Shown: piece by piece, positions 1-64,000 of the stretch | Layout: every line of letters begins with the position of its first letter | Numbering within the stretch: position 1 is the first letter of the stretch | Source: Streptomyces sp. SLBN-31 | GTDB lineage: Bacteria; Actinomycetota; Actinomycetes; Streptomycetales; Streptomycetaceae | Assembly: GCF_006715395.1 (NCBI RefSeq) | Contig: NZ_VFNC01000001.1 | Coordinates: forward strand, 3,038,001 to 3,102,000 | Direction: 5' to 3' | DNA length: 64,000 nt | Notes under the pieces: model-generated | Seen by the model: the letters and a program-made list of their open reading frames with translations, nothing else | Databases searched by the model: none | What the model was told of the DNA's origin: nothing | Program-made: the position numbers and the translations under genes

Positions 1-1422
1 AAGGTCGACTGGTGCGGCGGCGACGCCGAAGGACTCGACGCGGCGACGACGTACAAGGCGATCAGCGACGCGGTGGCGAAGGCGTCGGCGGCCACCGGAC
101 GCCCGCTGACCCTCTCCATCTGCAACTGGGGCAAGCAGAACCCCTGGAACTGGGCGCCGGGCCAGGCACCGATGTGGCGCACCAGCACGGACATCATCTA
201 CTACGGCAACTCGCCCTCGATGACGAACCTCCTGTCCAACTTCGACCAGACCCTGCACCCGCTCGCCCAGCACACGGGCTCCTACAACGACCCGGACATG
301 CTGATGGTCGGCATGGACGGCTTCACCGCCGCACAGAACCGCACCCACATGAACCTGTGGGCGATCTCCGGCGCGCCCCTCCTCGCCGGCAACAACCTCG
401 CCACGATGACGTCGGAGACCGCCGCCATCCTCAAGAACCCCGAGGTCATCGCCGTGGACCAGGACCCGCGCGGCCTCCAGGGCGTCAAGGTCGCCGAGGA
501 CACCAGCGGACTGCAGGTCTACGGCAAGGTCCTCGCCGGCACCGGCAACCGCGCCGTCGTCCTGCTCAACCGCACCTCCGCCGCGCAGAACATCACCGTC
601 CGCTGGGCCGACCTGGGCCTGACCGACGCGTCCGCGAAGGTGCGGGACCTGTGGGCGCGGGCGGACGTCGGCACGTACGCCACGGGCTACACCGCCAGTG
701 TCCCGGCGGGCGGCTCGGTGATGCTCGGCGTCACCGGCGGTACGGAGGCGACGAGCAGCACGTACACCGGCACCGCGAGCTTCTCCGGCGTGGTCGCCGG
801 CAGCACCGGCGTGAAGGTCGTCGACATCGCCTACACCAACGACGCGACCACGGCCCGCACCGCCACCCTCAAGGTCGACGGACAGGGCGCGACGACGGTC
901 TCCTTCCCGCCCACCGGCTCCTCGCAGGGCAGTGTTTCCGTCATGGTCGGCCTGTCGAAGGGCTCCTCGAACACCCTCGCCTTCTCCGGCGCACCGACGC
1001 TGTCCGACATCACGGTCCGCCCGCTGCCGGGGGCGAACGGCAACCAGGTCGTCGGCAAGCAGTCCGGCCGCTGCCTCGACATCTACGACAACACGATCGC
1101 CAACGGCACGCAGGCGGAGGTGTGGGACTGCAACGGCGGCCAGAACCAGGCCTGGACGTACACCTCCCGCAAGGAACTCGTCCTCTACGGCGACAAGTGC
1201 CTGGACGCCTACAACCTCGGCACGGCCAACGGCACCAAGGTCGTCATCTGGGACTGCAACGGCCAGAACAACCAGAAGTGGAACGTCAACGGCGACGGCA
1301 CGATCACCAACGTCAACGCCGGGCTGTGCCTGGACGGGTACGACAACGGCACCGCGAACGGCACGTCACTGGTCCTGTGGAACTGCAACGGCGGCGACAA
1401 CCAGAAGTGGACGCTGAACTAG
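1..1422 (+). CDS. GH27 alpha-galactosidase-type secreted glycosidase with ricin lectin tail (5' end missing)
   Basis: The reading frame is open from the first base, so the signal peptide and first half of the barrel lie outside the window. The visible 473 residues begin KVDWCGGD; the Asp of this GH27/clan-D motif (visible residue 3) is the family nucleophile. The sequence continues with CNWG, NPWNWAP and NDPDML (about residues 96-101), which carries the family acid/base Asp. A beta-sandwich segment follows (about 160-345). A C-terminal ricin-type trefoil (about 346-473) has three repeats ending QAW, QKW and QKW. The family removes terminal alpha-galactose (or beta-arabinopyranose) residues; the lectin should anchor the enzyme to polysaccharide outside the cell. 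The exact substrate cannot be read from this part. It ends 6 bp before a convergent gene. Confidence 0.9.
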   Translation, partial: KVDWCGGDAEGLDAATTYKAISDAVAKASAATGRPLTLSICNWGKQNPWNWAPGQAPMWRTSTDIIYYGNSPSMTNLLSNFDQTLHPLAQHTGSYNDPDMLMVGMDGFTAAQNRTHMNLWAISGAPLLAGNNLATMTSETAAILKNPEVIAVDQDPRGLQGVKVAEDTSGLQVYGKVLAGTGNRAVVLLNRTSAAQNITVRWADLGLTDASAKVRDLWARADVGTYATGYTASVPAGGSVMLGVTGGTEATSSTYTGTASFSGVVAGSTGVKVVDIAYTNDATTARTATLKVDGQGATTVSFPPTGSSQGSVSVMVGLSKGSSNTLAFSGAPTLSDITVRPLPGANGNQVVGKQSGRCLDIYDNTIANGTQAEVWDCNGGQNQAWTYTSRKELVLYGDKCLDAYNLGTANGTKVVIWDCNGQNNQKWNVNGDGTITNVNAGLCLDGYDNGTANGTSLVLWNCNGGDNQKWTLN

Positions 1423-1428
1423 GGCCGG

Positions 1429-1764
1429 CTACACGAGCGGCGCCACCAGCGCGGTGACGGCCATGGCCGCGGCGCACGCCAGTAGCCAGCCGGCCAGCAG
1501 GCGGCGCCGCAGACCGCGGTAGGCCTCCTCGTACTCGCCCCGCACCTCCCGGGCGCGCTCGGCCGTGTGCTCCCACGAGGCACGGGCGAGTTCGAGGTAC
1601 TCCGCCTCGAAACGCCGCTCGACCTCCTCCCGCTGGGCCCGGGTCAGCCAGTCCAAGGGGGCGCTGAAGCGCGCGGCGGCCGCGCGGCCGTCCCGGTGGA
1701 CGGCGGCGATCAGCAGGTGCCCCTCGGTCTCGTTGACCAGGACCCGCGCGTCCTCACCGCTCAT
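1429..1764 (-). CDS. small single-span membrane protein next to ctaD
   Basis: This is a 111-residue protein of unrecognised family. The first 85 residues are charged and helical (rich in R, E and A, coiled-coil-like at about 40-85). They are followed by one hydrophobic segment (about 89-110) that runs to the C-terminus, so it looks like a C-tail-anchored protein facing the cytoplasm. Its ATG overlaps the TGA of the upstream ctaD gene by the ATGA arrangement, which indicates translational coupling. A role in assembly or stability of the solitary oxidase subunit is possible but inferred only from this coupling. Confidence 0.7.
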
Positions 1765-3377
1765 GACGTCGTCAACTCCTTCTCCACCGAGGTGACCTGG
1801 CCGTGGTGCAGGTCGAAGGCCGGGGACTCGCTGCGGATGCGGGGGAGTTGAACGAAGTTGTGGCGCGGGGGCGGGCAGGAGGTGGCCCACTCCAGCGAAC
1901 GGCCGTAGCCCCACGGGTCGTCCACCTCGACCCTCTCGCCGTACTTCGCGGTCTTCCAGACGTTGTAGAAGAAGGGCAGGAACGACATGCCCAGCAGGAA
2001 CGAGAAGACCGACGACACCGTGTTCAGCGTGCTGAATCCCTCGACCGCGAGATAGTCGGGAATACGGCGCTGCATGCCCTCGACGCCCAGCCAGTGCTGC
2101 ACCAGGAACGTGCCGTGGAACCCGGTGAACAGCGTCCAGAACGTGATTTTGCCGAGCCGTTCGTCGAGCATCTTGCCCGTGAACTTCGGCCACCAGAAAT
2201 GGAATCCCGCGAACATGGCGAAGACGACGGTGCCGAAGACGACGTAGTGGAAGTGGGCGACCACGAAATAGCTGTCCGAGATGTGGAAGTCGATCGGCGG
2301 AGAAGCGAGCATCACGCCGGTCAGTCCGCCGAAGGTGAAGGTGATGAGGAAGCCGGTCGCCCACAGCATCGGGGTCTCGAAACTCAGCGACCCCTTCCAC
2401 ATCGTGCCGATCCAGTTGAAGAACTTCACACCGGTCGGAACCGCGATGAGGAACGTCATGAAGGAGAAGAACGGCAGCAGCACACCGCCGGTGACGTACA
2501 TGTGGTGCGCCCACACCGTCACGGACAGACCCGCGATCGCGATGGTCGCGCCGATCAGGCCCATGTAGCCGAACATCGGCTTGCGGGAGAAGACCGGGAT
2601 GACCTCGGAGATGATGCCGAAGAACGGCAGCGCGATGATGTACACCTCTGGATGGCCGAAGAACCAGAAGAGGTGCTGCCAGAGCAATGCTCCGCCGTTG
2701 GCCGAGTCGAAGACGTGTGCCCCGAATTTCCGATCCGCCTCCAGCGCGAACAGCGCGGCGGCAAGGACGGGGAAGGCGAGCAGGACCAGCACCGCGGTCA
2801 GCAGCACGTTCCACACGAAGATCGGCATACGGAACATCGTCATGCCCGGCGCGCGCATGCAGATGATCGTGGTGATGAAGTTGACCGCGCCGAGGATGGT
2901 GCCGAAGCCGGAGAAGGCCAGACCCATGATCCACATGTCGGCGCCGACACCCGGGGAGCGGACCGCGTCCGACAGCGGGGAGTAGGCGAACCAGCCGAAG
3001 TCGGCCGCGCCCTGCGGGGTCAGGAAGCCGCCCACCGCGATCGTCGAGCCGAACAGGTACAGCCAGTAGGCGAACATGTTCAGCCGGGGGAAGGCCACGT
3101 CCGGGGCGCCGATCTGCAGCGGCATGATCCAGTTCGTGAAACCGGCGAACAGCGGCGTCGCGAACATCAGCAGCATGATCGTGCCGTGCATCGTGAACGC
3201 CTGGTTGAACTGCTCGTTCGTCATGATCTGCAGACCGGGACGGGCGAGCTCGGCGCGCATCAGCAGCGCCATCACACCGCCGATCAGGAAGAACGCGAAC
3301 GACGTGACCAGGTACAGCGTGCCGATCGTCTTGTGGTCAGTGGTCGTCAGCCACTTGATGCTCTTGAGGTTGCTCAC
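1761..3377 (-). CDS. ctaD: cytochrome c oxidase subunit I (solitary copy)
   Basis: A 538-residue aa3-type heme-copper oxidase subunit I with about 12 membrane spans. The key ligands are present: MHGTIM supplies a low-spin heme histidine, GHPEVY carries a CuB histidine and the cross-linked Tyr, HHMYVTG supplies two further CuB ligands, and HFHYV supplies the high-spin and low-spin heme ligands. The start is a GTG (VSNLKS) in the position usual for Streptomyces ctaD. Here the gene is not beside ctaC, ctaE or qcr genes. It is instead paired with a small membrane protein downstream and transcribed away from an ECF sigma gene 105 bp upstream. It is therefore probably a second, accessory copy that must borrow subunits II and III from the main locus. 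Confidence 0.93.
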
Positions 3378-3482
3378 GCCCCGCCTGTGTCCGCGCCGGG
3401 CCGGACGGTCACACTCCTCGGACGCGACGAGAATCACGGAAAAGGGTGTGACGATCCCGAAGGTGCCGGACACGAACCGAAC

Positions 3483-4031
3483 ATGAGCAACGACGAGATC
3501 TTCGCCGCTGCCTATCGCGAGCACTACTGGGCGGTCAGCCGTTACGTCGCGCGCCGACTGAGCGGGCGGGCCGGCGAGGTGGAGGAAGTGGTGGCGGAGG
3601 TGTTCACGGTGGCCTGGCGGCGCCGCGCCGACCTGCCGGTGTCCCCGCTGCCGTGGCTGTACGGCGTGGCGCGCAACTGTCTGGCCAACGCGGTGCGCGG
3701 GTACGGGCGGCGGCGCCGGCTGCTGGACCGGATCGGCAACGACGAGACCGCGCACGGTCGGCAGATCGTGGACAGCCCCGACACGGAGGCGCCCGGCGCC
3801 TGGGTGCACGACGCGCTGGGCCGGCTCTCCGAGGCCGACCAGGAGGTGCTGCGCCTGACGGCATGGGAGGAACTGGGTGTCGACGATCTCGCCGTCGCTC
3901 TCGGCTGCGGCACGCGGGCGGCGGCGATGCGGCTGCACCGCGCCCGGCATCGGCTGAGAGCCGAGATCGACCGTATGCGCCCCGCACTCGCCGACGGAGG
4001 GACCGCCCCGAAGGAGCACCACCATGGCTGA
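3483..4031 (+). CDS. ECF-type RNA polymerase sigma factor
   Basis: A 182-residue sigma-70 family protein. Region 2 lies at about residues 5-75 ([17 protein letters not shown] through PWLYGVARN) and region 4 at about 115-170 ([17 protein letters not shown], then a helix-turn-helix around [22 protein letters not shown]). It starts at ATG 3483, divergent from ctaD. The stop codon overlaps the start of the next gene by 8 bp, and that gene encodes a membrane protein of the type that accompanies such sigma factors, so the pair should act as sigma and anti-sigma. The C-terminal tail ends in HHH. The regulon is unknown; ctaD, divergent and close, is a candidate target. Confidence 0.9.
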
Positions 4032-5412
4032 CGAACTCGACCTCCTGCGCCAGGCGAACCCGGTCCCGGCAGCCGGCCCCCCACTCGGCGACGGCCCCCT
4101 CGAACACCAAGCGGAACGACGACTGACGGAACTGCTGGCCGAGGGGCGCGGCGAGGGCGGGCGGCAGGCGCGTCCTCCCGTGCGGGGCCGACGGGGCAGG
4201 TGCGCCACGGGCACGGTGGCCGACGGCGAACGCCGCAGCGAAGGCGGGCGGCGGACGCGTCTTCCCGTCCGGGACCGTCTGGGGCAGCTAGCCCGGGTTC
4301 CTGTCGCCGTCGTGGAACGCCGGTGGTGGGCGCGAGTTGCCGTCCCGGGCCGTCGGGGGCAGCTCGGACGCGGGCCTGTTGGCATCGGGGAAGGCCGGTG
4401 GTGGGCGCGAGTTGCCGTCCGGGACCGTCGGGGGCGGCTCGGCCGGGGGCCTGTTGCCGTTGGGGAAGGCCGGTGGTGGGCGCGAGTTGCCGTACCGGGC
4501 TCTCGGGGGCACCTCGGCCGTGGGCCTGTCGCCGTCGGGGAACGCCGACCGTCGGCGCTCATTGCCGTCCCGGGACGGTCGGCCAGGCTCGCCTGGGGGC
4601 TCGTGGCCGTCCTGGTCGTGGCCTGTGTGACGCTCGCCCTTGTCCTCACCGGGCCCGGTGCGCCGCCCGCCGTCGCCGCGCCCCGGCCGCTCGTCGTGCA
4701 GGCCGACTCCACGCCCGTACCTCTGGCGGTGCTGGCCGACCGGGCACAGGGGGCGGCCGGCGACGGGGCGCCGAGTCTGCGCAAGGGCACCCACGTGCAG
4801 TCGTGGAGCATGGGGATGAGCGAGGACGCGCCCCCGATCACCCTGCCCGAGGAACGCGTCGTGCGCTGGCGGGCGGACGGCAGCCACACCGAGCTCGTCG
4901 TCGCGACCGACCCGCGCCACCCGGGCCGGCCCGTCCTCACCGACGCGGGCGGCGCCCCACGCCCGGTGGCGGACGGCCATGTGATCACCCGGCAGACCTA
5001 CCCGCCGAGCTGGAGCGACGCCCCGCCCGAGTCGCCCCCGCCGCACGACGCCGCCCGGCTGCGCGCCTACCTGCGGGAGGCGGCGCACCTGCGTGCCGCA
5101 CCCTCCACACCCGAACTCCTCGACGCCGTGGAGCTGTTGCTCGATCACTGGACCCTCGGCGCCCGCGAGAGCGCGGCACTCGCCCGGCTGCTGGCGGACA
5201 CCGAGGGACTGCGCCCGGCCGGGCAGGTGACCGACCGGCTCGGGCGGCGGGGCCAGGCGTACGTGTACGAGGGCCACGGTCTGCGCCGGATGCTGGTCAT
5301 GGACCCGGTCACCGGCGCCGTACTCGGCCTGGAGAGCGTGTTCGCCCGGGCCGAGCCCGCGTACGGGGTCAAGGCCGGTGACGTGATGTCGTACAGCGCC
5401 TGGATGCGCTGA
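4024..5412 (+). CDS. CU044_5270-like membrane protein, probable anti-sigma partner, with expanded 25-residue repeats
   Basis: A 462-residue protein overlapping the ECF sigma gene by 8 bp. The N-terminus ([15 protein letters not shown]) resembles the cytoplasmic start of CU044_5270-type proteins that sit beside ECF sigma genes. One membrane span lies at about 196-216 ([16 protein letters not shown]). The rest, about 217-462, should be outside the cell and is rich in Pro and Asp. Between the N-terminus and the span, about residues 50-198, lies a run of basic, Trp-containing 25-residue repeats built on R-W-W-A-R-V-A-V and [10 protein letters not shown]. Family members normally have only a short linker there, so this is an expansion. 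The function as sigma regulator is inferred from the coupling; a zinc HxxxCxxC anti-sigma motif is not present. Confidence 0.75.
4246..4620 (+). repeat. 75-bp in-frame tandem repeat (5 copies)
   Basis: Five consecutive 75-bp units start at 4246, 4321, 4396, 4471 and 4546. The middle three are nearly identical and begin with CGGTGGTGGGCGCGAGTTGC; the outer two are degenerate. A further diverged copy of the beginning of a unit lies 87 bp upstream, near 4156. Because 75 is divisible by three, copy number can change without breaking the frame, adding or removing 25 residues each time. The last unit runs into the sequence that encodes the membrane span. Confidence 0.9.
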
Positions 5413-5650
5413 TCACACCCCGAGCTGCCGGGCGGCGGCGTCGACGGTCTGCTCCGGCAGCGTGGCGATCGTCATCGGGCCGACGCCGCCCGGCACCGGC
5501 GTGATGAGCGAGGCGCGCTCGGCCGCGGAGTCGAAGTCGACGTCGCCGACGTCGCCCGCGCGGCGCCGGTGCGCCCGGCGAGGTCGGCGGCGCGCTCGGC
5601 GGTGTCCTCGACGATGCGACGGGCGAGCGCCGTGCCGTCGCCGGCCCGGA
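5413..5650 (-). pseudogene. folD: folD remnant (internally deleted methylenetetrahydrofolate dehydrogenase/cyclohydrolase)
   Basis: Two pieces of FolD are fused on the minus strand. The C-terminal piece (5413 to about 5560) reads VGDVDF then [12 protein letters not shown] and [18 protein letters not shown] before a TGA, which is the family's closing motif. The piece upstream of it (about 5560-5645) reads [19 protein letters not shown], the N-terminal helix of FolD, in a different frame. Roughly 200 central residues, including the substrate and NADP sites, are missing, and no start codon is visible. The remnant cannot encode an active enzyme. Confidence 0.8.
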
Positions 5651-5706
5651 CCCGCCGGGGGCCGGGGTCGCCCGCGGCGGGCCCCGGCCCCTCGCCGTCT
5701 CTCCTC

Positions 5707-6072
5707 CTACTCGTCCCAGGCCTGGATCAGGATCTCCTCGGCGATCTTCCCGTCACGCAGCGTGATCATCGACTCGGTGAGGACCCGGGTGCCGTCCGAG
5801 TACCGGCAGGACTGGCTGTACGCGGCGTGGTCGCCCTGGATGATGCACTGGTCGACCTTGTGCGTCATGTCCCGGCTGTAGATGTCCTGGAACAGCGCGC
5901 CGATCTCGTCGCGCCCGCGCAGGACCCTGGGTTGGCTCGGCTGACTGTTGCGGTCCACGATGCGCACTTGCGCGTCGTCCGCGTAGAGCGACAGAAGATC
6001 CGCCGCCGTGTGTCCTTCGACCCCCTTGCGCAGTGTCTCGGCGTTGAAGGTGGAGCTTGCCGCGGTGCCCAT
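5707..6072 (-). CDS. SnoaL-like / NTF2-fold small protein
   Basis: A 121-residue protein with the size and pattern of the NTF2-like superfamily: an N-terminal helix with LLSLYADDAQVRIVD, then alternating strands ending ITLRDGKIAEEILIQAWDE. Such proteins act as isomerases, cyclases or ligand-binding domains, or have no known activity. The start at 6072 is supported by GGAGG a few bases upstream. It is monocistronic, between the folD remnant and a divergent small secreted protein. The substrate cannot be inferred. Confidence 0.75.
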   Translation of the reverse strand: MGTAASSTFNAETLRKGVEGHTAADLLSLYADDAQVRIVDRNSQPSQPRVLRGRDEIGALFQDIYSRDMTHKVDQCIIQGDHAAYSQSCRYSDGTRVLTESMITLRDGKIAEEILIQAWDE

Positions 6073-6243
6073 GGTGACCTCCTCCGAGGGCCGCGACCCT
6101 GTGCGGAGCGGGCCGCGCAGCCCCTCACCTTCGAGCCTCCTCCGCCCCGGCAGGCTCGGCAAGCGCAGCGCTCCGATGCGCCTGACGGGTGAGCGGGGCG
6201 GTCCGCCCGTGTCCGGCGGGCGTCCGCGGCCGTTGCCCAGAGC

Positions 6244-6528
6244 ATGATCTCAACACGACGTATCGTCGCCGCCGTTGGTCTCGCCGCGGGCATCACGGGC
6301 CTCGCCGCGCCGATGGCGAGCGCGGCCCCCGCGGCCGCGCAGAACGCGGGCCGGATCAGCCCGATGGCCACGCTCGACTCGCTCGCGGTGAGTGACGTGT
6401 CCCAGGAGCACGTGGGCGAGATGCCCAGGCCGTCCGCCCAGCTGCAGCGGCTGAACGACCTCAACCAGCTGCACCAGGTCACCGACCTGGCGGCCCCCCT
6501 GCTCCCGCTCCTCGGGGCCGTCCACTGA
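6244..6528 (+). CDS. small secreted protein
   Basis: A 94-residue protein with a typical Sec signal peptide (MISTRRIVAAVGLAAGITGL, with cleavage expected after the ASA-AP region at about residue 28). The mature part is short and helical, including RLNDLNQLHQVTDLAAPLLP near the C-terminus. It is of unknown function; short secreted proteins with this tail are common in Streptomyces. It is followed 16 bp downstream by a strong hairpin terminator, so it is a single-gene unit. Confidence 0.7.
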   Translation: MISTRRIVAAVGLAAGITGLAAPMASAAPAAAQNAGRISPMATLDSLAVSDVSQEHVGEMPRPSAQLQRLNDLNQLHQVTDLAAPLLPLLGAVH

Positions 6529-6544
6529 GCCGCTCCACGACCGA

Positions 6545-6567
6545 GGGCCGCCCGATCCGGGCGGCCC
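6545..6567 (+). terminator. hairpin terminator after the small secreted protein
   Basis: A perfect 10-bp inverted repeat, GGGCCGCCCG and CGGGCGGCCC, is separated by 3 nt (ATC) and followed by a T-containing stretch (GCTGTTTG). It lies between the plus-strand secreted protein and the convergent ABC exporter and could serve both. Confidence 0.75.
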
Positions 6568-6589
6568 CGCTGTTTGTGGGGGCGTGCGC

Positions 6590-8344
6590 TCACCCCGCCG
6601 TCGCCAGGAACTGCGTGGCGGCGAGCTCCGCGTAGAGGGGGTCCGCGGCGACGAGTTCGCGATGGGTGCCCACGGCACGTACCCGGCCCGCGTCCATGAC
6701 GACGATCCGGTCGGCCATCGTCACCGTCGACAGCCGGTGGGCGACGACCAGCACCGTCGTCGTACGGGCGACGTCCGCGACGGTGTCGCGCAGCGCCGCC
6801 TCGTTGACCGCGTCCAGCTGCGAGGTGGCCTCGTCGAGCAGCAGCAGCCGGGGGCGGCGCAGCAGGGCGCGGGCGATGGCGACCCGCTGGCGCTCACCGC
6901 CGGAGAGCTTGGTGCCGCGGTGCCCCACCAGCGTCTCCAACCCCTGCGGAAGGCGCGCGACCAGCCCGTCGAGGCGGGTCGTCTTCACCACGCGGGCCAG
7001 CGCGTCGTCGTCCGCGTCCGGGTTGCCCAGCAGCAGGTTGTCCCGCAGCGAACCGGACAGGACCGGCGCGTCCTGCTCCACATAGCCGATCGCCGACCGC
7101 AGCCGCGGCAGCTCCCACTCGGCGAGCGGAACACCGTCCAGGATGATCGTCCCCGACTCCGGATCGTAGAACCGCTCGATGAGCGAGAAGACCGTCGTCT
7201 TGCCCGCGCCGGACGGGCCGACGAACGCCGTCATGCCGCGCGAGGGCACGGCGAACGACACTCCGTGATGCACGTACGGCAGATCGTCGGCGTAGCGGAA
7301 GCGGACGTCGTCGAAGGCGAGGGCGGCCGGCTCCGCGCCGGGCGTCGGCAACGGGGCGGGCCGGGCCGCGGGTTCGGAGGGCAGGCTCAGCGCCTCCTGG
7401 ATGCGGGCCAGCGCGGCGGCGCCCGTCTGGTACTGCGTGATCGCGCCGACCACCTGCTGGATCGGGGACATCAGATAGAAGACGTACAGCAGGAACGCCA
7501 CCAGCGTGCCCACCTCGATCGCCCCGGTCGCGACCCGCGCCCCGCCCACCGCCATGACGGTGATGAAGGCGATCTGCATCGCGAGACCAGCCGTGTTGCC
7601 CGCGGCCGCCGACCACTTGGCGGCGCTCACGCTCTGCCGCCACGACTCCTCGGCGGCCTCGTGCAGCGTCCGTTCCTCGCGGTGCTCGGCCCCGGAGGCC
7701 TTCACCGTGCGCAGCGCGCCGAGGATGCGCTCCAGCGAGGCCCCCATCACCCCGACCGCTTCCTGCGCCCGCCGGCTGGCCCGGTTGATACGGGGCACGA
7801 TCACCCCGAGGACCGTGCCCGCGCCCGCGATCACGGCCAGCGTGACCCCGAGCAGCACGGGATCGACGAGCCCCATCATCACCACGGTCGCGACGAGCGT
7901 CAGCCCGCCCGTGCCCAGGCCGACCAGGGAGTCGGTGGTCACCTCGCGCAGCAGGGTGGTGTCCGAGGTGACGCGTGCCATCAGGTCGCCCGGCTCGCTG
8001 CGGTCCACGGCCGTGATCCGCAGCCGCAGCAGATACGACGAGAGCGCGCGCCGCGCGCCGAGCACCACCGACTCCGCGGTGCGTCGCAGCACGTACGAAC
8101 CGAGCCCGCCCAGCGCCGCGTTGGCGATGACGAGCGCGGACATGGCGAGCAACGCGCCGGTGATGGCCCGGTCGTGGGACAGGTCGTCGATGAGTCCCTT
8201 CGCCACCAGCGGCAGCAGCAGCCCGGTGGCTCCCGTGAGCAGCGAGAGCAACGCGCCCGTCAGCAGGGCCCACCGATGAGGCCGGACGTAACCGATGAGC
8301 AGCCGCCAGGCGGCCGGTCGGGTCTCGGTGGCTGCGATGCTCAC
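6590..8344 (-). CDS. ABC exporter, fused membrane and ATPase domains
   Basis: A 584-residue half-transporter. The first about 320 residues form a six-span exporter membrane domain. The C-terminal ATPase has Walker [10 protein letters not shown] (about 380), a Q-loop (GYVEQDAPV), the signature [15 protein letters not shown], Walker [10 protein letters not shown], and a switch histidine (VVAHRLST). It should work as a homodimer that expels a lipid, peptide or drug; the sequence gives no substrate. It is transcribed alone, divergent from the mycothiol-linked dehydrogenase with 136 bp between the starts. The final residues end at the convergent terminator of the small secreted gene. Confidence 0.88.
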
Positions 8345-8480
8345 GGCGCTCCTCGCGGGAAGTGGTGAGCACTCAGGCTACGTCGGCTCCTCCGCCGGGC
8401 GCGGGGCGCCGCCGCCGTTACCGATCAGTCACGTCTAGGGTCGGGAACACGGACACCGGCATACGGAAGGGTTCAGCACC

Positions 8481-9566
8481 ATGGCGCAGCAAGTGCGGGG
8501 CGTGATCGCACCGGGCAAGGACGAGCCGGTGCGGGTGGAGACGATCGTCGTGCCCGATCCCGGCCCCGGCGAGGCGGTCGTCCAGGTGCAGGCGTGCGGG
8601 GTGTGCCACACCGACCTGCACTACCGCGAGGGCGGCATCAGCGACGACTTTCCCTTCCTGCTGGGGCATGAGGCGGCAGGTGTGGTGGAGTCGGTGGGGG
8701 AGGGCGTCACCGATGTGGCGCCGGGTGACTTCGTGATCCTCAACTGGCGTGCTGTGTGCGGTCAGTGCCGGGCCTGTCTGCGTGGGCGCCCCTGGTACTG
8801 CTTCAACACCCACAACGCCCGGCAGAAGATGACGCTGACCGACGGCACCGAGCTGTCCCCGGCGCTCGGGATCGGGGCGTTCGCGGAGAAGACGCTGGTC
8901 GCCGCCGGGCAGTGCACCAAGGTCGACCCGTCGGTCTCCGCACAGGTGGCGGGTCTGCTGGGCTGTGGCGTGATGGCGGGCATCGGGGCCGCCATCAACA
9001 CCGGAGGCGTGGGGCGGGGCGACTCGGTCGCGGTGATCGGCTGCGGTGGTGTGGGCGACGCGGCGATCGTCGGTTCCCGGCTGGCGGGCGCGGCGAAGAT
9101 CGTCGCCGTGGACATCGACGACCGGAAGCTGGAGACCGCGAAGAGGCTGGGCGCCACCCACACGGTCAACTCCAGGGAGAACGACGCCGTCGAGGCGATC
9201 CGTGAGCTGACCGGCGGCTTCGGCGCCGACGTCGTCATCGAGGCGGTCGGCCGCCCGGAGACGTACAAGCAGGCCTTCTACGCCCGTGACCTCGCCGGCA
9301 CGGTCGTGCTGGTGGGCGTGCCCACCCCGGAGATGAAGCTGGAGCTGCCGCTCCTCGATGTCTTCGGCCGGGGCGGGTCGCTGAAGTCCTCCTGGTACGG
9401 CGACTGCCTGCCCTCCCGCGACTTCCCCATGCTCATCGACCTGCACCTGCAAGGGCGGCTGCCGCTGGACGAGTTCGTGACGGAGACGATCCGACTTGAC
9501 GAGGTGGAGAAGGCGTTCGAGCGCATGCACCACGGCGACGTCCTGCGCTCGGTGGTGGTGCTGTGA
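8481..9566 (+). CDS. mscR: S-(hydroxymethyl)mycothiol dehydrogenase
   Basis: A 361-residue zinc-dependent medium-chain dehydrogenase of the mycothiol-dependent formaldehyde dehydrogenase group. The catalytic zinc site is seen in CGVCHTD (Cys about 42) and [15 protein letters not shown]. The structural zinc site is the four-cysteine loop [15 protein letters not shown]. The NAD-binding Rossmann motif is [11 protein letters not shown], with an acidic residue in AVDIDD. The family oxidises the adduct of formaldehyde with mycothiol and can also reduce S-nitrosomycothiol. It overlaps the next gene by the TGATG arrangement; that gene is an MBL-fold hydrolase suited to cleave the thioester product, so the two form a formaldehyde-detoxification operon. 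Confidence 0.93.
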
Positions 9567-10195
9567 TGGCCGCCCGCATCGAACTCATCGTCACCTCCGG
9601 GCAGTTCAGCCTCGACGGCGGCACCTGGGACGTGGACAACAACGTGTGGCTCGTCGGTGACGACCACGAGGTCGTCGTCATCGACGCCGCCCACGACGCC
9701 GACGCCATCCTCGCCGCCGTGGGCGAACGGCGGCTGACGGGAATCGTGTGCACCCACGCCCACAACGACCACATCGACGCCGCGCCCGAACTCGCCGACC
9801 GCACCGGCGCCACCATCTGGCTGCACCCCGACGACCTGCCGCTGTGGAAGCAGACCCACCCCCATCGCGACCCCGACGCGCATCTGGTCGACGGCCAGGT
9901 CATCGAGGCCGCCGGAGCCGACCTCACCGTGCTGTACACCCCGGGTCACGCGCCGGGCGCCGTCTGCCTGCACGATCCCGGCCTGGGTGTCGTCTTCACC
10001 GGAGACACGCTCTTCGCCGGCGGCCCCGGCGCCACCGGCCGCTCCTACTCCCACTTCCCGACGATCATCGACTCCATCCGCGATCGCCTGCTCACGCTGC
10101 CGCCCGAGACCAGGGTCCTCACCGGCCACGGCGAGTCGACCACCATCGGCGCCGAGGCCCCGCACTTGCGGGAGTGGATCGCCCGGGGCCACTGA
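9566..10195 (+). CDS. MBL-fold metallo-hydrolase, partner of mscR
   Basis: A 209-residue metallo-beta-lactamase-fold hydrolase. The metal motif THAHNDHIDA (about residues 64-73) supplies HxHxDH. A later His lies in TPGHAPGAV, an Asp in FTGDTLF, and a final His in LTGHGEST. This resembles glyoxalase-II-type thioesterases. It starts with an ATG that overlaps the mscR stop (TGATG); a GTG three bases earlier is also in frame. Its position after mscR suggests that it hydrolyses S-formylmycothiol to formate and mycothiol. That role is inferred from the operon. Confidence 0.88.
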   Translation: MAARIELIVTSGQFSLDGGTWDVDNNVWLVGDDHEVVVIDAAHDADAILAAVGERRLTGIVCTHAHNDHIDAAPELADRTGATIWLHPDDLPLWKQTHPHRDPDAHLVDGQVIEAAGADLTVLYTPGHAPGAVCLHDPGLGVVFTGDTLFAGGPGATGRSYSHFPTIIDSIRDRLLTLPPETRVLTGHGESTTIGAEAPHLREWIARGH

Positions 10196-10370
10196 GCGTG
10201 TGCGCCGTCGCCCGCCCGGAGCGAGGGTGAATCCTCGTCCGCGCCGGGTCGCCCGCGTGTGCGGCTCCGAACGAGTGGACTCGCCGGTATGCCCTGCGCA
10301 GGGCGCCTTCGCCCACCGGCCGCCGATGGTGATGTTGCCGTCCCGGCCCGTGACTGGAAGGCGCCCCCGC

Positions 10371-11570
10371 ATGCGACGTACCTTCCACCGCCGACTGCTC
10401 GCCGCGACACTGTTCGTGGCGTCACTGCTGGTCCCGACGGCGGTGACGCCCGCGACCGCCGTCCCGGCCGCGGCTGCCGATCCGTCCGGTCGGCACCACT
10501 GTCCGCCGGGCGGCCTCGGCCCCGGCGTGACCGCACGGCTGGACAGGACGATCGAGGACGTCCGTCGGCAGGCGGGCATCCCGGGTGCCGTCGTCGGACT
10601 GTGGATCCCGGGCAAGGGGTGCTACGTCCGCGCGAGCGGTGTCGCGGACAAGGCGACCGGCAGACCGATGACGCCCGATGTCCACGAACGGATCGGCAGC
10701 GAGACCAAGACCTTCACAGCGACCGCGCTGCTGGAGCTCGTGGACGAGCACCGCGTCCGGCTGGACGACCCGATCTCCCGTTACGTCCACGGCGTGCCGG
10801 ACGGCGGCCGGATCACCCTGCGGCACCTCGCCGAGATGCGCAGCGGCCTGTTCCCGTACAGCTCCGACCCGGACTTCGTCCATGACCTGCTGAGCGACCC
10901 GGAGCGCTCCTTCACCCCCCGGCAGTTGCTCGCCTACGCCTTCCGGCACGAGAACACCTTCGCGCCGGGCACGCAGTTCCAGTACTCCAACACCAACTTC
11001 ATCCTGCTGGGGATGGTGGTCGAGAAGGTCACCGGTCAGCGGCTCGCGGACTTCATCGACGCGAGGATCCTGCGGCCGGCCCGGCTGCGTCACACGCTGC
11101 TGCCCCAGGGGACGGAATTCCCCCGGCCGCATCCGCACGGCTACACCAACCAGACACTGAGCGGCGCGGTCGCCGACGCCACCTCCTGGAATCCCAGTTG
11201 GGCGTGGGCGGCCGGGGCGATGATCTCCGACCTGCACGATCTGCGCCGCTGGGCGGAGATCGTCGCCACCGGACGACTCCTCAGCCCCGGCACCCAGGCG
11301 CAGCGGCTCAGGATGCTGCCGACCGGTGTCCCCGGGCTCGGCTACGGCCTCGGCCTCTTCGACGCCAACGGGTGGATCGGCCACAACGGCTCCATCCCCG
11401 GCTACGAGACGGTGACCGTGTACCTGCCCTCGATGCGGGCCACCCTGGTCATCATGATCAACACGGACATCACCGTCCAGGCCCAGGAACCCTCCACCCT
11501 CCTCGCGCGGGCGATCACGGGAATCGTCACCCCGGACCACGTCTACGACGGCGCGGCCGCGGCACGCTGA
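10371..11570 (+). CDS. secreted serine hydrolase (class C beta-lactamase / D-Ala-D-Ala carboxypeptidase fold)
   Basis: A 399-residue exported protein with a signal peptide (MRRTFHRRLLAATLFVASLL, cleavage near residue 35). The serine beta-lactamase-fold motifs are present: SxxK in GSETKTF (the Ser acylates), YSN in FQYSNTNFILLG, and HNG in IGHNGSIPGYE. Streptomyces secrete many such enzymes related to the R61 DD-peptidase; activity on peptidoglycan peptides or on small esters is possible. The start was chosen for the GGAAGG 8 bases upstream and for the signal peptide. It forms a single unit 175 bp after the mscR operon. Confidence 0.85.
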   Translation: MRRTFHRRLLAATLFVASLLVPTAVTPATAVPAAAADPSGRHHCPPGGLGPGVTARLDRTIEDVRRQAGIPGAVVGLWIPGKGCYVRASGVADKATGRPMTPDVHERIGSETKTFTATALLELVDEHRVRLDDPISRYVHGVPDGGRITLRHLAEMRSGLFPYSSDPDFVHDLLSDPERSFTPRQLLAYAFRHENTFAPGTQFQYSNTNFILLGMVVEKVTGQRLADFIDARILRPARLRHTLLPQGTEFPRPHPHGYTNQTLSGAVADATSWNPSWAWAAGAMISDLHDLRRWAEIVATGRLLSPGTQAQRLRMLPTGVPGLGYGLGLFDANGWIGHNGSIPGYETVTVYLPSMRATLVIMINTDITVQAQEPSTLLARAITGIVTPDHVYDGAAAAR

Positions 11571-11665
11571 GGACCGCGGGTCGGCGGGAAAAGGCGACAG
11601 AAGATGTCCGGCTTCCCCGGCACCCTCGAACCGTGACGACATCCGAGGGATACGGGAGGCCGGAC

Positions 11666-12580
11666 ATGTCCGCAGCACTCGAGGGAAAGGTCGCGCTGGT
11701 CGCCGGGGCGACACGCGGAGCGGGACGCGGGATCGCGGTGGAGCTCGGCGCCGCCGGCGCCACCGTCTACGTCACGGGACGCAGCACCCGCGCCCGCCGC
11801 TCCGAGTACGACCGTCCCGAGACCGTCGAGGACACCGCCGACCTGGTCACCGAGGCCGGCGGCCACGGCATCGCCGTACCCACCGACCACCTCGACCCCG
11901 CCCAGGTCCGCGCCCTCGTCGACCGGATCGCCGGGGAGCAGGACCGGCTCGACGTCCTCGTCAACGACATCTGGGGCGGCGAGACCCTCTTCGAGTGGGA
12001 CGCCCCGGTCTGGGAGCACGACCTCGACAAGGGTCTGCGGCTGCTCCGGCTCGCGGTCGAGACGCACGCGATCACCAGCCACCACGCCCTGCCCCTGCTG
12101 CTGCGCCGGCCCGGCGGGCTGGTGGTGGAGGTCACCGACGGCACCGCCGAGTACAACCGCGACACCTACCGGGTCTCCTTCTTCTACGACCTCGCCAAGG
12201 CGTCAGTCCTGCGCATGGCCTTCGCCCTCGGCCACGAGCTCGGACCGCGCGGCGCCACCGCCGTCGCGCTGACGCCCGGCTGGATGCGGTCGGAGATCAT
12301 GCTCGACCACTTCGGTGTCCGCGAGGACAACTGGCGCGACGCCCTCACCGACGTCCCCCACTTCGCGATCTCGGAGACCCCGCGCTTTGTGGGCCGTGCC
12401 GTCGCCGCGCTGGCCGCCGACCCGGACGTCTCCCGCTGGAACGGTGAGTCGCTCTCCAGCGGCGGACTCGCGCAGGTCTACGGATTCACCGACCTCGACG
12501 GCAGCCGCCCGGACGCGTGGCGCTACCTGGTCGATGTGCAGGACGCGGGCAAGCCGGCGGACACGACGGGCTACCGCTGA
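11666..12580 (+). CDS. SDR family oxidoreductase
   Basis: A 304-residue short-chain dehydrogenase. The nucleotide motif is GATRGAGRGIA (residues 14-24). The usual NNAG is replaced by VNDIWGG, and the catalytic Tyr-Lys pair appears as FFYDLAKAS with an unusual spacing (YxxxK is Y-D-L-A-K). The long insert between these motifs and the C-terminal extension ending TTGYR match a subgroup of SDR proteins common in actinomycetes. The start ATG has GGGAGG upstream. The substrate is unknown. The next gene is convergent and only 4 bp away. Confidence 0.85.
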   Translation: MSAALEGKVALVAGATRGAGRGIAVELGAAGATVYVTGRSTRARRSEYDRPETVEDTADLVTEAGGHGIAVPTDHLDPAQVRALVDRIAGEQDRLDVLVNDIWGGETLFEWDAPVWEHDLDKGLRLLRLAVETHAITSHHALPLLLRRPGGLVVEVTDGTAEYNRDTYRVSFFYDLAKASVLRMAFALGHELGPRGATAVALTPGWMRSEIMLDHFGVREDNWRDALTDVPHFAISETPRFVGRAVAALAADPDVSRWNGESLSSGGLAQVYGFTDLDGSRPDAWRYLVDVQDAGKPADTTGYR

Positions 12581-12584
12581 GAGA

Positions 12585-13119
12585 TCAGGTCTGCGGCACG
12601 GGCGGCAGCGGCCAGCGCGCGGAGTGACCGGGCGGCAGCGCCAGATCCCGCCGTACCGCCGCGTAGTAGGCCTGCCGCCCGGCCCGCTGCCGTTCCAGCA
12701 GTGCCTGCCAGGCCGCCGGATCGCGGGTCTCCTCGCGCAGGAACAGCTCCATCCGTATCACACAGGTGACCCAGGCGCGCGCCTCCTCCACCACCTCCGG
12801 GCTGCCGAGCAGGAGCAGCGACTCCCCGGCCGGGTCACGGGACGTCGTGGCCTCGGCGATCAGCGGCGCCGCCTCCTCGGGCGACAGGGGGTGGGGGTGG
12901 GGGTCGTTGCCGAGGCGGGACGCCACCCGGTAGGAGAGCGTGACCGCGGTCTTCAGCACCCGCGCGTAGCCGGCGTACACCGCCAGCCGCCGCTCCTCCC
13001 AACGGGCCTCCCTCCCGCCGGAACCGGGCCTGATCACCCCGCACCACGGCCAGGTACGAACCGAGCGCGCCGATAACCACACCGATCAGCGCGGGGAGTT
13101 GCTGTATGAACGCGGACAT
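12585..13119 (-). pseudogene. single-span membrane protein gene broken by a frameshift
   Basis: The two halves of one protein lie in different frames. The N-terminal part, from ATG 13119, reads MSAFIQQLPALIGVVIGAL then YLAVVRGDQARFRRE, a membrane span followed by a basic start. The continuation EARWEERRLAVYAGYARVLK and on to the stop at 12585 lies in another frame. The switch is at about 13011, where the minus strand has GAGGGAGGCC in place of the expected GAGGAGGCC, an extra G. The downstream half is an uninterrupted, helical, soluble domain of about 145 residues. Whether the extra base is real or a sequence error cannot be told here. Family unknown. Confidence 0.75.
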
Positions 13120-13157
13120 GCGCGCACGCTGTCTGCCCCCGGAGATCGTTCCGGGAG

Positions 13158-13163
13158 TAGGTT
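13158..13163 (+). promoter_or_regulatory. candidate -10 of a leaderless SDR transcript
   Basis: TAGGTT lies exactly 6 nt upstream of the ATG at 13170, which would place transcription start at the A of the start codon. No Shine-Dalgarno motif sits at a useful distance. No clear -35 is visible. Confidence 0.4.
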
Positions 13164-13169
13164 CGGTCC

Positions 13170-13967
13170 ATGGCTGACTCAAAGCGCTTCGCCGGACACG
13201 GAGTTCTCGTCACCGGCGCGGCCCGTGGCATCGGGGCCGCCATCGCCCTGCGGCTGGCCGAGGAGGGCGCGCGCGTCCTGCTGACCGACACGGACGGCTC
13301 CGAGGCCGCGAGGACCGCGACGGCACTGCGCGAACAGGGCCTGCTCACCGACGCGTTGGCGTGCGACGTGACCGACCGGGTGGCCGTGGAGGCGGCCGTC
13401 GCCCACGCCGTGGACGCCTTCGGCGCGCTGGACGTCCTGGTGAACTGCGCGGCGCACTGCACCCCGGACACGCCGCTGTTCGAGGACGGTACCGAGGAAG
13501 GGTGGGCGCGCGACCTCGACACCACACTGACCGGGGCCTACCGGTGCAGCCGCGCCGCCCTCCCGCACCTGGCCGCCTCCGGCCGCGGCGCGGTCGTCAA
13601 CATCGGCTCCGTCAACGCGGTGCAGGACTTCGGCAACCACGCCTACAGCGCGGCCAAGGCGGGCCTGATCTCCCTCACCCGCACCATGGCCGCGCACGTC
13701 GCCGGCCGCGGCGTGCGCGTCAACCTCGTGATGCCGGGAACGGTGCGCACCTCCGCCTGGGAGGGCCGGGACGAGGAACTGGACGCGATGCGCACGCTGT
13801 ATCCGCTGGGGCGGGTCGGTGAGCCGGACGACATCGCCGCCGCAGTCGCCTTCCTCGCCTCGCGCGAGGCGTCATGGATCACCGGCACCGCGCTCACGGT
13901 CGACGGTGGCCTCACCGCCGTCAACACAGGGTTCCTCCGGGCGACAGGACAGCACCGGGATGTCTGA
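13170..13967 (+). CDS. SDR family oxidoreductase (classical)
   Basis: A 265-residue classical short-chain dehydrogenase with GAARGIGAAIA (about residues 17-27) for cofactor binding and acidic DTD after the second strand, which favours NAD(H). It also has VNCAA in place of NNAG, Ser in VVNIGSVNA, and YSAAKAG supplying the Tyr and Lys of the active site. It ends with the usual WITGTALTVDGGL. The substrate is unknown. It is divergent from the broken membrane gene, with about 50 bp between starts, and has a -10-like TAGGTT 6 nt from its ATG, so the transcript may be leaderless. Confidence 0.88.
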   Translation: MADSKRFAGHGVLVTGAARGIGAAIALRLAEEGARVLLTDTDGSEAARTATALREQGLLTDALACDVTDRVAVEAAVAHAVDAFGALDVLVNCAAHCTPDTPLFEDGTEEGWARDLDTTLTGAYRCSRAALPHLAASGRGAVVNIGSVNAVQDFGNHAYSAAKAGLISLTRTMAAHVAGRGVRVNLVMPGTVRTSAWEGRDEELDAMRTLYPLGRVGEPDDIAAAVAFLASREASWITGTALTVDGGLTAVNTGFLRATGQHRDV

Positions 13968-14113
13968 GAACTCACGCTGTGACCTCGGGCACTGCGAATG
14001 TCACCGTTTCGTCGCATCGTGGGCGATCCCTGCAACCGATCGCTGGGCACGCCGGTCTAGCTTGCAGACACCGCGAATCAGAAGACCACACCACACGAGA
14101 GGCAAGGCCGGCC

Positions 14114-14812
14114 ATGGGGGACATACGCAGACGGGGAGCCGTCGTACTCGGGATCACCGGACTGGTGGCACCGCTCACACTCGTTCTGGGCAGCGGATCG
14201 GCCCAGGCGTCCACGAGCTGCACCACCTCGACCGGCCCGTACCAGAAGCAGGTGGAGAAGTTCGTCGGCCTGCCGGTCGACGGCAAGCAGTCCACCAGTG
14301 ACTGCAAGGCCATCAAGGCCTTCCAGACCAAGCACGGCATCACGCCGAACATCGGCTACGCGGGCTCCGTCACCTGGGGCGTGATGGATCTCATGAACAA
14401 GCAGAAGGCCGTCGGGAACAACCCGAACAAGGACGGCAAGTGCCCGACGAACAAGGGCCGCATCGCCTGCGTGAACCTCACCCTCCAGCTCAGCTGGATC
14501 CAGGACGGCAGCAGGCTCGTCTACGGCCCCGTCCCGGTGCGCACCGGCCGCGACGGCTACGAGACCCGCACCGGACTCAAGAAGATCTACTGGCGGGACA
14601 TCGACCACGTCTCGAACATCTACAACGTGCCGATGCCCTACAGCCAGTTCTTCGACGGAGGCCAGGCCTTCCACTCGGTGAACCTGAGCATGTGGAACCC
14701 GCCGGGCTCGCACGGCTGCGTCAACATGACCCCGACCACCGCCAAGAAGTACTGGTCGCTGCTGAAGACGGGCGACGACGTCTTCGTCTACGGCCGCAAG
14801 CCGGGCACCTGA
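14114..14812 (+). CDS. secreted L,D-transpeptidase-like (YkuD) protein with peptidoglycan-binding segment
   Basis: A 232-residue exported protein. The signal peptide covers about residues 1-33. A short peptidoglycan-binding-like segment follows (QKQVEKFVGLPVDGKQSTSD through AIKAFQTKHGI). The C-terminal YkuD-type domain carries HSVNLSMWNPPGSHGCVNM, in which the first His and the SHGC Cys are the catalytic pair. The family makes 3-3 cross-links in peptidoglycan or attaches proteins to it. Four extra cysteines outside the active site could form disulfides. It is a single gene, 146 bp after the SDR. Confidence 0.88.
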   Translation: MGDIRRRGAVVLGITGLVAPLTLVLGSGSAQASTSCTTSTGPYQKQVEKFVGLPVDGKQSTSDCKAIKAFQTKHGITPNIGYAGSVTWGVMDLMNKQKAVGNNPNKDGKCPTNKGRIACVNLTLQLSWIQDGSRLVYGPVPVRTGRDGYETRTGLKKIYWRDIDHVSNIYNVPMPYSQFFDGGQAFHSVNLSMWNPPGSHGCVNMTPTTAKKYWSLLKTGDDVFVYGRKPGT

Positions 14813-14837
14813 GCAGGCACCCGGCCACGGCGTCCCG

Positions 14838-16037
14838 TCACTGCGGGGCGTCCCCGAAGTCCGGGATCTCCAGCCGTACGCCGCCCTGCCGCGCGGACTC
14901 GTGCGCGACGATGCCAGGCAGGGTGTAGCGGGCCGCCACCCACGCGTTCACCGACGGCAGCGACCGGGTGTTGACGGCCGTGACGAAGTCGTCGACGAGG
15001 AAATGGTGGCTGCCTTCATGACCGTTGTGCAGGTTGTCGAACACCCGCGGCAGCCGCGCCCGGTCGTGCACCGGCGCCGAACCCGAGGTGAAGGCCGCCC
15101 GCAGCTCGGGCGCGATGTGCCGCAGTGACGGGTCGTCGGAGGACATGGTGGGCTTGGGCTCCAGCAGTTCGCTGATGTCCTTCACGCCCTTCTTGTCCTG
15201 CCACAGAGCCACCGTCGCGAGCTGCTCCATGCTCGCCTCCGTGCCGAAGAACCGGAAACGCGACTCCCGGATGTGGGAGGGATAGCCGACCCGCCGGAAC
15301 TCGTTCGTACGGAACGAACCCCCGCCCGCCACCTCGAACAGCGCGGTGGCGTTGGAGAAGTCGTTGCCGAACTGGCTGACGTCCTTGTCGAAGATGCCGT
15401 CGCCGCGCTCGTCGACCACACCGATCGCCGACACGCTCGTGGCGTACGTCTGCCAGGCGCCGAGCACCCCGCCCACCGAGTGCGTCGGGTACAGCAGCGG
15501 GGGATAGCTGGCGGTCTGCTTCCAGTTCTCGCCGCCGCTGTACTGGTACGCCTCGTAGAACCCGAGATCCATGTCGTGGACGTAGTCGCCCTCGGCGTAG
15601 AAGATCCGCCCGAAGGCACCCTCGGCGATCTGGTTCCGCGCATGCACGGTCGCCGGGTTGTACTGGCTGGTCTCGCCCATCATGTACGTCAGCCCGGTCG
15701 CCCGGACCGTGTCGATGATGGCGGCGATCTCCTCGGTGCTGATCGCCATGGGAACCGCCGAGTACACGTGCTTGCCCGCGTTGAGGCCCTGAAGGACCAG
15801 CGGGCCGTGCGTCCAGCGCTGGGTGAAGACGGCGACGGCGTCGACCGCCTCCGACTCCAGCATCGCCTGGTACGAGGGGAAGGTGCCCGCCAGCCCCTGC
15901 GCGGCGGCGAGTCGTTCGGCCCGGTCGGGCAGAAGGTCGGTGACGTAGACGTCGCTGACGCCGGGATGGGCCTGGAACAGCGTGGCGAACTGGCCGGAGA
16001 ACTGGCCGGCGCCGACGATGCCGAGCGAGAACGTCAT
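14838..16037 (-). CDS. Gfo/Idh/MocA-family sugar dehydrogenase
   Basis: A 399-residue protein with an N-terminal NAD(P)-binding fold (GIVGAGQFSGQFATLF, residues 5-20), the EKP-like motif replaced by GKHVYSAVPM (about 95-104), and a C-terminal alpha/beta domain. The family oxidises or epimerises sugars, inositols or their amino derivatives. The usual catalytic Lys of EKP is changed to Val-Pro, so the cofactor-proximal residue differs from typical members. The start at 16037 gives GAAGGG 10 nt upstream; an in-frame start at 16070 is less likely. It is divergent from a ROK regulator with shared operator-like sites between, so it is probably induced by the sugar that the regulator senses. Confidence 0.85.
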   Translation of the reverse strand: MTFSLGIVGAGQFSGQFATLFQAHPGVSDVYVTDLLPDRAERLAAAQGLAGTFPSYQAMLESEAVDAVAVFTQRWTHGPLVLQGLNAGKHVYSAVPMAISTEEIAAIIDTVRATGLTYMMGETSQYNPATVHARNQIAEGAFGRIFYAEGDYVHDMDLGFYEAYQYSGGENWKQTASYPPLLYPTHSVGGVLGAWQTYATSVSAIGVVDERGDGIFDKDVSQFGNDFSNATALFEVAGGGSFRTNEFRRVGYPSHIRESRFRFFGTEASMEQLATVALWQDKKGVKDISELLEPKPTMSSDDPSLRHIAPELRAAFTSGSAPVHDRARLPRVFDNLHNGHEGSHHFLVDDFVTAVNTRSLPSVNAWVAARYTLPGIVAHESARQGGVRLEIPDFGDAPQ

Positions 16038-16075
16038 GGAGGCACTGCCCTTCACTGGTCGAGAGTCCACTTACT

Positions 16076-16087
16076 TTCGCCACGGAA
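16076..16087 (+). promoter_or_regulatory. candidate ROK operator, copy 1
   Basis: TTCGCCACGGAA, 39 bp upstream of the dehydrogenase start. The same 12-mer with one change occurs in inverted orientation at 16159-16170, in front of the regulator. Confidence 0.5.
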
Positions 16088-16118
16088 GAATTCACGCGTC
16101 AAGAGGAGGGCGAAGAAC

Positions 16119-16147
16119 TTTTCCAGGCGGTCCCGCCGCTCTAGAGT
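16119..16147 (+). promoter_or_regulatory. candidate promoter of the ROK regulator
   Basis: TAGAGT at 16142-16147 fits a -10 box. TTTTCC at 16119-16124, with a 17-nt spacer, is a weak -35. The predicted transcription start, near 16154, falls just before the second operator-like site. Confidence 0.4.
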
Positions 16148-16158
16148 GGCCCCATTGG

Positions 16159-16170
16159 TTCCATGGCGAA
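16159..16170 (-). promoter_or_regulatory. candidate ROK operator, copy 2 (inverted)
   Basis: Read on the minus strand the site is TTCGCCATGGAA, 11 of 12 identical to the site at 16076-16087. It lies 27 bp before the regulator start and contains a CCATGG palindrome. The inverted pair brackets the divergent promoters. Confidence 0.5.
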
Positions 16171-16197
16171 AAAAATGCATGTGGGAGTGTGACCTCC

Positions 16198-17358
16198 ATG
16201 ACCACAGTTGCCGCGAGCTGGCTTCCGCTGAGCCCCGGGGAGCGCTCGGTCGCGATCGAGGTGCTCGTCAACGGCCCGCTGTCGCGCACCGAACTCGCCC
16301 GTCGCCTGGACCTGTCCGCGGGCAGCCTCACCCGGCTGACCAAGCCACTGATCGAGTCCGGGCTGCTGATCGAGGTCGTCGAGGCGGGCGCGCCCCCGGA
16401 GGTGCGCCAGGGACGCCCCTCGCAGCCGCTCGACGTCGTCGCCGAGTCCCGCTCCTTCATCGGTTTCAAGATCACCGAGGACAGGGTCTACGGCGTCGTC
16501 ACCACCCTGCGCAGCGACATCGTCGCCCGCCACGACCGGCCGCTGACCACTCACGAACCCGCCGAAGTCGCCGACCTCCTCGCCGAGATGGCCGGCGAGC
16601 TCGCCGTCGGCCACTCGCGCCTGGCCGGCATCGGCATCGGAGTGGGCGGGTTGGTCGAGGGCCGCGCGGTGGTGGGCGAGTCGCCTTTCCTGGGCTGGAG
16701 GGACGTCCCGCTCGCCGGGCTCGTCGAGGAGCGCGCGGGACTGCCGGTCGTCGTCGAGAACGACGTCGCCGCGCTGGTGGAGGCCGAGACCTGGTTCGGT
16801 GCCGGCCGCGGGCTCGACCGCTTCGTCGTCCTGACCATCGGCGCCGGCATCGGCTACGGGCTCGTCCTGGGCGGCAAGCGGGTGCCGAACGCGCCGGAGG
16901 ACCGTGGCTTCGGCCGCCACTGGATCATCGACCCCCACGGCCCGCTCACCCCCACCGGCGAGCGCGGCAGCGCCGTCTCCCTGCTGACCATCCCCAACAT
17001 CCGCTACCAGGTCGCCGCCGCCACCGGCCGCGATGCGGCCTACGAGGAGATCCTCGCCCGGGCCGCCGCGGGCGAGCCCATGCCGGCCCGGGTCGTCGAC
17101 GAGGCGGCCCGCGCCCTCGGCGTCCTGATAGCCCAGATCTCCAACTTCGTGATGCCCCAGAAGATCCTCCTGGCCGGGGAGGGCGTCGGGCTGATGGATG
17201 TGGCGGGGAACACGGTACGGCGGACGATCGGCTCCCAGCGCCACCCGCACGCCGCCCCTGTCGACCTGGAGACGAAGGTGTCCGATTTTCACGACTGGGC
17301 CCGTGGCGCCGCGGTTCTGGCGATCCAGGTACTGGTGCTCGGGGCGGTGGAGATCTGA
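16198..17358 (+). CDS. ROK-family transcriptional regulator
   Basis: A 386-residue protein. The N-terminal winged helix-turn-helix (about 20-75) includes SRTELARRLDLSAGSLTRLT. The ROK sugar-kinase-like domain follows with GIGIGVGGLVEG, VENDVAALVEAETWFGAGRG and TIGAGIGYGLVLGG. At the place where ROK proteins normally carry the zinc motif CxCGxxGC the sequence reads TPTGERGS, so all three cysteines are lost. The residues before it (HWIIDPHGP) are normal. It should bind a sugar and control the divergent dehydrogenase. ATG 16198 has GGGAG 9 nt upstream. Confidence 0.87.
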   Translation: MTTVAASWLPLSPGERSVAIEVLVNGPLSRTELARRLDLSAGSLTRLTKPLIESGLLIEVVEAGAPPEVRQGRPSQPLDVVAESRSFIGFKITEDRVYGVVTTLRSDIVARHDRPLTTHEPAEVADLLAEMAGELAVGHSRLAGIGIGVGGLVEGRAVVGESPFLGWRDVPLAGLVEERAGLPVVVENDVAALVEAETWFGAGRGLDRFVVLTIGAGIGYGLVLGGKRVPNAPEDRGFGRHWIIDPHGPLTPTGERGSAVSLLTIPNIRYQVAAATGRDAAYEEILARAAAGEPMPARVVDEAARALGVLIAQISNFVMPQKILLAGEGVGLMDVAGNTVRRTIGSQRHPHAAPVDLETKVSDFHDWARGAAVLAIQVLVLGAVEI

Positions 17359-17457
17359 ACTCCCCGGCGGGTTCGGGCAGATGGACGTGATCAGCGACAC
17401 GGTCCGATATGCCCGTTTCCTTCCTGATTACTCACGGCGCCTTCACGTCCGGGGCCT

Positions 17458-17463
17458 TATGCT
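17458..17463 (+). promoter_or_regulatory. candidate -10 of the small 54-residue gene
   Basis: TATGCT is 7 nt upstream of the ATG at 17471, consistent with a leaderless transcript. No Shine-Dalgarno motif is visible. Confidence 0.35.
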
Positions 17464-17470
17464 TCACAGC

Positions 17471-17635
17471 ATGTCCACCACTGTTGAACCGGTTTCCGAT
17501 CGCTCGGCGGCCGAGGTCAACGAGGAGATCCGAGCCCTGTGGCTCCGGTCCGGCGGGACACTGACGGGCGAGCAGCGCGAGGAGTACCAGCGCCTCGTGC
17601 TGGAGTGGGCCGCCGCGGCCACGCAGCCGGCCTAG
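17471..17635 (+). CDS. small acidic hypothetical protein (54 aa)
   Basis: A short helical protein: MSTTVEPVSDRSAAEVNEEI, then IRALWLRSGGTLTGEQREEY and a closing helix with W. An in-frame ATG 12 nt upstream would add MLHS. The coding pattern (strong third-position GC) supports a real gene. The family is not recognised and no motif suggests a function. It stands alone between the ROK regulator and a broken transporter gene. Confidence 0.6.
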   Translation: MSTTVEPVSDRSAAEVNEEIRALWLRSGGTLTGEQREEYQRLVLEWAAAATQPA

Positions 17636-17693
17636 CCGCACCCGACCGCAGTCCGCCGGGAATCCCGGCGCCCGACCGGGGCACCCCGGTCCG

Positions 17694-18516
17694 ATGGGCC
17701 CTCTCCTCGCACTGGCCTCGGCCGTGCTCTACGGCATCGTGGATTTCACCGGCGGGATCCTGTCCCGCCGGTTTCCGCATGCCACCGGTCACCTACCTCG
17801 GCCAGCTCGGCGGGCTCCTGCTCGCCCTCTGTGCCGCCCTCCTCGCACCTCCCGACGCCGTCCATCTCTCCGACCTGCTGTGGGGCGCCCTGTCCGGCGT
17901 CGGCAGCGGCATCGCCATGACCTTCCTCAACCGAGGTCTGAGCCGCGGCGCCATGAGCGTGGTCGTGCCGGTCAGCGCGGTCACCGGCGTCGCCCTGTCT
18001 GTGCTGTGCGGAGTGCTCGTCCTCGGCGACCGCCCCGACGCCGTCGCCTGGATCGGGATCGTCGTGACGGTGCCGGCGCTCTGGCTGGTCTCCGGGGGCG
18101 CGGCGGGCGCGACCCGGGGAGCCGGTGACGGCCTGCTCGCCAGCGCCGGGGTCGCCGTGCAGTACGTCGCGCTCGGACTGGCCCATCCCGGGGCCGGGCT
18201 GTGGCCCGTGGCCGCCGGCCGCGTCGCCGCCGTACTCCTGCTGACGCCGACCGCCGTCCGGCACGGACCGCCGCGGCTGCCTGCGCGGGCGACCGCCCAG
18301 GGGCTCCTCGTCGGAGCCGGTGCCGCCCTCGGCCTGACCCTCTATCTCCTCGCCGCCCAACGGCAGTTGCTCGCCGTCGCCGTGGTCCTCGCCTCCCTCT
18401 ACCCCGCCCTCCCCGTCGTGCTCGGCCTGACCTTCCTGCACGAGAAGGTCACCGGGCGCCAGACCACCGGCCTCCTCGGCGCGGCCACGGCCACCGTCCT
18501 GCTCACCCTCGGCTGA
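17694..18516 (+). pseudogene. EamA/DMT-family transporter gene broken by a frameshift
   Basis: The first span starts at ATG 17694 (MGPLLALASAVLYGIVDFTG). From about 17787 the continuation VTYLGQLGGLLLALCAALLA runs in another frame to the stop at 18516 and completes a ten-span drug/metabolite transporter with two EamA repeats. Removing one G from ACCGGTCACC at 17783-17792 restores a single frame of about 270 residues. So this is either a recently inactivated exporter or a sequence error. EamA proteins export small metabolites or amino acids; the substrate is unknown. Confidence 0.8.
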
Positions 18517-18525
18517 GCGGCGGTC

Positions 18526-19905
18526 CTAGCTCCAAGTCGCCGAGTAATAGCGCCGGTAGGCCTTGCGGTCCTGTTCCTCGCGGAAGTAGCGGGTCGCCAC
18601 CAGGGCGATCAGGCTGCCGCCGATGACGAGCATGCCGGGACCGATGTTCTGTGGGTCGGTGAGTCGCGCCAGCAGGGTCTCGCCGGCGACGCCCGTGGCG
18701 GGGGCCGAGGAACCGGGGGAGGCGGCGCCCGGTGCGATCGAGCTGTGCATGGAGGAGGCCGACGGCGCGGGTGTGGGCGAGCCGCTCTGTCCGGCGGCCG
18801 CCTGCTTGGACACGATCAGCTGGACCCCGAGCGCCTGCATCGCCTTGGTCAGCGGCTGGAAGAACGTCGTGCCGCCCGTCGTGCAGTCGCCGCTGCCGCC
18901 CGAGGTCACGCCCAGCGCGATGCCGTCGGAGAACAACGGGCCGCCGCTGTCGCCGGGTTCGGCGCACACGTTCGTCTCGATCAGCCCGGTCACCGTGCCC
19001 TCCGGGTAGTTGACCGTCGCGTCCAGCCCCTTGACCTCGCCGTCGTGCAGCCCACTGGTGCTGCCGCTGCGGAACACCCGCTGCCCGACCGCCGCGTCGG
19101 CCACGCCCGTGATGCGCACGCCGTTGCCGTTGCCGATGGCGACGATGTCGGCGCCCTGGCCCGCCGAACCGCTCGCGTACTGGACCAGCGAGAAGTCGTT
19201 GCCGGGGAAGTTGGACTGAACCGTCGTCCCCAGCTGCTGGTTGCCCTGGTTGTCCGCGAACCACGTGGACCCCTTGGGCCCGCAGTGCCCGGCGGTGAGG
19301 ATGAAGTCGCTCTGCCCGTTGGTCACGTTGAAGCCCGCCGAGCAGCGCCCGCCGGTCGACAGGATCGGCTGCGCCCCGTTGAGCCGGGTGGTGAACGTGC
19401 CCTGCGTGCGCTCCATTTGCACGAACCCACCGATCCCGGAGGCCACCTTCGTCATGCTCGACCAGTCGGAGGCGGAGACGGTGCTGTCGGCCTGCACCAC
19501 GATCCGGTTCGTCCGGTAGTCCATGACCCAGGCCGTCCCGGCCACGCGCGGCGCCGCGCGCAGCGTCCCGGTGGCCGCCCTCAGTTCGTTCATGCTGTGG
19601 CCGACCATCTTCGCCCGGGCGCCGGCCCGCTCCACCTGGGCGGCGGCCTTCTCGTCGGTCACCGCGACGACCGTGCGCCCCGACGAGTCGATCCACGTAC
19701 CCGCCGTGCGCGCGGTGCCCAGCCGTGAGATCAGCGAGGCGCCGGTGCCGGACGCGGAGTCCGTGGCGGCGAACGGCACCGCCGAGGTGCCCGACGGTTC
19801 GCTCGCCATGGCGGCCTGCGTCACCATGGCGCCCCCCAGAAGGAGTCCGCCGACGGCCGCCAGCCGCGTCACTCGCCGGACGATCCGTCGTCGTGCGTGC
19901 CTCAT
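18526..19905 (-). CDS. membrane-anchored streptogrisin-like serine protease (S1 family)
   Basis: A 459-residue preproprotein. The signal peptide is at about 1-34, the propeptide at about 35-180, and the chymotrypsin-like protease at about 182-355. The triad is His in LTAGHCG (about 207), Asp in GNDFSLVQY (about 237) and Ser in EPGDSGGPLF (about 320). Disulfide cysteines (RCSAG/GHCG and VCAEPGDSGG/GDCTTGG) fit the streptogrisin type. Unlike secreted streptogrisins it continues with a Ser/Pro/Ala linker and a C-terminal membrane span (MLVIGGSLIALVATRYF) plus a short basic tail, so the protease should stay on the cell surface. GGGAG lies 7 nt before the ATG. Confidence 0.9.
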   Translation of the reverse strand: MRHARRRIVRRVTRLAAVGGLLLGGAMVTQAAMASEPSGTSAVPFAATDSASGTGASLISRLGTARTAGTWIDSSGRTVVAVTDEKAAAQVERAGARAKMVGHSMNELRAATGTLRAAPRVAGTAWVMDYRTNRIVVQADSTVSASDWSSMTKVASGIGGFVQMERTQGTFTTRLNGAQPILSTGGRCSAGFNVTNGQSDFILTAGHCGPKGSTWFADNQGNQQLGTTVQSNFPGNDFSLVQYASGSAGQGADIVAIGNGNGVRITGVADAAVGQRVFRSGSTSGLHDGEVKGLDATVNYPEGTVTGLIETNVCAEPGDSGGPLFSDGIALGVTSGGSGDCTTGGTTFFQPLTKAMQALGVQLIVSKQAAAGQSGSPTPAPSASSMHSSIAPGAASPGSSAPATGVAGETLLARLTDPQNIGPGMLVIGGSLIALVATRYFREEQDRKAYRRYYSATWS

Positions 19906-20019
19906 GCATGGCTCCCGAACCCGAACGCGCGGCGTCAACACCGCGGGGCCCTCCGGTCGTCGAGCGCCCTCTTCCCATACGTGGCGGGAGCCGCGCGCGT
20001 TCAGCGCGCCGACGATCTT

Positions 20020-20850
20020 CTAGCGTTTGCGGCCCACCCCGCCGTAGATCCCCACCTCGTCCGGTGTGTCCCCGTCCCCGTCGTCCGGACGCCAGCGCGA
20101 GCACGTCACCACGCCCGGCTCCAGCAGCTCCAGCCCGTCGAAGAAGCGGACCACGGACTCGGTGGTGCGCTGGGTCAGCTTCGGGGTGCCGTGCTCGTTC
20201 CAGAACCTGACCGCCTCGTCCACCTCCGGCAGCGCCGGGCTCGTGACGGTGTGGGACAGCACGAGGTGGCTGCCGGCCGGCAGCGCGTCCATGAACCTGC
20301 GCACGATGCCGTACGGGTCCTCGTCGTCGCCGACGAAGATGACCACGCCGAGCAGCAGCAGGGCGACGGGACGGCTGAGGTCCAGAGTGCGGGCGGCGCG
20401 CTCCAGGACCGACTCGACGTTGCGCAGGTCCTCGTCCAGGTGGTCGGTGCGGCCCTCGGGGGTGCTGGTGAGCAGGGCGCGGGCGTGGGCCAGGACGAGC
20501 GGGTCGTTGTCGACGTACACGACCCGGGCGTCCGGGGCGAGCCGCTGGGCGACCTCGTGCGTGTTGTCGGCGGTGGGCAGCCCGGTGCCGATGTCGAGGA
20601 ACTGCCTGATCCCGGCGTCGGTGACGAGATGACGCACGGCGCGGCCGAGGAAGAGCCGGTCGGCGCGGGCGTACTCGCCGATGCCCGGGTGGAGTTCGCG
20701 GATGCGGTCACCGGCCACCCGGTCGACCTCGTAGTAGTCCCCGCCGCCCAGCCAGTAGTTCCAGATCCGGGCCGTGTGCGGGCGCAGCGTGTCGATGCGT
20801 CTGCGCAGGGCCGCGGCCGGATCTTCGGTGGCTGCCGGGTTCTCCGTCAC
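20020..20850 (-). CDS. Streptomyces-type SAM-dependent methyltransferase
   Basis: A 276-residue protein of the abundant actinomycete methyltransferase family that opens with a conserved ARIWNYWLGGGDYYEVDR block (about residues 25-45). The SAM-binding strand is FLDIGTGLPTADNTHEVA and the acidic residue after strand 2 is in VVYVDNDPLVLAHARAL. The acceptor substrate is unknown for the family. The start is GTG 20850, with AGGAG 8 nt upstream; the open frame continues further upstream but without family similarity. Confidence 0.85.
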   Translation of the reverse strand: MTENPAATEDPAAALRRRIDTLRPHTARIWNYWLGGGDYYEVDRVAGDRIRELHPGIGEYARADRLFLGRAVRHLVTDAGIRQFLDIGTGLPTADNTHEVAQRLAPDARVVYVDNDPLVLAHARALLTSTPEGRTDHLDEDLRNVESVLERAARTLDLSRPVALLLLGVVIFVGDDEDPYGIVRRFMDALPAGSHLVLSHTVTSPALPEVDEAVRFWNEHGTPKLTQRTTESVVRFFDGLELLEPGVVTCSRWRPDDGDGDTPDEVGIYGGVGRKR

Positions 20851-20905
20851 GGGCTCAGCTCCTGGAGGGCCTGGTGGTGCGGTGGGCGCGCTGTCAAGAG
20901 GCAAT

Positions 20906-21904
20906 CTAGACGGCGGAGTTGATGTCTGCCGAGGGTTCGGAGCAGGTCGGTCCTGCGGTCCCGAGCAGCGCCCGCGCGATGTCGTCGCCCCATACGGACG
21001 CCGCGTCCACGTACGGGCGCAGCAGCGTGGTGAGCGCCGGGTCCGCGCGCCCGTTGAGCTCGTCGGAGGCGATCTTGCGGGCGATCCCCGCGAGGAAGTC
21101 GGCCAGTTGCACCCGCGGGTCCTCACGCGCGACCACGAGCCGCACCCCGGCGAGGCGGATGCCGGAACGCCGGGCGGTCTTCTCGATCCAGGCGATGCGC
21201 TCCGGCGTGAGCATGTTCTGCCGGTCGTGCACCAGGCGGACGCGCCGCCCGCCCGCGCTCCAGTAGGCGGCCGTGGCGACGATCGCGGGCAGCAGCGGGT
21301 TGAGCACCGGAACCAGCGTCGGCCCGGCGTCGATCCGGGCGCGATAGGCGTCCGCGCGCGAACGGGCCGCCGCCAGCCGTTCCAGCACCGCCGCGACCTC
21401 CGTACCCGCGTGCGCGCGCCGCAGCGCGTCGACGGTACGGAAGAACACCTCGGCGGGTTCGGAGGGTTCCCCGTCGTTGCGCACCCGCAACAGCCGGTTG
21501 GCGGCCTGGAGGAACTCCCGCCAGCGCTCGTCGCCGAGCGTCCGCCGCCCCTCCCGGAACAGCGGCAGGGCCTCGGCGCCGTCGCCGAGCAGCAGGTCGG
21601 CGGCCCGGTCGACGACGAAGAACGCCTTCTCCGTCAGGTGCACATGGGCCCTCCCGTGCAGCGGCCCCCCGGGAGCGAGCAGCCACTCCAGCACCGCCCG
21701 GTGCTTCTCCCGCAGCAGATGGTTGGCCTTGTACTCCTCCGCGGGCGAGCGGATCCGGTCCCGGACCTCCCGCAGGTACCCGGCCGCGGTGCCGACCTCC
21801 AGCAGCACACTGGCGTGCGCGAACACGTCGGTGTTGCCGCCGGTGAGGTTCTCGCCGTCCGATCCCGACTCGTCGCACCCGACTTCCAGGTCGTTCCAGG
21901 TCAC
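20906..21904 (-). CDS. DUF3800-type protein (RNase-H-like fold)
   Basis: A 332-residue protein. The start has the DUF3800 motif [13 protein letters not shown], and near the C-terminus it has the other family landmark, [13 protein letters not shown], preceded by [15 protein letters not shown]. The acidic residues of these motifs form a putative RNase-H-like metal site. The biological role of the family is unknown. The start is uncertain: GTG 21904 is used because it lies just before the motif; ATG 21931 is in frame but overlaps the divergent gene's start. The gene is followed by the methyltransferase 55 bp downstream, probably in one unit. Confidence 0.7.
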
Positions 21905-21916
21905 ACCACAGCCCCC

Positions 21917-21922
21917 TATCTT
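21917..21922 (+). promoter_or_regulatory. candidate -10 of the leaderless aminotransferase gene
   Basis: TATCTT lies 7 nt upstream of ATG 21930 and there is no Shine-Dalgarno sequence, so transcription may start at the start codon. The site overlaps the 5' end of the divergent DUF3800 gene. Confidence 0.45.
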
Positions 21923-21929
21923 GTGCCCC

Positions 21930-23111
21930 ATGAACAGGATCGCGCACGACACACCCGGTGAATCAAATCCTTTGCGCGCCCTCACCCTCGACGTCCTGCG
22001 GCGGCGCACCAGCATGAAGTGGCGCACCTACCCGCCCGACGTGCTGCCGCTGTGGGTGGCCGAGATGGACGTACCGCTCGCCGAACCCGTCGTCCGCGCG
22101 GTCGGCGACGCCCTGGCCCTCGGTGACACCGGCTATCCCTTCGGCACCGCCTACGCCGAGGCGCTCGCCGCCTTCGCCGAGAAGCGATGGGGCTGGGACG
22201 GCCTCGCCGTGGAGCGCACGGCGATCGTGCCGGACGTGATGCTGGGCGTCGTCGAGATGCTCAGGCTGGTCGGCGGCCCGGGGGACCCGGTGGTCGTGAA
22301 CACGCCCGTGTACCCGCCCTTCTTCCAGTTCGTCGAGCACATGGACCGGCCGGTCCTGCAGGCGCCGCTCGGCGCGGACCACCGCATCGACCTCGACGTC
22401 CTGGAGGAGACCTTCCGGCAGGCGGTCGCCGGCGGCCGCCGGGCGGCCTATCTGCTGTGCAGCCCGCAGAACCCGACGGGCACCGTGCACACCGCGGCCG
22501 AACTGGCCGCCGTCGCCGCCCTCGCCGACCGGTACGGCGTGCGGGTGGTCGCCGACGAGATCCACGCCCCGCTGACCGCCGCGGGCGTGGACTTCGTGCC
22601 CTATCTCAGCGTTCCCGGCGGGGAGCACGGCCTGTCGCTGATGTCGGCCTCCAAGGCGTGGAACCTCGCGGGTCTGAAGGCCGCGCTCGCGATCGCGGGC
22701 CCCGCGGCCGCGGCCGACCTCGCCCGCATGCCGGAGGAGGCCGGCCACGGTGCGAGCCACATCGGCGTCATCGCCCACACGGCCGCCCTGCGTGATGCGA
22801 CCGGCTGGCTGGACGCCCTGATCGCCGGTCTCGACGACAACCGGCGCCTGCTCGCCGACCTGCTCGCCGCCCAGCTGCCCGGCCTCGCCCACCGGCCCGG
22901 CCAGGCCACCTACCTCGCCTGGATCGACTGCCGAGGGCTCGGCCTCGACGGGGATCCGGCGGAGGTCTTCCTGGAGCGGGGCCGGGTGGCACTGAACTCA
23001 GGGATTCCGTTCGGCGAGGGCGGCGCGGGCCACGTACGCCTGAACCTGGCGGCCTCGCCCGAGGTGATCGAGGAGGCGGTACGGAGGATGGCGGCGGCCG
23101 TGCACCCGTGA
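21930..23111 (+). CDS. PatB/MalY-type pyridoxal-phosphate enzyme (cystathionine beta-lyase-like)
   Basis: A 393-residue fold-type-I aminotransferase-family protein. The N-terminus [20 protein letters not shown] with [10 protein letters not shown] is characteristic of the MalY/PatB group. The PLP lysine is in [12 protein letters not shown], the ring-stacking and phosphate residues are in [13 protein letters not shown] and [10 protein letters not shown], and the C-terminal Arg that holds the carboxylate is in [11 protein letters not shown]. Members cleave cystathionine or cysteine conjugates or transaminate. It has its own, apparently leaderless, promoter. Confidence 0.88.
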
Positions 23112-23162
23112 CGGTCCGACCGCGGCCGCTCTCCCCATCTGCTGCGCGCGCCCGGAGTTGCC

Positions 23163-23168
23163 TAGACT
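23163..23168 (+). promoter_or_regulatory. candidate -10 of the PPOX-class gene
   Basis: TAGACT lies 6 nt before ATG 23175, compatible with a leaderless transcript. A -35-like TGCTGC at 23140-23145 has a 17-nt spacer. Confidence 0.45.
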
Positions 23169-23174
23169 TCTGTC

Positions 23175-23561
23175 ATGGACGACACGGCGCTGGAACGGCT
23201 CGGCGAGGGCAAGTATCTGCTGGTCACCAGCTACCGCAAGAACGGCACCCCCGTCGCCACCCCGGTCTGGGTGGTGCGCGACGGGGACAGCCTCGGCGTG
23301 TGGACCACCGCGGACTCCTGGAAGGTCAAGCGCATCCGGGCCCGCGGCGACGTTCTCGTGGGCCCCTGTGACCTGCGCGGTCACCCCACCGGCGCGCAGA
23401 TCCCGGCGACCGCGGAGATCACCGACGGGACGACCGTGGCCCGCTACCGCGAGCTCATCGCCCGCAAGTACGGCATCGTGGGCCGCCTCACGCTCCTCGG
23501 CAGCCGACTGCGCCGGGGCGCGGACGGCACCGTCGGCATCCGGGTGACCCTCAAGCCCTGA
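23175..23561 (+). CDS. PPOX-class F420-dependent oxidoreductase
   Basis: A 128-residue split-barrel flavin/deazaflavin protein. The pattern LLVTSYRKNGTPVATPVWVV then LGVWTTADSWKVKRIRARGD fits the F420-binding PPOX-class group, where the Lys and Arg of the second block hold the cofactor. Such enzymes reduce small enones or quinones with F420H2. The substrate is unknown. It is a single gene ending at a strong bidirectional terminator. Confidence 0.85.
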   Translation: MDDTALERLGEGKYLLVTSYRKNGTPVATPVWVVRDGDSLGVWTTADSWKVKRIRARGDVLVGPCDLRGHPTGAQIPATAEITDGTTVARYRELIARKYGIVGRLTLLGSRLRRGADGTVGIRVTLKP

Positions 23562-23570
23562 CATGCGTAA

Positions 23571-23606
23571 GGCCGCGCGTCCCCTTGGAACAGGGGCCGC
23601 GCGGCC
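23571..23606. terminator. bidirectional hairpin terminator
   Basis: Arms GGCCGCGCGTCCCCT (23571-23585) and AGGGGCCGCGCGGCC (23592-23606) pair over 15 positions with one mismatch around a 6-nt loop. It lies between the convergent PPOX gene and the large hydrolase gene. Confidence 0.8.
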
Positions 23607-23627
23607 GTCACGCCGACGGATCCGGGT

Positions 23628-26405
23628 CTACGACGCGTCGAGCACCGTGCCCGCGAGCACCGGACCGCCGGGCCGCGGGTCGCCGTTGTCGTCGGCGAGC
23701 TGGAAGCGCACCGACTCGGCGGGCTCCGCCACCCGGTCCTTGACCGTGGGCAGCTCCAGCTGCGCGGTCAGCTGTCCGGCGGGGACGCCGGCCGCCAGGG
23801 CCAGGTACCTGATCGAGGACAGCGGGCGCTCGGGATCGGGCTCCTCACCGGAGACGTCCCCCAGCCAGTGCGGGTCGACGTCCTTGGTGGACAGCTCCGG
23901 GCCGTCGGTCACGGGCGTGACGACGAAGAACTCCGCGAGGTCCACGTCCGCCGCCGCCGACAGGGACACCTTCCACTTCAGCGCGGCGCCCTCGGTGACC
24001 CGGTCCGCGACCGGGGTCACGGAGAGCGTGGGCATCGGGTCGTCGTTCTGCGCGGTGACCCCGCCCCGGTACGAGCCGACGACGGCACCGTGCACGGCCT
24101 TGACCAGCACGTCGTTCTGCACGTCGTAGCCGTAGCGCTTGTTGCCCTTCACCTGGACGGGCACGTCGATGTCGTGGCCGCCGGGGTGCACCGTCACCAG
24201 GTGCTGCTTCGCCCTGCCGGTGACCGGGTCGAGGACGTACACCCGCACCTGGCCGCTGCCCTGCCCGGCCACCCGTACCGGCACCCGGTAGGTGCGCACG
24301 CCCGAGTCGCCCTCCTTGACCGTCGTCCGGCCGACGTCGACGCGCGGCAGGGCGGCCTCCCGCACCTCGGGGGTGCCCGGGCGCCAGCCCCAGGCGTCCA
24401 TCAGCCAGGCCTTGCCCCTGGTCGAACGGGGCGTCAGATCCAGGGACTTGACGTGCCCCAGGTCCACACCCGCGCGAGTCGCTGCGGTCAGCGGCACGCG
24501 GACCTCGCGCGCCCAGTAGGACGCGGTCTGTTCGGTGCCCGGCAGCCCGTCGACGCGGACGCGGCCCAGCACGGCCCGCCTGCCGTGGGTGTCGTTTACG
24601 GACACGTCCAGGCTCGTGCCGGTGGAGTTCGGCGGCACGATCAGCCGCAGCGCGAGGTCCTTGGCACCTTTGAGCCCGGCCGGCGTGCCGGGTCGCACCC
24701 GTACCGCCGATCCGGGCGCCGACCAGTTCAGCGCGACCGCGCGGCGGCCGACCTCGCGGTCCGCCTCCCACTGCGCGAAGTGCGGCGAGACGCCCTTCGC
24801 GCCGCTGCCGAGGCAGGCCACGTGCGTGTCCGGGTCCACGGCCGAGCACAGCCGTCCGCCGGTCACCGACATCTTGCCGTCCGGCAGGAAGCCGCCGGCG
24901 CGGTCGGCGCCGACCGCGTGGGTGAGCACCCGCGCCGGGTCGGCCGACGGCGCCCGCCGGCCCGTGCCGTCGAGCAGCGGCCGCACCCGGTCGTCACCGG
25001 CGACGAACAGCCGGGCCGCCGCGGCGATGTACACGCTGCCGGCCTTGTGCTGCCGGTCGGCGGTCAGCCGGGTCGCGGTCCCCGGAGCGCACACCCGGTC
25101 CGGGTGCTGGGGGTCGGTGTAGAAGTCGTCCTCCGAGGGGGCCTCGGACTGCCCCGGAGTCCACTCGGAGTTGAAGAAGTTGTGGTCGGCGCCGACCACG
25201 TACACCGCGCTGTGCAGCGCCTTGCCACGGCTGACGCCCCGGGTGCCGTCGACGTAGACCTCGCCCTGGAGGTCGGAGACGTCGCCGTCGCAGCCCGGCA
25301 GGATCGTCGCCGACGGCACGTCCGCGACCGGATTCTGGCCGAAGATCGTCGGTCCGATCAGCACGGTGCCCCGGATGTGCCAGCGGACCGGGCCGCGGTA
25401 GCCGTCCTGCGCGGCGGGCGGTGGGTACAGGCTGTCCATCGCCGCCCGGTTGACGCCCTCGCCGCCGCGCGAGTGGCCGACGAGCAGAATCCGGGACAGA
25501 TCGGTCTTCGGCGCCCGGCGCACGGCCGCGGGGGCCGTCTCGGGGTGGGCGGCCCAGTCGGCCCAGCGGGCCAGGTGCTGCCGGATGAGGGAGGAGCGGG
25601 CCTGCGCCCCGCCGTCCTCGGCGGCCCAGTCCTGGCCGTTGACGCCGTTGGCGGAGATCGAGACGGTCACATAGCCCTGCGAGGCGAGCAGGCGCTGGTC
25701 GCGCAGATAGCCGCGGTAGCTGGGAATCGTTTTCGTGCCCGCCGGGCAGGGCCAGTCGCCGGTGACGTCGTCGCCCTTGTAGCAGGTCGAGTGGCGCCCG
25801 TGCAGGAACAGGGCGAGCGGCCGGTTGCCGGTGGCGCCCTCGGGCGCGACCACCACGGCCTTCATCTCGACGGGCTGGGGGAAGTCGGGCAGCTTGACCG
25901 GGTCGAGGTCGTACTCGCCGGTCGCCGTGCGGTACTGGCCCGGCTTGCCGGGGTCCACGGAGTTCGCCGGAAGCGGTGTGGGCGGCTGCGAGGCCGCCGC
26001 CTCGCGCCGGGCCCGTGGAGTCTTCGTACGGCCCGCGGAGTCCAGCTCGCGCCCGCCGGCGCGGACTTCGAGGGTCTTCAACTCGCCTGTGGAACGCAGG
26101 TGTTCGAGGTGCAGACGGAAGGTGCGGCCGTCCTTCGCGGCCGTCGGGTGGCCGAGCAGGCGGTCGCCCGCGTAGAAGTCGACGCGCGCGTCCCCCATGC
26201 GCACGGGCGCGGCCGAGCGCCACACCAACTGCCGCTCGCCGCCCCGGCCGGCGATCCGCCAGCCGGGCGGCAGACCGCCGTCGTCTGTCGCCGCCGGGTG
26301 CGGTCCGGCAGCGGACGGCGGTGCCGCCTGTGCCAGTCCTGGCGATCCCCCCGCCACCGCGAGCACCACCGCGGCGGTAGCCCATATTCGCCGGGCACGG
26401 ATCAA
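23628..26405 (-). CDS. large secreted alpha/beta-hydrolase with C-terminal Calx-beta-like segments
   Basis: A 925-residue exported protein. The signal peptide is at about 1-28 (RARRIWATAAVVLAVAGG through AQAAP). A beta-rich region follows, then an alpha/beta-hydrolase core at about 160-480. There LALFLHGRHSTC gives the oxyanion strand and LLVGHSRGGEG the nucleophile elbow; a late acidic residue and VVGADHNFFNSE could supply Asp/His. The last about 250 residues include two Calx-beta-like stretches (VGRTTVKEGDSGVRTYRVPV and VTEGAALKWKVSLSAAADVD). The start is TTG 26405, chosen because GAGGAGG lies 7-8 nt upstream and no ATG/GTG fits as well. Substrate unknown; likely an extracellular ester or peptide. 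Confidence 0.8.
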   Translation of the reverse strand: MIRARRIWATAAVVLAVAGGSPGLAQAAPPSAAGPHPAATDDGGLPPGWRIAGRGGERQLVWRSAAPVRMGDARVDFYAGDRLLGHPTAAKDGRTFRLHLEHLRSTGELKTLEVRAGGRELDSAGRTKTPRARREAAASQPPTPLPANSVDPGKPGQYRTATGEYDLDPVKLPDFPQPVEMKAVVVAPEGATGNRPLALFLHGRHSTCYKGDDVTGDWPCPAGTKTIPSYRGYLRDQRLLASQGYVTVSISANGVNGQDWAAEDGGAQARSSLIRQHLARWADWAAHPETAPAAVRRAPKTDLSRILLVGHSRGGEGVNRAAMDSLYPPPAAQDGYRGPVRWHIRGTVLIGPTIFGQNPVADVPSATILPGCDGDVSDLQGEVYVDGTRGVSRGKALHSAVYVVGADHNFFNSEWTPGQSEAPSEDDFYTDPQHPDRVCAPGTATRLTADRQHKAGSVYIAAAARLFVAGDDRVRPLLDGTGRRAPSADPARVLTHAVGADRAGGFLPDGKMSVTGGRLCSAVDPDTHVACLGSGAKGVSPHFAQWEADREVGRRAVALNWSAPGSAVRVRPGTPAGLKGAKDLALRLIVPPNSTGTSLDVSVNDTHGRRAVLGRVRVDGLPGTEQTASYWAREVRVPLTAATRAGVDLGHVKSLDLTPRSTRGKAWLMDAWGWRPGTPEVREAALPRVDVGRTTVKEGDSGVRTYRVPVRVAGQGSGQVRVYVLDPVTGRAKQHLVTVHPGGHDIDVPVQVKGNKRYGYDVQNDVLVKAVHGAVVGSYRGGVTAQNDDPMPTLSVTPVADRVTEGAALKWKVSLSAAADVDLAEFFVVTPVTDGPELSTKDVDPHWLGDVSGEEPDPERPLSSIRYLALAAGVPAGQLTAQLELPTVKDRVAEPAESVRFQLADDNGDPRPGGPVLAGTVLDAS

Positions 26406-26592
26406 GGTGTTCCTCCTCAAGTACCGGTTGCGGGCACCCCGTTGGTCGGGCGGAGCGCCTCGTGCCCCGGAGGACGGGGAGAGGCAGCTGTGGGTTGCCT
26501 GTGACCGGTGATGCGACCGGGGTCGGACGGTGCGATCAGGCCAGGGCCGCGTGGCAGGCATGCGCCCGCGTGCTCCGGGACAGGACCCCCCA

Positions 26593-27931
26593 ATGAGCCG
26601 AACCCCGTTGCGCGCCGCCGTCGTCGGAACCGGGCACCGTGCCCAGACCTTCACCCGCGGTCTCGCCGCGCGCCCCGGCCACGTGGTCGCCCTGTGCGAC
26701 CCGAACCCGTCCCGGATGGCCTTCCACAACAGGCTGCTCACCGCCGAGGGGGAGCCCGCCGCCACCACATGGGAGCCCGGCCGTTTCGCCGACCTGCTCG
26801 CCGAGGAGGACATCGAGGAGGTCGTCGTGACCACCGTGGACGCCGCCCAAGGCCGTTACGTCGTCCCGGCGTTGAAGGCGGCCTGCCGGGTCGTCACCGA
26901 GAAACCGATGACCGTCGACGCCGAGCGGTGCGCACGCATCCTCGACACGGTCCGCGCGACCGGCAACCCCCTCACCGTCGCCTTCAACTACCGCTTCAAC
27001 CCGGTCACGAGAAGGTGCGCGTCCTGGCGCGGACGGCGCGATCGGTGGGTCCTCTCCGTGCACTTCGAGTGGCTCCTCGACACCCGGCACGGCGCCGACT
27101 ACTTCCGCCGCCGGCACCGCGGGAAGGCCAACAGCGGCGGCCTGACGGTCCACACGTCGAGTCACCGCTTCGACCTCGTCAACTGGTGGCTCGGGGACGA
27201 GCCGCAGGACGTCTTCGGTTACGGGCGGCTTGGCTTCCACGGCCCCGACGCGGGCGAACGGCACGGACCGCGCCGGGACTGCGAGCGCGCCCACGGCGCC
27301 CCGCGGGCGGTCGACGACCCCTTCGCCCTGGACCTGGCCGCCGACGGCACCCTGCGCCCTCTACCCCGACGCCGAGCGGCACGACGGGTGCCTGCGCGAC
27401 CGCGACGTCTTCGGCGGACCCGTCACCATCGAGGACGACATGGCCGTCCTCGTGCGCTACGCCCGCGGGGCGACGATGACGTACCACCTCACCGCCTACT
27501 CGCCCTGGGAGGGCTACCGGGTGATGTTCAACGGCAGCGGCGGCCGCCTGGAACCGGAGGTGGAGGAAAGCAGCCGGCAGCGGCCCGGCACCCGGGTCGC
27601 CTCGGACAGTGGCGCCCTGCACGGGGACACGGCCGCCGGGCACGCGGGCGGCGCACGGCTCACCCTGCGCCCGCTGTGGAAGCCGCCGGCCGACATCCCG
27701 CTCGACGCGAACCACGAGGCGCACGGCGGGGGAGACCGCCGTATGCTCGACGCGCTGTCCGGACCCGTCGACGCGGGCCGGGCGGTGGACCCGGGCGCCG
27801 CCGGGCACACGATGGCCACGGAGCGGGACGGCGCCCTCGCCCTGGCCGTGGGGCTCGCGGCCAGCCGGTGTTTCGAGACCGGCAGGCCACTGGCCGTGCG
27901 GGACCTGATCCCTGGACTGTGGGAGCGATGA
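26593..27931 (+). pseudogene. decayed Gfo/Idh/MocA-family dehydrogenase gene
   Basis: Starting at ATG 26593 (MSRTPLRAAVVGTGHRAQTF) the frame shows the Rossmann motif and TEKPMTVDAERC, then the NPVT motif at about 27000. There the frame slips: the expected KVRVLART continues in another frame before the first frame resumes at VLSVHFEWLLDTRHGADYF. At about 27356 a missing G moves the rest ([11 protein letters not shown] to [11 protein letters not shown]) into a third frame, which ends at 27931. At least three indels are needed, so this looks like real decay rather than one error. It may once have been co-translated with paaI, whose ATG overlaps the final TGA. Confidence 0.8.
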
Positions 27932-28347
27932 CGCGGAAGAAGGACGGCGCGACCGAGGCCGCCCGGCACATGTTCGACGCGGACCGCGCGGCGCGGGGTC
28001 TGGGCATCGAGTTGCTGGAGATCGCCGAGGGAAGCGCCGTGCTGCGGATGACGGTGACGGCGGACATGGTCAACGGTCACGGCATCGCCCACGGCGGCTG
28101 TGTGTTCCTGCTCGCCGACACCGCGTTCGCCTGCGCCTGCAACAGCCACGGGCCCGTCACGGTCGCTGCAGCCGCCGACATCGACTTCGCGGCGTCCGCG
28201 CGCGAGGGGGACGTCCTGACCGCCGAGGCGGTGCAGCGGGTGGGCTTCGGCCGCAGCGGGATCTACGACGTCACCGTACGGCGCGGCGACGAGGTGGTCG
28301 CCGAGTTCCGGGGCCGCAGCCGCACCCTGCGGGCCGCGCCGGACTGA
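27928..28347 (+). CDS. paaI: PaaI-type acyl-CoA thioesterase
   Basis: A 139-residue hot-dog-fold thioesterase. [28 protein letters not shown] (split here as two motifs, about residues 49-76) gives the HGG turn and the catalytic Asp in LADTAF; SIDF-like [13 protein letters not shown] follows. PaaI hydrolyses hydroxyphenylacetyl-CoA and related aryl-CoA esters and protects CoA pools. No other phenylacetate genes are nearby, so the substrate here is open. The ATG overlaps the stop of the broken dehydrogenase frame, and GGGAGCG precedes it. It is convergent with the Zn-ribbon gene. Confidence 0.85.
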
Positions 28348-28353
28348 TCCCGG

Positions 28354-28767
28354 TCAGGTCCAGGCGCGGAAGGGCTCGTCGACCAGCTGGAACACCGGCT
28401 CGCCGCGGACCGGGTCCTTGGCCGTGGACAGCCGCACCCGGTCGCCGCTGTGGATGCCGATCGGCGGGCCCATCACCCGGCCGCGGACCACGAACCCCTC
28501 GGCCATCTCGACCAGGGACACGTTGCGGGCGGCGGGGGTGTTGCGGTGCACCGTCGTGGAGTGCCGGACCGTGCCGATGCCCTCGCTGCGCTCCGTCCTG
28601 AGGTCGCTGCCCTGGCAGACCGGACACAGCAGCCGGTGGTACATGGCGGTGCCGCACCAGGTGCAGCGCTGGAAGAGGATGGCGTCCGAGTCCCGCGGCG
28701 GCGTGTCGAGCACGCCCGCCGCGGAGCCGCCCGCCTGCCGGACAACGCTTCCTGAGTGGTGGTACAC
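28354..28767 (-). CDS. Zn-ribbon/OB-fold protein (DUF35 type)
   Basis: A 137-residue protein with a rubredoxin-like zinc ribbon, CTWCGTAMYHRLLCPVCQ (two CxxC pairs, about residues 30-47). An OB-fold follows with STTVHRNTPAARNVSLVEMA and GRVMGPPIGIHSGD. DUF35 proteins bind acyl-CoA and usually partner thiolases or other lipid enzymes. No thiolase is nearby. The GTG at 28767 is taken as the start, with GGGAG upstream; the frame is open to 28848 but that part overlaps the promoter. The promoter at 28837-28865 contains the TetR operator, so the neighbouring TetR protein probably represses this gene. Confidence 0.75.
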   Translation of the reverse strand: MYHHSGSVVRQAGGSAAGVLDTPPRDSDAILFQRCTWCGTAMYHRLLCPVCQGSDLRTERSEGIGTVRHSTTVHRNTPAARNVSLVEMAEGFVVRGRVMGPPIGIHSGDRVRLSTAKDPVRGEPVFQLVDEPFRAWT

Positions 28768-28836
28768 GCTGGTCAACTCCCTGCGCTCGGCCGGAATCCC
28801 ACGTGCGCGGTTCGCCGTGCCACCGTGCACGACCAC

Positions 28837-28865
28837 AATGTATGGCACTGAGTGTCATACGTAAA
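28837..28865 (-). promoter_or_regulatory. promoter of the Zn-ribbon gene overlapped by a TetR operator
   Basis: On the minus strand TTTACG (28865-28860) and TACATT (28842-28837) are separated by 17 nt. The spacer and edges hold a near-perfect 21-bp palindrome (28840-28860) centred on CACTGAGTG. A repressor bound here would block RNA polymerase. Confidence 0.7.
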
Positions 28866-28899
28866 GGCACTGCGTACCCTCAATCTGGTGGGTGTCCGG

Positions 28900-29598
28900 T
28901 CAGTCCCGTTCGAGGGTGCTCTCGATCTCCCGGACCACCCGCCACATCGGTGCGCCGCGCCGGGAGACGATCACCACCACGTCTTCGGGCTCCTCCTCGC
29001 CGTGCGGCGCCCGGGGTCCGGCGAAGGCCTGCTGCACATACCCCAGCGCGTGGTCCAGCGCGGCACTCGCGTCGCCCTCCCCGTCCGAGCGCAGCCAGGA
29101 CCGCAGTGCGTTGTTGTGCGCCGCCGCCACGGCCGCCGCGACCACATCGGCGCGCAGCGTCCCGTCCGGACGGCCGGCGAGGCGGCCGCGCAGATAGTCC
29201 GCGAAGGCCCGCTCGTAGCGCCACACCACCGACAGCTCGTACGCCCGCAGCCCCGGCACCTGCTTGGTCAGCCGGTAGCGCTGCACGGAGAAGGTGGGGT
29301 TCTCGGTGTACATCCGCAGCACGATCCGGACCGCGTCGCACACCCGCCGCACCGGCTCGTCGTCGCTGCTCTCGGCGAGGAACGCCGTCATGTCGGCCAG
29401 GCACCGCTCGTGGTCGGGGAAGACCACGTCCTCCTTGGACGGGAAGTAGCGGAAGAACGAGCGCCGTCCGACACCGGCCAGCGCCACGATGTCGTCGACG
29501 GTCGTCTGCTCGTAGCCGCGCTCCAGGAACAGCTGGAACGCCGCCGCCACCAGGGCGTCCCGCATCGGGGGCTTCGCGGCCGCCGGCTCGGTGTTCAT
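28900..29598 (-). CDS. TetR-family transcriptional regulator
   Basis: A 232-residue regulator. The N-terminal helix-turn-helix (about 13-60) contains ERGYEQTTVDDIVALAGVGR and SFFRYFPSKEDVV. The C-terminal helical domain (about 75-232) binds an unknown ligand. The ends of the gene are flanked by copies of CACTSAGTG: one 40 bp past its 3' end in the Zn-ribbon promoter, and others 30-60 bp upstream of its own start. It should therefore repress itself and the Zn-ribbon gene, and possibly the divergent peptidoglycan-binding gene. An acyl-CoA or aryl-CoA ligand is plausible given the DUF35 and PaaI neighbours, but this is inferred. Confidence 0.88.
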   Translation of the reverse strand: MNTEPAAAKPPMRDALVAAAFQLFLERGYEQTTVDDIVALAGVGRRSFFRYFPSKEDVVFPDHERCLADMTAFLAESSDDEPVRRVCDAVRIVLRMYTENPTFSVQRYRLTKQVPGLRAYELSVVWRYERAFADYLRGRLAGRPDGTLRADVVAAAVAAAHNNALRSWLRSDGEGDASAALDHALGYVQQAFAGPRAPHGEEEPEDVVVIVSRRGAPMWRVVREIESTLERD

Positions 29599-29631
29599 GA
29601 ACGCGAAAGTAGCACCTCCGGGACACCGGTG

Positions 29632-29664
29632 GCACTCAGTGCAGGCATAACAGGGAACTGAGTG
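29632..29664 (+). promoter_or_regulatory. TetR operator copies upstream of the regulator
   Basis: GCACTCAGTGC (29632-29642) is a perfect 11-bp palindrome. AACTGAGTG (29656-29664) matches 8 of 9 positions of the same core. A weaker CACTGAACT lies at 29699-29707. The sites lie between the divergent TetR and peptidoglycan-binding genes and match the operator at 28840-28860. Confidence 0.65.
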
Positions 29665-29782
29665 CTCTACACGGTCCGAGAGGGTGACGACGGCCGGGCA
29701 CTGAACTCTCGGCGACGCCCCCGCGTATCTCTCCTCGGGGAACGGCGGACAGACCCGCCACGGGAGGGAAGGAGAGCGCACT

Positions 29783-30442
29783 GTGCCCACGCCGCCGGCC
29801 TCCGGGTCACCGCAGGACCAGCCGCCGCTGGAGCCCATCGTCGTACTGCGGCCGCGCCGCACCGACGCCCTGGCCGAACTGTTCCGGGAGATGGAGCAGG
29901 GCAATCCCGGCCTGGAGACCGTCGCCATGCCCGACCCGCACTCCTGGGACGAGGGCGAGACGCAGGAACTCCCGCCCGTGCGCACCGGCGACCGCACCCC
30001 GCCGCGCGGCGACCGGTTCGGCTTCGGTCCCGGCCTGCGCCGTGCCGCCGTCGGCGTGGCCGTCACCGCGGCCGCCCTCGTCGGCTTCGGCGGCGCGCTC
30101 CTGCTGGCCGGCAGGAACGACGACACCGGCGCGCGGACACCCGCACCCTCGGCATCGGCCGAGCCGACCCCGACGGCCACCGCCACGTCCGCCGACGATC
30201 CCGACGGGGCGGGCACCCTCCGCGAGGGCGACAGCGGCCCGGCGGTGACCGACCTGCAAGAACGCCTGCTGCGCATCCCCGACGTCTACCGCGACGGCGC
30301 CACCGGCGGCGTCTACGACGCCACCCTGCGGGCAGCGGTGGCCCGCTTCCAGCTCTGGTACGGCATCAGGGGCGACGAGACCGGCGTCTACGGCAACGAC
30401 ACCCGGCAGGCACTGGAGTCCCGCACGGCTCCCACCGGCTGA
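29783..30442 (+). CDS. single-span membrane protein with extracytoplasmic peptidoglycan-binding domain
   Basis: A 219-residue protein starting at GTG 29783 with GGAGAG upstream. Residues 1-85 are cytoplasmic, acidic and Pro-rich, with LAELFREMEQGNPGLETVAM. A membrane span lies at about 88-108 (VGVAVTAAALVGFGGALLLA). A Thr/Pro/Ala linker follows. A C-terminal PG_binding_1-like domain (about 145-215) reads LREGDSGPAVTDLQERLLRI, then YDATLRAAVARFQLWYGI. It probably senses or binds the cell wall. The overall layout resembles anti-sigma-type sensors, but no sigma gene is adjacent. Confidence 0.8.
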   Translation: MPTPPASGSPQDQPPLEPIVVLRPRRTDALAELFREMEQGNPGLETVAMPDPHSWDEGETQELPPVRTGDRTPPRGDRFGFGPGLRRAAVGVAVTAAALVGFGGALLLAGRNDDTGARTPAPSASAEPTPTATATSADDPDGAGTLREGDSGPAVTDLQERLLRIPDVYRDGATGGVYDATLRAAVARFQLWYGIRGDETGVYGNDTRQALESRTAPTG

Positions 30443-30478
30443 CGGCGCGAGGTCGGCGGCCGCTCCGGACGCCGCCGG

Positions 30479-32905
30479 CTACTCCGGCTCGGCCGGCACC
30501 CGGATGTCGAGCATGCAGACGTCGTCGCGCCGTTCGCCCGCCAGCACTTCGGCGAGCAGCGCGCCGAGCCTGCCCGCCTCGTCGGTGTGGTGCGCAAGGA
30601 CGCCCTCGGCGAGCCGCTTCAGGCCCCGGTCGAGGGTCTCGCCGGGCCGCTCGATCAGACCGTCGGTGTAGAGCAGGACGCGGTCGCCCGGTTCCAGGGC
30701 GACCTCCGCCTCCTGGAACCGCGGATCGGTGCTCGCCCCGAGGAGCATGCCGGCGGGACGGTCGAGGAAGCGCACCTCGCCGTCGCGCAGCAGCAGCGGC
30801 GGCGGATGGCCGGCCTGGGCCCACAGCAGCCGGCGCCGGGCGCTGTCGTAGCGGGCGAGGACCATGGTCGCCGTGCCGTGCGAGTCCCGGGAGTGCAGCA
30901 GCAGCCTGTTGAGCCGGGCCAGCGCGCCGGTCAGCGACGACCCGGTGATGACCATGCCCTTGGCGGTGAAGCGGAGCTGGGCCATGGTGGCCACCGCGTC
31001 GATGCCGTGACCGGCGACGTCCCCGACGACGAACAGGGCGCCCCCGTCGGCGAGTTCGATGGCGCTGAACCAGTCGCCGCCCACATGGATGCCCGACTGG
31101 GCGGGCAGGTAGGCGACCTCGACCCGCAGCCCGGCCAGCCGGACCGGCCGGGTGGGCAGCGGCAGCAGCGCGTCCTGCAGCCGGCCCGCCAGGGTCCGTT
31201 CGGCCAGCAGCACGTCGTGCTGGGTGAGGATGGCCCGCTCGCTCTCGACGAGGGCGAGCTCCGCGCTGCGCTGCGCGGTGAGGTCCTGGATGACGCCGTG
31301 CACCTCGACGGGTTTCCCGTGCGAGTCCGGCACCGCCTCGGCGACGGCGCGCAGGTGCCGCAGCCCGGCCGTCGTCCTGATCCGGAAGGGCAGGTCGAAC
31401 GGCCGCCCGTCACGCAGGAGTCGGGCGATGGCGTGGTCCAGCGCGGAGCGGTCCTCGGGCAGCGCGAGGTCCGGCAGCGCGGTGAGGCCGACCGGTCCGG
31501 ACTCGGCGTCCCGGCCGAGGAGCACGTAGACGTGCGAGGACCAGGTGACCTCGTGCGTGAGCAGGTTCCAGCTCGCCCAGCCCAGGTTGCCCAGCCGCTG
31601 CAGATCCGCGAGGCGCTGTTCCTGCCGGTCCGAGGAGCCGTGCCGCACCCAGGTGAGGACCAGTCCCTCGCCGAGCGGTGCCGCCCGCACCGAGTACGTG
31701 GACAGCTCGGCGATCCCGTCCACGATCTCCTGGTGCCCGAACGGCTCGCTCTCGTACGGCTCGCCCGTGGTGAGCGTGCGCCGCAGGCCTCGGCGCAGCG
31801 AGGGCTCGGCAGCCAGGGCCGGGCAGCACTCCTGGAACCGGCGGCCGACCAGTTCGTCTCCGGCCCTGCCCACCACGACGCCGGCCTGCGCGGTCGCGGC
31901 GGCGACGCGGAGGTCCTCGACCCCTCCCGACGCGTCGGGAGGCGGTGTCAGGAGCATGGCCGCGCCGGGCAAAGCGTCGAACACCGCCTGCACGGACTCC
32001 GCGGCGGCGTCGACCGCACCCCCGGGGCGGGTGTCGAACGCGCGCAGCCGCCCTGCGCAGAGGCGGGCCACCGCCAGCAGAAGGTCACGGTACTCCGCCG
32101 AGAACGGCCCGCTCCGGGAGCGCAGGATGCCGATGCACACGTCGGTGGCGGAGCCCTGGCGTCCGCCCGCCGCCCCGGGCGCGGGCAGGGGCAGCCAGGC
32201 GCGGGTGGGCCAGCGGCTGGGCGGGTCGCCGATCAGCAGATACCGCCGGCGGTCGGTCTCGAAGTCCTCCAGCCAGCGCGGCTCGCGGGCCCGCAGCGCG
32301 TCGAGTGCGGCGACCCCGCTCAGTGGGGGGACGTGGTGCCACTGGGTGGCCAGCGTCTCCTCGATGCCCGCGTGCCCGATCAGGTCGAGTCCTCCGGCGG
32401 GCAGCCGCGCGTAGATCATGACCGCGTCGGTGTCCGCCCCGGCGAGCTGCTCCAGCAGGCACTGGGCGAGTTCCTGCGGGGTGGCGACCCGGACCAGCTC
32501 CCTGCCGAGTGTGGCGAGGGCGGCCGAACTCCCTTCGCCCAGCGCGGGGTTGCGCGACGGCGGGACGGCGGAGACGGGGGCGGCGTCCGGCCGGCTCCCC
32601 GCGGGCGGCGGGGTGTCCGCCGGGGCGGCCTGCGGCGCCGCCAGGGTGCCGAGGGTGATCCAGCACTGTTCCAGCAGGGTGCGTCGTCCGGCTTTGGCGC
32701 GTCGGCGCAGTTCCTCGTCCGCCGCGTCGGGAGTGCAGCCGGTCAGGGTCATCACCGCGCCCTTGGCCCGCTCCAGGACAGCCGCCATCGCCGCCAGGTC
32801 CCGCAGCCTGTCCAGCTCGGCGCGTTGTCTGGCGACGACCTTGGCCAGCGCGACGGTGTCCGGCGCGGCACCGGAATCCGCCGGCGTGGCGGGCTCGCTC
32901 GTCAC
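30479..32905 (-). CDS. multidomain SpoIIE-type PP2C phosphatase with ANTAR-like, GAF and PAS domains
   Basis: An 808-residue cytoplasmic signalling phosphatase. The N-terminus (about 30-85) matches the ANTAR pattern: LERAKGAVMTLTGCTPDAAD then EELRRRAKAGRRTL. A GAF-like sensor follows (about 135-310), then PAS-like segments (about 325-560, including LGNLGWASWNLLTHEVTWSS). The SpoIIE domain (about 590-805) has GGDWFSAIELADGG and FVVGDVAGHGIDA for metal binding, and TDGLIERPGETLDRGL then DDVCMLD at the end. It should dephosphorylate anti-anti-sigma proteins. The GTG at 32905 is used as start; no strong ribosome-binding site is seen. Confidence 0.87.
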   Translation of the reverse strand: MTSEPATPADSGAAPDTVALAKVVARQRAELDRLRDLAAMAAVLERAKGAVMTLTGCTPDAADEELRRRAKAGRRTLLEQCWITLGTLAAPQAAPADTPPPAGSRPDAAPVSAVPPSRNPALGEGSSAALATLGRELVRVATPQELAQCLLEQLAGADTDAVMIYARLPAGGLDLIGHAGIEETLATQWHHVPPLSGVAALDALRAREPRWLEDFETDRRRYLLIGDPPSRWPTRAWLPLPAPGAAGGRQGSATDVCIGILRSRSGPFSAEYRDLLLAVARLCAGRLRAFDTRPGGAVDAAAESVQAVFDALPGAAMLLTPPPDASGGVEDLRVAAATAQAGVVVGRAGDELVGRRFQECCPALAAEPSLRRGLRRTLTTGEPYESEPFGHQEIVDGIAELSTYSVRAAPLGEGLVLTWVRHGSSDRQEQRLADLQRLGNLGWASWNLLTHEVTWSSHVYVLLGRDAESGPVGLTALPDLALPEDRSALDHAIARLLRDGRPFDLPFRIRTTAGLRHLRAVAEAVPDSHGKPVEVHGVIQDLTAQRSAELALVESERAILTQHDVLLAERTLAGRLQDALLPLPTRPVRLAGLRVEVAYLPAQSGIHVGGDWFSAIELADGGALFVVGDVAGHGIDAVATMAQLRFTAKGMVITGSSLTGALARLNRLLLHSRDSHGTATMVLARYDSARRRLLWAQAGHPPPLLLRDGEVRFLDRPAGMLLGASTDPRFQEAEVALEPGDRVLLYTDGLIERPGETLDRGLKRLAEGVLAHHTDEAGRLGALLAEVLAGERRDDVCMLDIRVPAEPE

Positions 32906-33021
32906 GCGATGAGCATCGCACACAAAGCTCGGCCCGATCACGGTCTTGCCCGCCCGTACTTCACTCGTAAGGGGACAACCCCGGCCATGGCCGTGGACGG
33001 GCCCGCTCGCGCACACCGCGA

Positions 33022-33588
33022 TCACTCATCCGGTGGCCGGTACAGCCACAGCCGCAGCAGCCGGCTGAGGCGCGGCATGATGAGGTACGTCAGGACCGGC
33101 AGGAGCACCAGCGGGAAGACGGCCGCCCGCAGGAGCAGGGGCCAGCCGGCGGTGCGGGGTGTGACCAGCCACTGGATGAGGAGAGTGAAGGGGTAGGCGC
33201 CGAGGAAGGTGGTGAGGACCATCTTCCAGCGGGGCGGGGACCGCACGGTCGTGCCGGGGAGGCTGAACCAGGTCTCCATCCCGCTCGTCGCCTGCCGTTC
33301 GCTGCCCACCTCGGTGGCCACGCCGTCGATCCGCCGGTGCCATTCGGCGCGCTCGGCGGACCGGAGCCACCGGGTGAGCCGGTCCGGATCGGACCAGCGC
33401 AGTACGGCGTGGAAGCGGTGGCCGTCCTCGGGGCGCAGCCACGAGACGCCCTCGTTGCCCGGGAATCGCCTGGCACAGCGGGTGATGCCCCGGGTCCACT
33501 CCTCGAACTCCCGCTCCCGGCCCGGCCGTACCTGCCAGGTGAGGACGGTGGTGACCGGCTCGCCTCGTCGCAGCTGGGTGGTGCTCAT
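33022..33588 (-). CDS. antibiotic-biosynthesis-monooxygenase-fold membrane protein
   Basis: A 188-residue protein. Residues about 10-105 form an ABM/ferredoxin-like dimeric barrel (VTTVLTWQVRPGREREFEEW and FHAVLRWSDPDRLTRWL). Two membrane spans follow (about 123-145 and 155-178). Such fused ABM-membrane proteins are common in actinomycetes and their function is unknown. The start is taken at ATG 33588; an in-frame GTG at 33606 is possible. It lies 117 bp from the phosphatase start and on the same strand, so a shared transcript with the phosphatase downstream is possible. Confidence 0.75.
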   Translation of the reverse strand: MSTTQLRRGEPVTTVLTWQVRPGREREFEEWTRGITRCARRFPGNEGVSWLRPEDGHRFHAVLRWSDPDRLTRWLRSAERAEWHRRIDGVATEVGSERQATSGMETWFSLPGTTVRSPPRWKMVLTTFLGAYPFTLLIQWLVTPRTAGWPLLLRAAVFPLVLLPVLTYLIMPRLSRLLRLWLYRPPDE

Positions 33589-33644
33589 GCTCACCACGGG
33601 TGCCACGCGCGGCTCGGATCATGCCGCGGGGGCCGGTCCCCGGG

Positions 33645-34019
33645 TCAGCGGCCGGCCTCCACCAGTGCCCGGGTGACGGCGCGGACGCTGCGCGCGATGT
33701 GCTGGAGCTGCATCACTTCCGCCGCGTACAGCTTGATCGTGTGCTCGATGACCGACTCCGGCATGCCGAGGCCGGGGAGATCGGCGCGGGCGGTCTGCAG
33801 GGCGGTGCGGGCCACCCGGATCTCCTGCTGGACCTGGATCTGCGCGTGCCGGGCGAGCAGCACGGGGTGCCGGATGAGTGCCGGATAGCTGGCGTAGCGC
33901 GCCGGAACCAGCTCGCGCAGCCACTTGGCCGCCGAGCGCTCCCAGTCGTAGGAACCGGGCTGCTTGACCTGGCACGGCCAGTCCGGGCTGAGGCGCGTGG
34001 TCGTCAGTTGCATGAGCAT
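33645..34019 (-). CDS. conserved hypothetical protein (124 aa)
   Basis: MLMQLTTTRLSPDWPCQVKQ opens the protein. The rest is mainly helical, with LLARHAQIQVQQEIRVARTA and a final coiled-coil-like stretch (VMQLQHIARSVRAVTRALVE). No export signal or membrane span is present. I do not recognise the family. A long AT-rich region with a hairpin lies just upstream, which suggests individual regulation. Confidence 0.65.
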   Translation of the reverse strand: MLMQLTTTRLSPDWPCQVKQPGSYDWERSAAKWLRELVPARYASYPALIRHPVLLARHAQIQVQQEIRVARTALQTARADLPGLGMPESVIEHTIKLYAAEVMQLQHIARSVRAVTRALVEAGR

Positions 34020-34336
34020 CGCTTCCGGGTGTGCGGCGTCGTGAAGGGTGGTCCGACGGGTGCGGGCGGCCCCGGCCTAGGGGATGACCGGGACCGCCAC
34101 GGGCCTCCTGAGCGGGGCCCGCCCGGACACCACCGGCGCCGACGCGGGTAGGAGACGGCGGCTTCGGATGTCCGGGTGACGCGTGAGAAGTATTTATATA
34201 TGCCGTCTGCTTTGCAAGACGCATGAAAACATTCATGCGCGAAATGTTGCGAAAGGTCCCTTTGTAATTCCCGACGGCGCGTGGGAGCGGTGTTACCGAC
34301 GGTTGCGGTCCGGGCGGTTCCGCGGGGAGCGCCCGC
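34020..34336. other. gene-free stretch with an AT-rich island
   Basis: 317 bp with no convincing coding sequence. The part nearest the hypothetical gene is normal GC-rich sequence. From about 34184 to 34275 the composition is strikingly AT-rich for this chromosome (AGTATTTATATATGCC, GTTGCGAAAGGTCCCTTTG, TAATTCC). It contains the perfect inverted repeat listed separately. It lies upstream of the minus-strand hypothetical gene and downstream of the RpiR gene. Confidence 0.7.
34220..34239. promoter_or_regulatory. perfect inverted repeat in the AT-rich island
   Basis: CGCATGAA (34220-34227) and TTCATGCG (34232-34239) with a 4-nt AACA spacer. This could be a hairpin at the end of the RpiR transcript or an operator for the gene transcribed leftward at 34019. 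Confidence 0.5.
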
Positions 34337-35284
34337 TCATTCCCGCAGGAAGAACTGGTGCTGGTCGGAGATCTGCTCGTACTCCTCCAGCCGGGCCTGG
34401 GTGCGTTCCGGATCGGCGTCGGTCATCGCCTGCAGCAGCGCGGCGGCGATCACGCCGGGCGCGGCGTAGGAGTCGAAGACCAGCCGGGAGCCCGTGCCGG
34501 TGGCGAAGACGACGTCGGCCTCGTCGGCGACCGGGCCGAGCGCCAGATCGGTGACCAGCGCGACCTTGAGCCCGGCACTGCGCGCGACCCGGACCGCCGT
34601 GAGCGTCTCCTGGGCGTGCCGGGGCATCGAGAACGCCAGCACCCAGGTGCCGCCCGCCTCGCGGGACTGCAGCAGCGAGTCGTAGGCGACGCTGCCGCCC
34701 CGGGTCACCAGCCGTACGTCGGGGTGGATACGGCGGGCGGCGTAGGCGAAGTACTCGGCGAGCGAGACCGAGATACGAAGCCCCAAAACGGTCAGCGGGG
34801 TGGACGCGGACAGCTCGCGGCCGATGTCGATGAGCTGGTCCGGGTCGGCGAAGTCGCGCCGCAGGTTCTCCAGGTTCTCGATCTCGGCGTCCACCGCCGC
34901 CTGCAGTTCGTTGCTGCCGTTCTCCTCGGTCGCGGCGGGCCCGCCGGCCAGGGTGCCCAGCGCGATCGACTGGAGCTTCTCGCGCAGCGCGGGGTAGCCG
35001 CTGAAGCCGACCGCCGCCGCGAAGCGTGTCACCGACGGCTGGCTCACGCCGACGCGTTCCGCGAGATCGGTGATCGACAGGAACGCCGCCTCGGTGATGT
35101 GCTCGATCAGGTACTGGGCGATGCGGCGCTGGCCGGGAGAGAGCCGGGGCCGGTCGAAGAGCGTCCTGAGCTGGGATGCCGGGGCGGCCTCCGCTTCGGG
35201 AGCGGTTTTGCCCGACGTGATCGAGGATGCCTGGGCGCGTGCCTGCTGCGGCGATGGCACCGGTGCGCCTCCTTTGTCTGCCAC
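34337..35284 (-). CDS. MurR/RpiR-family transcriptional regulator
   Basis: A 315-residue regulator. The first about 40 residues are low-complexity. The RpiR helix-turn-helix follows (about 45-110; LSPGQRRIAQYLIEHITEAA, then LAERVGVSQPSVTRFAAAVG). The C-terminal SIS domain (about 150-300) has TVLGLRISVSLAEYFAYAAR and VLAFSMPRHAQETLTAVRVA for a phosphosugar ligand. Such proteins control sugar-phosphate or amino-sugar genes. No sugar operon is adjacent; the closest candidate is the amino-sugar kinase block from 39.3 kb. Confidence 0.88.
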   Translation of the reverse strand: MADKGGAPVPSPQQARAQASSITSGKTAPEAEAAPASQLRTLFDRPRLSPGQRRIAQYLIEHITEAAFLSITDLAERVGVSQPSVTRFAAAVGFSGYPALREKLQSIALGTLAGGPAATEENGSNELQAAVDAEIENLENLRRDFADPDQLIDIGRELSASTPLTVLGLRISVSLAEYFAYAARRIHPDVRLVTRGGSVAYDSLLQSREAGGTWVLAFSMPRHAQETLTAVRVARSAGLKVALVTDLALGPVADEADVVFATGTGSRLVFDSYAAPGVIAAALLQAMTDADPERTQARLEEYEQISDQHQFFLRE

Positions 35285-35384
35285 AGTGCTTCAACATAGC
35301 TCACGCACGGTCGTGACCAGGGCTTGCACAAGGGCAACGGGCCCCCGGCGGACGGACCCTGGCAGTGCCCGCCACAGGCTCGGG

Positions 35385-37073
35385 TCACCGACGGTAGATC
35401 GTGATCGAGTGGCCGACCTCGTCGATCGGGCGACTGCTGTCGATCAGGGTGCGCAGCCGCCCGCGCGCCTTGTCGACCGCCGAGTCCGACACGACGAGCA
35501 GTCCGTGCACCTGACGGGGTGCCACCTGCCGCGGATCGGCGGCGTCGATCCCGTAGTACGACGGCACGCCACTGCCCTTGTACACCAGCCAGACCCGCTC
35601 GCCCCGGTACCGCTCCCGGAGCCGGTCGGCGAGCCTGCCCAGATCCTGCCCCCAGTCGACGTTGGAGTCGTGCAGCCGCAGATAGGTCTTGTCCGGACCG
35701 CCGAACGCCTCGTTGGAGTACGGCAGATAGTAGGGGAACGTCCGCAGCGAGCTGACCGCGACGAACAGCACCAGGACCCCGGTCGCGAGGAACGCCCACC
35801 GCCGTCGTACGGCGAGCACACAGCCGGCCGCCACCGCCAGGAACATCGGCACGAAGACGGCGTAGCGGGTCCCGAAGTCCCGCGAGCCGGTCATGGCCGA
35901 GGCCAGCAGCGCGGCGGGCGGCACCAGCACATAGGGCGCGGCCGGCCGCAGCCGCCGTACCGCCACCACCGAGGCGGCACCGGCCGCCCACAGCACCAGC
36001 ATGCCGAGCGGCGTCTTCACCAGCAGCGCGGCCGGCAGGTAGTACCAGCGGGAGCCGGTGTACAGCTGCCCGAACAGGAAGCCCTGCCACGGATACCGCT
36101 CCAGCCCGAACTGGACGCGCATCCCGTCCAGATACGACTCCGGGAACGGCAGCAGCCCCACGAGCAGCCCCTTCAGCCCGTGCACGGCGGGCACCCGCTG
36201 CCCCGCGGCCGACCATCGCAGCCGCGGATCGACCACCAGGTACGACAGCCATACGACGGCCACTCCGGCCACCGCCAGGACCGCCGCCCCCGCCGCGGCC
36301 CGCCGCAGCGCCCGCCGGCGGTCCCCGCGCTCCGCCGCCCACACCGACCAGGCGGCCAGTGCCATCAGTACCGGTACCGCCGGCAGCACGCTCATCTTGG
36401 TCGCCAGTCCCGCGCCGAGCGCCAGGCCGCCCAGCGGCACGTACAGCCGGGGGCGTCGCCGGGCCCGCCACAGCAGCCAGGCGGACGTCAGCACGAACCC
36501 CGCGGCCGGTACGTCCAGCGTCGCCAGCGAACCGTGCGCGATGACGTCGGGGGAGAGGGCGTACAGGGCCAGGGCCACCGAACCGGCCGCGGCGCCCGCC
36601 AGTTCACGGGCGAAGGCGAACACCACCAGCCCGAAAAGCAGGGTCAGCACGATCATCGGCAGCCGGGCCCAGAACATCAGCCGCCAGGGGTCGTTGCCGG
36701 ACTCGTACAGCAGATGGCGCGCGTACTGCGTCTGGTCGCCCCGGTAGGCGGTGTCGACGTGCGGATCGGCGACCGCCACTCCGGCGGCGACGATCAGCTT
36801 GCCCAGCGGCGGATGCTCCGGGTTGAGCCGGACGCGGTGCTCGTGCAGGTAGTCGGCGGCCGTGGCGACGTAGATCGGCTCGTCGATCGTCGGTGTCTGC
36901 TGCACGGCGGCGGTGACCATCGCGGCCGCCATCTGCCCGAGCAGGACCACCACCAGCAGGGGCACCAGCCACCGTCGGGGCCGGCGGGCGGCAGGGGTCG
37001 TCCGCGGCGGGTGCCGCTCCTCGTCGTCGCGTGGGCCCGGTGCGAGGACCGAGTGCTGTTCGTGCGCCATCAT
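35385..37073 (-). CDS. GT39-like polyprenol-phosphate-dependent mannosyltransferase-type membrane protein
   Basis: A 562-residue integral membrane protein with about 11 spans of the GT-C fold. The first external loop has the DE motif TIDEPIYVATAADYL (about residue 66), followed by NPEHPPLGKLIVA, both typical of dolichyl-phosphate-mannose-protein mannosyltransferase relatives. The C-terminal part (about 420-562) is soluble and includes DSNVDWGQDLGRLADRLRER. Substrates would be a polyprenyl-phosphate sugar and a protein or lipid acceptor outside the membrane. ATG at 37073 or 37070 is equally possible. A hairpin separates it from the upstream haloperoxidase-like gene. Confidence 0.82.
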   Translation of the reverse strand: MMAHEQHSVLAPGPRDDEERHPPRTTPAARRPRRWLVPLLVVVLLGQMAAAMVTAAVQQTPTIDEPIYVATAADYLHEHRVRLNPEHPPLGKLIVAAGVAVADPHVDTAYRGDQTQYARHLLYESGNDPWRLMFWARLPMIVLTLLFGLVVFAFARELAGAAAGSVALALYALSPDVIAHGSLATLDVPAAGFVLTSAWLLWRARRRPRLYVPLGGLALGAGLATKMSVLPAVPVLMALAAWSVWAAERGDRRRALRRAAAGAAVLAVAGVAVVWLSYLVVDPRLRWSAAGQRVPAVHGLKGLLVGLLPFPESYLDGMRVQFGLERYPWQGFLFGQLYTGSRWYYLPAALLVKTPLGMLVLWAAGAASVVAVRRLRPAAPYVLVPPAALLASAMTGSRDFGTRYAVFVPMFLAVAAGCVLAVRRRWAFLATGVLVLFVAVSSLRTFPYYLPYSNEAFGGPDKTYLRLHDSNVDWGQDLGRLADRLRERYRGERVWLVYKGSGVPSYYGIDAADPRQVAPRQVHGLLVVSDSAVDKARGRLRTLIDSSRPIDEVGHSITIYRR

Positions 37074-37101
37074 CCGCCCCGCGGTGACACCGGCCGCGAG
37101 A

Positions 37102-37158
37102 GGGCGGGAGCGATCCGGGGTCCTGTCATGGACCCCACTTTCGCACCGTCTCCCGCCC
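37102..37158 (-). terminator. nested hairpins between the PAP2-like gene and the GT39-like gene
   Basis: The inner arms GGGGTCC/GGACCCC (37117-37123, 37130-37136) have a 6-nt loop. The outer arms GGGCGGGAG/CTCCCGCCC lie at 37102-37110 and 37150-37158. The structure probably ends the minus-strand transcript of the PAP2-like gene. Confidence 0.55.
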
Positions 37159-37167
37159 CCTGGGATG

Positions 37168-39096
37168 TCACCGCTTCAGGAGTCGTACCGACAGACCTTC
37201 CGCCGTGTAGACGGGTACGGCCCGCAGACCCTCGGAGTTCAGCTCCACGCGGTCGAATCGGCCGCTCAGCCGGGGCGCGCACAGCACGCGCACCGTGTCG
37301 CCCGCGACCGGCGGCCGGTCGGCGTCGAGCACCAGCGACAGCACACCGCCCGCGCCCAGCAGCGCCCGGCGCGTCACCTCAAGGGCGGGCTCGTGGCCCG
37401 AGCGCAGCGTCAGCTCCAGCGTGGCGGACTCCTGGGAGTACGTGCCGTGCACCTGCACCGGCCGCGGCACCCGCAGCGTGCCGCCGGACACCCGCACATC
37501 GCCGTGCCCGAGCGCGTGGGACGAGGCGGCGACCAGCACGCCGTCCCGCACCACGGTGCCGCCGGTGTACTTGTTGTGGCCGGTCAGAGTGAGTGTGCCG
37601 CTGCCCAGCTTGGTGAGTCCGCCGTCGCCGTCGATGTCGTTGCGCCAGCTGTCGGCCGCGCCGAAGCCGCCCGCCGCCGCGTCCAGCGTGACGGTCACGT
37701 CGGAGTCGAAGGCGCCGTAGCCGTCCGCCGCGGTGAACAGGTCGAGTCGGCCCCACTGCTCGAAGCCGTCCAGCAGGACGTACCCCGACGGCAGCGCGGT
37801 GGTCCTCAGCACCTCGCGCCGCTGTTCGGCGCTCAGGTACGGCAGCCGTGTCTCCAGCAGCACCTCGGCGCCCTTGGGCACGGTCAGCGGTGTGCCACGG
37901 CCCTGCCGGGTCAGCACGTACGTCAGCCGGGGCCGCACCGCGCGGGCGTTGGCGTCCCGGTCGCCGTAGGCGTCTCCGGCGCCGGGGTGCGCGTAGGCGA
38001 ACAGGGAGTCGGCGGTGGTGCCCGTCTGCCCGGTGAAGTAGGCCAGTGCCTGGGCGCGGGCGGCTGCCTTGAGGCCGGCGTTCGCCGGGTCGGCCAGGGT
38101 GGCGGCGGCCAGGGCGGTGGCCATGATGCGGCCGCCCATCACGTCGACCGTGGAGTGCATGCCGGCCATGATCCGGGTGTGGCTGAGCTCGAAGGCGCGG
38201 GTGACCAGCTCCTGGAAGCGCTCCGGCACGGCGTAGGCGTAGGCGAGGCCCGCCAGGTGGAAGGCGTTGGTGTGGCCGCTGGGGAAGCCGCCGTCGTCCG
38301 TGGGAGAGGTGCTGCGCTGGCGCAGCAGCTGGGGCGCGACGACCACCTCGGAGTCGTATACGGGGTAGCCGAGCGCGTCCGTCGCGCCGGTGTCGACGAC
38401 CTCGCTGTCCTCGTTCATCCGCCACGGGCGCGGGTACTGGTAGGCGTACTTGGACGGGTTGCCCGACGCCCAGTTGCCGCACACCGTGTCGACCAGTTCG
38501 GCCACCTTGCCGAGCGCGGAGTCGTGCGAGCCGGCGCCGAGCGCGGAGCCGGCCGGGGCACCGGCGGGCACGGCGTCGTCGATCTTGGTCGGAGGGGTGC
38601 CGTCGGGAGCGCTGGTGATCGAGGTGACCGCCTTGGCGCCCGCCTTGTAGAGGTCGGACAGCGGGCCCAGGCCCGCGATCATCGCGTAGCTCTGGTGCTG
38701 GCGGTCGTAGAGGAAGGCCTCCTTCGCCTGCGCGTCCGTCCGGGCGCCGGTGAGGCGGGCGCAGTAGCGCATGTTGGCGCGCAGCACCTCGGGCATGAGC
38801 GGCGTGCCGGTGTTCCAGGCGCCGCCCGTCTTCCATGTCCGCGCGAACCCGCCGAGGACCCGAACGACCGCGTTGGTCTCCGGGGTCAGGTTCGCCATGA
38901 CGTTGGTCTTGTAGTCGTCGACGAACGCGGCGGCGGAGCCGGCGGCCTTGGCGTCGGCGGCGCCCAGCCAGGAGACGAACGTGGGCGCGGCCAGGACACC
39001 GGCCGAGGCGCCCAGGGAGGTCTTGAGGAAACCCCTTCTGCCGACGGAGGGTCGGCCGTTCGACGAAGGGGAGCGGTGCCCGGCGGATGACGGCAT
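37168..39096 (-). CDS. TAT-exported PAP2/vanadium-haloperoxidase-type phosphatase fused to a beta-strand repeat tail
   Basis: A 642-residue protein with a twin-arginine signal (GRRGFLKTSLG, about residues 19-29). The PAP2 core shows all three motifs: K-x6-RP in KYAYQYPRPWRMN, PSGH in GGFPSGHTNAF, and R-x5-H-x3-D in RIMAGMHSTVDV. This fits class A acid phosphatases and vanadium haloperoxidases. After about residue 400 comes a beta-rich region with an autotransporter-associated strand repeat (GGLTKLGSGTLTLTGHNKYT, then GGTVVRDGVL), and then a C-terminal tail. That repeat is normally known from Gram-negative autotransporters. GAGAGG lies 9 nt before the ATG. Confidence 0.85.
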   Translation of the reverse strand: MPSSAGHRSPSSNGRPSVGRRGFLKTSLGASAGVLAAPTFVSWLGAADAKAAGSAAAFVDDYKTNVMANLTPETNAVVRVLGGFARTWKTGGAWNTGTPLMPEVLRANMRYCARLTGARTDAQAKEAFLYDRQHQSYAMIAGLGPLSDLYKAGAKAVTSITSAPDGTPPTKIDDAVPAGAPAGSALGAGSHDSALGKVAELVDTVCGNWASGNPSKYAYQYPRPWRMNEDSEVVDTGATDALGYPVYDSEVVVAPQLLRQRSTSPTDDGGFPSGHTNAFHLAGLAYAYAVPERFQELVTRAFELSHTRIMAGMHSTVDVMGGRIMATALAAATLADPANAGLKAAARAQALAYFTGQTGTTADSLFAYAHPGAGDAYGDRDANARAVRPRLTYVLTRQGRGTPLTVPKGAEVLLETRLPYLSAEQRREVLRTTALPSGYVLLDGFEQWGRLDLFTAADGYGAFDSDVTVTLDAAAGGFGAADSWRNDIDGDGGLTKLGSGTLTLTGHNKYTGGTVVRDGVLVAASSHALGHGDVRVSGGTLRVPRPVQVHGTYSQESATLELTLRSGHEPALEVTRRALLGAGGVLSLVLDADRPPVAGDTVRVLCAPRLSGRFDRVELNSEGLRAVPVYTAEGLSVRLLKR

Positions 39097-39344
39097 GCGT
39101 GTGCCTCTCTTGAGTTCTTCGGCCCTGCGGCCGGGGGAGATCGTGCGATCAGAGGTGTTCGGTGGGGCGCGGGGATGTGCGAATCCGGTGCGTCCCGTGA
39201 AGCTTTGAGCGAAGATCTACGGCCGTGTCCTGGCCCACCGGGGGGTGCCCGGCGGCCGAGACGTGTCGTGCGGGTGAACGGAGCGGGCCGGACGAGGCCC
39301 GCTGCGGCTGTGCGGCGGAGCTCCGGCGAGGGCCGAGGCGCCCC

Positions 39345-40244
39345 TCACAGCAGCGAACGCGCCAGCGCCACCGCGCCCTCGACCGGCGGCACCCGCAGCG
39401 GCTGCGGGCGGACTCCGGGCAGGGAGGCGGCGAGCGACGAGGCGAACGCGTCGTACAGGGCGGGCTGGTTCAGGATCGTGCCGCCGGCGACCACGACGTC
39501 GTCCACCGGGAGCCCGCGGGCCGCGAGCCGTTCCACGAGTGCGGCGAGCGAGCGCCCGGCCTCCGCGATCACGGCGCGGGCGACGCGGGAGCCCGCCTCG
39601 GCGGCCGCGAACACCACCGGGGCGTGCCGGCCCCATTCCGCGGAGACGTCCCGGGCACCCTCCAACGCGGCCCCGAGCGCGGGCACTTCGCCGACGCCGA
39701 ACGCGGCGACGAGACGGAGGGCGAGGTCGTCGGGTTCCTCGCCCCGGTCGTGGGCGGCCCAAACCGCGCGCGCCGCCTCGCGGACGAGCCCGGCCGCGCC
39801 GCCCTCGTCGCCGAGGACCGCGCCCCAGCCGCCGACCTGGACGGGGGTGCCGTCGGCCAGTCGGCCCACGGCGACGGAGCCGGTGCCGGCCACCAGGCCG
39901 ACGGCCTTGTCCAGTCCGGCCGCGGGTACGAGGAGTTCGGCGTCGCCCACGACCAACGCGGGCGCGTCGAAGTGCAGTTGCAGTGCGGTGCGGATCTGCT
40001 CGCACTGGCGTGGGGTCTCGCAGGCGTGCCCGCCGACGGCCAGCGCGGACGGGCGGGTGCGCGCGGGGAGGGCCTCGGCGACCAGCGCGGCCAGCCAGCC
40101 GGCCGCGGCCACGGGGTCGTGCGGCCGCCAGCCACTGCTGGACCGGACGTGATCGGCCACGGGGTCGTGCCCCGCCAGGGCGCGGAGGTGGGTCTTGGTG
40201 CCACCCACGTCGATGCCGACCACGAGAGGCGTGAAGTCCTGCAC
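39345..40244 (-). CDS. BadF/BadG-type N-acetylglucosamine (amino-sugar) kinase
   Basis: A 299-residue ASKHA-fold kinase. The phosphate-binding loop is GIDVGGTKTHLRA (about residues 10-22), the second is GLVAGTGSVAVG (about 118), and GGWGAVLGDEGGAAGLV is typical of the GlcNAc-kinase branch of the BadF/BadG family. It should phosphorylate an amino sugar, most likely GlcNAc, with ATP. It is divergent from a ROK regulator. A strong promoter at 40383-40411 is overlapped by a perfect inverted repeat. It therefore probably belongs to the same regulon as the ABC operon that follows the regulator. Confidence 0.82.
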   Translation of the reverse strand: MQDFTPLVVGIDVGGTKTHLRALAGHDPVADHVRSSSGWRPHDPVAAAGWLAALVAEALPARTRPSALAVGGHACETPRQCEQIRTALQLHFDAPALVVGDAELLVPAAGLDKAVGLVAGTGSVAVGRLADGTPVQVGGWGAVLGDEGGAAGLVREAARAVWAAHDRGEEPDDLALRLVAAFGVGEVPALGAALEGARDVSAEWGRHAPVVFAAAEAGSRVARAVIAEAGRSLAALVERLAARGLPVDDVVVAGGTILNQPALYDAFASSLAASLPGVRPQPLRVPPVEGAVALARSLL

Positions 40245-40373
40245 GGAACCTCTTTCGTCGTTGCGCTGTGCTGCGACGGCGGGCGAACCGTGCCTGGTCA
40301 GAAGCAGGTTGAAGCACTCGCGAAGCCCCGGGACGGGCCTCTGGACGGAACACGGCAGGCGAGTACCGTGAAG

Positions 40374-40397
40374 TTCGTTAGGAAGTTAACTAACGAA
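40374..40397. promoter_or_regulatory. inverted-repeat operator between kinase and ROK regulator
   Basis: TTCGTTAG (40374-40381) and CTAACGAA (40390-40397) form a perfect 8-bp inverted repeat with an 8-nt AT-rich spacer. It covers the -10 box and start region of the kinase promoter. It is the likely ROK operator. Confidence 0.7.
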
Positions 40398-40411
40398 GTA
40401 CAGTGCGTCAA
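40383..40411 (-). promoter_or_regulatory. promoter of the amino-sugar kinase
   Basis: Read on the minus strand, TTGACG (40411-40406), a 17-nt spacer and TAACTT (40388-40383). This is a good housekeeping-sigma promoter. Transcription would start near 40376, about 130 nt before the kinase ATG. Confidence 0.65.
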
Positions 40412-40524
40412 GAGGCTTCGCGCACCCGACCGACCGAGCTGCCCCGCGGACGGGGGCGGTACCGCGTGACGCCGGGCATCCCATCGCCGAGTCCCCCGCG
40501 GTCAGTACGACGGGGGAGCGGCCC

Positions 40525-41688
40525 GTGACCTGCGGGAGAACTGTGGAACACGACGTGGTGCGAGCCCCGCGCCTGACCGAGAGCGCCGGCGCGGTGTTCG
40601 CCGTGCTGGCCCGGGCGGGCAGCGCGACCCGGCCGCAGCTCGCGAGCCTGGCGGGCCTGTCCAAGCCGACGGTGTCCTCCGCCGTCGCGGAACTGGAGAA
40701 CGCCGGGCTCGCAGCCCACTCCGGCACGGCGTCCAGCGGCACCGGCCGCAGCGCCGCCGTCTACCGGCTGGGCCCGGCCGCCGGCGCCGTCCTCGCCGTC
40801 GACCTCGGCCCCGCGCTCACGCGGGTGCGCGGCTGCGCCCTGGACGGCACCCTGCTCGCCGAGGCCACCGAGTCCCGGGAAGAGGCCGCCGAGGCCGTCC
40901 GGGAGGCCCTGGACGCGCTGCCCGCGGGCGCCCCGCTGCGCGCCATCGTGGTCGCCGTCGGTGACGTCACCGCGCGCGACGGCGAGGGCGCGGGCGTGCG
41001 GCCGGCCACCGCCAAGGCCGGGCCCGTCTTCGACGCGGTGACCGTCGCACTGCCGCCCGGGGTGCCCGTCCACCTCGAGAACAACGTCAACTGCGCGGCG
41101 CTCGCCGAGTTGCACGAGGGCGCCGCGCACGGCCGCGAGACCTTCGGCTACCTGCGGATCGGCGTCGGTATCGGTCTCGGTGTCGTCATCGGCGGCCAGG
41201 TGCTGCGCGGGGCCAACGGCGCCGCGGGCGAGGTCGCCCGGCTGCCCTACCCCTGGGACGACGGCCGCGAGCCGCGGCACGAGGCCCTGGAGGAGCACGT
41301 CGGCGCCCGCTCGTTGCTGCGCCGGGCCGCACAGACCTGGCGCGAGGAGGACGGTCCGTGCCCGCGCACCACGGAGGAGCTGTTCTCCCTCGCCGGCGAG
41401 GGCCGGCCCGCGGCCCGTGCGGTGGTGGGCCGGCACGCCGCGGACATAGGCCGGCTCGCCGCCGCCGTGACCGCCGTACTGGACCCGGGGCTCATCGTGC
41501 TCGGTGGCAGCACAGGCGCGTATCCGCAGCTCCTGCCGGGTGTGCGGGCCGAGCTGGAGCGGCTGAGCTGGCCCACCGAGGTGGTCAGCAGCACGCTGGG
41601 CGATCTGGGCACCGTCGTGGGTGCCGCCCGGCTCGCGGTGGCCCGTGGAGTCCAAACCGTGACCGAGGCCGCGCATGCGAAGGATTGA
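40525..41688 (+). CDS. ROK-family transcriptional regulator of the sugar operon
   Basis: A 387-residue regulator starting at GTG 40525 with GGGGGAG just upstream. The winged helix (about 20-75) contains SATRPQLASLAGLSKPTVSS. The ROK domain shows VHLENNVNCAALAELHEGAA and RIGVGIGLGVVIGGQVLRGA. The zinc motif CxCGxxGC is absent; after GAAGEVARLPYPWDD the sequence lacks those cysteines. It stands between the amino-sugar kinase and the ABC operon, and its stop codon lies inside the -35 box of the ABC promoter, so its transcription and the operon's initiation may interfere. It should respond to an imported sugar. Confidence 0.87.
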   Translation: MTCGRTVEHDVVRAPRLTESAGAVFAVLARAGSATRPQLASLAGLSKPTVSSAVAELENAGLAAHSGTASSGTGRSAAVYRLGPAAGAVLAVDLGPALTRVRGCALDGTLLAEATESREEAAEAVREALDALPAGAPLRAIVVAVGDVTARDGEGAGVRPATAKAGPVFDAVTVALPPGVPVHLENNVNCAALAELHEGAAHGRETFGYLRIGVGIGLGVVIGGQVLRGANGAAGEVARLPYPWDDGREPRHEALEEHVGARSLLRRAAQTWREEDGPCPRTTEELFSLAGEGRPAARAVVGRHAADIGRLAAAVTAVLDPGLIVLGGSTGAYPQLLPGVRAELERLSWPTEVVSSTLGDLGTVVGAARLAVARGVQTVTEAAHAKD

Positions 41689-41714
41689 CGGCTTCCGACT
41701 CGGTCTGCCAATGT
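41685..41714 (+). promoter_or_regulatory. candidate promoter of the sugar ABC operon
   Basis: TTGACG (41685-41690) and CAATGT (41709-41714) with an 18-nt spacer. The TGA of the ROK gene is embedded in the -35. Just downstream, AAGCGCTT (41721-41728) is a perfect palindrome of the type recognised by LacI/ROK proteins. Confidence 0.55.
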
Positions 41715-41720
41715 CCGGAC

Positions 41721-41728
41721 AAGCGCTT
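41721..41728. promoter_or_regulatory. AAGCGCTT palindrome downstream of the ABC promoter
   Basis: An 8-bp perfect palindrome located 7 nt after the -10, close to the predicted transcription start, where a repressor would block initiation. Confidence 0.4.
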
Positions 41729-41735
41729 TCTAAGT

Positions 41736-41771
41736 CGGCCGGGACGCCGGCTTGGGTTGGCGTCCCGGCCG
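41736..41771 (+). terminator. 13-bp hairpin in the leader of the ABC operon
   Basis: CGGCCGGGACGCC (41736-41748) and GGCGTCCCGGCCG (41759-41771) pair perfectly around a 10-nt loop. It can end the ROK transcript or act as an attenuator in the roughly 240-nt leader of the operon. No U-tract follows. Confidence 0.6.
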
Positions 41772-41962
41772 TACGCGAAGTACGGCAGCCGCACGAGGGC
41801 GTGCTTGTGCGACGACGGCCCTCGGGGCCGGGGATCCCACCCGTCGAGGCGAAGCGGCCGGGCGAGGCCGCACCCCCGGAAAGCGAAATTTCCTGCAAAA
41901 TGCACCCGTGCCGCCTCGATCGGCGCCGTGCTCCGTCTCCTACGACGAAAAAGGGATCGAAG

Positions 41963-43294
41963 ATGACCATTGTGGGTGTGCGGCGCTCCCGCCGACTCGG
42001 CCGCGGCGGTATACGCCGTGTGGTTCCCCTCGCTGCCGTGGCCACGGCAGGTGCCCTGCTGCTCTCCGCCTGCGGGGGTTCGGGGTCCGGCTCGGGCGGT
42101 ACGTCCAAGTCGCTGACGTTCTGGATCTCCACGGTTCCGGGGCAGGACGCGGGCTGGAAGAAGCTGGTCGCGCAGTACAAGAAGGAAGCCGGCGTCAAGG
42201 TCAAGCTCGTCAACATCCCCTACGACGGCTACACGACGAAGCTGCACAACGCCGCGCAGGCGAACTCCCTGCCCGACGTCGCGGCCGTCCCGGCGCTGGA
42301 CCCGATCTGGTCGAACAAGCTGGTCGACCTCAGCTCCATCGCCAACAACAAGGCGAACAACATCAACGCCAACTTCCTGGCGAAGGACTCGTCCGGGAAG
42401 GTGCTGTCCATCCCCTCGGACGTCACCGCGTCCGGCCTGTTCATCAACAAGTCCCTGTTCGAGAAGGCCGGGGTTTCCTTCCCCACCTCGCCGCAGAAGA
42501 CCTGGACCTGGACCGAGTTCATCAAGGCGGCCAACAAGGTCCGCGAGAAGACCGGCGCCAAGTACTCCCTGACGTTCGACCAGTCGCCCTCGCGCCTTCG
42601 CGCCATGGTGTACGAACTCGGCGGCAAGTACGTCCACGCCGACTCCTCCGGCAAGTTCTCGGTGGACGCCGCGACCAAGAAGGCCGTGAACACCTTCGTC
42701 GGCTGGAACGACGACAAGACCATGCCGAAGTCGGTGTGGACCAGCGGCGCCGACCCGTCCGCCATGTTCCAGAGCGGTGACGTCGTCGCCTACTGGTCCG
42801 GCGTGTGGCAGGTCGCCGCCTTCTCGGAGTCCATCAAGAAGTTCGACTGGGCGAGCGTCCCGACCCCCGCCGAGCCGGTGCAGGCCAGTGACGTCAACAG
42901 CGGCGGCATGATGGTCGGGTTCAACAACAACGGCGCCGCGGCCACCGCCGCGAAGAAGTTCATGTCCTGGCTGTACGAGCCGGCCCACTACACCGAGCTG
43001 TGCGCGGCATCCGGGTTCCTGCCCGTCGAGAGCGGTCTGACCCCGAAGTACCCCTTCAAGTCCGAGGCGGCGCAGGCGGCGTTCAAGCTCTACAACGAGG
43101 AGATCCCGCTCTACGCCCCGATCTCCGGCTACTTCAACAGCGCGCAGACGAACTGGGTGCTGAAGGGCAAGAGCCTCACCGAGGACCCGACCAAGACGGA
43201 ACTCGGCAAGGCGATCAACGGCCAGCAGTCGGCCGACAAGGCCCTGGAGAACATCGTGGCCGGCTACAACCAGCAGGTCGGCGGCGCGTCGTAG
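41963..43294 (+). CDS. sugar ABC transporter substrate-binding lipoprotein
   Basis: A 443-residue cluster-B type binding protein. The lipoprotein signal ends with the lipobox LLLSAC (Cys 37), followed by a Gly/Ser linker. The mature part has the hallmarks of oligosaccharide-binding proteins: LTFWISTVPGQDAGWKKLVA, VVAYWSGVWQVAAF and AAKKFMSWLYEPAHYTELCA. The start ATG has AAGGGA 7-8 nt upstream. It is the first gene of an operon with two permeases and two unknown cytoplasmic proteins. The ligand is unknown; the amino-sugar kinase nearby suggests an amino-sugar-containing oligosaccharide. Confidence 0.9.
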   Translation: MTIVGVRRSRRLGRGGIRRVVPLAAVATAGALLLSACGGSGSGSGGTSKSLTFWISTVPGQDAGWKKLVAQYKKEAGVKVKLVNIPYDGYTTKLHNAAQANSLPDVAAVPALDPIWSNKLVDLSSIANNKANNINANFLAKDSSGKVLSIPSDVTASGLFINKSLFEKAGVSFPTSPQKTWTWTEFIKAANKVREKTGAKYSLTFDQSPSRLRAMVYELGGKYVHADSSGKFSVDAATKKAVNTFVGWNDDKTMPKSVWTSGADPSAMFQSGDVVAYWSGVWQVAAFSESIKKFDWASVPTPAEPVQASDVNSGGMMVGFNNNGAAATAAKKFMSWLYEPAHYTELCAASGFLPVESGLTPKYPFKSEAAQAAFKLYNEEIPLYAPISGYFNSAQTNWVLKGKSLTEDPTKTELGKAINGQQSADKALENIVAGYNQQVGGAS

Positions 43295-43300
43295 GCCGAC

Positions 43301-43338
43301 GGGCCGGGCGGCGGGGCCGAGACCCCGCCGCCCGGCCC
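43301..43338 (+). terminator. intercistronic hairpin after the binding-protein gene
   Basis: A 16-bp perfect stem (43301-43316 with 43323-43338) with a 6-nt loop. Such hairpins after binding-protein genes usually stabilise the upstream message or partly terminate it, giving more binding protein than permease. Confidence 0.75.
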
Positions 43339-43408
43339 CGGCCCATGCGATGCCGGGCTCACGGCCCGAGCCCACAGCAATCCATTCCACCAGCACGGAG
43401 TCAGGAAG

Positions 43409-44320
43409 ATGACAAAACGCGCCTCGGCCGTGTCCGCGAGCCCGCCCAGGAGACGCAGTAAGTACGTTCTCGCGCCGCTCGTCCTCATCGCGGCCAACGT
43501 CGTGCTCTTCGCGCTGTTCTTCGTCTGGCCGGCGGTGATCGGGCTCGTCTACTCCTTCACGAACTACACGGGTGTGGGGGCGTTCCAGTTCGTCGGACTG
43601 GACAACTACCACAACCTGTTCGGGGACTCCACGTTCTACGACGCGCTGACGCGGACGCTGCTGTACGCCGTGCTCTTCGTGCCGCTGAACTTCGCGCTCG
43701 CGCTGGCCGCCGCCAACCTGGTGGTGAGCAAGCACGCCAAGGGCACGTCGGTCGCCCGCGTCATCTTCTTCATCCCGTGGCTGCTGTCGCCCATCGTCGT
43801 GGGTGTCCTGTGGCGGTGGCTGTTCGGTGAGAACTTCGGACTGGTCAACTACGTCATCGAGAAGCTCGGCGGAAGCGCCGTCCCGTGGCAGTCGAACGCG
43901 GACCTGTCCCTGCTCGTGGTCGTGATGGCCGCGTCCTGGGCCTGGACGGGCTTCTCGATGCTGCTGTTCATAGCGGCGATCAAGAACGTGCCCACCTCGT
44001 ACTACGAGGCGGCCTCCCTCGACGGAGCGGGCCCCTGGCGGCAGTTCGTCAGCATCACCCTGCCGAGCATCGCGCCCACCTCGTTCATCGTCATCCTGCT
44101 CAACACGATCAACGCGATGAAGGAATACCCGGTGTTCGTCGCCCTCAACAACGGCGGACCCGGAACGTCGAACAACCTGCTCGTCCAGTACATCTACGAG
44201 ACCGGCTTCAAACGGGGGCAGATCGGCTACGCGAGCGCCGCGTCGTTCGTGCTCATGCTCATTCTGATGGCCGTCGCGATCATCCAGCTGATCGTCAACC
44301 GGCGGGTGGAGAACCGATGA
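43409..44320 (+). CDS. sugar ABC transporter permease (first)
   Basis: A 303-residue, six-span MalF-type permease. The EAA loop is EAASLDGAGPWRQFVSITLP (about 205-224), which docks the ATPase. Conserved WPAVIGLVYSFTNYT follows the first span, and GPGTSNNLLVQYIYETGF is present near the end. It overlaps the second permease by ATGA. No ATPase gene is found in the operon; in Streptomyces such systems use the shared ATPase MsiK. Confidence 0.92.
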   Translation: MTKRASAVSASPPRRRSKYVLAPLVLIAANVVLFALFFVWPAVIGLVYSFTNYTGVGAFQFVGLDNYHNLFGDSTFYDALTRTLLYAVLFVPLNFALALAAANLVVSKHAKGTSVARVIFFIPWLLSPIVVGVLWRWLFGENFGLVNYVIEKLGGSAVPWQSNADLSLLVVVMAASWAWTGFSMLLFIAAIKNVPTSYYEAASLDGAGPWRQFVSITLPSIAPTSFIVILLNTINAMKEYPVFVALNNGGPGTSNNLLVQYIYETGFKRGQIGYASAASFVLMLILMAVAIIQLIVNRRVENR

Positions 44321-45219
44321 CAACCACAGACATTCCTCGCCCTGTCGACGCCGGTCCCGGACGGGCCGTCGCCAAGAAGCGACCCCGCAAGACGAGCAGC
44401 GGCGGGCTGCGGCGGGCGGTGTCCGCGACGACCCTGCTGTGGATCCTGGCCTGCCTGTACGGGCTGCCGGTGCTGTGGTTCGTCCTCAGCTCCTTCAAGC
44501 CGGCCAGCGACCTGTTCTCCTATCCGCTGACGCTGGTACCGCACAACCCCACCCTGTCCGGCTTCAAGGCGGCGTGGGACAGCGCCAACTTCTCCCAGTA
44601 CTTCATCAACACGGCCATCGTGTGCGTGATCACAACGATCCTCACGGTGGGCGTCAGCTGCTGCACCGGCTACGCGCTGGCCAAGTACGACAACATGTGG
44701 CTCAAGGCCTTCTTCCTCTGCATCCTGGCCACCACGATGCTGCCGGGCGAGGTCATGCTCGCCCCGGAGTTCCTGGTCGTGCGCAACCTCGGCCTCTACA
44801 ACTCCTTCGCGGGCATCATCCTGCCGGCCGTGCTCACGGCGACCGGATGCTTCATGTTCCGCCAGTTCTTCCTCACGGTTCCCGACGAACTCGTGGAGGC
44901 CGCGCGCATCGACGGCGCCCGCGAACTGGCGATCTTCCTGCGGATCATGGTGCCGCTGTCCCGGCCCATCATGCTGACGCTCGCCATCCTGTCCTTCCAG
45001 TGGCGGTGGAACGACTACATCTGGCCGCTGCTGATGCTCAACGACCCCAACAAGTTCACCGTGCAGATCGGCATCCAGAGCATCGTCGGCGCGCAGAACA
45101 TCAACTGGTCGGTCCTGCTCGGCGCGTCGGTCATCTCCATGATCCCGCTGATCGCCATCTTCCTTGTCTTCCAGCGCTATGTGATGGGCGCCGACATCAA
45201 CGCCGGACTGAAGGACTGA
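44317..45219 (+). CDS. sugar ABC transporter permease (second)
   Basis: A 300-residue, six-span MalG-type permease. It has the EAA motif EAARIDGARELAIFLRIMVP (about 193-212), YALAKYDN at the third span, and the C-terminal FVFQRYVMGADINAGLKD-like ending (LVFQRYVMGADINAG). Its ATG overlaps the stop of the first permease. It forms the membrane channel together with that protein. Two bases after its stop a TTG starts the next gene, so the four genes after the binding protein are tightly co-translated. Confidence 0.92.
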   Translation: MTTTDIPRPVDAGPGRAVAKKRPRKTSSGGLRRAVSATTLLWILACLYGLPVLWFVLSSFKPASDLFSYPLTLVPHNPTLSGFKAAWDSANFSQYFINTAIVCVITTILTVGVSCCTGYALAKYDNMWLKAFFLCILATTMLPGEVMLAPEFLVVRNLGLYNSFAGIILPAVLTATGCFMFRQFFLTVPDELVEAARIDGARELAIFLRIMVPLSRPIMLTLAILSFQWRWNDYIWPLLMLNDPNKFTVQIGIQSIVGAQNINWSVLLGASVISMIPLIAIFLVFQRYVMGADINAGLKD

Positions 45220-45221
45220 CC

Positions 45222-46922
45222 TTGCCCGCTCCGATCGACCGCGAGTTCGTCCGCGCGGCAGCGCTCGCCGCCGACGGGTCGGCCGATCCGTCGGCGGAAT
45301 TCATCGAGCCGCACCGCGCCCTGGCCCGGCGGGTGAAGACCCTGGTCGCGGCGTACCGCTCGCCGGAGTCGGCCCTGCACGGCAGCGAGCGGGCCGTCGC
45401 CGCCGCGCTGACCCACCTCCGTGCCCTGCGGTCCGCGCAGACCGGGTCCGGCCTCTTCGCGGGCGGCGACAACGTGCAGTCGCCGCCGGACTCCGCGTTC
45501 ACCGTCAACGACGTGTGCGACGCGCACGTCCTCGCCGCGGCCGCGGGGCCCGAATTGGCCGACGTCACGGCAGCGCTGGCCGAGATCGCCGGCGCCGCCA
45601 CCGAAAGCCTCCTGGCCGGTGGCGTGCACACCCCCAACCACCGCTGGGAGCTGTCCGCGGCGCTGGCCCGGCTGCACCGATCGTTCCCCGACGACCGGCT
45701 GCTCGTCCGCGCCGAGGAGTGGCTCGCCGAGGGCGTCGACATCGACGCCGACGGCATGTACTCGGAACGCAGCGCCGTCTACGCGTCCATCGTGACCAAC
45801 CCGGCGCTGCTGTTGCTGGCCGAGGTGCTCGGGCGTACCGACCTGGTGGACGCCGTCGAACGCAACCTCACCGCGACCCTGGACCTGATCAGGCCGGACG
45901 GCACGGTGGAGACCGTCCACTCGCGCCGCCAGGACCAGAGGCAGTCGTTCGCGCTGTGGCCCTACCTGCCGCACTACCGGCTGCTCGCGATCCGCACCGG
46001 CCGGGGCGACTTCGCCCGCGCTGCCCGCCTGGCGGCCGCCGACGGCATCCACGACCCCGACCTGCTCGCCCAGACCCTCCTCACCCCGGACCTGTGCCGC
46101 GCCCTGCCGGCCCCGGACGCGGAGCAGCTCCCGCGCGACCGGTACCTCCCCACCGCACGCCTCGCCGCACGCGCCTCGGCCACCGCGCACACGGTGGTGT
46201 ACGGCGGCTCCGACGTGCCCGAGCACCGGCGCATCCGCTCGGGCCTCGCCTGCAACCCCACCTTCCTGCGCCTGTTCGCCGGTGCCGCCGTCCTCGACGC
46301 GGTCCGCCTCTCAAGGGGGTTCTTCGACCTGGGCCCGTTCCGCGCCGCCGACATGCAACGGCTCGCCGACGGCCGCTACCTGCTCACCGAAACCCTCTCG
46401 GCCGCCTACTACCAGCCGCTCCCGCCCGACCACCGGCGGGACGACGGCGCCTACCGGATGGCGGACGAGGGACGCTTCTCAGCCGCGATGGCCTTCCCGG
46501 ACCGGCCCCGGGACGAGGTCTCCCACACGACCCGTGTGCAGGTGGACCTGCGGGAGGACGGGGCCGACCTGCGGATCGACATCAGCGGCCCGCCGGTGCC
46601 CTGGGCCCTCGAACTGACCTTCCGGCCGGGCGGCGAGCCGCAGGGCGCCGTACCGCTCGGTGACGGTAGCTGGTGCCTGACGACCGAGCCGTTGACCTAC
46701 CGCGTCGGCGACGACGAGATCCGGGTCGAGGCCGCCGTCGAGACGGGTGAACCGCTCGCCGGACCGGACCGGAGCGACGTACTGCGCTACGACCCGGGGC
46801 AGGACCACACCGTGGTGGGCGGTACCGACGCGACGACCGGGAACCGCGTCTACATCGGTGGACATGGCTCGCACACACTGACCGTCGCACTGCGCGCGAC
46901 CACCTCAGGCATGAAGGACTGA
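45222..46922 (+). CDS. cytoplasmic protein of unrecognised family, helical-toroid plus beta-sandwich features (566 aa)
   Basis: A 566-residue protein without signal peptide or membrane span, starting at TTG 45222, 2 bp after the second permease; AAGGA precedes it at the right distance. Residues about 25-350 are a run of amphipathic helices with TPNHRWELSAALARLHRSFP, DADGMYSERSAVYASIVTNP and RPDGTVETVHSRRQDQRQSF, which recalls the alpha/alpha toroid of heparinase II/III and related lyases. Residues about 380-566 are beta-rich. The His, Arg, Tyr and Asp in these motifs could be catalytic. In the operon it should act on the imported oligosaccharide in the cytoplasm. The lyase or hydrolase role is inferred. 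Confidence 0.65.
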   Translation: MPAPIDREFVRAAALAADGSADPSAEFIEPHRALARRVKTLVAAYRSPESALHGSERAVAAALTHLRALRSAQTGSGLFAGGDNVQSPPDSAFTVNDVCDAHVLAAAAGPELADVTAALAEIAGAATESLLAGGVHTPNHRWELSAALARLHRSFPDDRLLVRAEEWLAEGVDIDADGMYSERSAVYASIVTNPALLLLAEVLGRTDLVDAVERNLTATLDLIRPDGTVETVHSRRQDQRQSFALWPYLPHYRLLAIRTGRGDFARAARLAAADGIHDPDLLAQTLLTPDLCRALPAPDAEQLPRDRYLPTARLAARASATAHTVVYGGSDVPEHRRIRSGLACNPTFLRLFAGAAVLDAVRLSRGFFDLGPFRAADMQRLADGRYLLTETLSAAYYQPLPPDHRRDDGAYRMADEGRFSAAMAFPDRPRDEVSHTTRVQVDLREDGADLRIDISGPPVPWALELTFRPGGEPQGAVPLGDGSWCLTTEPLTYRVGDDEIRVEAAVETGEPLAGPDRSDVLRYDPGQDHTVVGGTDATTGNRVYIGGHGSHTLTVALRATTSGMKD

Positions 46923-46927
46923 TCCCC

Positions 46928-48760
46928 GTGCACCTCACGCACCAGCGCGGACCGCTGCACGACCTGCCCGACAACCCGGAGGCGTACGACGCCGTCCTCG
47001 CCGACGTCGTCGAGCAGGCGCTGGCCCGGCTCACCCCGGAGGGCAACCTCGAACACCCCGACTGCGTCGACGACATCGGAGACACCTCGCTCGGCATCAC
47101 CTCCCTGCTCGCGTTCGCCTGGCAGCGCGGCAAGGACCCGCGGCTGCCGGAGGCGGTGCGCCGCAGCCTCGCCTTCCACCTGCGCGAGCGGGTGTACGTC
47201 GAGGACAACCCCGGCTACCCGAACCTGAGGGTCCGCAACTCCGGTCTGCCGTACGCCCGTTACGTCCTCGAAGCCGGCGCCCATCCCATCGGCGACTGGC
47301 CGAGCACGGCGTGGGCGCTGCTCCAGGCAGTCAACGTCCTGGACGCCGCCGAGGGCCTGGTCGAGGACGAACAGCGGGCCGGACTGCTGGAGTTGGCCCG
47401 GGGCTACTGGCGCTGGCTGACCGAGGCGACCTTCTTCAACCCGCAGGAGGCCGGCAACCAGGCCATCGGCTGCGTGGTCGGCGGTCTGATGCTGGCCCGC
47501 CATCTGCCCGACGCCGAGGGCGAGTCGGTGCGCGCCCGGGCGCTTCAGCTGTACACCGACGAGATCCGCGCCCACCGCGTCCGCGACCGGGGCGCCCTGC
47601 TGCCCCCGGAGCACGGCGGCGCCTACGACAACAACTACGGCCCGATCTCCCTGTCCTTCCTCGCCCAGGCCCACCGGGTCAGCGGCGAGGAGATGTTCGC
47701 CGAGGACGGCGACGCGCTCGCCCGCTACATCGACGCCCGGCTGACCAATGGCGGCTTCGACAACGGCGGCCCGCGCTACAGCGAGCAGCACTCCGCCTTC
47801 GAATCCGTCCTGGGCCTCAGGTACTTCGGCGCCCGCATCGGCTCCGACCTGGGCCGCTACCGCGGTGACAGCCGCTGGGCCCGGTACGCGTGCAAGCCGG
47901 ACGGTGGGGTCGACGGTCACTTCGCCTGGATGCTGGTCTGGCAGATCCAGGACAGCACGCGCTGGCACCGCGAGCCGAGCCCCACGCCGGCCCGGCACCA
48001 ACTGCGCGCGGGCACGGTCTCGGTGGCCTTCGACGACCGCATGACGCCGGCCGTAGTAGAGGCCGCCGGTAACTACTGGCTGGCCGCCGCCGTCGGCCGT
48101 CAGCACGGCTTCGGTCCCGTCACCGACGGCTTCCTGCTGTGCCGCCCCATGGGCGCGGTCCGCGTCCGCGACCTCAGGGCGGACGGCCTGACGGCCAAGC
48201 TGGTCACCAAGCCGGTCGTCGGCCGCGACCATGTCCTGCGGCACGTGCGGTCCCTGTACGTCACCGACGGCGAGACCCTGTGGACCACGGTGGCCGTCGA
48301 ACGCCTCCACGGGACGCCGTACCTGCTGGCCGGCCTGCCGTACGCCGAGGACGACGGCGACCGGGTACGGCGCGTCGCCGCGGGGCCGGTCGCCTCGGCG
48401 GGCGCCCTGCGCCTGACCCACCCGCGGGCCACGGGCGCCGAGCACTTCGACGCCCGCGCCGAACTCCTCCAGCAACAGGCCGCGTTCGCGCTCGCGGCCG
48501 ACCCGCGCGGCTACGGCAACCCGGACGAGGGCTGGCGGCACCTGGTGAGCTCGACCGCCCTGGAGGCCGGCCCGGTCCCTGGCACCCCGGACGACCTGCA
48601 CGTCTTCGCCGTCCGCTACGGCTCCGAGACGCCGATCACGGTCTCGGTGGAGCGGAGCGGCGAGGAACTCACGCTCACCACGGGGCAGTTCACGGCCGTG
48701 ATCGGACCGGACGACGAGAAGGGGGAGCCCCGGTTGGCGCTGCGCGCGGTCAGTCGGTGA
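46928..48760 (+). CDS. second large cytoplasmic protein of the operon, helical-toroid type (610 aa)
   Basis: A 610-residue protein starting at GTG 46928, 5 bp after the previous stop, with GAAGGA upstream. No export signal. The N-terminal about 330 residues are helical with conserved-looking blocks DDIGDTSLGITSLLAFAWQR, FNPQEAGNQAIGCVVGGLML, GGAYDNNYGPISLSFLAQAH and NGGPRYSEQHSAFESVLGLR, again like an alpha/alpha toroid. The C-terminal about 250 residues are beta-rich. Overall architecture parallels the preceding gene though sequence similarity is low. Probably a second lyase or hydrolase for the same substrate; family not recognised. Its 3' end overlaps the convergent kinase gene by 11 bp. 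Confidence 0.65.
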   Translation: MHLTHQRGPLHDLPDNPEAYDAVLADVVEQALARLTPEGNLEHPDCVDDIGDTSLGITSLLAFAWQRGKDPRLPEAVRRSLAFHLRERVYVEDNPGYPNLRVRNSGLPYARYVLEAGAHPIGDWPSTAWALLQAVNVLDAAEGLVEDEQRAGLLELARGYWRWLTEATFFNPQEAGNQAIGCVVGGLMLARHLPDAEGESVRARALQLYTDEIRAHRVRDRGALLPPEHGGAYDNNYGPISLSFLAQAHRVSGEEMFAEDGDALARYIDARLTNGGFDNGGPRYSEQHSAFESVLGLRYFGARIGSDLGRYRGDSRWARYACKPDGGVDGHFAWMLVWQIQDSTRWHREPSPTPARHQLRAGTVSVAFDDRMTPAVVEAAGNYWLAAAVGRQHGFGPVTDGFLLCRPMGAVRVRDLRADGLTAKLVTKPVVGRDHVLRHVRSLYVTDGETLWTTVAVERLHGTPYLLAGLPYAEDDGDRVRRVAAGPVASAGALRLTHPRATGAEHFDARAELLQQQAAFALAADPRGYGNPDEGWRHLVSSTALEAGPVPGTPDDLHVFAVRYGSETPITVSVERSGEELTLTTGQFTAVIGPDDEKGEPRLALRAVSR

Positions 48761-49430
48761 CCTTCAGCGGCGAGGGGAGTCCCAGCACGCCCGCCGGTAC
48801 CACCAGGTCGGCCCGGTCCCGGGTCGCGGCGACCAGCTCGGCGTTGGGCTGGTCGCTGCGCTTCACCCAGGCGACCGCCTCCTGGTGCCCCTTGCCGAAC
48901 TCCTCGTGCCGGGTGATCAGCCGCCGCAGGCGCTCCTGCTCGTCGAGCTCGCAGAACCACACCTCGTCCAGCTGCCGCCGCACCCGCGGCCACGCGCCGT
49001 CGTCCAGCAGCAGGTAGTTCCCCTCCGTCACCACCAGCCGGGCCGTCGGCGGCACCGGTACGGCCCCCGCGACCGGCTGCTCCAGCACCCGCTCGAAGCC
49101 CGGCGCGTACACCACGTCGCCGGCCGCCTCCGGGTCCGTCTCGCGCAGCCGCCGCAGCAGCGCTGCGTACCCGGCCGCGTCGAAGGTGGCGGGCGCGCCC
49201 TTGCGGTCTCGCAGGCCCCGCCGGTCCAGCTCGACGTCGGCGAGGTGGAAGCCGTCCATCGGGACGTGCGCCACCCACGGCTCGCCCGACCCGTTCAGCT
49301 CCCGCACCAGCCTCTCGGCGAGCGTCGTCTTCCCGGCGCCGGGACTGCCCGTGATACCGAGGATCGCGCGCCGGTCGCCCCTGCTCAGGGCGCGGGCACG
49401 GGTGAGGAGGTCGTCGAAGGTCAGCGGCAC
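48750..49430 (-). CDS. P-loop nucleoside/sugar kinase-like protein
   Basis: A 226-residue P-loop kinase of the uridine kinase/phosphoribulokinase/pantothenate kinase superfamily. Walker A is GITGSPGAGKTTLAERL (about residues 25-41), then VPMDGFHLADVELDRRGLRD with the base/acid Asp, and VVTEGNYLLLDDGAWPRV, typical of the fructokinase-like YggC subgroup. It should phosphorylate a sugar or nucleoside. The start is set at GTG 49430 because the homologous region begins there; the frame is open to 49511. It is convergent with the preceding operon and divergent from the beta-phosphoglucomutase gene. Confidence 0.8.
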   Translation of the reverse strand: MPLTFDDLLTRARALSRGDRRAILGITGSPGAGKTTLAERLVRELNGSGEPWVAHVPMDGFHLADVELDRRGLRDRKGAPATFDAAGYAALLRRLRETDPEAAGDVVYAPGFERVLEQPVAGAVPVPPTARLVVTEGNYLLLDDGAWPRVRRQLDEVWFCELDEQERLRRLITRHEEFGKGHQEAVAWVKRSDQPNAELVAATRDRADLVVPAGVLGLPSPLKVTD

Positions 49431-49547
49431 AACCCGAGTGTGCCATCCGGGCCACGGCGGCGATCTCCGGGGCGGCCGACAAGATTTTGCCGCCCGTGTG
49501 GTGTGAGCCACCCACTGGAGCGCTGCTTATGGGGAACGGTGTCCTGT

Positions 49548-50288
49548 ATGACGCTGCTCGGACTCCCCGAAGACATCCAGGCCTGCCTCTTCGACCTCGA
49601 CGGTGTGGTGACCAGGACCGCCGTGGTGCACGCGGCCGCCTGGAAGGAAACGTTCGACGCGTTCCTGCGCGAACGCGAGGGCGAGGACTTCCGGCCGTTC
49701 GACTGCGCCGCCGACTACGACGAGTACGTCGACGGCCGCCCGCGCGCCGACGGCGTGCGCACCTTCCTCGCCTCCCGCGGCATCGAACTGCCCGAGGGAA
49801 CCCCCGACGACCCACCGGACGCCCAGACGGTCAACGGCGTCGGCAACCGCAAGAACGTCCTGCTCCTGGAGCGCATCCGCACCCAGGGCGTGGAGCCCTA
49901 CGAGGGCACGCTGCGCTACATCGAGGCCGCGCGCAAGCTGGGCCTGCGCACCGCGATCGTCTCCTCCAGCGCCAACACCCTCGACGTCCTGCGCTCCATC
50001 GACGCCGAGCGCCTCTTCGACGTACGCATCGACGGCGTCGTGGCGGCCGAGCGCGGGCTGCCGGGCAAGCCGCGGCCCGACACCTTCCTCGCCGCCGCCC
50101 GCGACCTGGGCGTCGCCCCGAAGCGGGCCGCCGTCTTCGAGGACGCGCTGGCCGGCATGGACGCGGGCCGCTCGGGCCACTTCGGGTACGTCGTCGGCGT
50201 CGACCGCGTCGGCCAGACCGAAGCGCTGTACAAGCACGGCGCGGACGTCGTCGTCAAGGACCTCGCGGAGCTGGGAGGGCAGGAGTGA
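49548..50288 (+). CDS. beta-phosphoglucomutase-family HAD enzyme
   Basis: A 246-residue HAD-superfamily protein. The nucleophile and acid/base are in LFDLDGVVTRTA (Asp16, Asp18), the Ser/Thr motif is IVSSSANT, the Lys is in GLPGKPRPDTFLAAA, and the metal motif is VFEDALAGMDAG. With the GH65 gene overlapping its 3' end (GTGA), it should convert the beta-glucose 1-phosphate released by the phosphorylase into glucose 6-phosphate. ATG 49548 is preceded by GGGGAA. The arrangement is the standard pgmB-phosphorylase pair. Confidence 0.9.
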   Translation: MTLLGLPEDIQACLFDLDGVVTRTAVVHAAAWKETFDAFLREREGEDFRPFDCAADYDEYVDGRPRADGVRTFLASRGIELPEGTPDDPPDAQTVNGVGNRKNVLLLERIRTQGVEPYEGTLRYIEAARKLGLRTAIVSSSANTLDVLRSIDAERLFDVRIDGVVAAERGLPGKPRPDTFLAAARDLGVAPKRAAVFEDALAGMDAGRSGHFGYVVGVDRVGQTEALYKHGADVVVKDLAELGGQE

Positions 50289-52627
50289 TCAGCGACCGGT
50301 CGTACACCGTGGAACCGTGGTGCGTGCGCGAGACGGCCCTGAACCTGGACGTCCTGGCCCAGAGCGAGTCGGTCTTCGCCCTGTCCAACGGCCACGTCGG
50401 CTGGCGCGGCAACCTCGACGAGGGCGAACCCCACGGACTGCCCGGCTCCTACCTCGGCGGCGTCCACGAACTGCACCCGCTGCCCTACGCGGAGGCCGGC
50501 TACGGCTACCCGGAGTCCGGCCAGACGGTCATCAACGTCACCAACGGCAAGGTCCTGCGACTCCTCGTCGACGACGAGCCCTTCGACCTGCGCTACGGCC
50601 GCCTCGTCTCCCACGAGCGCACCCTCGACCTGCGCCGGGGAGTGCTGGAGCGGGTCTGCGAATGGGTCTCCCCGGCGGGCACGGCGATACGGGTGCGCTC
50701 GACCCGGCTCGTCTCCCTCAGCCAGCGCGCGATCGCCGCCGTCTCCTACGAGGTGGAGCCCGTCGAGGCACGTACCCGCGTCGTCATCCAGTCGGAGCTC
50801 GTCGCCAACGAGACACTGCCCGAGACCAAGGGCGACCCGCGCGCCGCCAAGGCGCTGCAGTCGCCGCTGGAACCGGAGGAGGACTTCGCCGCGGGCCGCC
50901 GGCTGCGGCTGGTGCACCGCACCCGGCGCAGCGGACTGCGGGTGGCCGTGGCCGCCGACCACGTCGTCGACGGCCCCGAGGGCACCAGCACGAGCAGCGA
51001 GAGCAACGAGGACGTCGCCCGGCTGACCGTCACCTCGGTGCTGGAACCCGGCGAGCGGCTGCGGGTGGAGAAGCTGGTCGCCCACGGCTGGTCCGGAACC
51101 CGCTCCAAACCGGCGATGAGCGACCAGGTCGAGGCGGCCCTGGCCGCCGCGAGCGTCGGCGGTTTCGCCGGACTGGCCGAGGAGCAGCGCGAGACCCTCG
51201 ACGACTTCTGGGGGCGCGCCGACGTCGAGGTGGGCGGCGACGAGGAGATCCAGCAGGCCGTCCGCTTCGCCCTCTTCCACGTGCTGCAGGCCGGCGCCCG
51301 CGCCGAACAGCGCGCGATCCCCGCCAAGGGCCTGACCGGGTCCGGCTACGACGGCCACGCCTTCTGGGACACCGAGGCCTTCGTGCTGCCGCTGCTGACC
51401 TACACCGCGCCCGGGTCCGTCGCCGAGGCGCTCCGCTGGCGGCACAGCACCCTGAACGCCGCACGCGAGCGCAGCGCCCAACTCGGCCTGCGCGGCGCCG
51501 CGTTCCCCTGGCGCACCATCGAGGGCTCGGAGTGCTCGGCGTACTGGCCGGCCGGCACGGCGGCCTTCCACGTGAACGCGGCGGTCGCCGACGCCGTCGT
51601 CCGCTACACGGCCTCCACCGGGGACGAGCAGTTCGAACGGGAGGCGGGCGTCGAGCTGCTGGTGGAGACGGCCAGGCTGTGGCGCTCGCTCGGCCACCAC
51701 GACCACCGCGGCGACTTCCACATCGACGGCGTCACCGGCCCCGACGAGTACAGCGCCATCGCCGACGACAACACGTACACCAACCTCATGGCCCGTCAGA
51801 ACCTGCTGGCCGCCGCCGAGGCATGCGAGCGCCACCCGGACCGGGCCGCGCAACTCGGCGTCGACGACGAGGAGAGCGCGGCCTGGCGGGACGCGGCCGA
51901 GGCCATGTACGTCCCGTACAACCGCGAACTCGGCGTGCACGAACAGCACGAGGGCTTCACCCGCCACCAGCGCTGGGACTTCGCCGGCACCGGCCCCGAC
52001 CAGTACCCGCTGATGCTGCACTTCCCGTACTTCGACCTCTACCGCAAGCAGGTCGTCAAGCAGGCCGACCTGGTGCTGGCGATGTACACCTGCGCGGGCT
52101 TCTTCGACGACGAGAACATCGCGCGCAACTTCGCCTACTACGAGCCGCTGACCGTGCGCGACTCCTCCCTGTCCGCCTGCGTCCAGGCCGTCGTCGCCGC
52201 CCGGGCGGGCCACCTGGAGCTCGCCTACGACTACACGGGCGAGGCCGCGCTGATGGACCTGGAGGACCTGGAGCACAACACGCGCGACGGCCTGCACATC
52301 GCGTCGCTGGCCGGAACGTGGACGGCCCTGGTCGCCGGTTTCGGCGGACTGCGCCGCGACGGCGACGTGCTGAGCTTCGCGCCGTGCCTGCCCGAACGGC
52401 TGAGCCGGCTGGCCTTCAACCTCCAGCTCCTCGGCCGCCGGCTGCGCGTGGAGATCGGCCCCGACAAGGCCACGTACACCCTGCTGTCCGGTCCGCCCCT
52501 GACCATCCGCCACCACGGGACGCAGGTGACGGTCCGCACCGAGGCACCCGTCCTGCGCACGGTTCCGCAGCCACCGGCACGCCCGGCCCCCGAGCAGCCG
52601 CCGCACCGCAGCCCGATCCGGCGCTGA
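50285..52627 (+). CDS. GH65 family disaccharide phosphorylase (maltose/trehalose/kojibiose type)
   Basis: A 780-residue GH65 enzyme starting at a GTG that overlaps the stop of the mutase. The N-terminal beta-sandwich (about 1-270) contains ESVFALSNGHVGWRGNLDEG. The (alpha/alpha)6 barrel (about 320-690) has GYDGHAFWDTEAFVLPLL and the catalytic Glu488 in VTGPDEYSAIADDN, followed by KQADLVLAM with a phosphate-site pattern. It phosphorolyses an alpha-glucobiose to glucose plus beta-glucose 1-phosphate. Which disaccharide is used cannot be read with certainty. The enzyme is cytoplasmic. A Pro-rich C-terminal tail follows. Confidence 0.9.
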   Translation: MISDRSYTVEPWCVRETALNLDVLAQSESVFALSNGHVGWRGNLDEGEPHGLPGSYLGGVHELHPLPYAEAGYGYPESGQTVINVTNGKVLRLLVDDEPFDLRYGRLVSHERTLDLRRGVLERVCEWVSPAGTAIRVRSTRLVSLSQRAIAAVSYEVEPVEARTRVVIQSELVANETLPETKGDPRAAKALQSPLEPEEDFAAGRRLRLVHRTRRSGLRVAVAADHVVDGPEGTSTSSESNEDVARLTVTSVLEPGERLRVEKLVAHGWSGTRSKPAMSDQVEAALAAASVGGFAGLAEEQRETLDDFWGRADVEVGGDEEIQQAVRFALFHVLQAGARAEQRAIPAKGLTGSGYDGHAFWDTEAFVLPLLTYTAPGSVAEALRWRHSTLNAARERSAQLGLRGAAFPWRTIEGSECSAYWPAGTAAFHVNAAVADAVVRYTASTGDEQFEREAGVELLVETARLWRSLGHHDHRGDFHIDGVTGPDEYSAIADDNTYTNLMARQNLLAAAEACERHPDRAAQLGVDDEESAAWRDAAEAMYVPYNRELGVHEQHEGFTRHQRWDFAGTGPDQYPLMLHFPYFDLYRKQVVKQADLVLAMYTCAGFFDDENIARNFAYYEPLTVRDSSLSACVQAVVAARAGHLELAYDYTGEAALMDLEDLEHNTRDGLHIASLAGTWTALVAGFGGLRRDGDVLSFAPCLPERLSRLAFNLQLLGRRLRVEIGPDKATYTLLSGPPLTIRHHGTQVTVRTEAPVLRTVPQPPARPAPEQPPHRSPIRR

Positions 52628-53043
52628 CGGCGCGGGACAGGGGCGTCAGGCACCTGGTCGTACTGCGCAGAGCGCGGCCAGGTGCGGCGGGTCGGTTCGT
52701 GCCCGTCCACCGTGGTTCGGGTGGTCCCGCATGACGTCCGAGCAGGTCCCGCCCGCGGCCCCCCGTCGCCACGCCTACTGGCAGACCGCCCTCACCGCCG
52801 CCGTGCCGGCGGCTACGCCGTCCACCGGCACTGGCCGGTGCTGCTCACCGGCGCCGTCCGGCCGGCCGTGGCCGACCAGGGCCGGCTGCTGGTGGGCGCC
52901 CTGGCCGGCGCGACCTGGTCGTGCGCGGCACTGGCCCAGCAGGGCGTGGTGCGGCGCTGCCCGCCGCGGGGCCGGGCCGGTGTTTCCCGGCGCCCAGCTT
53001 CAGGTAGGAGTCCGTTGTCGGTGCGACGAGGAGGGGGAGCGGC
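52628..53043. other. gene-free stretch with a possible gene remnant
   Basis: 416 bp between GH65 and prcB with no intact gene. From 52731 a start MTSEQVPPAAPRRHAYWQTA runs into a second frame reading GGYAVHRHWPVLLTGAVRPA then DQGRLLVGALAGATWSCAAL up to about 52950. This looks like the head of an actinomycete protein broken by a frameshift and truncated. I cannot name the family. Upstream of prcB, GGAGGGGGAGC gives its ribosome-binding site. Confidence 0.45.
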
Positions 53044-53898
53044 ATGACGTCGAGCGACACCGGCGGGCGGCTGGGGGAGGAGTTCTTCACTCCCGGGACC
53101 GCGTCGTTCACCGAGTTCCTGGCCGCACACCGGCCCGAACTGCTGCCCACGCGCCGCCCGTTCCCCGACGGCGTCCGCGCCGGGGCCGACCGGTTCCCGC
53201 ACGGCACCACCGTGCTGGCGCTCACCTACCGCGACGGCGTGCTGATCGCCGGCGACCGCCGGGCCACGATGGGCAACCTCATCGCCCAGCGGGACCTGGA
53301 GAAGGTGCATCCCGCGGACGACCACACGGCCGTGGCCTTCGCCGGCTCCGTCGGACTCGCCCTGGACATGGTCAAGCTGTACCAGGTGGAGCTGGCCCAC
53401 TTCGAGAAGATCGAGGGCATCCCCATGACCCTCGCCGCCAAGGCCAACCGTCTCGCCGGCATCATCCGGCAGAACCTGGGCCAGGCGATGCAGGGTCTGG
53501 CCGTCGTCCCCCTCCTCGCCGGCTACGACCCCACCGCCCCCGAGGGCGGCAAGGGCCGCATCTTCGGCTACGACGTGGCCGGCGGCCTGTACGAGAAGCG
53601 GGGCTTCCACGCCGACGGCTCGGGATCGCCGTACGCGAGAGGCGCGCTGAAGAAGCTCTTCCGTACCGGCATGGACCGGCGCGAGGCCGCCCTGGCCGCC
53701 CTCCAGGCCCTGTACGACGCGGCCGACGACGACTCCGCGACCGGCGGCCCCGACATCGGCCGGCGGATCTTCCCCATCGTGTCGGTGATCACCGAGGACG
53801 GTTTCGAGCGGCTCCCCGAGCAGGAGACGGAGCAGCTCAGCCGGGAGATGGTGGAGCAGCGCCGCAGCCGCCCGGACGGCCCGAACGCCGCTCCCTGA
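53044..53898 (+). CDS. prcB: proteasome beta subunit, orphan copy
   Basis: A 284-residue Ntn-hydrolase. A propeptide of 54 residues ends FPHG before the catalytic Thr (TTVLALTYRDG), so maturation should expose Thr55 as Thr1. Asp17 and Lys33 of mature numbering are both present (AGDRRAT and LEKV), as are GSGSPYARGALKKL and DAADDDSATGGPDIGRRIFP. The enzyme should therefore be active in the 20S particle. The usual partners are missing here: no prcA follows (the next gene is convergent and unrelated), no pup precedes, and dop/pafA are not visible. It is probably a second beta subunit that joins the alpha rings made elsewhere. GGAGGGGGAGC lies upstream of the ATG. Confidence 0.9.
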   Translation: MTSSDTGGRLGEEFFTPGTASFTEFLAAHRPELLPTRRPFPDGVRAGADRFPHGTTVLALTYRDGVLIAGDRRATMGNLIAQRDLEKVHPADDHTAVAFAGSVGLALDMVKLYQVELAHFEKIEGIPMTLAAKANRLAGIIRQNLGQAMQGLAVVPLLAGYDPTAPEGGKGRIFGYDVAGGLYEKRGFHADGSGSPYARGALKKLFRTGMDRREAALAALQALYDAADDDSATGGPDIGRRIFPIVSVITEDGFERLPEQETEQLSREMVEQRRSRPDGPNAAP

Positions 53899-53935
53899 CA
53901 GAACCCCACGCGTCCGAACAGCCCGCCGCCGCACC

Positions 53936-54895
53936 TCAGCCGCGCAGCCTCAACTCCTTGCGCCACTTGACGAACTGCTGCTCCGCGTCCCCGGTGTACG
54001 ACCACGGCGTACGCGTCGCCCGCCGGCCCAGCATGCGCATCAGCGGACCGGCGACCTCCCTGTCCCCGGCCAGACAGGCCGCGTGCGCAAGGTAGTTGAA
54101 GTCGCGCAGTTCGCCCGGGAGGATCTCGCTCGCCACCCGCCCCATGATCCAGCGCTGCCAGGTGCGGCGCAGGTCGCCCACCGCACCGTCGTGGGTCCAG
54201 TGCTGCCCGAGACCCACCGCGCTGCGGCCGCTGTGACCGGCGTCCAGGGCGAAGCGGTACTCCTCCACGTGCGCGTACTGCACCAGCACCGGCAGCGCGC
54301 AGCCCGGCGGCGACACTCCGGCGGCGTCGCGGGCGAAGTCGTACATCAGACCGTGACTGCCGTGCCAGCGGGCCGAGTAGTAGTGCAGGACCTGCAGGTG
54401 GCCCTCCACGCTGTACGGGTCACGCTGGTGCAACTCGTCCCACCAGCGGGCCAGTTCCTGCCGGCGCACCCCCTGCGGGTACAGCCGCGCCACGGAGATC
54501 AGCGAGATCCACGGCGTCGGATCGTCCAGATAGGCCTCCGCCGCCTGCAGGCACGCCGTCACCGCGGTGTCGATGCGGTGCTGGTCCATCGGCGCACCCC
54601 GGCCCGCGGCGATGGCCACGTTGAACGCCCGGGCCGTCTCGGTCGCCGCGCGCAGCACCAGCGCGTCCGCGCTGCGCGGTTCGGCGGCCACCCAGGTCTC
54701 CGCGGTTGAACTGCTCGCGCAGGCCTGTGCGAGCGTCCGGACGCGGTGACCGCGGGCGAGCCAGTCCGCGCCGGTCGTCCGCAGCAGGTCCCGCAGGCCC
54801 TGCCAGCGGCCGATGACGATGTCGTGCGAGGCGTCGGTGAGGGCGGCGTCGCCGCAGTCGGGGTCGAAGTCGGGAGCGAAACGGTCGCGCGCCAT
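53936..54895 (-). CDS. conserved hypothetical protein (319 aa)
   Basis: MARDRFAPDFDPDCGDAALT opens a soluble, all-helical protein that looks like a tetratricopeptide-type solenoid: AETWVAAEPRSADALVLRAA, ACLQAAEAYLDDPTPWISLI, RQELARWWDELHQRDPYSVE, then a C-terminal VKWRKELRLRG. No catalytic motif is visible. Such proteins occur in many Streptomyces without known function. GGGAG precedes the ATG. Its start is 13 bp from the stop of the APC permease on the same strand, so it is the second gene of that transcript. Confidence 0.75.
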   Translation of the reverse strand: MARDRFAPDFDPDCGDAALTDASHDIVIGRWQGLRDLLRTTGADWLARGHRVRTLAQACASSSTAETWVAAEPRSADALVLRAATETARAFNVAIAAGRGAPMDQHRIDTAVTACLQAAEAYLDDPTPWISLISVARLYPQGVRRQELARWWDELHQRDPYSVEGHLQVLHYYSARWHGSHGLMYDFARDAAGVSPPGCALPVLVQYAHVEEYRFALDAGHSGRSAVGLGQHWTHDGAVGDLRRTWQRWIMGRVASEILPGELRDFNYLAHAACLAGDREVAGPLMRMLGRRATRTPWSYTGDAEQQFVKWRKELRLRG

Positions 54896-54908
54896 GGGGG
54901 AATCTCCC

Positions 54909-56381
54909 TCAGAAGTCGGTCGGGAGACCCTCGTAGGCATGCGTGTTCGCCACCGCCAGGTCCTCGGGCACGTACTCCGCCTCCACCGTGCGGCTGGCGT
55001 CCAGCCGGGCGGGCCGGTAGTAGTCGCTGCCCTGCCTCCAGTACCAGAGCATCGGCACGAGCCCGACGGCCAGACCGCCGATGCCGATCGCGATCGCCGC
55101 GGGGTCGAGCTCGCCCAGCGACTCGACGAAGATCCAGAACATGAACAGGGCACCGAACAGCGGCCACAGACCGCCGAGCAGGAAGTTCCCCACCGACTTC
55201 AGCAGCATCTTGCGGTACGCGACCACCACGGCCAGGCCCGCGAGGCCGTAGTACACGGCGATCTGCAGACCGATCGCCGAGATCGCGTCGCCGAGGATCT
55301 CACCCACGGAGCCCAGGGCGTTGGAGGCGATGAACATCGCCAGCGCCACCCCGCCGACCACGGCGATCGCCACCCACGGGGTGTTCCAGGTGCGGTGCAC
55401 CCTGCCCAGGGCGGAGGGCATCGTGCGGTCGCGGCCCATGGCGAACAGCGAGCGCGTGACCTGGATGAGCGTGGTCTCCAGCGTGGCGATGGTCGACAGC
55501 ATCACGGCCACGATCAGCAACTTGCCGCCCCAGCCCGGCCAGACCTCCTCGCCGAGCACGCCCAGCACGTTCGCGTCGTTGTCCTCGATCTGCTTCGAGG
55601 ACAGGATCACGTTCACCGCGATGGTGAACACCTCGAACAACAGGAAGACGATGCCGACCCCGATCAGGCCCGCGAGTCCCGTCGTACGACGGCTGTTGCG
55701 GGTCTCCTCGCTCAGGTTGCTGGTGACGTCCCAGCCCCAGTAGTAGAAGGCGGCGACCAGCGCGCCCGACGCGAACCCCGCCACCCCGTCGAAGTGGGAG
55801 AAGCCCAGCCAGGACCAGTCGAAGGCGCGGGCGTTGCCGGTGTGGAAGAAGGCGAGGACCGCGAACAGCCCCAGAATGGCCAGCTCCACACCCGACATGA
55901 CGAGCTGTGCGCGGACCGTGAGCCGTGCGCCGCCCAGCACCACGAGCAGCATGATCACGAACCAGACCGCGCCGACCACCGTGGACAGCGCCGTGTTGTC
56001 GGCCAGCCCGGAGTCGAACAGGGCCAGCGTCATCGAACCGGCCGGCAGCGAGCCCGCGACCATGAAGATGGTCGCCGAGATCACCAGCGCCCAGCCGCTG
56101 ATGAAGCCCAGGAACGGGTGGAGCGTGCGGCCCACCCAGGAGTAGCTGGCGCCCGCGTTGACGTCGATACGGCTGAGGTAGCTGAAGGCGAGGGCGATGC
56201 CCAGCATGGGTATCGCGCAGTACAACAGCGCGGCCGGGCTGGCGAGCCCGACCGTGCCGACGAGGACCGCCGTGGTGGCGGCGATGGAGTACGCCGGGGC
56301 ACTGCCCGCGACGGCCATCACCACGGTGTCGAAGGTACCGAGGGCATTGGCCTGCAGCCCTCTGCCCCTGTTCATGCTCAT
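54909..56381 (-). CDS. APC-family amino acid permease
   Basis: A 490-residue, 12-span transporter of the APC superfamily. The first unwound helix is VVMAVAGSAPAYSIAATTAV, and FYYWGWDVTSNLSEETRNSR marks span 6 and the loop after it; both are characteristic. The C-terminal soluble tail is short. The substrate (amino acid or amine) is not determined. It has a good housekeeping promoter at 56567-56594 and a leader of about 180 nt. The hypothetical protein gene follows directly. Confidence 0.9.
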   Translation of the reverse strand: MSMNRGRGLQANALGTFDTVVMAVAGSAPAYSIAATTAVLVGTVGLASPAALLYCAIPMLGIALAFSYLSRIDVNAGASYSWVGRTLHPFLGFISGWALVISATIFMVAGSLPAGSMTLALFDSGLADNTALSTVVGAVWFVIMLLVVLGGARLTVRAQLVMSGVELAILGLFAVLAFFHTGNARAFDWSWLGFSHFDGVAGFASGALVAAFYYWGWDVTSNLSEETRNSRRTTGLAGLIGVGIVFLLFEVFTIAVNVILSSKQIEDNDANVLGVLGEEVWPGWGGKLLIVAVMLSTIATLETTLIQVTRSLFAMGRDRTMPSALGRVHRTWNTPWVAIAVVGGVALAMFIASNALGSVGEILGDAISAIGLQIAVYYGLAGLAVVVAYRKMLLKSVGNFLLGGLWPLFGALFMFWIFVESLGELDPAAIAIGIGGLAVGLVPMLWYWRQGSDYYRPARLDASRTVEAEYVPEDLAVANTHAYEGLPTDF

Positions 56382-56715
56382 GGTTGCGCTGCTTTCCGTG
56401 TTGCGCGACGCGAGGCCGGCCCGGCCCCGACGACGTAAGGGAGGTGGGGGGTGGTGAACCAGCCTCTGACCGACGAGGGTTGACCTCGGGACAGGGGTTG
56501 GGGAAAGGCGTGGTGGATCGCGCCCGGCCAGTGCGTCGCCGGGTAGTCACAGCGTGTGTGCGAGTGATGATAGCCCCACACTTTGAGCTTTCAAGATTGA
56601 CCAGTGGGTAATCTGATGAGCCGCACGGGGCCGGGGAGGTTGGACGGCGCACAACGGGAAACGCGGATCAGGACACCGTACGAAGCGATCCGCCGCAGTG
56701 CGCCAGGAGGTACTC
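56382..56715. other. intergenic region between divergent APC permease and DUF5709 genes
   Basis: 334 bp. It contains the leftward promoter of the permease (56567-56594), a leader of about 180 nt with no riboswitch family that I recognise, and a rightward GGGTAA (56606-56611) preceded by GCTT that resembles a SigB-type stress promoter for the DUF5709 gene. The ribosome-binding site AGGAGG lies at 56705-56710. Confidence 0.6.
56567..56594 (-). promoter_or_regulatory. promoter of the APC permease
   Basis: Minus-strand TTGAAA (56594-56589), a 16-nt spacer and TATCAT (56572-56567), close to the housekeeping consensus. Confidence 0.7.
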
Positions 56716-57207
56716 ATGGGCACCGACCCGATGGCCGACGACGCCTACCAGCCCACCGGAACCAACGAGGAGCAGGAGGACGCGGCGCCGCTCGACCTGC
56801 AGGACGCCCTCGACGAACGCGACTACGACACCACCCTCGACGAGGGCTACTCCCCGCCGGAGAAGCCGCTCGGCGTCAACCGGCACGGCACGACCGCGGC
56901 CGAACAGCATGAGGGCGAGACCCTCGACCAACGGCTCGCCGAAGAGGTCCCCGACGTCACGCCGCCGGCCGGCGACGAGATCGGCGACCTCCCCGGCGGC
57001 GAGGGGGAACCGCTCGACCCCGAGGCCGGCACGGACCGCGCGGGCCGCCTGGTCGCCCCCGACGAGGGCGCCCACCCCGATATCACCAAGGAGACGATCG
57101 CCTCCGACGTGGGCATCGACGGCGGAGCCGCCGGCGCCGAGGAGGCAGCCGTCCATGTCGTCGAGGAGGACGTCGTCGAGGACGACGCGGAGCTGCCCGG
57201 CGGCTGA
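56716..57207 (+). CDS. DUF5709 family acidic protein
   Basis: A 163-residue, very acidic, probably disordered protein. The block YDTTLDEGYSPPEKPLGVNR followed by GTTAAEQHEGETLDQRLAEE is the signature of the actinomycete DUF5709 family. No known activity. The start is set at ATG 56716 with AGGAGG 5-6 nt upstream; an earlier in-frame start exists without such a site. A SigB-like promoter sequence upstream suggests stress control. It is convergent with sthA. Confidence 0.85.
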   Translation: MGTDPMADDAYQPTGTNEEQEDAAPLDLQDALDERDYDTTLDEGYSPPEKPLGVNRHGTTAAEQHEGETLDQRLAEEVPDVTPPAGDEIGDLPGGEGEPLDPEAGTDRAGRLVAPDEGAHPDITKETIASDVGIDGGAAGAEEAAVHVVEEDVVEDDAELPGG

Positions 57208-57215
57208 TCCGGCGC

Positions 57216-58619
57216 TCAGTCGCCGATGTGGTCGATCTGCCGCAGCCGGTTGGTGGCGTCGAGGGCGGCGACTTTGTAGGACTCCGCCAGCGTCGGATAG
57301 TTGAACACCGCGTCGACCAGGTAGTCGACGGTGCCGCCGCAGCCCATCACGGTCTGCCCGATGTGGATCAGCTCGGTGGCGCCGGTGCCGAAGCAGTGCA
57401 CACCGAGCAGCGTGCGGTCCTCGGGGGAGACCAGCAGCTTCAGCATGCCGTGCGAGTCGCCGATGATCTGGCCGCGGGCCAGTTCGCGGTAGCGGGAGAT
57501 GCCCACCTCGAACGGCACGCTGTCCTCGGTGAGCTGGTCCTCGGTCCGGCCCACGAAGCTGATCTCGGGGATGGTGTAGATGCCGATGGGCTGCAGGCCG
57601 TGCATCTGTCCGACCGGCTCCCCGCAGGCGTGGTAGGCCGCCGAGCGGCCCTGTTCCATCGATGTCGCCGCGAGCGCCGGGAAGCCGATGACGTCACCGA
57701 CCGCGTAGATGTGCGGCACCTCGGTGCGGTAGTGCTCGTCGACCGTGATCCGGCCGCGCCGGTCCGCCGACAACCCGGCCTTGTCCAGGTCGAGTCCGTC
57801 GGTCAGGCCCTGCCGGCCGGCCGAGTACATCACGGCGTCGGCGGGGATCTTCTTGCCGCTCTCCAGGACGGTGAGCGTACCGCGCGCATGACGCTCCACC
57901 GCGGCCACGGTCTCACCGAACCGGAAGGTCACGGCGAGGTCCCGCAGGTGGTACTTGAGCGCCTCGATGATCTCGATGTCGCACATGTCGAGCATCCCGG
58001 CCCGCTTCTCCACCACCGTCACCTTGCTGCCGAGCGCGGCGAACATGGAGGCGTACTCCATGCCGATGACCCCGGCACCCACGATGACCATGGAGCGCGG
58101 GACGCGTTCGAGCTCGAGGACGTTGTCGGAGTCCATGATCGTACGGCCGTCGAACTCGACGCTGTCGGGCCGGGCCGGCCGGGTGCCGGTGGCGATGATG
58201 ATGTTCTCGGCGCTGAGCAGCCGTTCGTTGCCGGTCACCTCGCGCAGCGCGACGGTGTGCGGGTCGACGAACCGTCCCGTGCCGGCGAAGAGGGCGACCT
58301 GGTTGCGGGAGAGCTGGCTGCGGATGACATCGACCTCGCGGCCCACCACGTGCTGGGTGCGGGCGGTCAGGTCGGCGACGGTGATGTCGTCCTTGAGCCG
58401 GTAGCTCTGCCCGTACAGATCCCGCTGGGTGAGGCCGGTCAGGTACAGCACGGCCTCGCGCAGGGTCTTCGAGGGGATGGTGCCGGTGTGGATGGAGACC
58501 CCACCGACCATGTCGGGGCGGTCGACGACGGCGACCCGGCGGCCGAGCTTGGCCGCGGCGATGGCGGCCTTCTGGCCGCCCGGGCCGGATCCGATGACGA
58601 GTATGTCGAAGTCGGGCAC
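57216..58619 (-). CDS. sthA: soluble pyridine nucleotide transhydrogenase
   Basis: A 467-residue flavoprotein. The FAD motif is [20 protein letters not shown] (residues 8-27) and the NAD(P) motif [20 protein letters not shown] (about 180). The site that holds the redox disulfide in related enzymes reads [13 protein letters not shown]; both cysteines are replaced, which distinguishes transhydrogenase from lipoamide and glutathione reductases. The C-terminal dimer domain contains [15 protein letters not shown]. It balances NADH and NADPH pools. It is a single gene, convergent with DUF5709. Confidence 0.92.
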
Positions 58620-58772
58620 CCTCGGAAGTCTGTCAGCCCCAAGGCCCTCTTAGAAAGGGCGAACGGTCAACGGATGCCCACTGATCGATCCGAACCCCTT
58701 CCGACCGTCCGGCAGTTGTCCGCCGGCATCCGAGGAGGTGCCGATCCGCCCGACGAGCGCGAGAATGCGCCC

Positions 58773-59897
58773 ATGGGCCATCGACTCGCCGACACAAGCA
58801 GCCCCGCCCGGCTGGCCGCCCCCGACGAGGGCATCGGCCATGACGAACTGGCGCTGGCCACCCGCAACCACGGTCTGCCGCTGGAAGCGCTCCGCTACGA
58901 CGTCACCCCGCCCGGCCTGCACTACGTGCTCACGCACTACGACATGCCCTACGTCCCCGACGACACGGCCTGGCGGCTGACGGTCACGGGCCGCGTGCAC
59001 CGGCCGCTGCACCTGGACCTCGCTGACCTGAAAGAGTTTCCGCAGGTCACCACCCGGGTGACCCTGGAGTGCGCGGGCAACGGCCGCGCACTGCTGACAC
59101 CCCGCCCGGTCAGCCAGCCCTGGCTGGTCGAGGCGGTCGGCACCGCCGAGTGGACCGGCGTACCGCTGCGGCTGCTGCTCGCCGAGGCGGGGGTGGACGC
59201 GGACGCCGTGGACGTCGTCTTCACCGGCGCCGACCACGGCGTGGAGCGCGGCGTCGAGCAGGACTACCAGCGGTCCCTGCCGATCGACGTGGCCACGGGC
59301 ACCGAACCGGAGGTGCTGGTCGCCCACGCGATGAACGGTGCCCCCCTGCCGCCGCAGCACGGCCACCCGCTCCGGCTGATCGTGCCCGGCTGGTACGGCA
59401 TGGCGCATGTGAAGTGGCTCCGCGAAGTCACCGTCACCGACGCGCCGTTCACCGGTTTCCAGCAGTCCGTCGCCTACCGGCTGCGCCAGGAGTCCGGCGA
59501 GGAGGGCGAGCCGGTCACCCGGATCGTGCCGCGGGCGCTGCTCGTCCCGCCCGGGTTCCCCGACTTCATGTCCCGGGCCAGGGTGGTGCGGCCCGGCCCC
59601 GTGCAGCTCGAAGGGCGTGCCTGGTCGGGTCGGGCGCCGGTGACCCGCGTCGACGTCAGCACGGACGCGGGTACCACCTGGCAGGAAGCCGAGCTGGAAC
59701 CGGACGAGGGCCGGCCGTGGGCCTGGCGCCGCTGGCACTTCGCGTGGACGGCGGCCGAGGGCGAGTACGAGCTCAGCGCCCGGGCCACCGACGCCGCAGG
59801 CCACACCCAGCCGCTCCAACAGCCCTGGAACCGCGGCGGTTTCGCCAACAACCTGGTGCAGCGGGTCCCGGTCCTGTGCCTTGCCGAGGCCCCCTAG
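58773..59897 (+). CDS. sulfite-oxidase-family molybdopterin enzyme
   Basis: A 374-residue protein. The molybdenum ligand is the Cys of VTLECAGNGR (about residue 108), in the usual context of the SUOX fold. A C-terminal Mo-co dimerisation domain (about 250-370) has VQLEGRAWSGRAPVTRVDVS and QPWNRGGFANN. No heme domain and no signal peptide are present, so it is a cytoplasmic bacterial type. The electron acceptor and substrate are unknown. The start ATG 58773 has no strong ribosome-binding site. Its stop overlaps the convergent small gene by 4 bp. Confidence 0.87.
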   Translation: MGHRLADTSSPARLAAPDEGIGHDELALATRNHGLPLEALRYDVTPPGLHYVLTHYDMPYVPDDTAWRLTVTGRVHRPLHLDLADLKEFPQVTTRVTLECAGNGRALLTPRPVSQPWLVEAVGTAEWTGVPLRLLLAEAGVDADAVDVVFTGADHGVERGVEQDYQRSLPIDVATGTEPEVLVAHAMNGAPLPPQHGHPLRLIVPGWYGMAHVKWLREVTVTDAPFTGFQQSVAYRLRQESGEEGEPVTRIVPRALLVPPGFPDFMSRARVVRPGPVQLEGRAWSGRAPVTRVDVSTDAGTTWQEAELEPDEGRPWAWRRWHFAWTAAEGEYELSARATDAAGHTQPLQQPWNRGGFANNLVQRVPVLCLAEAP

Positions 59898-60100
59898 GGC
59901 AGCAGCTTCTCCATGGCCGCGTCGCCCTCGGTCTCCAGCTTGCGCCTGGCCCATTCCAGGCTGCGCGGGGTGATGTCCTTGCCGGCCGCGAGGACGAGGT
60001 CCTCCGGTGACACCTCGGTGCCTGTGCGGGTGTGGAGCAGGGCGTCCGGGGTGACGCGGTCCTCGGACGACGCGGACGCGTCGGGCTGTGACATCGGCAT
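59894..60100 (-). CDS. small hypothetical protein (68 aa)
   Basis: MPMSQPDASASSEDRVTPDA then LLHTRTGTEVSPEDLVLAAG and a helical C-terminus with EWARRKLETEGDAAMEKLL. It is soluble and of unknown function; small proteins with this SPEDLVLAAGKD pattern occur in Streptomyces. GAGGAG lies about 9 nt before the ATG. An upstream in-frame TTG is a less likely start. It is divergent from the MMPL gene. Confidence 0.65.
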   Translation of the reverse strand: MPMSQPDASASSEDRVTPDALLHTRTGTEVSPEDLVLAAGKDITPRSLEWARRKLETEGDAAMEKLLP

Positions 60101-60222
60101 GATCTCTGCTCCTCGTGTCCGGATCTCTTCTTCGGTCCCGGTGCTGTACCCGGTTCCGATATCACCATTCAACGCCCGGGCCCCGCGTGCATCCGGAGGA
60201 GACCCGAGATGCCGGAGTGACA

Positions 60223-60253
60223 GGACGGACGTCTAATGAGGAGACGAACGTCT
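60223..60253 (+). promoter_or_regulatory. tandem candidate operators before the MMPL gene
   Basis: GGACGGACGTCT (60223-60234) and AGACGAACGTCT (60242-60253) are 10 of 12 identical and 19 bp apart. The second is a perfect inverted repeat AGACG-AA-CGTCT. A -10-like TAATGA (60234-60239) lies between them. A TetR-type repressor could bind both; no regulator gene is adjacent. Confidence 0.5.
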
Positions 60254-60276
60254 GGCCGACGGGAGAGACCAAGTCC

Positions 60277-62541
60277 ATGTCACCGACGCACATCACAACG
60301 GGGAAGACAGGGACCTCCCACGCAGGCGTACTGCGACGGCTGGGGGAGTGGTGCGCCCGGCACTTCCTGATCGTCATCGTGGCGTGGCTGGTCGCCCTCG
60401 TCGCCCTGCAGGTCCTCAACCGCACCATCGGCGGCGACTACTCCGACAACTTCTCCCTGCCGGGGGTCCAGTCCCAGCAGGGCCTCGACGTCCTGAAGAA
60501 GCACGATCCCGCGGCGGGCGGATACAGCAGCCAGATCGTGCTCCACGACGCCGACAAGTCCCTGGGGTCACTGAGCTCGCAAATGTCGAGCACCGTCGGT
60601 GACCTGCAGAAACTGCCGCACGTCCTGTCCGCCCAGAACCCGCTGTCCACGCCCGCGTCGAAAGTCGGCCCCCTCTCCTCGGACGGAAAGACCGCCTACA
60701 TCACCGTCCGCTTCGACACCCAGCCCTCCACCCTCGGCGACGGCTATCTGAACGGCGTCGACAAGGCGGTCCAGCCACTGCGCTCGGCCGGAGCGCAGGT
60801 CGAGTACGGCGGACCGCTCGGCGAGCTGGCCCGGCCCGCACCCGACGACCGGGTGAGCGAGCTGATCGGCTTCGGCGTCGCGATCGTGGTGCTCCTCGTC
60901 GGCTTCGGCAGCGTGATCGCCGCCGGTCTGCCCCTGCTGACCGCCCTGGTCGGCGCGGTGGGCGGGCTCGCCTGCCTCGGCCTGCTCGCCGCGGCCTTCG
61001 AGTTCGCCACCGTCTCGCCGACCCTCGCCACGATGATCGGCCTCGGCGTGGGCATCGACTACGCCCTGTTCCTGATCACCCGGCACCGCCAGAACATCAT
61101 GAACGGAGTCGACCCGGTCCACTCCGCCGGCCACGCCACGGCCACCAGCGGACGGGCCGTCCTCGTCTCCGGCTGCACCGTGATCATCGCGCTGGCCGGT
61201 CTGTACGCGTCCGGCGTGAGTTTCATCGGCAAACTCGGCCTGGCCGCCGCCGTGACGGTCGTCTCGGCCGTCACCGCCGCACTGACACTGGTCCCCGCCC
61301 TGCTCGGGCTGATCGGCAGACACATCGACCGCTACCACGTGCGCCGGCCCGTCGCCGAGACCGACGCCGAGCCCGGAGCCGCACCGCAGGGCGCCTGGCA
61401 CCGCTACGCGCAGCGCGTGGAGCACCGGCCCTGGCAGTTCCTGGCGGCGGGCGTGGCGACCGTCGTCGTCCTCGCCATCCCGCTGCTGTCCATCCAGCTC
61501 GGGCACATCGGCGACGGCGCCGACCCCACGTCCTTCACCGACCGGCGCGCCTACGACCTGATGACCGACGCCTTCGGGCCCGGGTCCAACGGCCCGCTCA
61601 CCGTCGTCATCGACCAGAGCACCGTCTCCTCCTCCAAGCGCTCGGACCTGTCCTCCCAGGCGCAGAAGACCCTCGACGGCGTCTCCGGAGCCTCCACGGT
61701 CACCCAGCTGACGCCCACCAAGGACGGGGACGTCCTGGTCGGCACGGTCTACTCCAAGGAGTCCCCGCAGAGCGCCGGCACCACGGACCTGGCGAACCGG
61801 CTGGTGCACGACACCCTCCCCGACGCCGTCTCCGGCACGTCCGCCAAGGGGTACGTCACCGGCACCACGGCGGCCCAGGTCGACTTCCGCGACATCGTCG
61901 CCAGCCGGCTGCCGCTGATCATCGGCGTCGTGGTCGGCCTTGCCTTCCTGATCATCCTCGCCGTCTTCCGCGGCCTGCTCGTCGCGGTGAAGGCCGCCGT
62001 CCTGAACGTCCTGTCCATCGGGGCCTCGTACGGCGTCGTGGTGGCCGTCTTCCAGTGGGGCTGGGGCGGCCCCGCGCTGGGCGTCAACGGCAAGGTGCCC
62101 ATCGAGAGCTACGTGCCGATGATGATGTTCGCCATCATCTTCGGACTGAGCATGGACTACGAGATCTTCCTGCTCTCCCGCGTCCACGAGGCCTGGCTGC
62201 GCACCGGGGACGCCAAGGCCTCGGTCGCCCACGCGCTCGAGATCACCGCCCGGGTGATCACCTGCGCCGCCCTGATCATGGTGAGCGTCTTCGCGGCCTT
62301 CATCGTCAGCGACAACATCGTGGTCAAGATGCTCGGACTGGGCCTCGCCGTGAGCGTGCTGATCGACGCGACGGTGGTGCGCCTGCTGATGGTGCCGGCC
62401 GTGATGACCCTGCTGGGGCAGCGTGCCTGGTGGACGCCGCACTGGCTCGACCGGATCCTGCCGCACATCGACGCCGAGGGCGACCAGGAGCGGGCCGCGG
62501 CCCAGGAGGACGTCAGCGGCCGTCCGAGGACCCGGGCGTGA
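60277..62541 (+). CDS. MMPL-family exporter
   Basis: A 754-residue RND-type exporter of the MMPL branch with about 12 spans in two halves. Each half has a large outer domain (about 60-210 and about 420-560). The proton-relay type sequences [17 protein letters not shown] and [20 protein letters not shown] (the GxxxDY motif in each half) are conserved. Family members export lipids or antibiotics. A candidate operator pair lies in the 5' region, and the start ATG follows GGGAGAG. Its 3' end overlaps the convergent phosphatase gene by 29 bp. Confidence 0.9.
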
Positions 62542-63622
62542 GGACGAGCATCGTGACGTCGTCCGCGACGTCGGGGCAGTAGCGGACGAGATCCGTCCAC
62601 ACCCGCTGGGCCAGCACCGCCGGGTCGCTATCGGCCAGGGCCGCGAGGCGGTCGGGCAGCGGGTAGAAGGTGCCCTCGCCGTCCCGCGCCTCGCTCACCC
62701 CGTCCGACGCCAGGAACAGACTGTTCCCGGTTTCCAGCCGCAAGGTGAGCCCGGCGGGCCGGCCGCCGTCGGGCAGGCCGAGCCCGAGCGGCGTCCACGC
62801 GGAGAGCTCGACCTCGGTGGCCTCCCGCCCGCGCAGCAGCAGGGGCGCCGGATGCCCGCAGGAGACCAGCCGCACCGAGCGCGCGTCCCGGGAGAACTCC
62901 AGCAGCACGGCGGTCGCGAACAGTTCGGCGTACCGCGACGACGCGGAGTCCGCCACCAGCCTGCGGTCGAGCCGGGCGGCGACCGACTCCAGGTCCGGCT
63001 GGTCCAGGACCGCCTCCCGGAAGGCCCCCAGCAGCGAGGCCACCGTGGAGACCGCCGACAGCCCGTGCCCCTGCACGTCGCCGAGCACGGCCCGCACACC
63101 GTAGGGCCCCTCGCGCACGTCGAAGAAGTCGCCGCCCACCAGGGTCCCGCGCTGCGCGGCCCGGTACAGCCCGGCGCAGCGCACCGCGCCGACGCGCTCC
63201 GGCAGCGGCGGCACGACCGCGCGCTGCGCCGCCTCGGCGACCGTGCGCTCCAGGTCCAGCTGGGCGTCGCGGCGACTGCGCACGTACGACACGAACACGC
63301 TCAGCCCGGCGACGAAGAGGATGGTCAGCAGGTCGGTGTTGCCGGGCTTGTCGAGCTGGAAGGCCGGCACGTTGAGCACGGCGACCACGGCGGCGCCGAG
63401 GACCGCGGTCGCCCAGGGACCGTACGACAGAACCGCCAGGGGCGGGATCGCGCCCAGCAGGAACCCGATGTCGAGCGGGTCGGGGCTGATCAGCGTCGCC
63501 GTGCACACGCCCGCGATCAGGACGACCGGCAGGGCCTTCACCCACCACGGCGGCGGCGCGCCCCGCAGCCAGCCCCGCCGGCCACGGTCCCGGCGCGCCG
63601 TCACTGCGGTCACCCTCTTCAC
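62513..63622 (-). CDS. membrane-bound SpoIIE-type PP2C phosphatase
   Basis: A 369-residue protein. Residues about 25-115 hold three to four membrane spans. After a short coiled coil the PP2C/SpoIIE domain (about 145-365) has [39 protein letters not shown] and [15 protein letters not shown] for the metal sites, and [10 protein letters not shown] at the end. It should dephosphorylate an anti-anti-sigma factor in response to a membrane signal. It is a single gene; the overlap with the MMPL 3' end means the two transcripts are antisense there. Confidence 0.88.
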
Positions 63623-63694
63623 ACCACCACGCTCCTACGGCGGGGCGGTGAGCGCATGCCGGAGGCGCCGGGCAGGGGACGGGCCGATGCCTCG

Positions 63695-64000
63695 TCAGCC
63701 GGTGCGGCCGTCCAGCAGGGCCTCGGCCTCGGCCAGGATCTCGGTGACCCGCAGCCCGAACGCCGCGTCGCAGGCGTGCGGCCGGCCGGTGCCGACGGCC
63801 GTCAGCAGGGCGTCGGTGGCGTGGACCAGAGCGGTGACGGCGCCTTCGTCACCGGTGGGCAGCACGGCCACGCCCGACTCGCCGCGCAGTTCGACGGTGG
63901 CCCCCGCGGCCGCGGGCGGCGCCGACAGGCTGAGGGTGACGGTGCTGGACGCGCCGCCGGCGTGGTCGAGGACCAGGTGGACGGTGTCACCGGGGCCCGG
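63695..64000 (-). CDS. C-terminal end of a Gfo/Idh/MocA-type oxidoreductase (start outside window)
   Basis: The frame is open to the window edge and ends at 63695 with LTAVGTGRPHACDAAFGLRV, then TEILAEAEALLDGRTG. This ending, with a segment TVELRGESGVAVLPTG before it, fits the C-terminal domain of Gfo/Idh/MocA-family dehydrogenases. Only 101 residues are visible, so the assignment is tentative. It is on the same strand as the phosphatase, 72 bp upstream of its start. Confidence 0.6.
   Translation of the reverse strand, partial: PGPGDTVHLVLDHAGGASSTVTLSLSAPPAAAGATVELRGESGVAVLPTGDEGAVTALVHATDALLTAVGTGRPHACDAAFGLRVTEILAEAEALLDGRTG

Follow-up and report, generated by a model that had tools for sequence, protein, structure and literature searches.

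A conserved Streptomyces sugar-import operon with two large, lyase-like predicted proteins and an apparently exchangeable importer

Genes and regulatory sites of the operon

The window, i.e., the whole stretch of DNA that was analysed (64,000 nucleotides from Streptomyces sp. SLBN-31), contains an operon that is real and conserved. Its minus strand carries the KIN gene (39345–40244), which encodes a BadF/BcrA-type, amino-sugar kinase-like protein. On the plus strand, the gene of a ROK-family regulator with a winged helix-turn-helix (40525–41688; PF00480, 94.7 bits; MarR_2, 28.2 bits) is followed by the SBP gene for the sugar-binding lipoprotein of importer A (41963–43294; SBP_bac_1, 114 bits; lipobox LLSAC) and by the genes of two ABC permeases, P1 (43409–44320; BPD_transp_1, 74.2 bits) and P2 (44317–45219; BPD_transp_1, 61.4 bits), which overlap by 4 nt. 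The last two plus-strand genes encode the large proteins E1 (45222–46922; 566 aa, TTG start) and E2 (46928–48760; 610 aa, GTG start), both predicted to be lyase-like. The spacing is 2 nt between P2 and E1 and 5 nt between E1 and E2, and the gene order, protein sizes and tight coupling given in the original prediction were borne out by the ORF and Pfam results. The operon itself contains no ATPase gene, and no signal peptide was recognized by eye at the N-termini of E1 and E2.

KIN belongs to the BadF/BadG/BcrA/BcrD ATPase family PF01869 (59.2 bits, cut-off 31.5), and its closest solved relative was the MurNAc/GlcNAc kinase 8zo3 (67.6 bits, E 1.4e-17). It had been named a GlcNAc kinase; the family holds, but the name is a family guess, and the NagK equivalog NF046058 (NCBIfam) gave 53.8 bits vs. 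a cut-off of 370. The family acts on amino sugars, which is the sole hint at an amino sugar in the substrate. On the same strand as the kinase, a PAP2-type phosphatase gene, UP2 (37168–39096; PF01569, 52.3 bits), is likely associated with the operon. The PDB relatives of UP2 are acid phosphatases, and the protein has a probable twin-arginine signal (RRGFLK, by eye) and a PATR repeat, which is typical of autotransporters. The strand of UP2 also encodes, further downstream (34337–37073), an RpiR/SIS regulator and a PMT-type mannosyltransferase.

The divergent KIN–ROK intergenic region contains an inverted repeat, TTCGTTAGGAAGTTAACTAACGAA (40374–40397), composed of TTCGTTAG and CTAACGAA with 8 nt between them, which is a probable ROK operator. 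The repeat had been described as perfect; this is true of its 8-nt arms, but the arms extended to 13 nt are 85% complementary. The pattern GTTAG–8 nt–CTAAC was present in all 75 kinase–ROK intergenic regions (74 loci and the window), and a whole-genome scan found no other site within three mismatches of the 18-nt core; the repeat is therefore more than chance. A 28-nt block, TCTGCCAATGTCCGGACAAGCGCTTTCT (41704–41731, plus strand), is located upstream of the SBP gene and may be a promoter or a second operator. Every base of this block is conserved in at least 95% of 76 regions, and its 21-nt core is also unique in the genome at up to three mismatches. Since the operator and this core each occur once, no distant target gene hints at the substrate. 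The block contains two palindromes, TGTCCGGACA and AAGCGCTT, and persists even where another importer follows it.

Neighbourhood conservation and importer distribution

The neighbourhood was compared in the best 80 of 126 Streptomyces-type loci encoding an E1 relative. The order kinase–ROK–SBP–P1–P2–E1 was collinear in all 74 loci that have the six genes; as E1 was the bait, this shows only the linkage of the other genes to E1. Three of the remaining six loci end at contig edges, and three lack the kinase or both the kinase and ROK genes. Median gaps were 2 nt between P2 and E1 and 51 nt between E1 and E2 (5 to 91 nt, one misjoined value aside). UP2 lies next to the kinase in 77 of the 80 loci.

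Outside Streptomyces, eight of nine E1 profile matches were retrieved, from five genomes of three families. SBP–P1–P2–E1 was found in six of these loci (L182, L183, L184, L186, L187 and L188) and not in L181 and L185. A GH38 alpha-mannosidase gene lies between P2 and E1 in L182, L183 and L186, which represent one genus; among the six loci, GH95 stands behind E1 in one and a kinase relative is near in two. In L183, a relative of UP2 (58% identical) is encoded upstream of SBP in this other actinomycete genus. E2 was absent from all eight loci at E ≤ 1e-8. The original prediction depended on a linkage of the large genes to the transporter, and both were indeed found behind importer genes in many species.

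Among 150 Streptomyces genomes, a close E1 (at least 78% identity) was present in 25, only a 40–43% identical relative in 5, and an E2 match in 31. By hand count, 20 of the 25 genomes with a close E1 matched E2, in 15 cases along most of its length and in 5 as remnants, and 5 had none; E2 without a close E1 was counted, also by hand, in 11 genomes. E2 remnants after an intact E1 were seen in L088, L099, L103 and L111 as signs of E2 loss.

A total of 94 loci were then classified, namely the 80 found through E1, the window and 13 extra loci, which cover all 11 genomes with E2 but without a close E1 and two of the five E1-only genomes. Importer A occurred with E1 and E2 in 61 loci, and in three more the importer is cut by contig ends. 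It occurred with E1 and no E2 in 12 loci and with E1 and a broken E2 in seven, three of those being full-length but with a stop in the alignment. Importer A with E2 and without E1 was found twice, and a lone E2 fragment once. Eight loci (L147–L154) combine a different importer, B, with E2, and none of the eight has E1. One linear Streptomyces plasmid carries E1, E2, UP2, the kinase and importer A.

These counts bear on the role of E2. Of the 80 loci that combine importer A with a full E1, 12 have no E2 and 7 have fragments or stops, 19 in all; E2 might hence be dispensable for the pathway, i.e., a second enzyme or a passenger beside the importer–kinase core. We consider this unlikely: E2 is full-length in 74 of the 94 loci (61 with importer A and E1, 8 with importer B, 2 with importer A without E1, 3 contig-cut), and it is retained in all eight importer-B loci, where E1 is not. 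One obligatory chain in which both large enzymes act appears doubtful, as each also occurs without the other at the locus.

Importer B replaces importer A and E1 between an unchanged ROK gene and E2. The identity between the two importers is 28–32% for SBP and 35–38% and 29–31% for the permeases. All eight importer-B loci keep the inverted repeat without mismatches and the 21-nt core with 0–1 mismatch. On a tree of ROK sequences from 88 loci, eight changes are needed to account for the B state, at least five of which are forced by well-supported branches; B-state clustering was no better than with shuffled labels, and the B locus L151 formed a long branch. Our reading of these sequences is that the importer, with E1, has repeatedly been exchanged behind a fixed promoter, and recombination or transfer of larger pieces inside the genus is a possible alternative explanation of the distribution.

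Predicted folds and candidate active residues of E1 and E2

At E ≤ 1, neither E1 nor E2 matched anything in Pfam or NCBIfam, or in the PDB by phmmer. PDB searches by phmmer and hmmsearch that started from the two proteins and from their alignments likewise yielded no usable match. The only hit below E 0.001, the repeat protein 7rdr (E 1.8e-4), consisted of eight 26-residue matches and was taken as chance. In profile searches, no lyase family, PF07940 (Hepar_II_III_C) included, exceeded its cut-off in 53 E1-family members, and no lyase family exceeded the Pfam cut-off in 38 E2-family members. No sequence relationship was detected between E1 and E2 (hhalign probability 1.6%). An hhalign comparison of both with PF07940 and PL8 proteins of related genomes also gave no match but carries no weight, as PF07940 and PL8 did not match each other either and some ORFs were probably in the wrong frame. 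It had been stated that neither large protein is assignable, and indeed no sequence family model searched (Pfam, NCBIfam) claims E1 or E2.

The AlphaFold model of E1 had a pLDDT of 86.9. Its full-length matches among solved structures (Foldseek, VIA) were lyases, which superposed better than GH127, and the model clearly has an (alpha/alpha) toroid followed by an antiparallel beta-sandwich, as in the polysaccharide-lyase class. For E2 (pLDDT 72.9), Foldseek found lyases at 4.0e-9 (TM 0.38), with alginate lyases at the top of the list, and VIA placed toroid-only entries above lyases; a lyase-like toroid and beta-sandwich fold is predicted with moderate confidence. The toroid plus beta-domain first proposed for both proteins was recovered in the models, clearly for E1 and with moderate confidence for E2.

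According to two papers (PMC12088678, PMC11848413), enzymes of the E1-like lyase fold use a catalytic Asn (or His) and a Tyr, spaced by 53–57 residues in PL12/17/33/35/39, 59 in PL8 and 63 in PL23, and most families of the fold also use a His of the beta-domain. This His is a feature of PL12, PL15, PL17, PL21, PL33, PL35 and PL39, not of PL8. Candidate catalytic residues of E1 and E2 were assigned from the order and spacing of helices rather than from superposed coordinates. In E1, N139–H140 open the sixth helix (counting helices of four or more residues), Y180 lies before and Y187 within the next-but-one helix, and R235/R236 lie beyond. All 88 aligned family members share these six residues; in a second alignment (n = 53), which adds six proteins of other genera, Y187 is invariant and Y180 nearly so (Phe in L184). 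No beta-domain His is invariant in E1: 75 of the 88 members have one within 330–342, at a shifting position, and this stretch is missing in two Bacillota homologues. The Bacillota homologues retain HTPNHRW, ERS and RQD, with R235 replaced by Thr in one and the Tyr shifted by one column. N139, H140, Y180/Y187 and R235/R236 are proposed as candidate active residues of E1.

For E2, the candidates are N177, Y233/Y237 and H393. They occur in 119 of 119 close homologues, which means little because these sequences are 82–95% identical to E2, and H393 agrees with the beta-domain position of the lyase His by count only. N177 and Y233/Y237 were preferred because the helix count aligns them with N139 and Y180/Y187 of E1. 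A register with N236, Y284 and F291, based on a YSE motif shared with E1, is less likely by the helix count in both models.

At least 1167 E1 homologues were found (7991 candidates scored from 5.8 billion proteins); among the 120 listed, the named ones are Streptomyces “hypothetical protein” entries, and one also bears the UniRef name “Heparinase II/III-like protein”. A Streptomyces relative of E1 in L142 (40–43% identity) appears by eye to carry a twin-arginine signal (Pfam TAT_signal 14.1 bits, below cut-off). A search from it gave 1292 homologues, Kribbella and a Roseiflexaceae MAG among their sources, and 7 of the 120 matches listed had “Heparinase” or “Heparinase II/III-like” as the source's name; such names on E1 relatives are automatic labels. 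E1-family genes lie near a Gfo/Idh/MocA oxidoreductase in L142, L144, L184 and L185 (65–89% identical to that of L142 in the other three), and L142 additionally has a DUF6807 protein; perhaps, this is a second pathway of the E1 family, with exported relatives. With its own genome included, E1 was matched in 3 of 296 phylum genomes by single-sequence search and in 13 of 296 class genomes (4 of 114 genera) by profile search, and a viral-contig scan confirmed no E1 relative. E2 had at least 477 homologues, the named ones among the 120 listed being from Streptomyces, and its profile matched 6 of 296 class genomes in a single genus, two of the six partially.

Two E1 homologues (25–28% identity) are on Subdoligranulum variabile (Bacillota) records. 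In one locus, L243 (cluster 3361–11458 of a record named plasmid), 39 nt separate a GH88 gene (289 bits) from the start of the homologue, and a heparinase-like protein (18 bits, below the cut-off of 24) and GH2 are encoded near by; the other, L244, had no GH88 match. GH88 enzymes remove unsaturated uronates, and so this neighbour fits a lyase.

E1 and/or E2 may instead use the same (alpha/alpha) scaffold as a glycoside hydrolase or a sugar isomerase (GH127-, GH88- or AGE-epimerase-like), with neutral or amino-sugar oligosaccharides as substrates. We regard this as a possible but rather doubtful assignment: the full-length matches of E1 are lyases with a better superposition than GH127, the invariant N-H / Y-x-E...Y set is lyase-like, and GH88 adjoins the E1 homologue in L243. 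A role of either protein as a uronate C5-epimerase (dermatan sulfate epimerase-like) that prepares the substrate for the other, the lyase, appears improbable. Both E1 and E2 are closer to lyases, and a two-step chain is awkward because each gene occurs without the other at the same locus.

Proposed pathway and relation to known systems

On balance, we lean towards the lyase reading over the hydrolase or isomerase one, in which a short uronate-containing oligosaccharide would be taken up through the operon's importer and cut inside the cell. The ROK protein would repress from the inverted repeat until the substrate arrives, and SBP–P1–P2 would import the oligosaccharide with a shared ATPase, presumably MsiK. 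E1, and E2 where present, would act as cytoplasmic oligosaccharide lyases that cut uronic linkages by beta-elimination, like PL15/PL17, possibly with a division of labour, and the BadF kinase would phosphorylate the released sugar, perhaps an amino sugar. In E1, neutralisation of the carboxylate would fall to N139/H140 and proton transfer to Y187, with Arg235/236 close by; E2 would use N177, Y233 or Y237, and H393.

The substrate clues are indirect. The closest solved relative of the importer-A SBP was the distant 7bvt (70 bits), and YesO scored 32.5 bits. The importer-B SBP (L149) was closest to YesO (170 bits over query 109–508); next came two solved proteins whose ligand is not stated (166 and 138 bits) and then 2uvg (91 bits), which we take to be an oligogalacturonide binder. 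YesO was crystallised with deltaGalUA-Rha-Gal (PMC7596534). As E2 stands behind both importers, a uronate may occur in both substrates. The suggestion of a uronic-acid linkage thus gains indirect support from the YesO-like SBP beside E2 and from GH88 beside a distant E1 relative, but no GH88 match in the window's genome exceeded the cut-off, and so an exo-acting lyase releasing free unsaturated uronate would be needed.

A broader proposal, less likely than not, is advanced tentatively: E1 and E2 would be the founders of two undescribed intracellular uronate lyase families, the E1 family, whose active site would lack the beta-domain His, would range over Actinomycetota, Bacillota and a Chloroflexota MAG, and a fixed regulator–kinase core would repeatedly swap an importer-plus-E1 cassette to change substrate in a soil glycan pathway. 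Among the literature matches listed, from a library with few subscription papers, no paper on these genes was found. This fold continues to gain uronate lyase families, the PL33 and PL35 structures being recent (PMC12088678, PMC11848413), and each added family opens a substrate. For E1, with its more than one thousand homologues, the libraries searched (Pfam, NCBIfam) contain no family model, and the conserved operon offers a handle on its substrate through the binding protein, kinase and regulator. Importer exchange behind an unchanged operator could serve as a natural experiment on the way in which such an operon shifts to another sugar.

An importer with a cytoplasmic sugar-cutting enzyme and a kinase is a known kind of system; new are the E1/E2 enzymes and the importer exchange. 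The toroid plus antiparallel beta-sheet lyases (PL8, PL12, PL15, PL17, PL21, PL33, PL35, PL39) resemble the predicted two-domain fold over the whole length, strongly for E1 and moderately for E2, with conserved candidate Asn and Tyr in both at places comparable by helix order and spacing and, in E2, a candidate beta-domain His comparable by count. However, E1 and E2 have no sequence match to them (Pfam, NCBIfam, PDB profile), and E1 has no fixed beta-domain His. PL15/PL17 oligo-alginate lyases, which can be cytoplasmic, are close to the proposed role in cutting imported uronate oligosaccharides, but the identity is about 10%, and here a BadF kinase and a ROK regulator are in the operon. KIN shares its family with the BadF/BcrA MurNAc/GlcNAc kinases, its closest solved relative included, but its score is low and below the equivalog cut-off. 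The B. subtilis YesOPQ/YesR system (rhamnogalacturonan import and cytosolic cleavage) likewise combines import with a cytosolic enzyme acting on a uronic oligosaccharide, and the importer-B SBP beside E2 is, judging by sequence, a YesO relative; however, YesR is a GH105 hydrolase, and importer A of the window belongs to another SBP subfamily.
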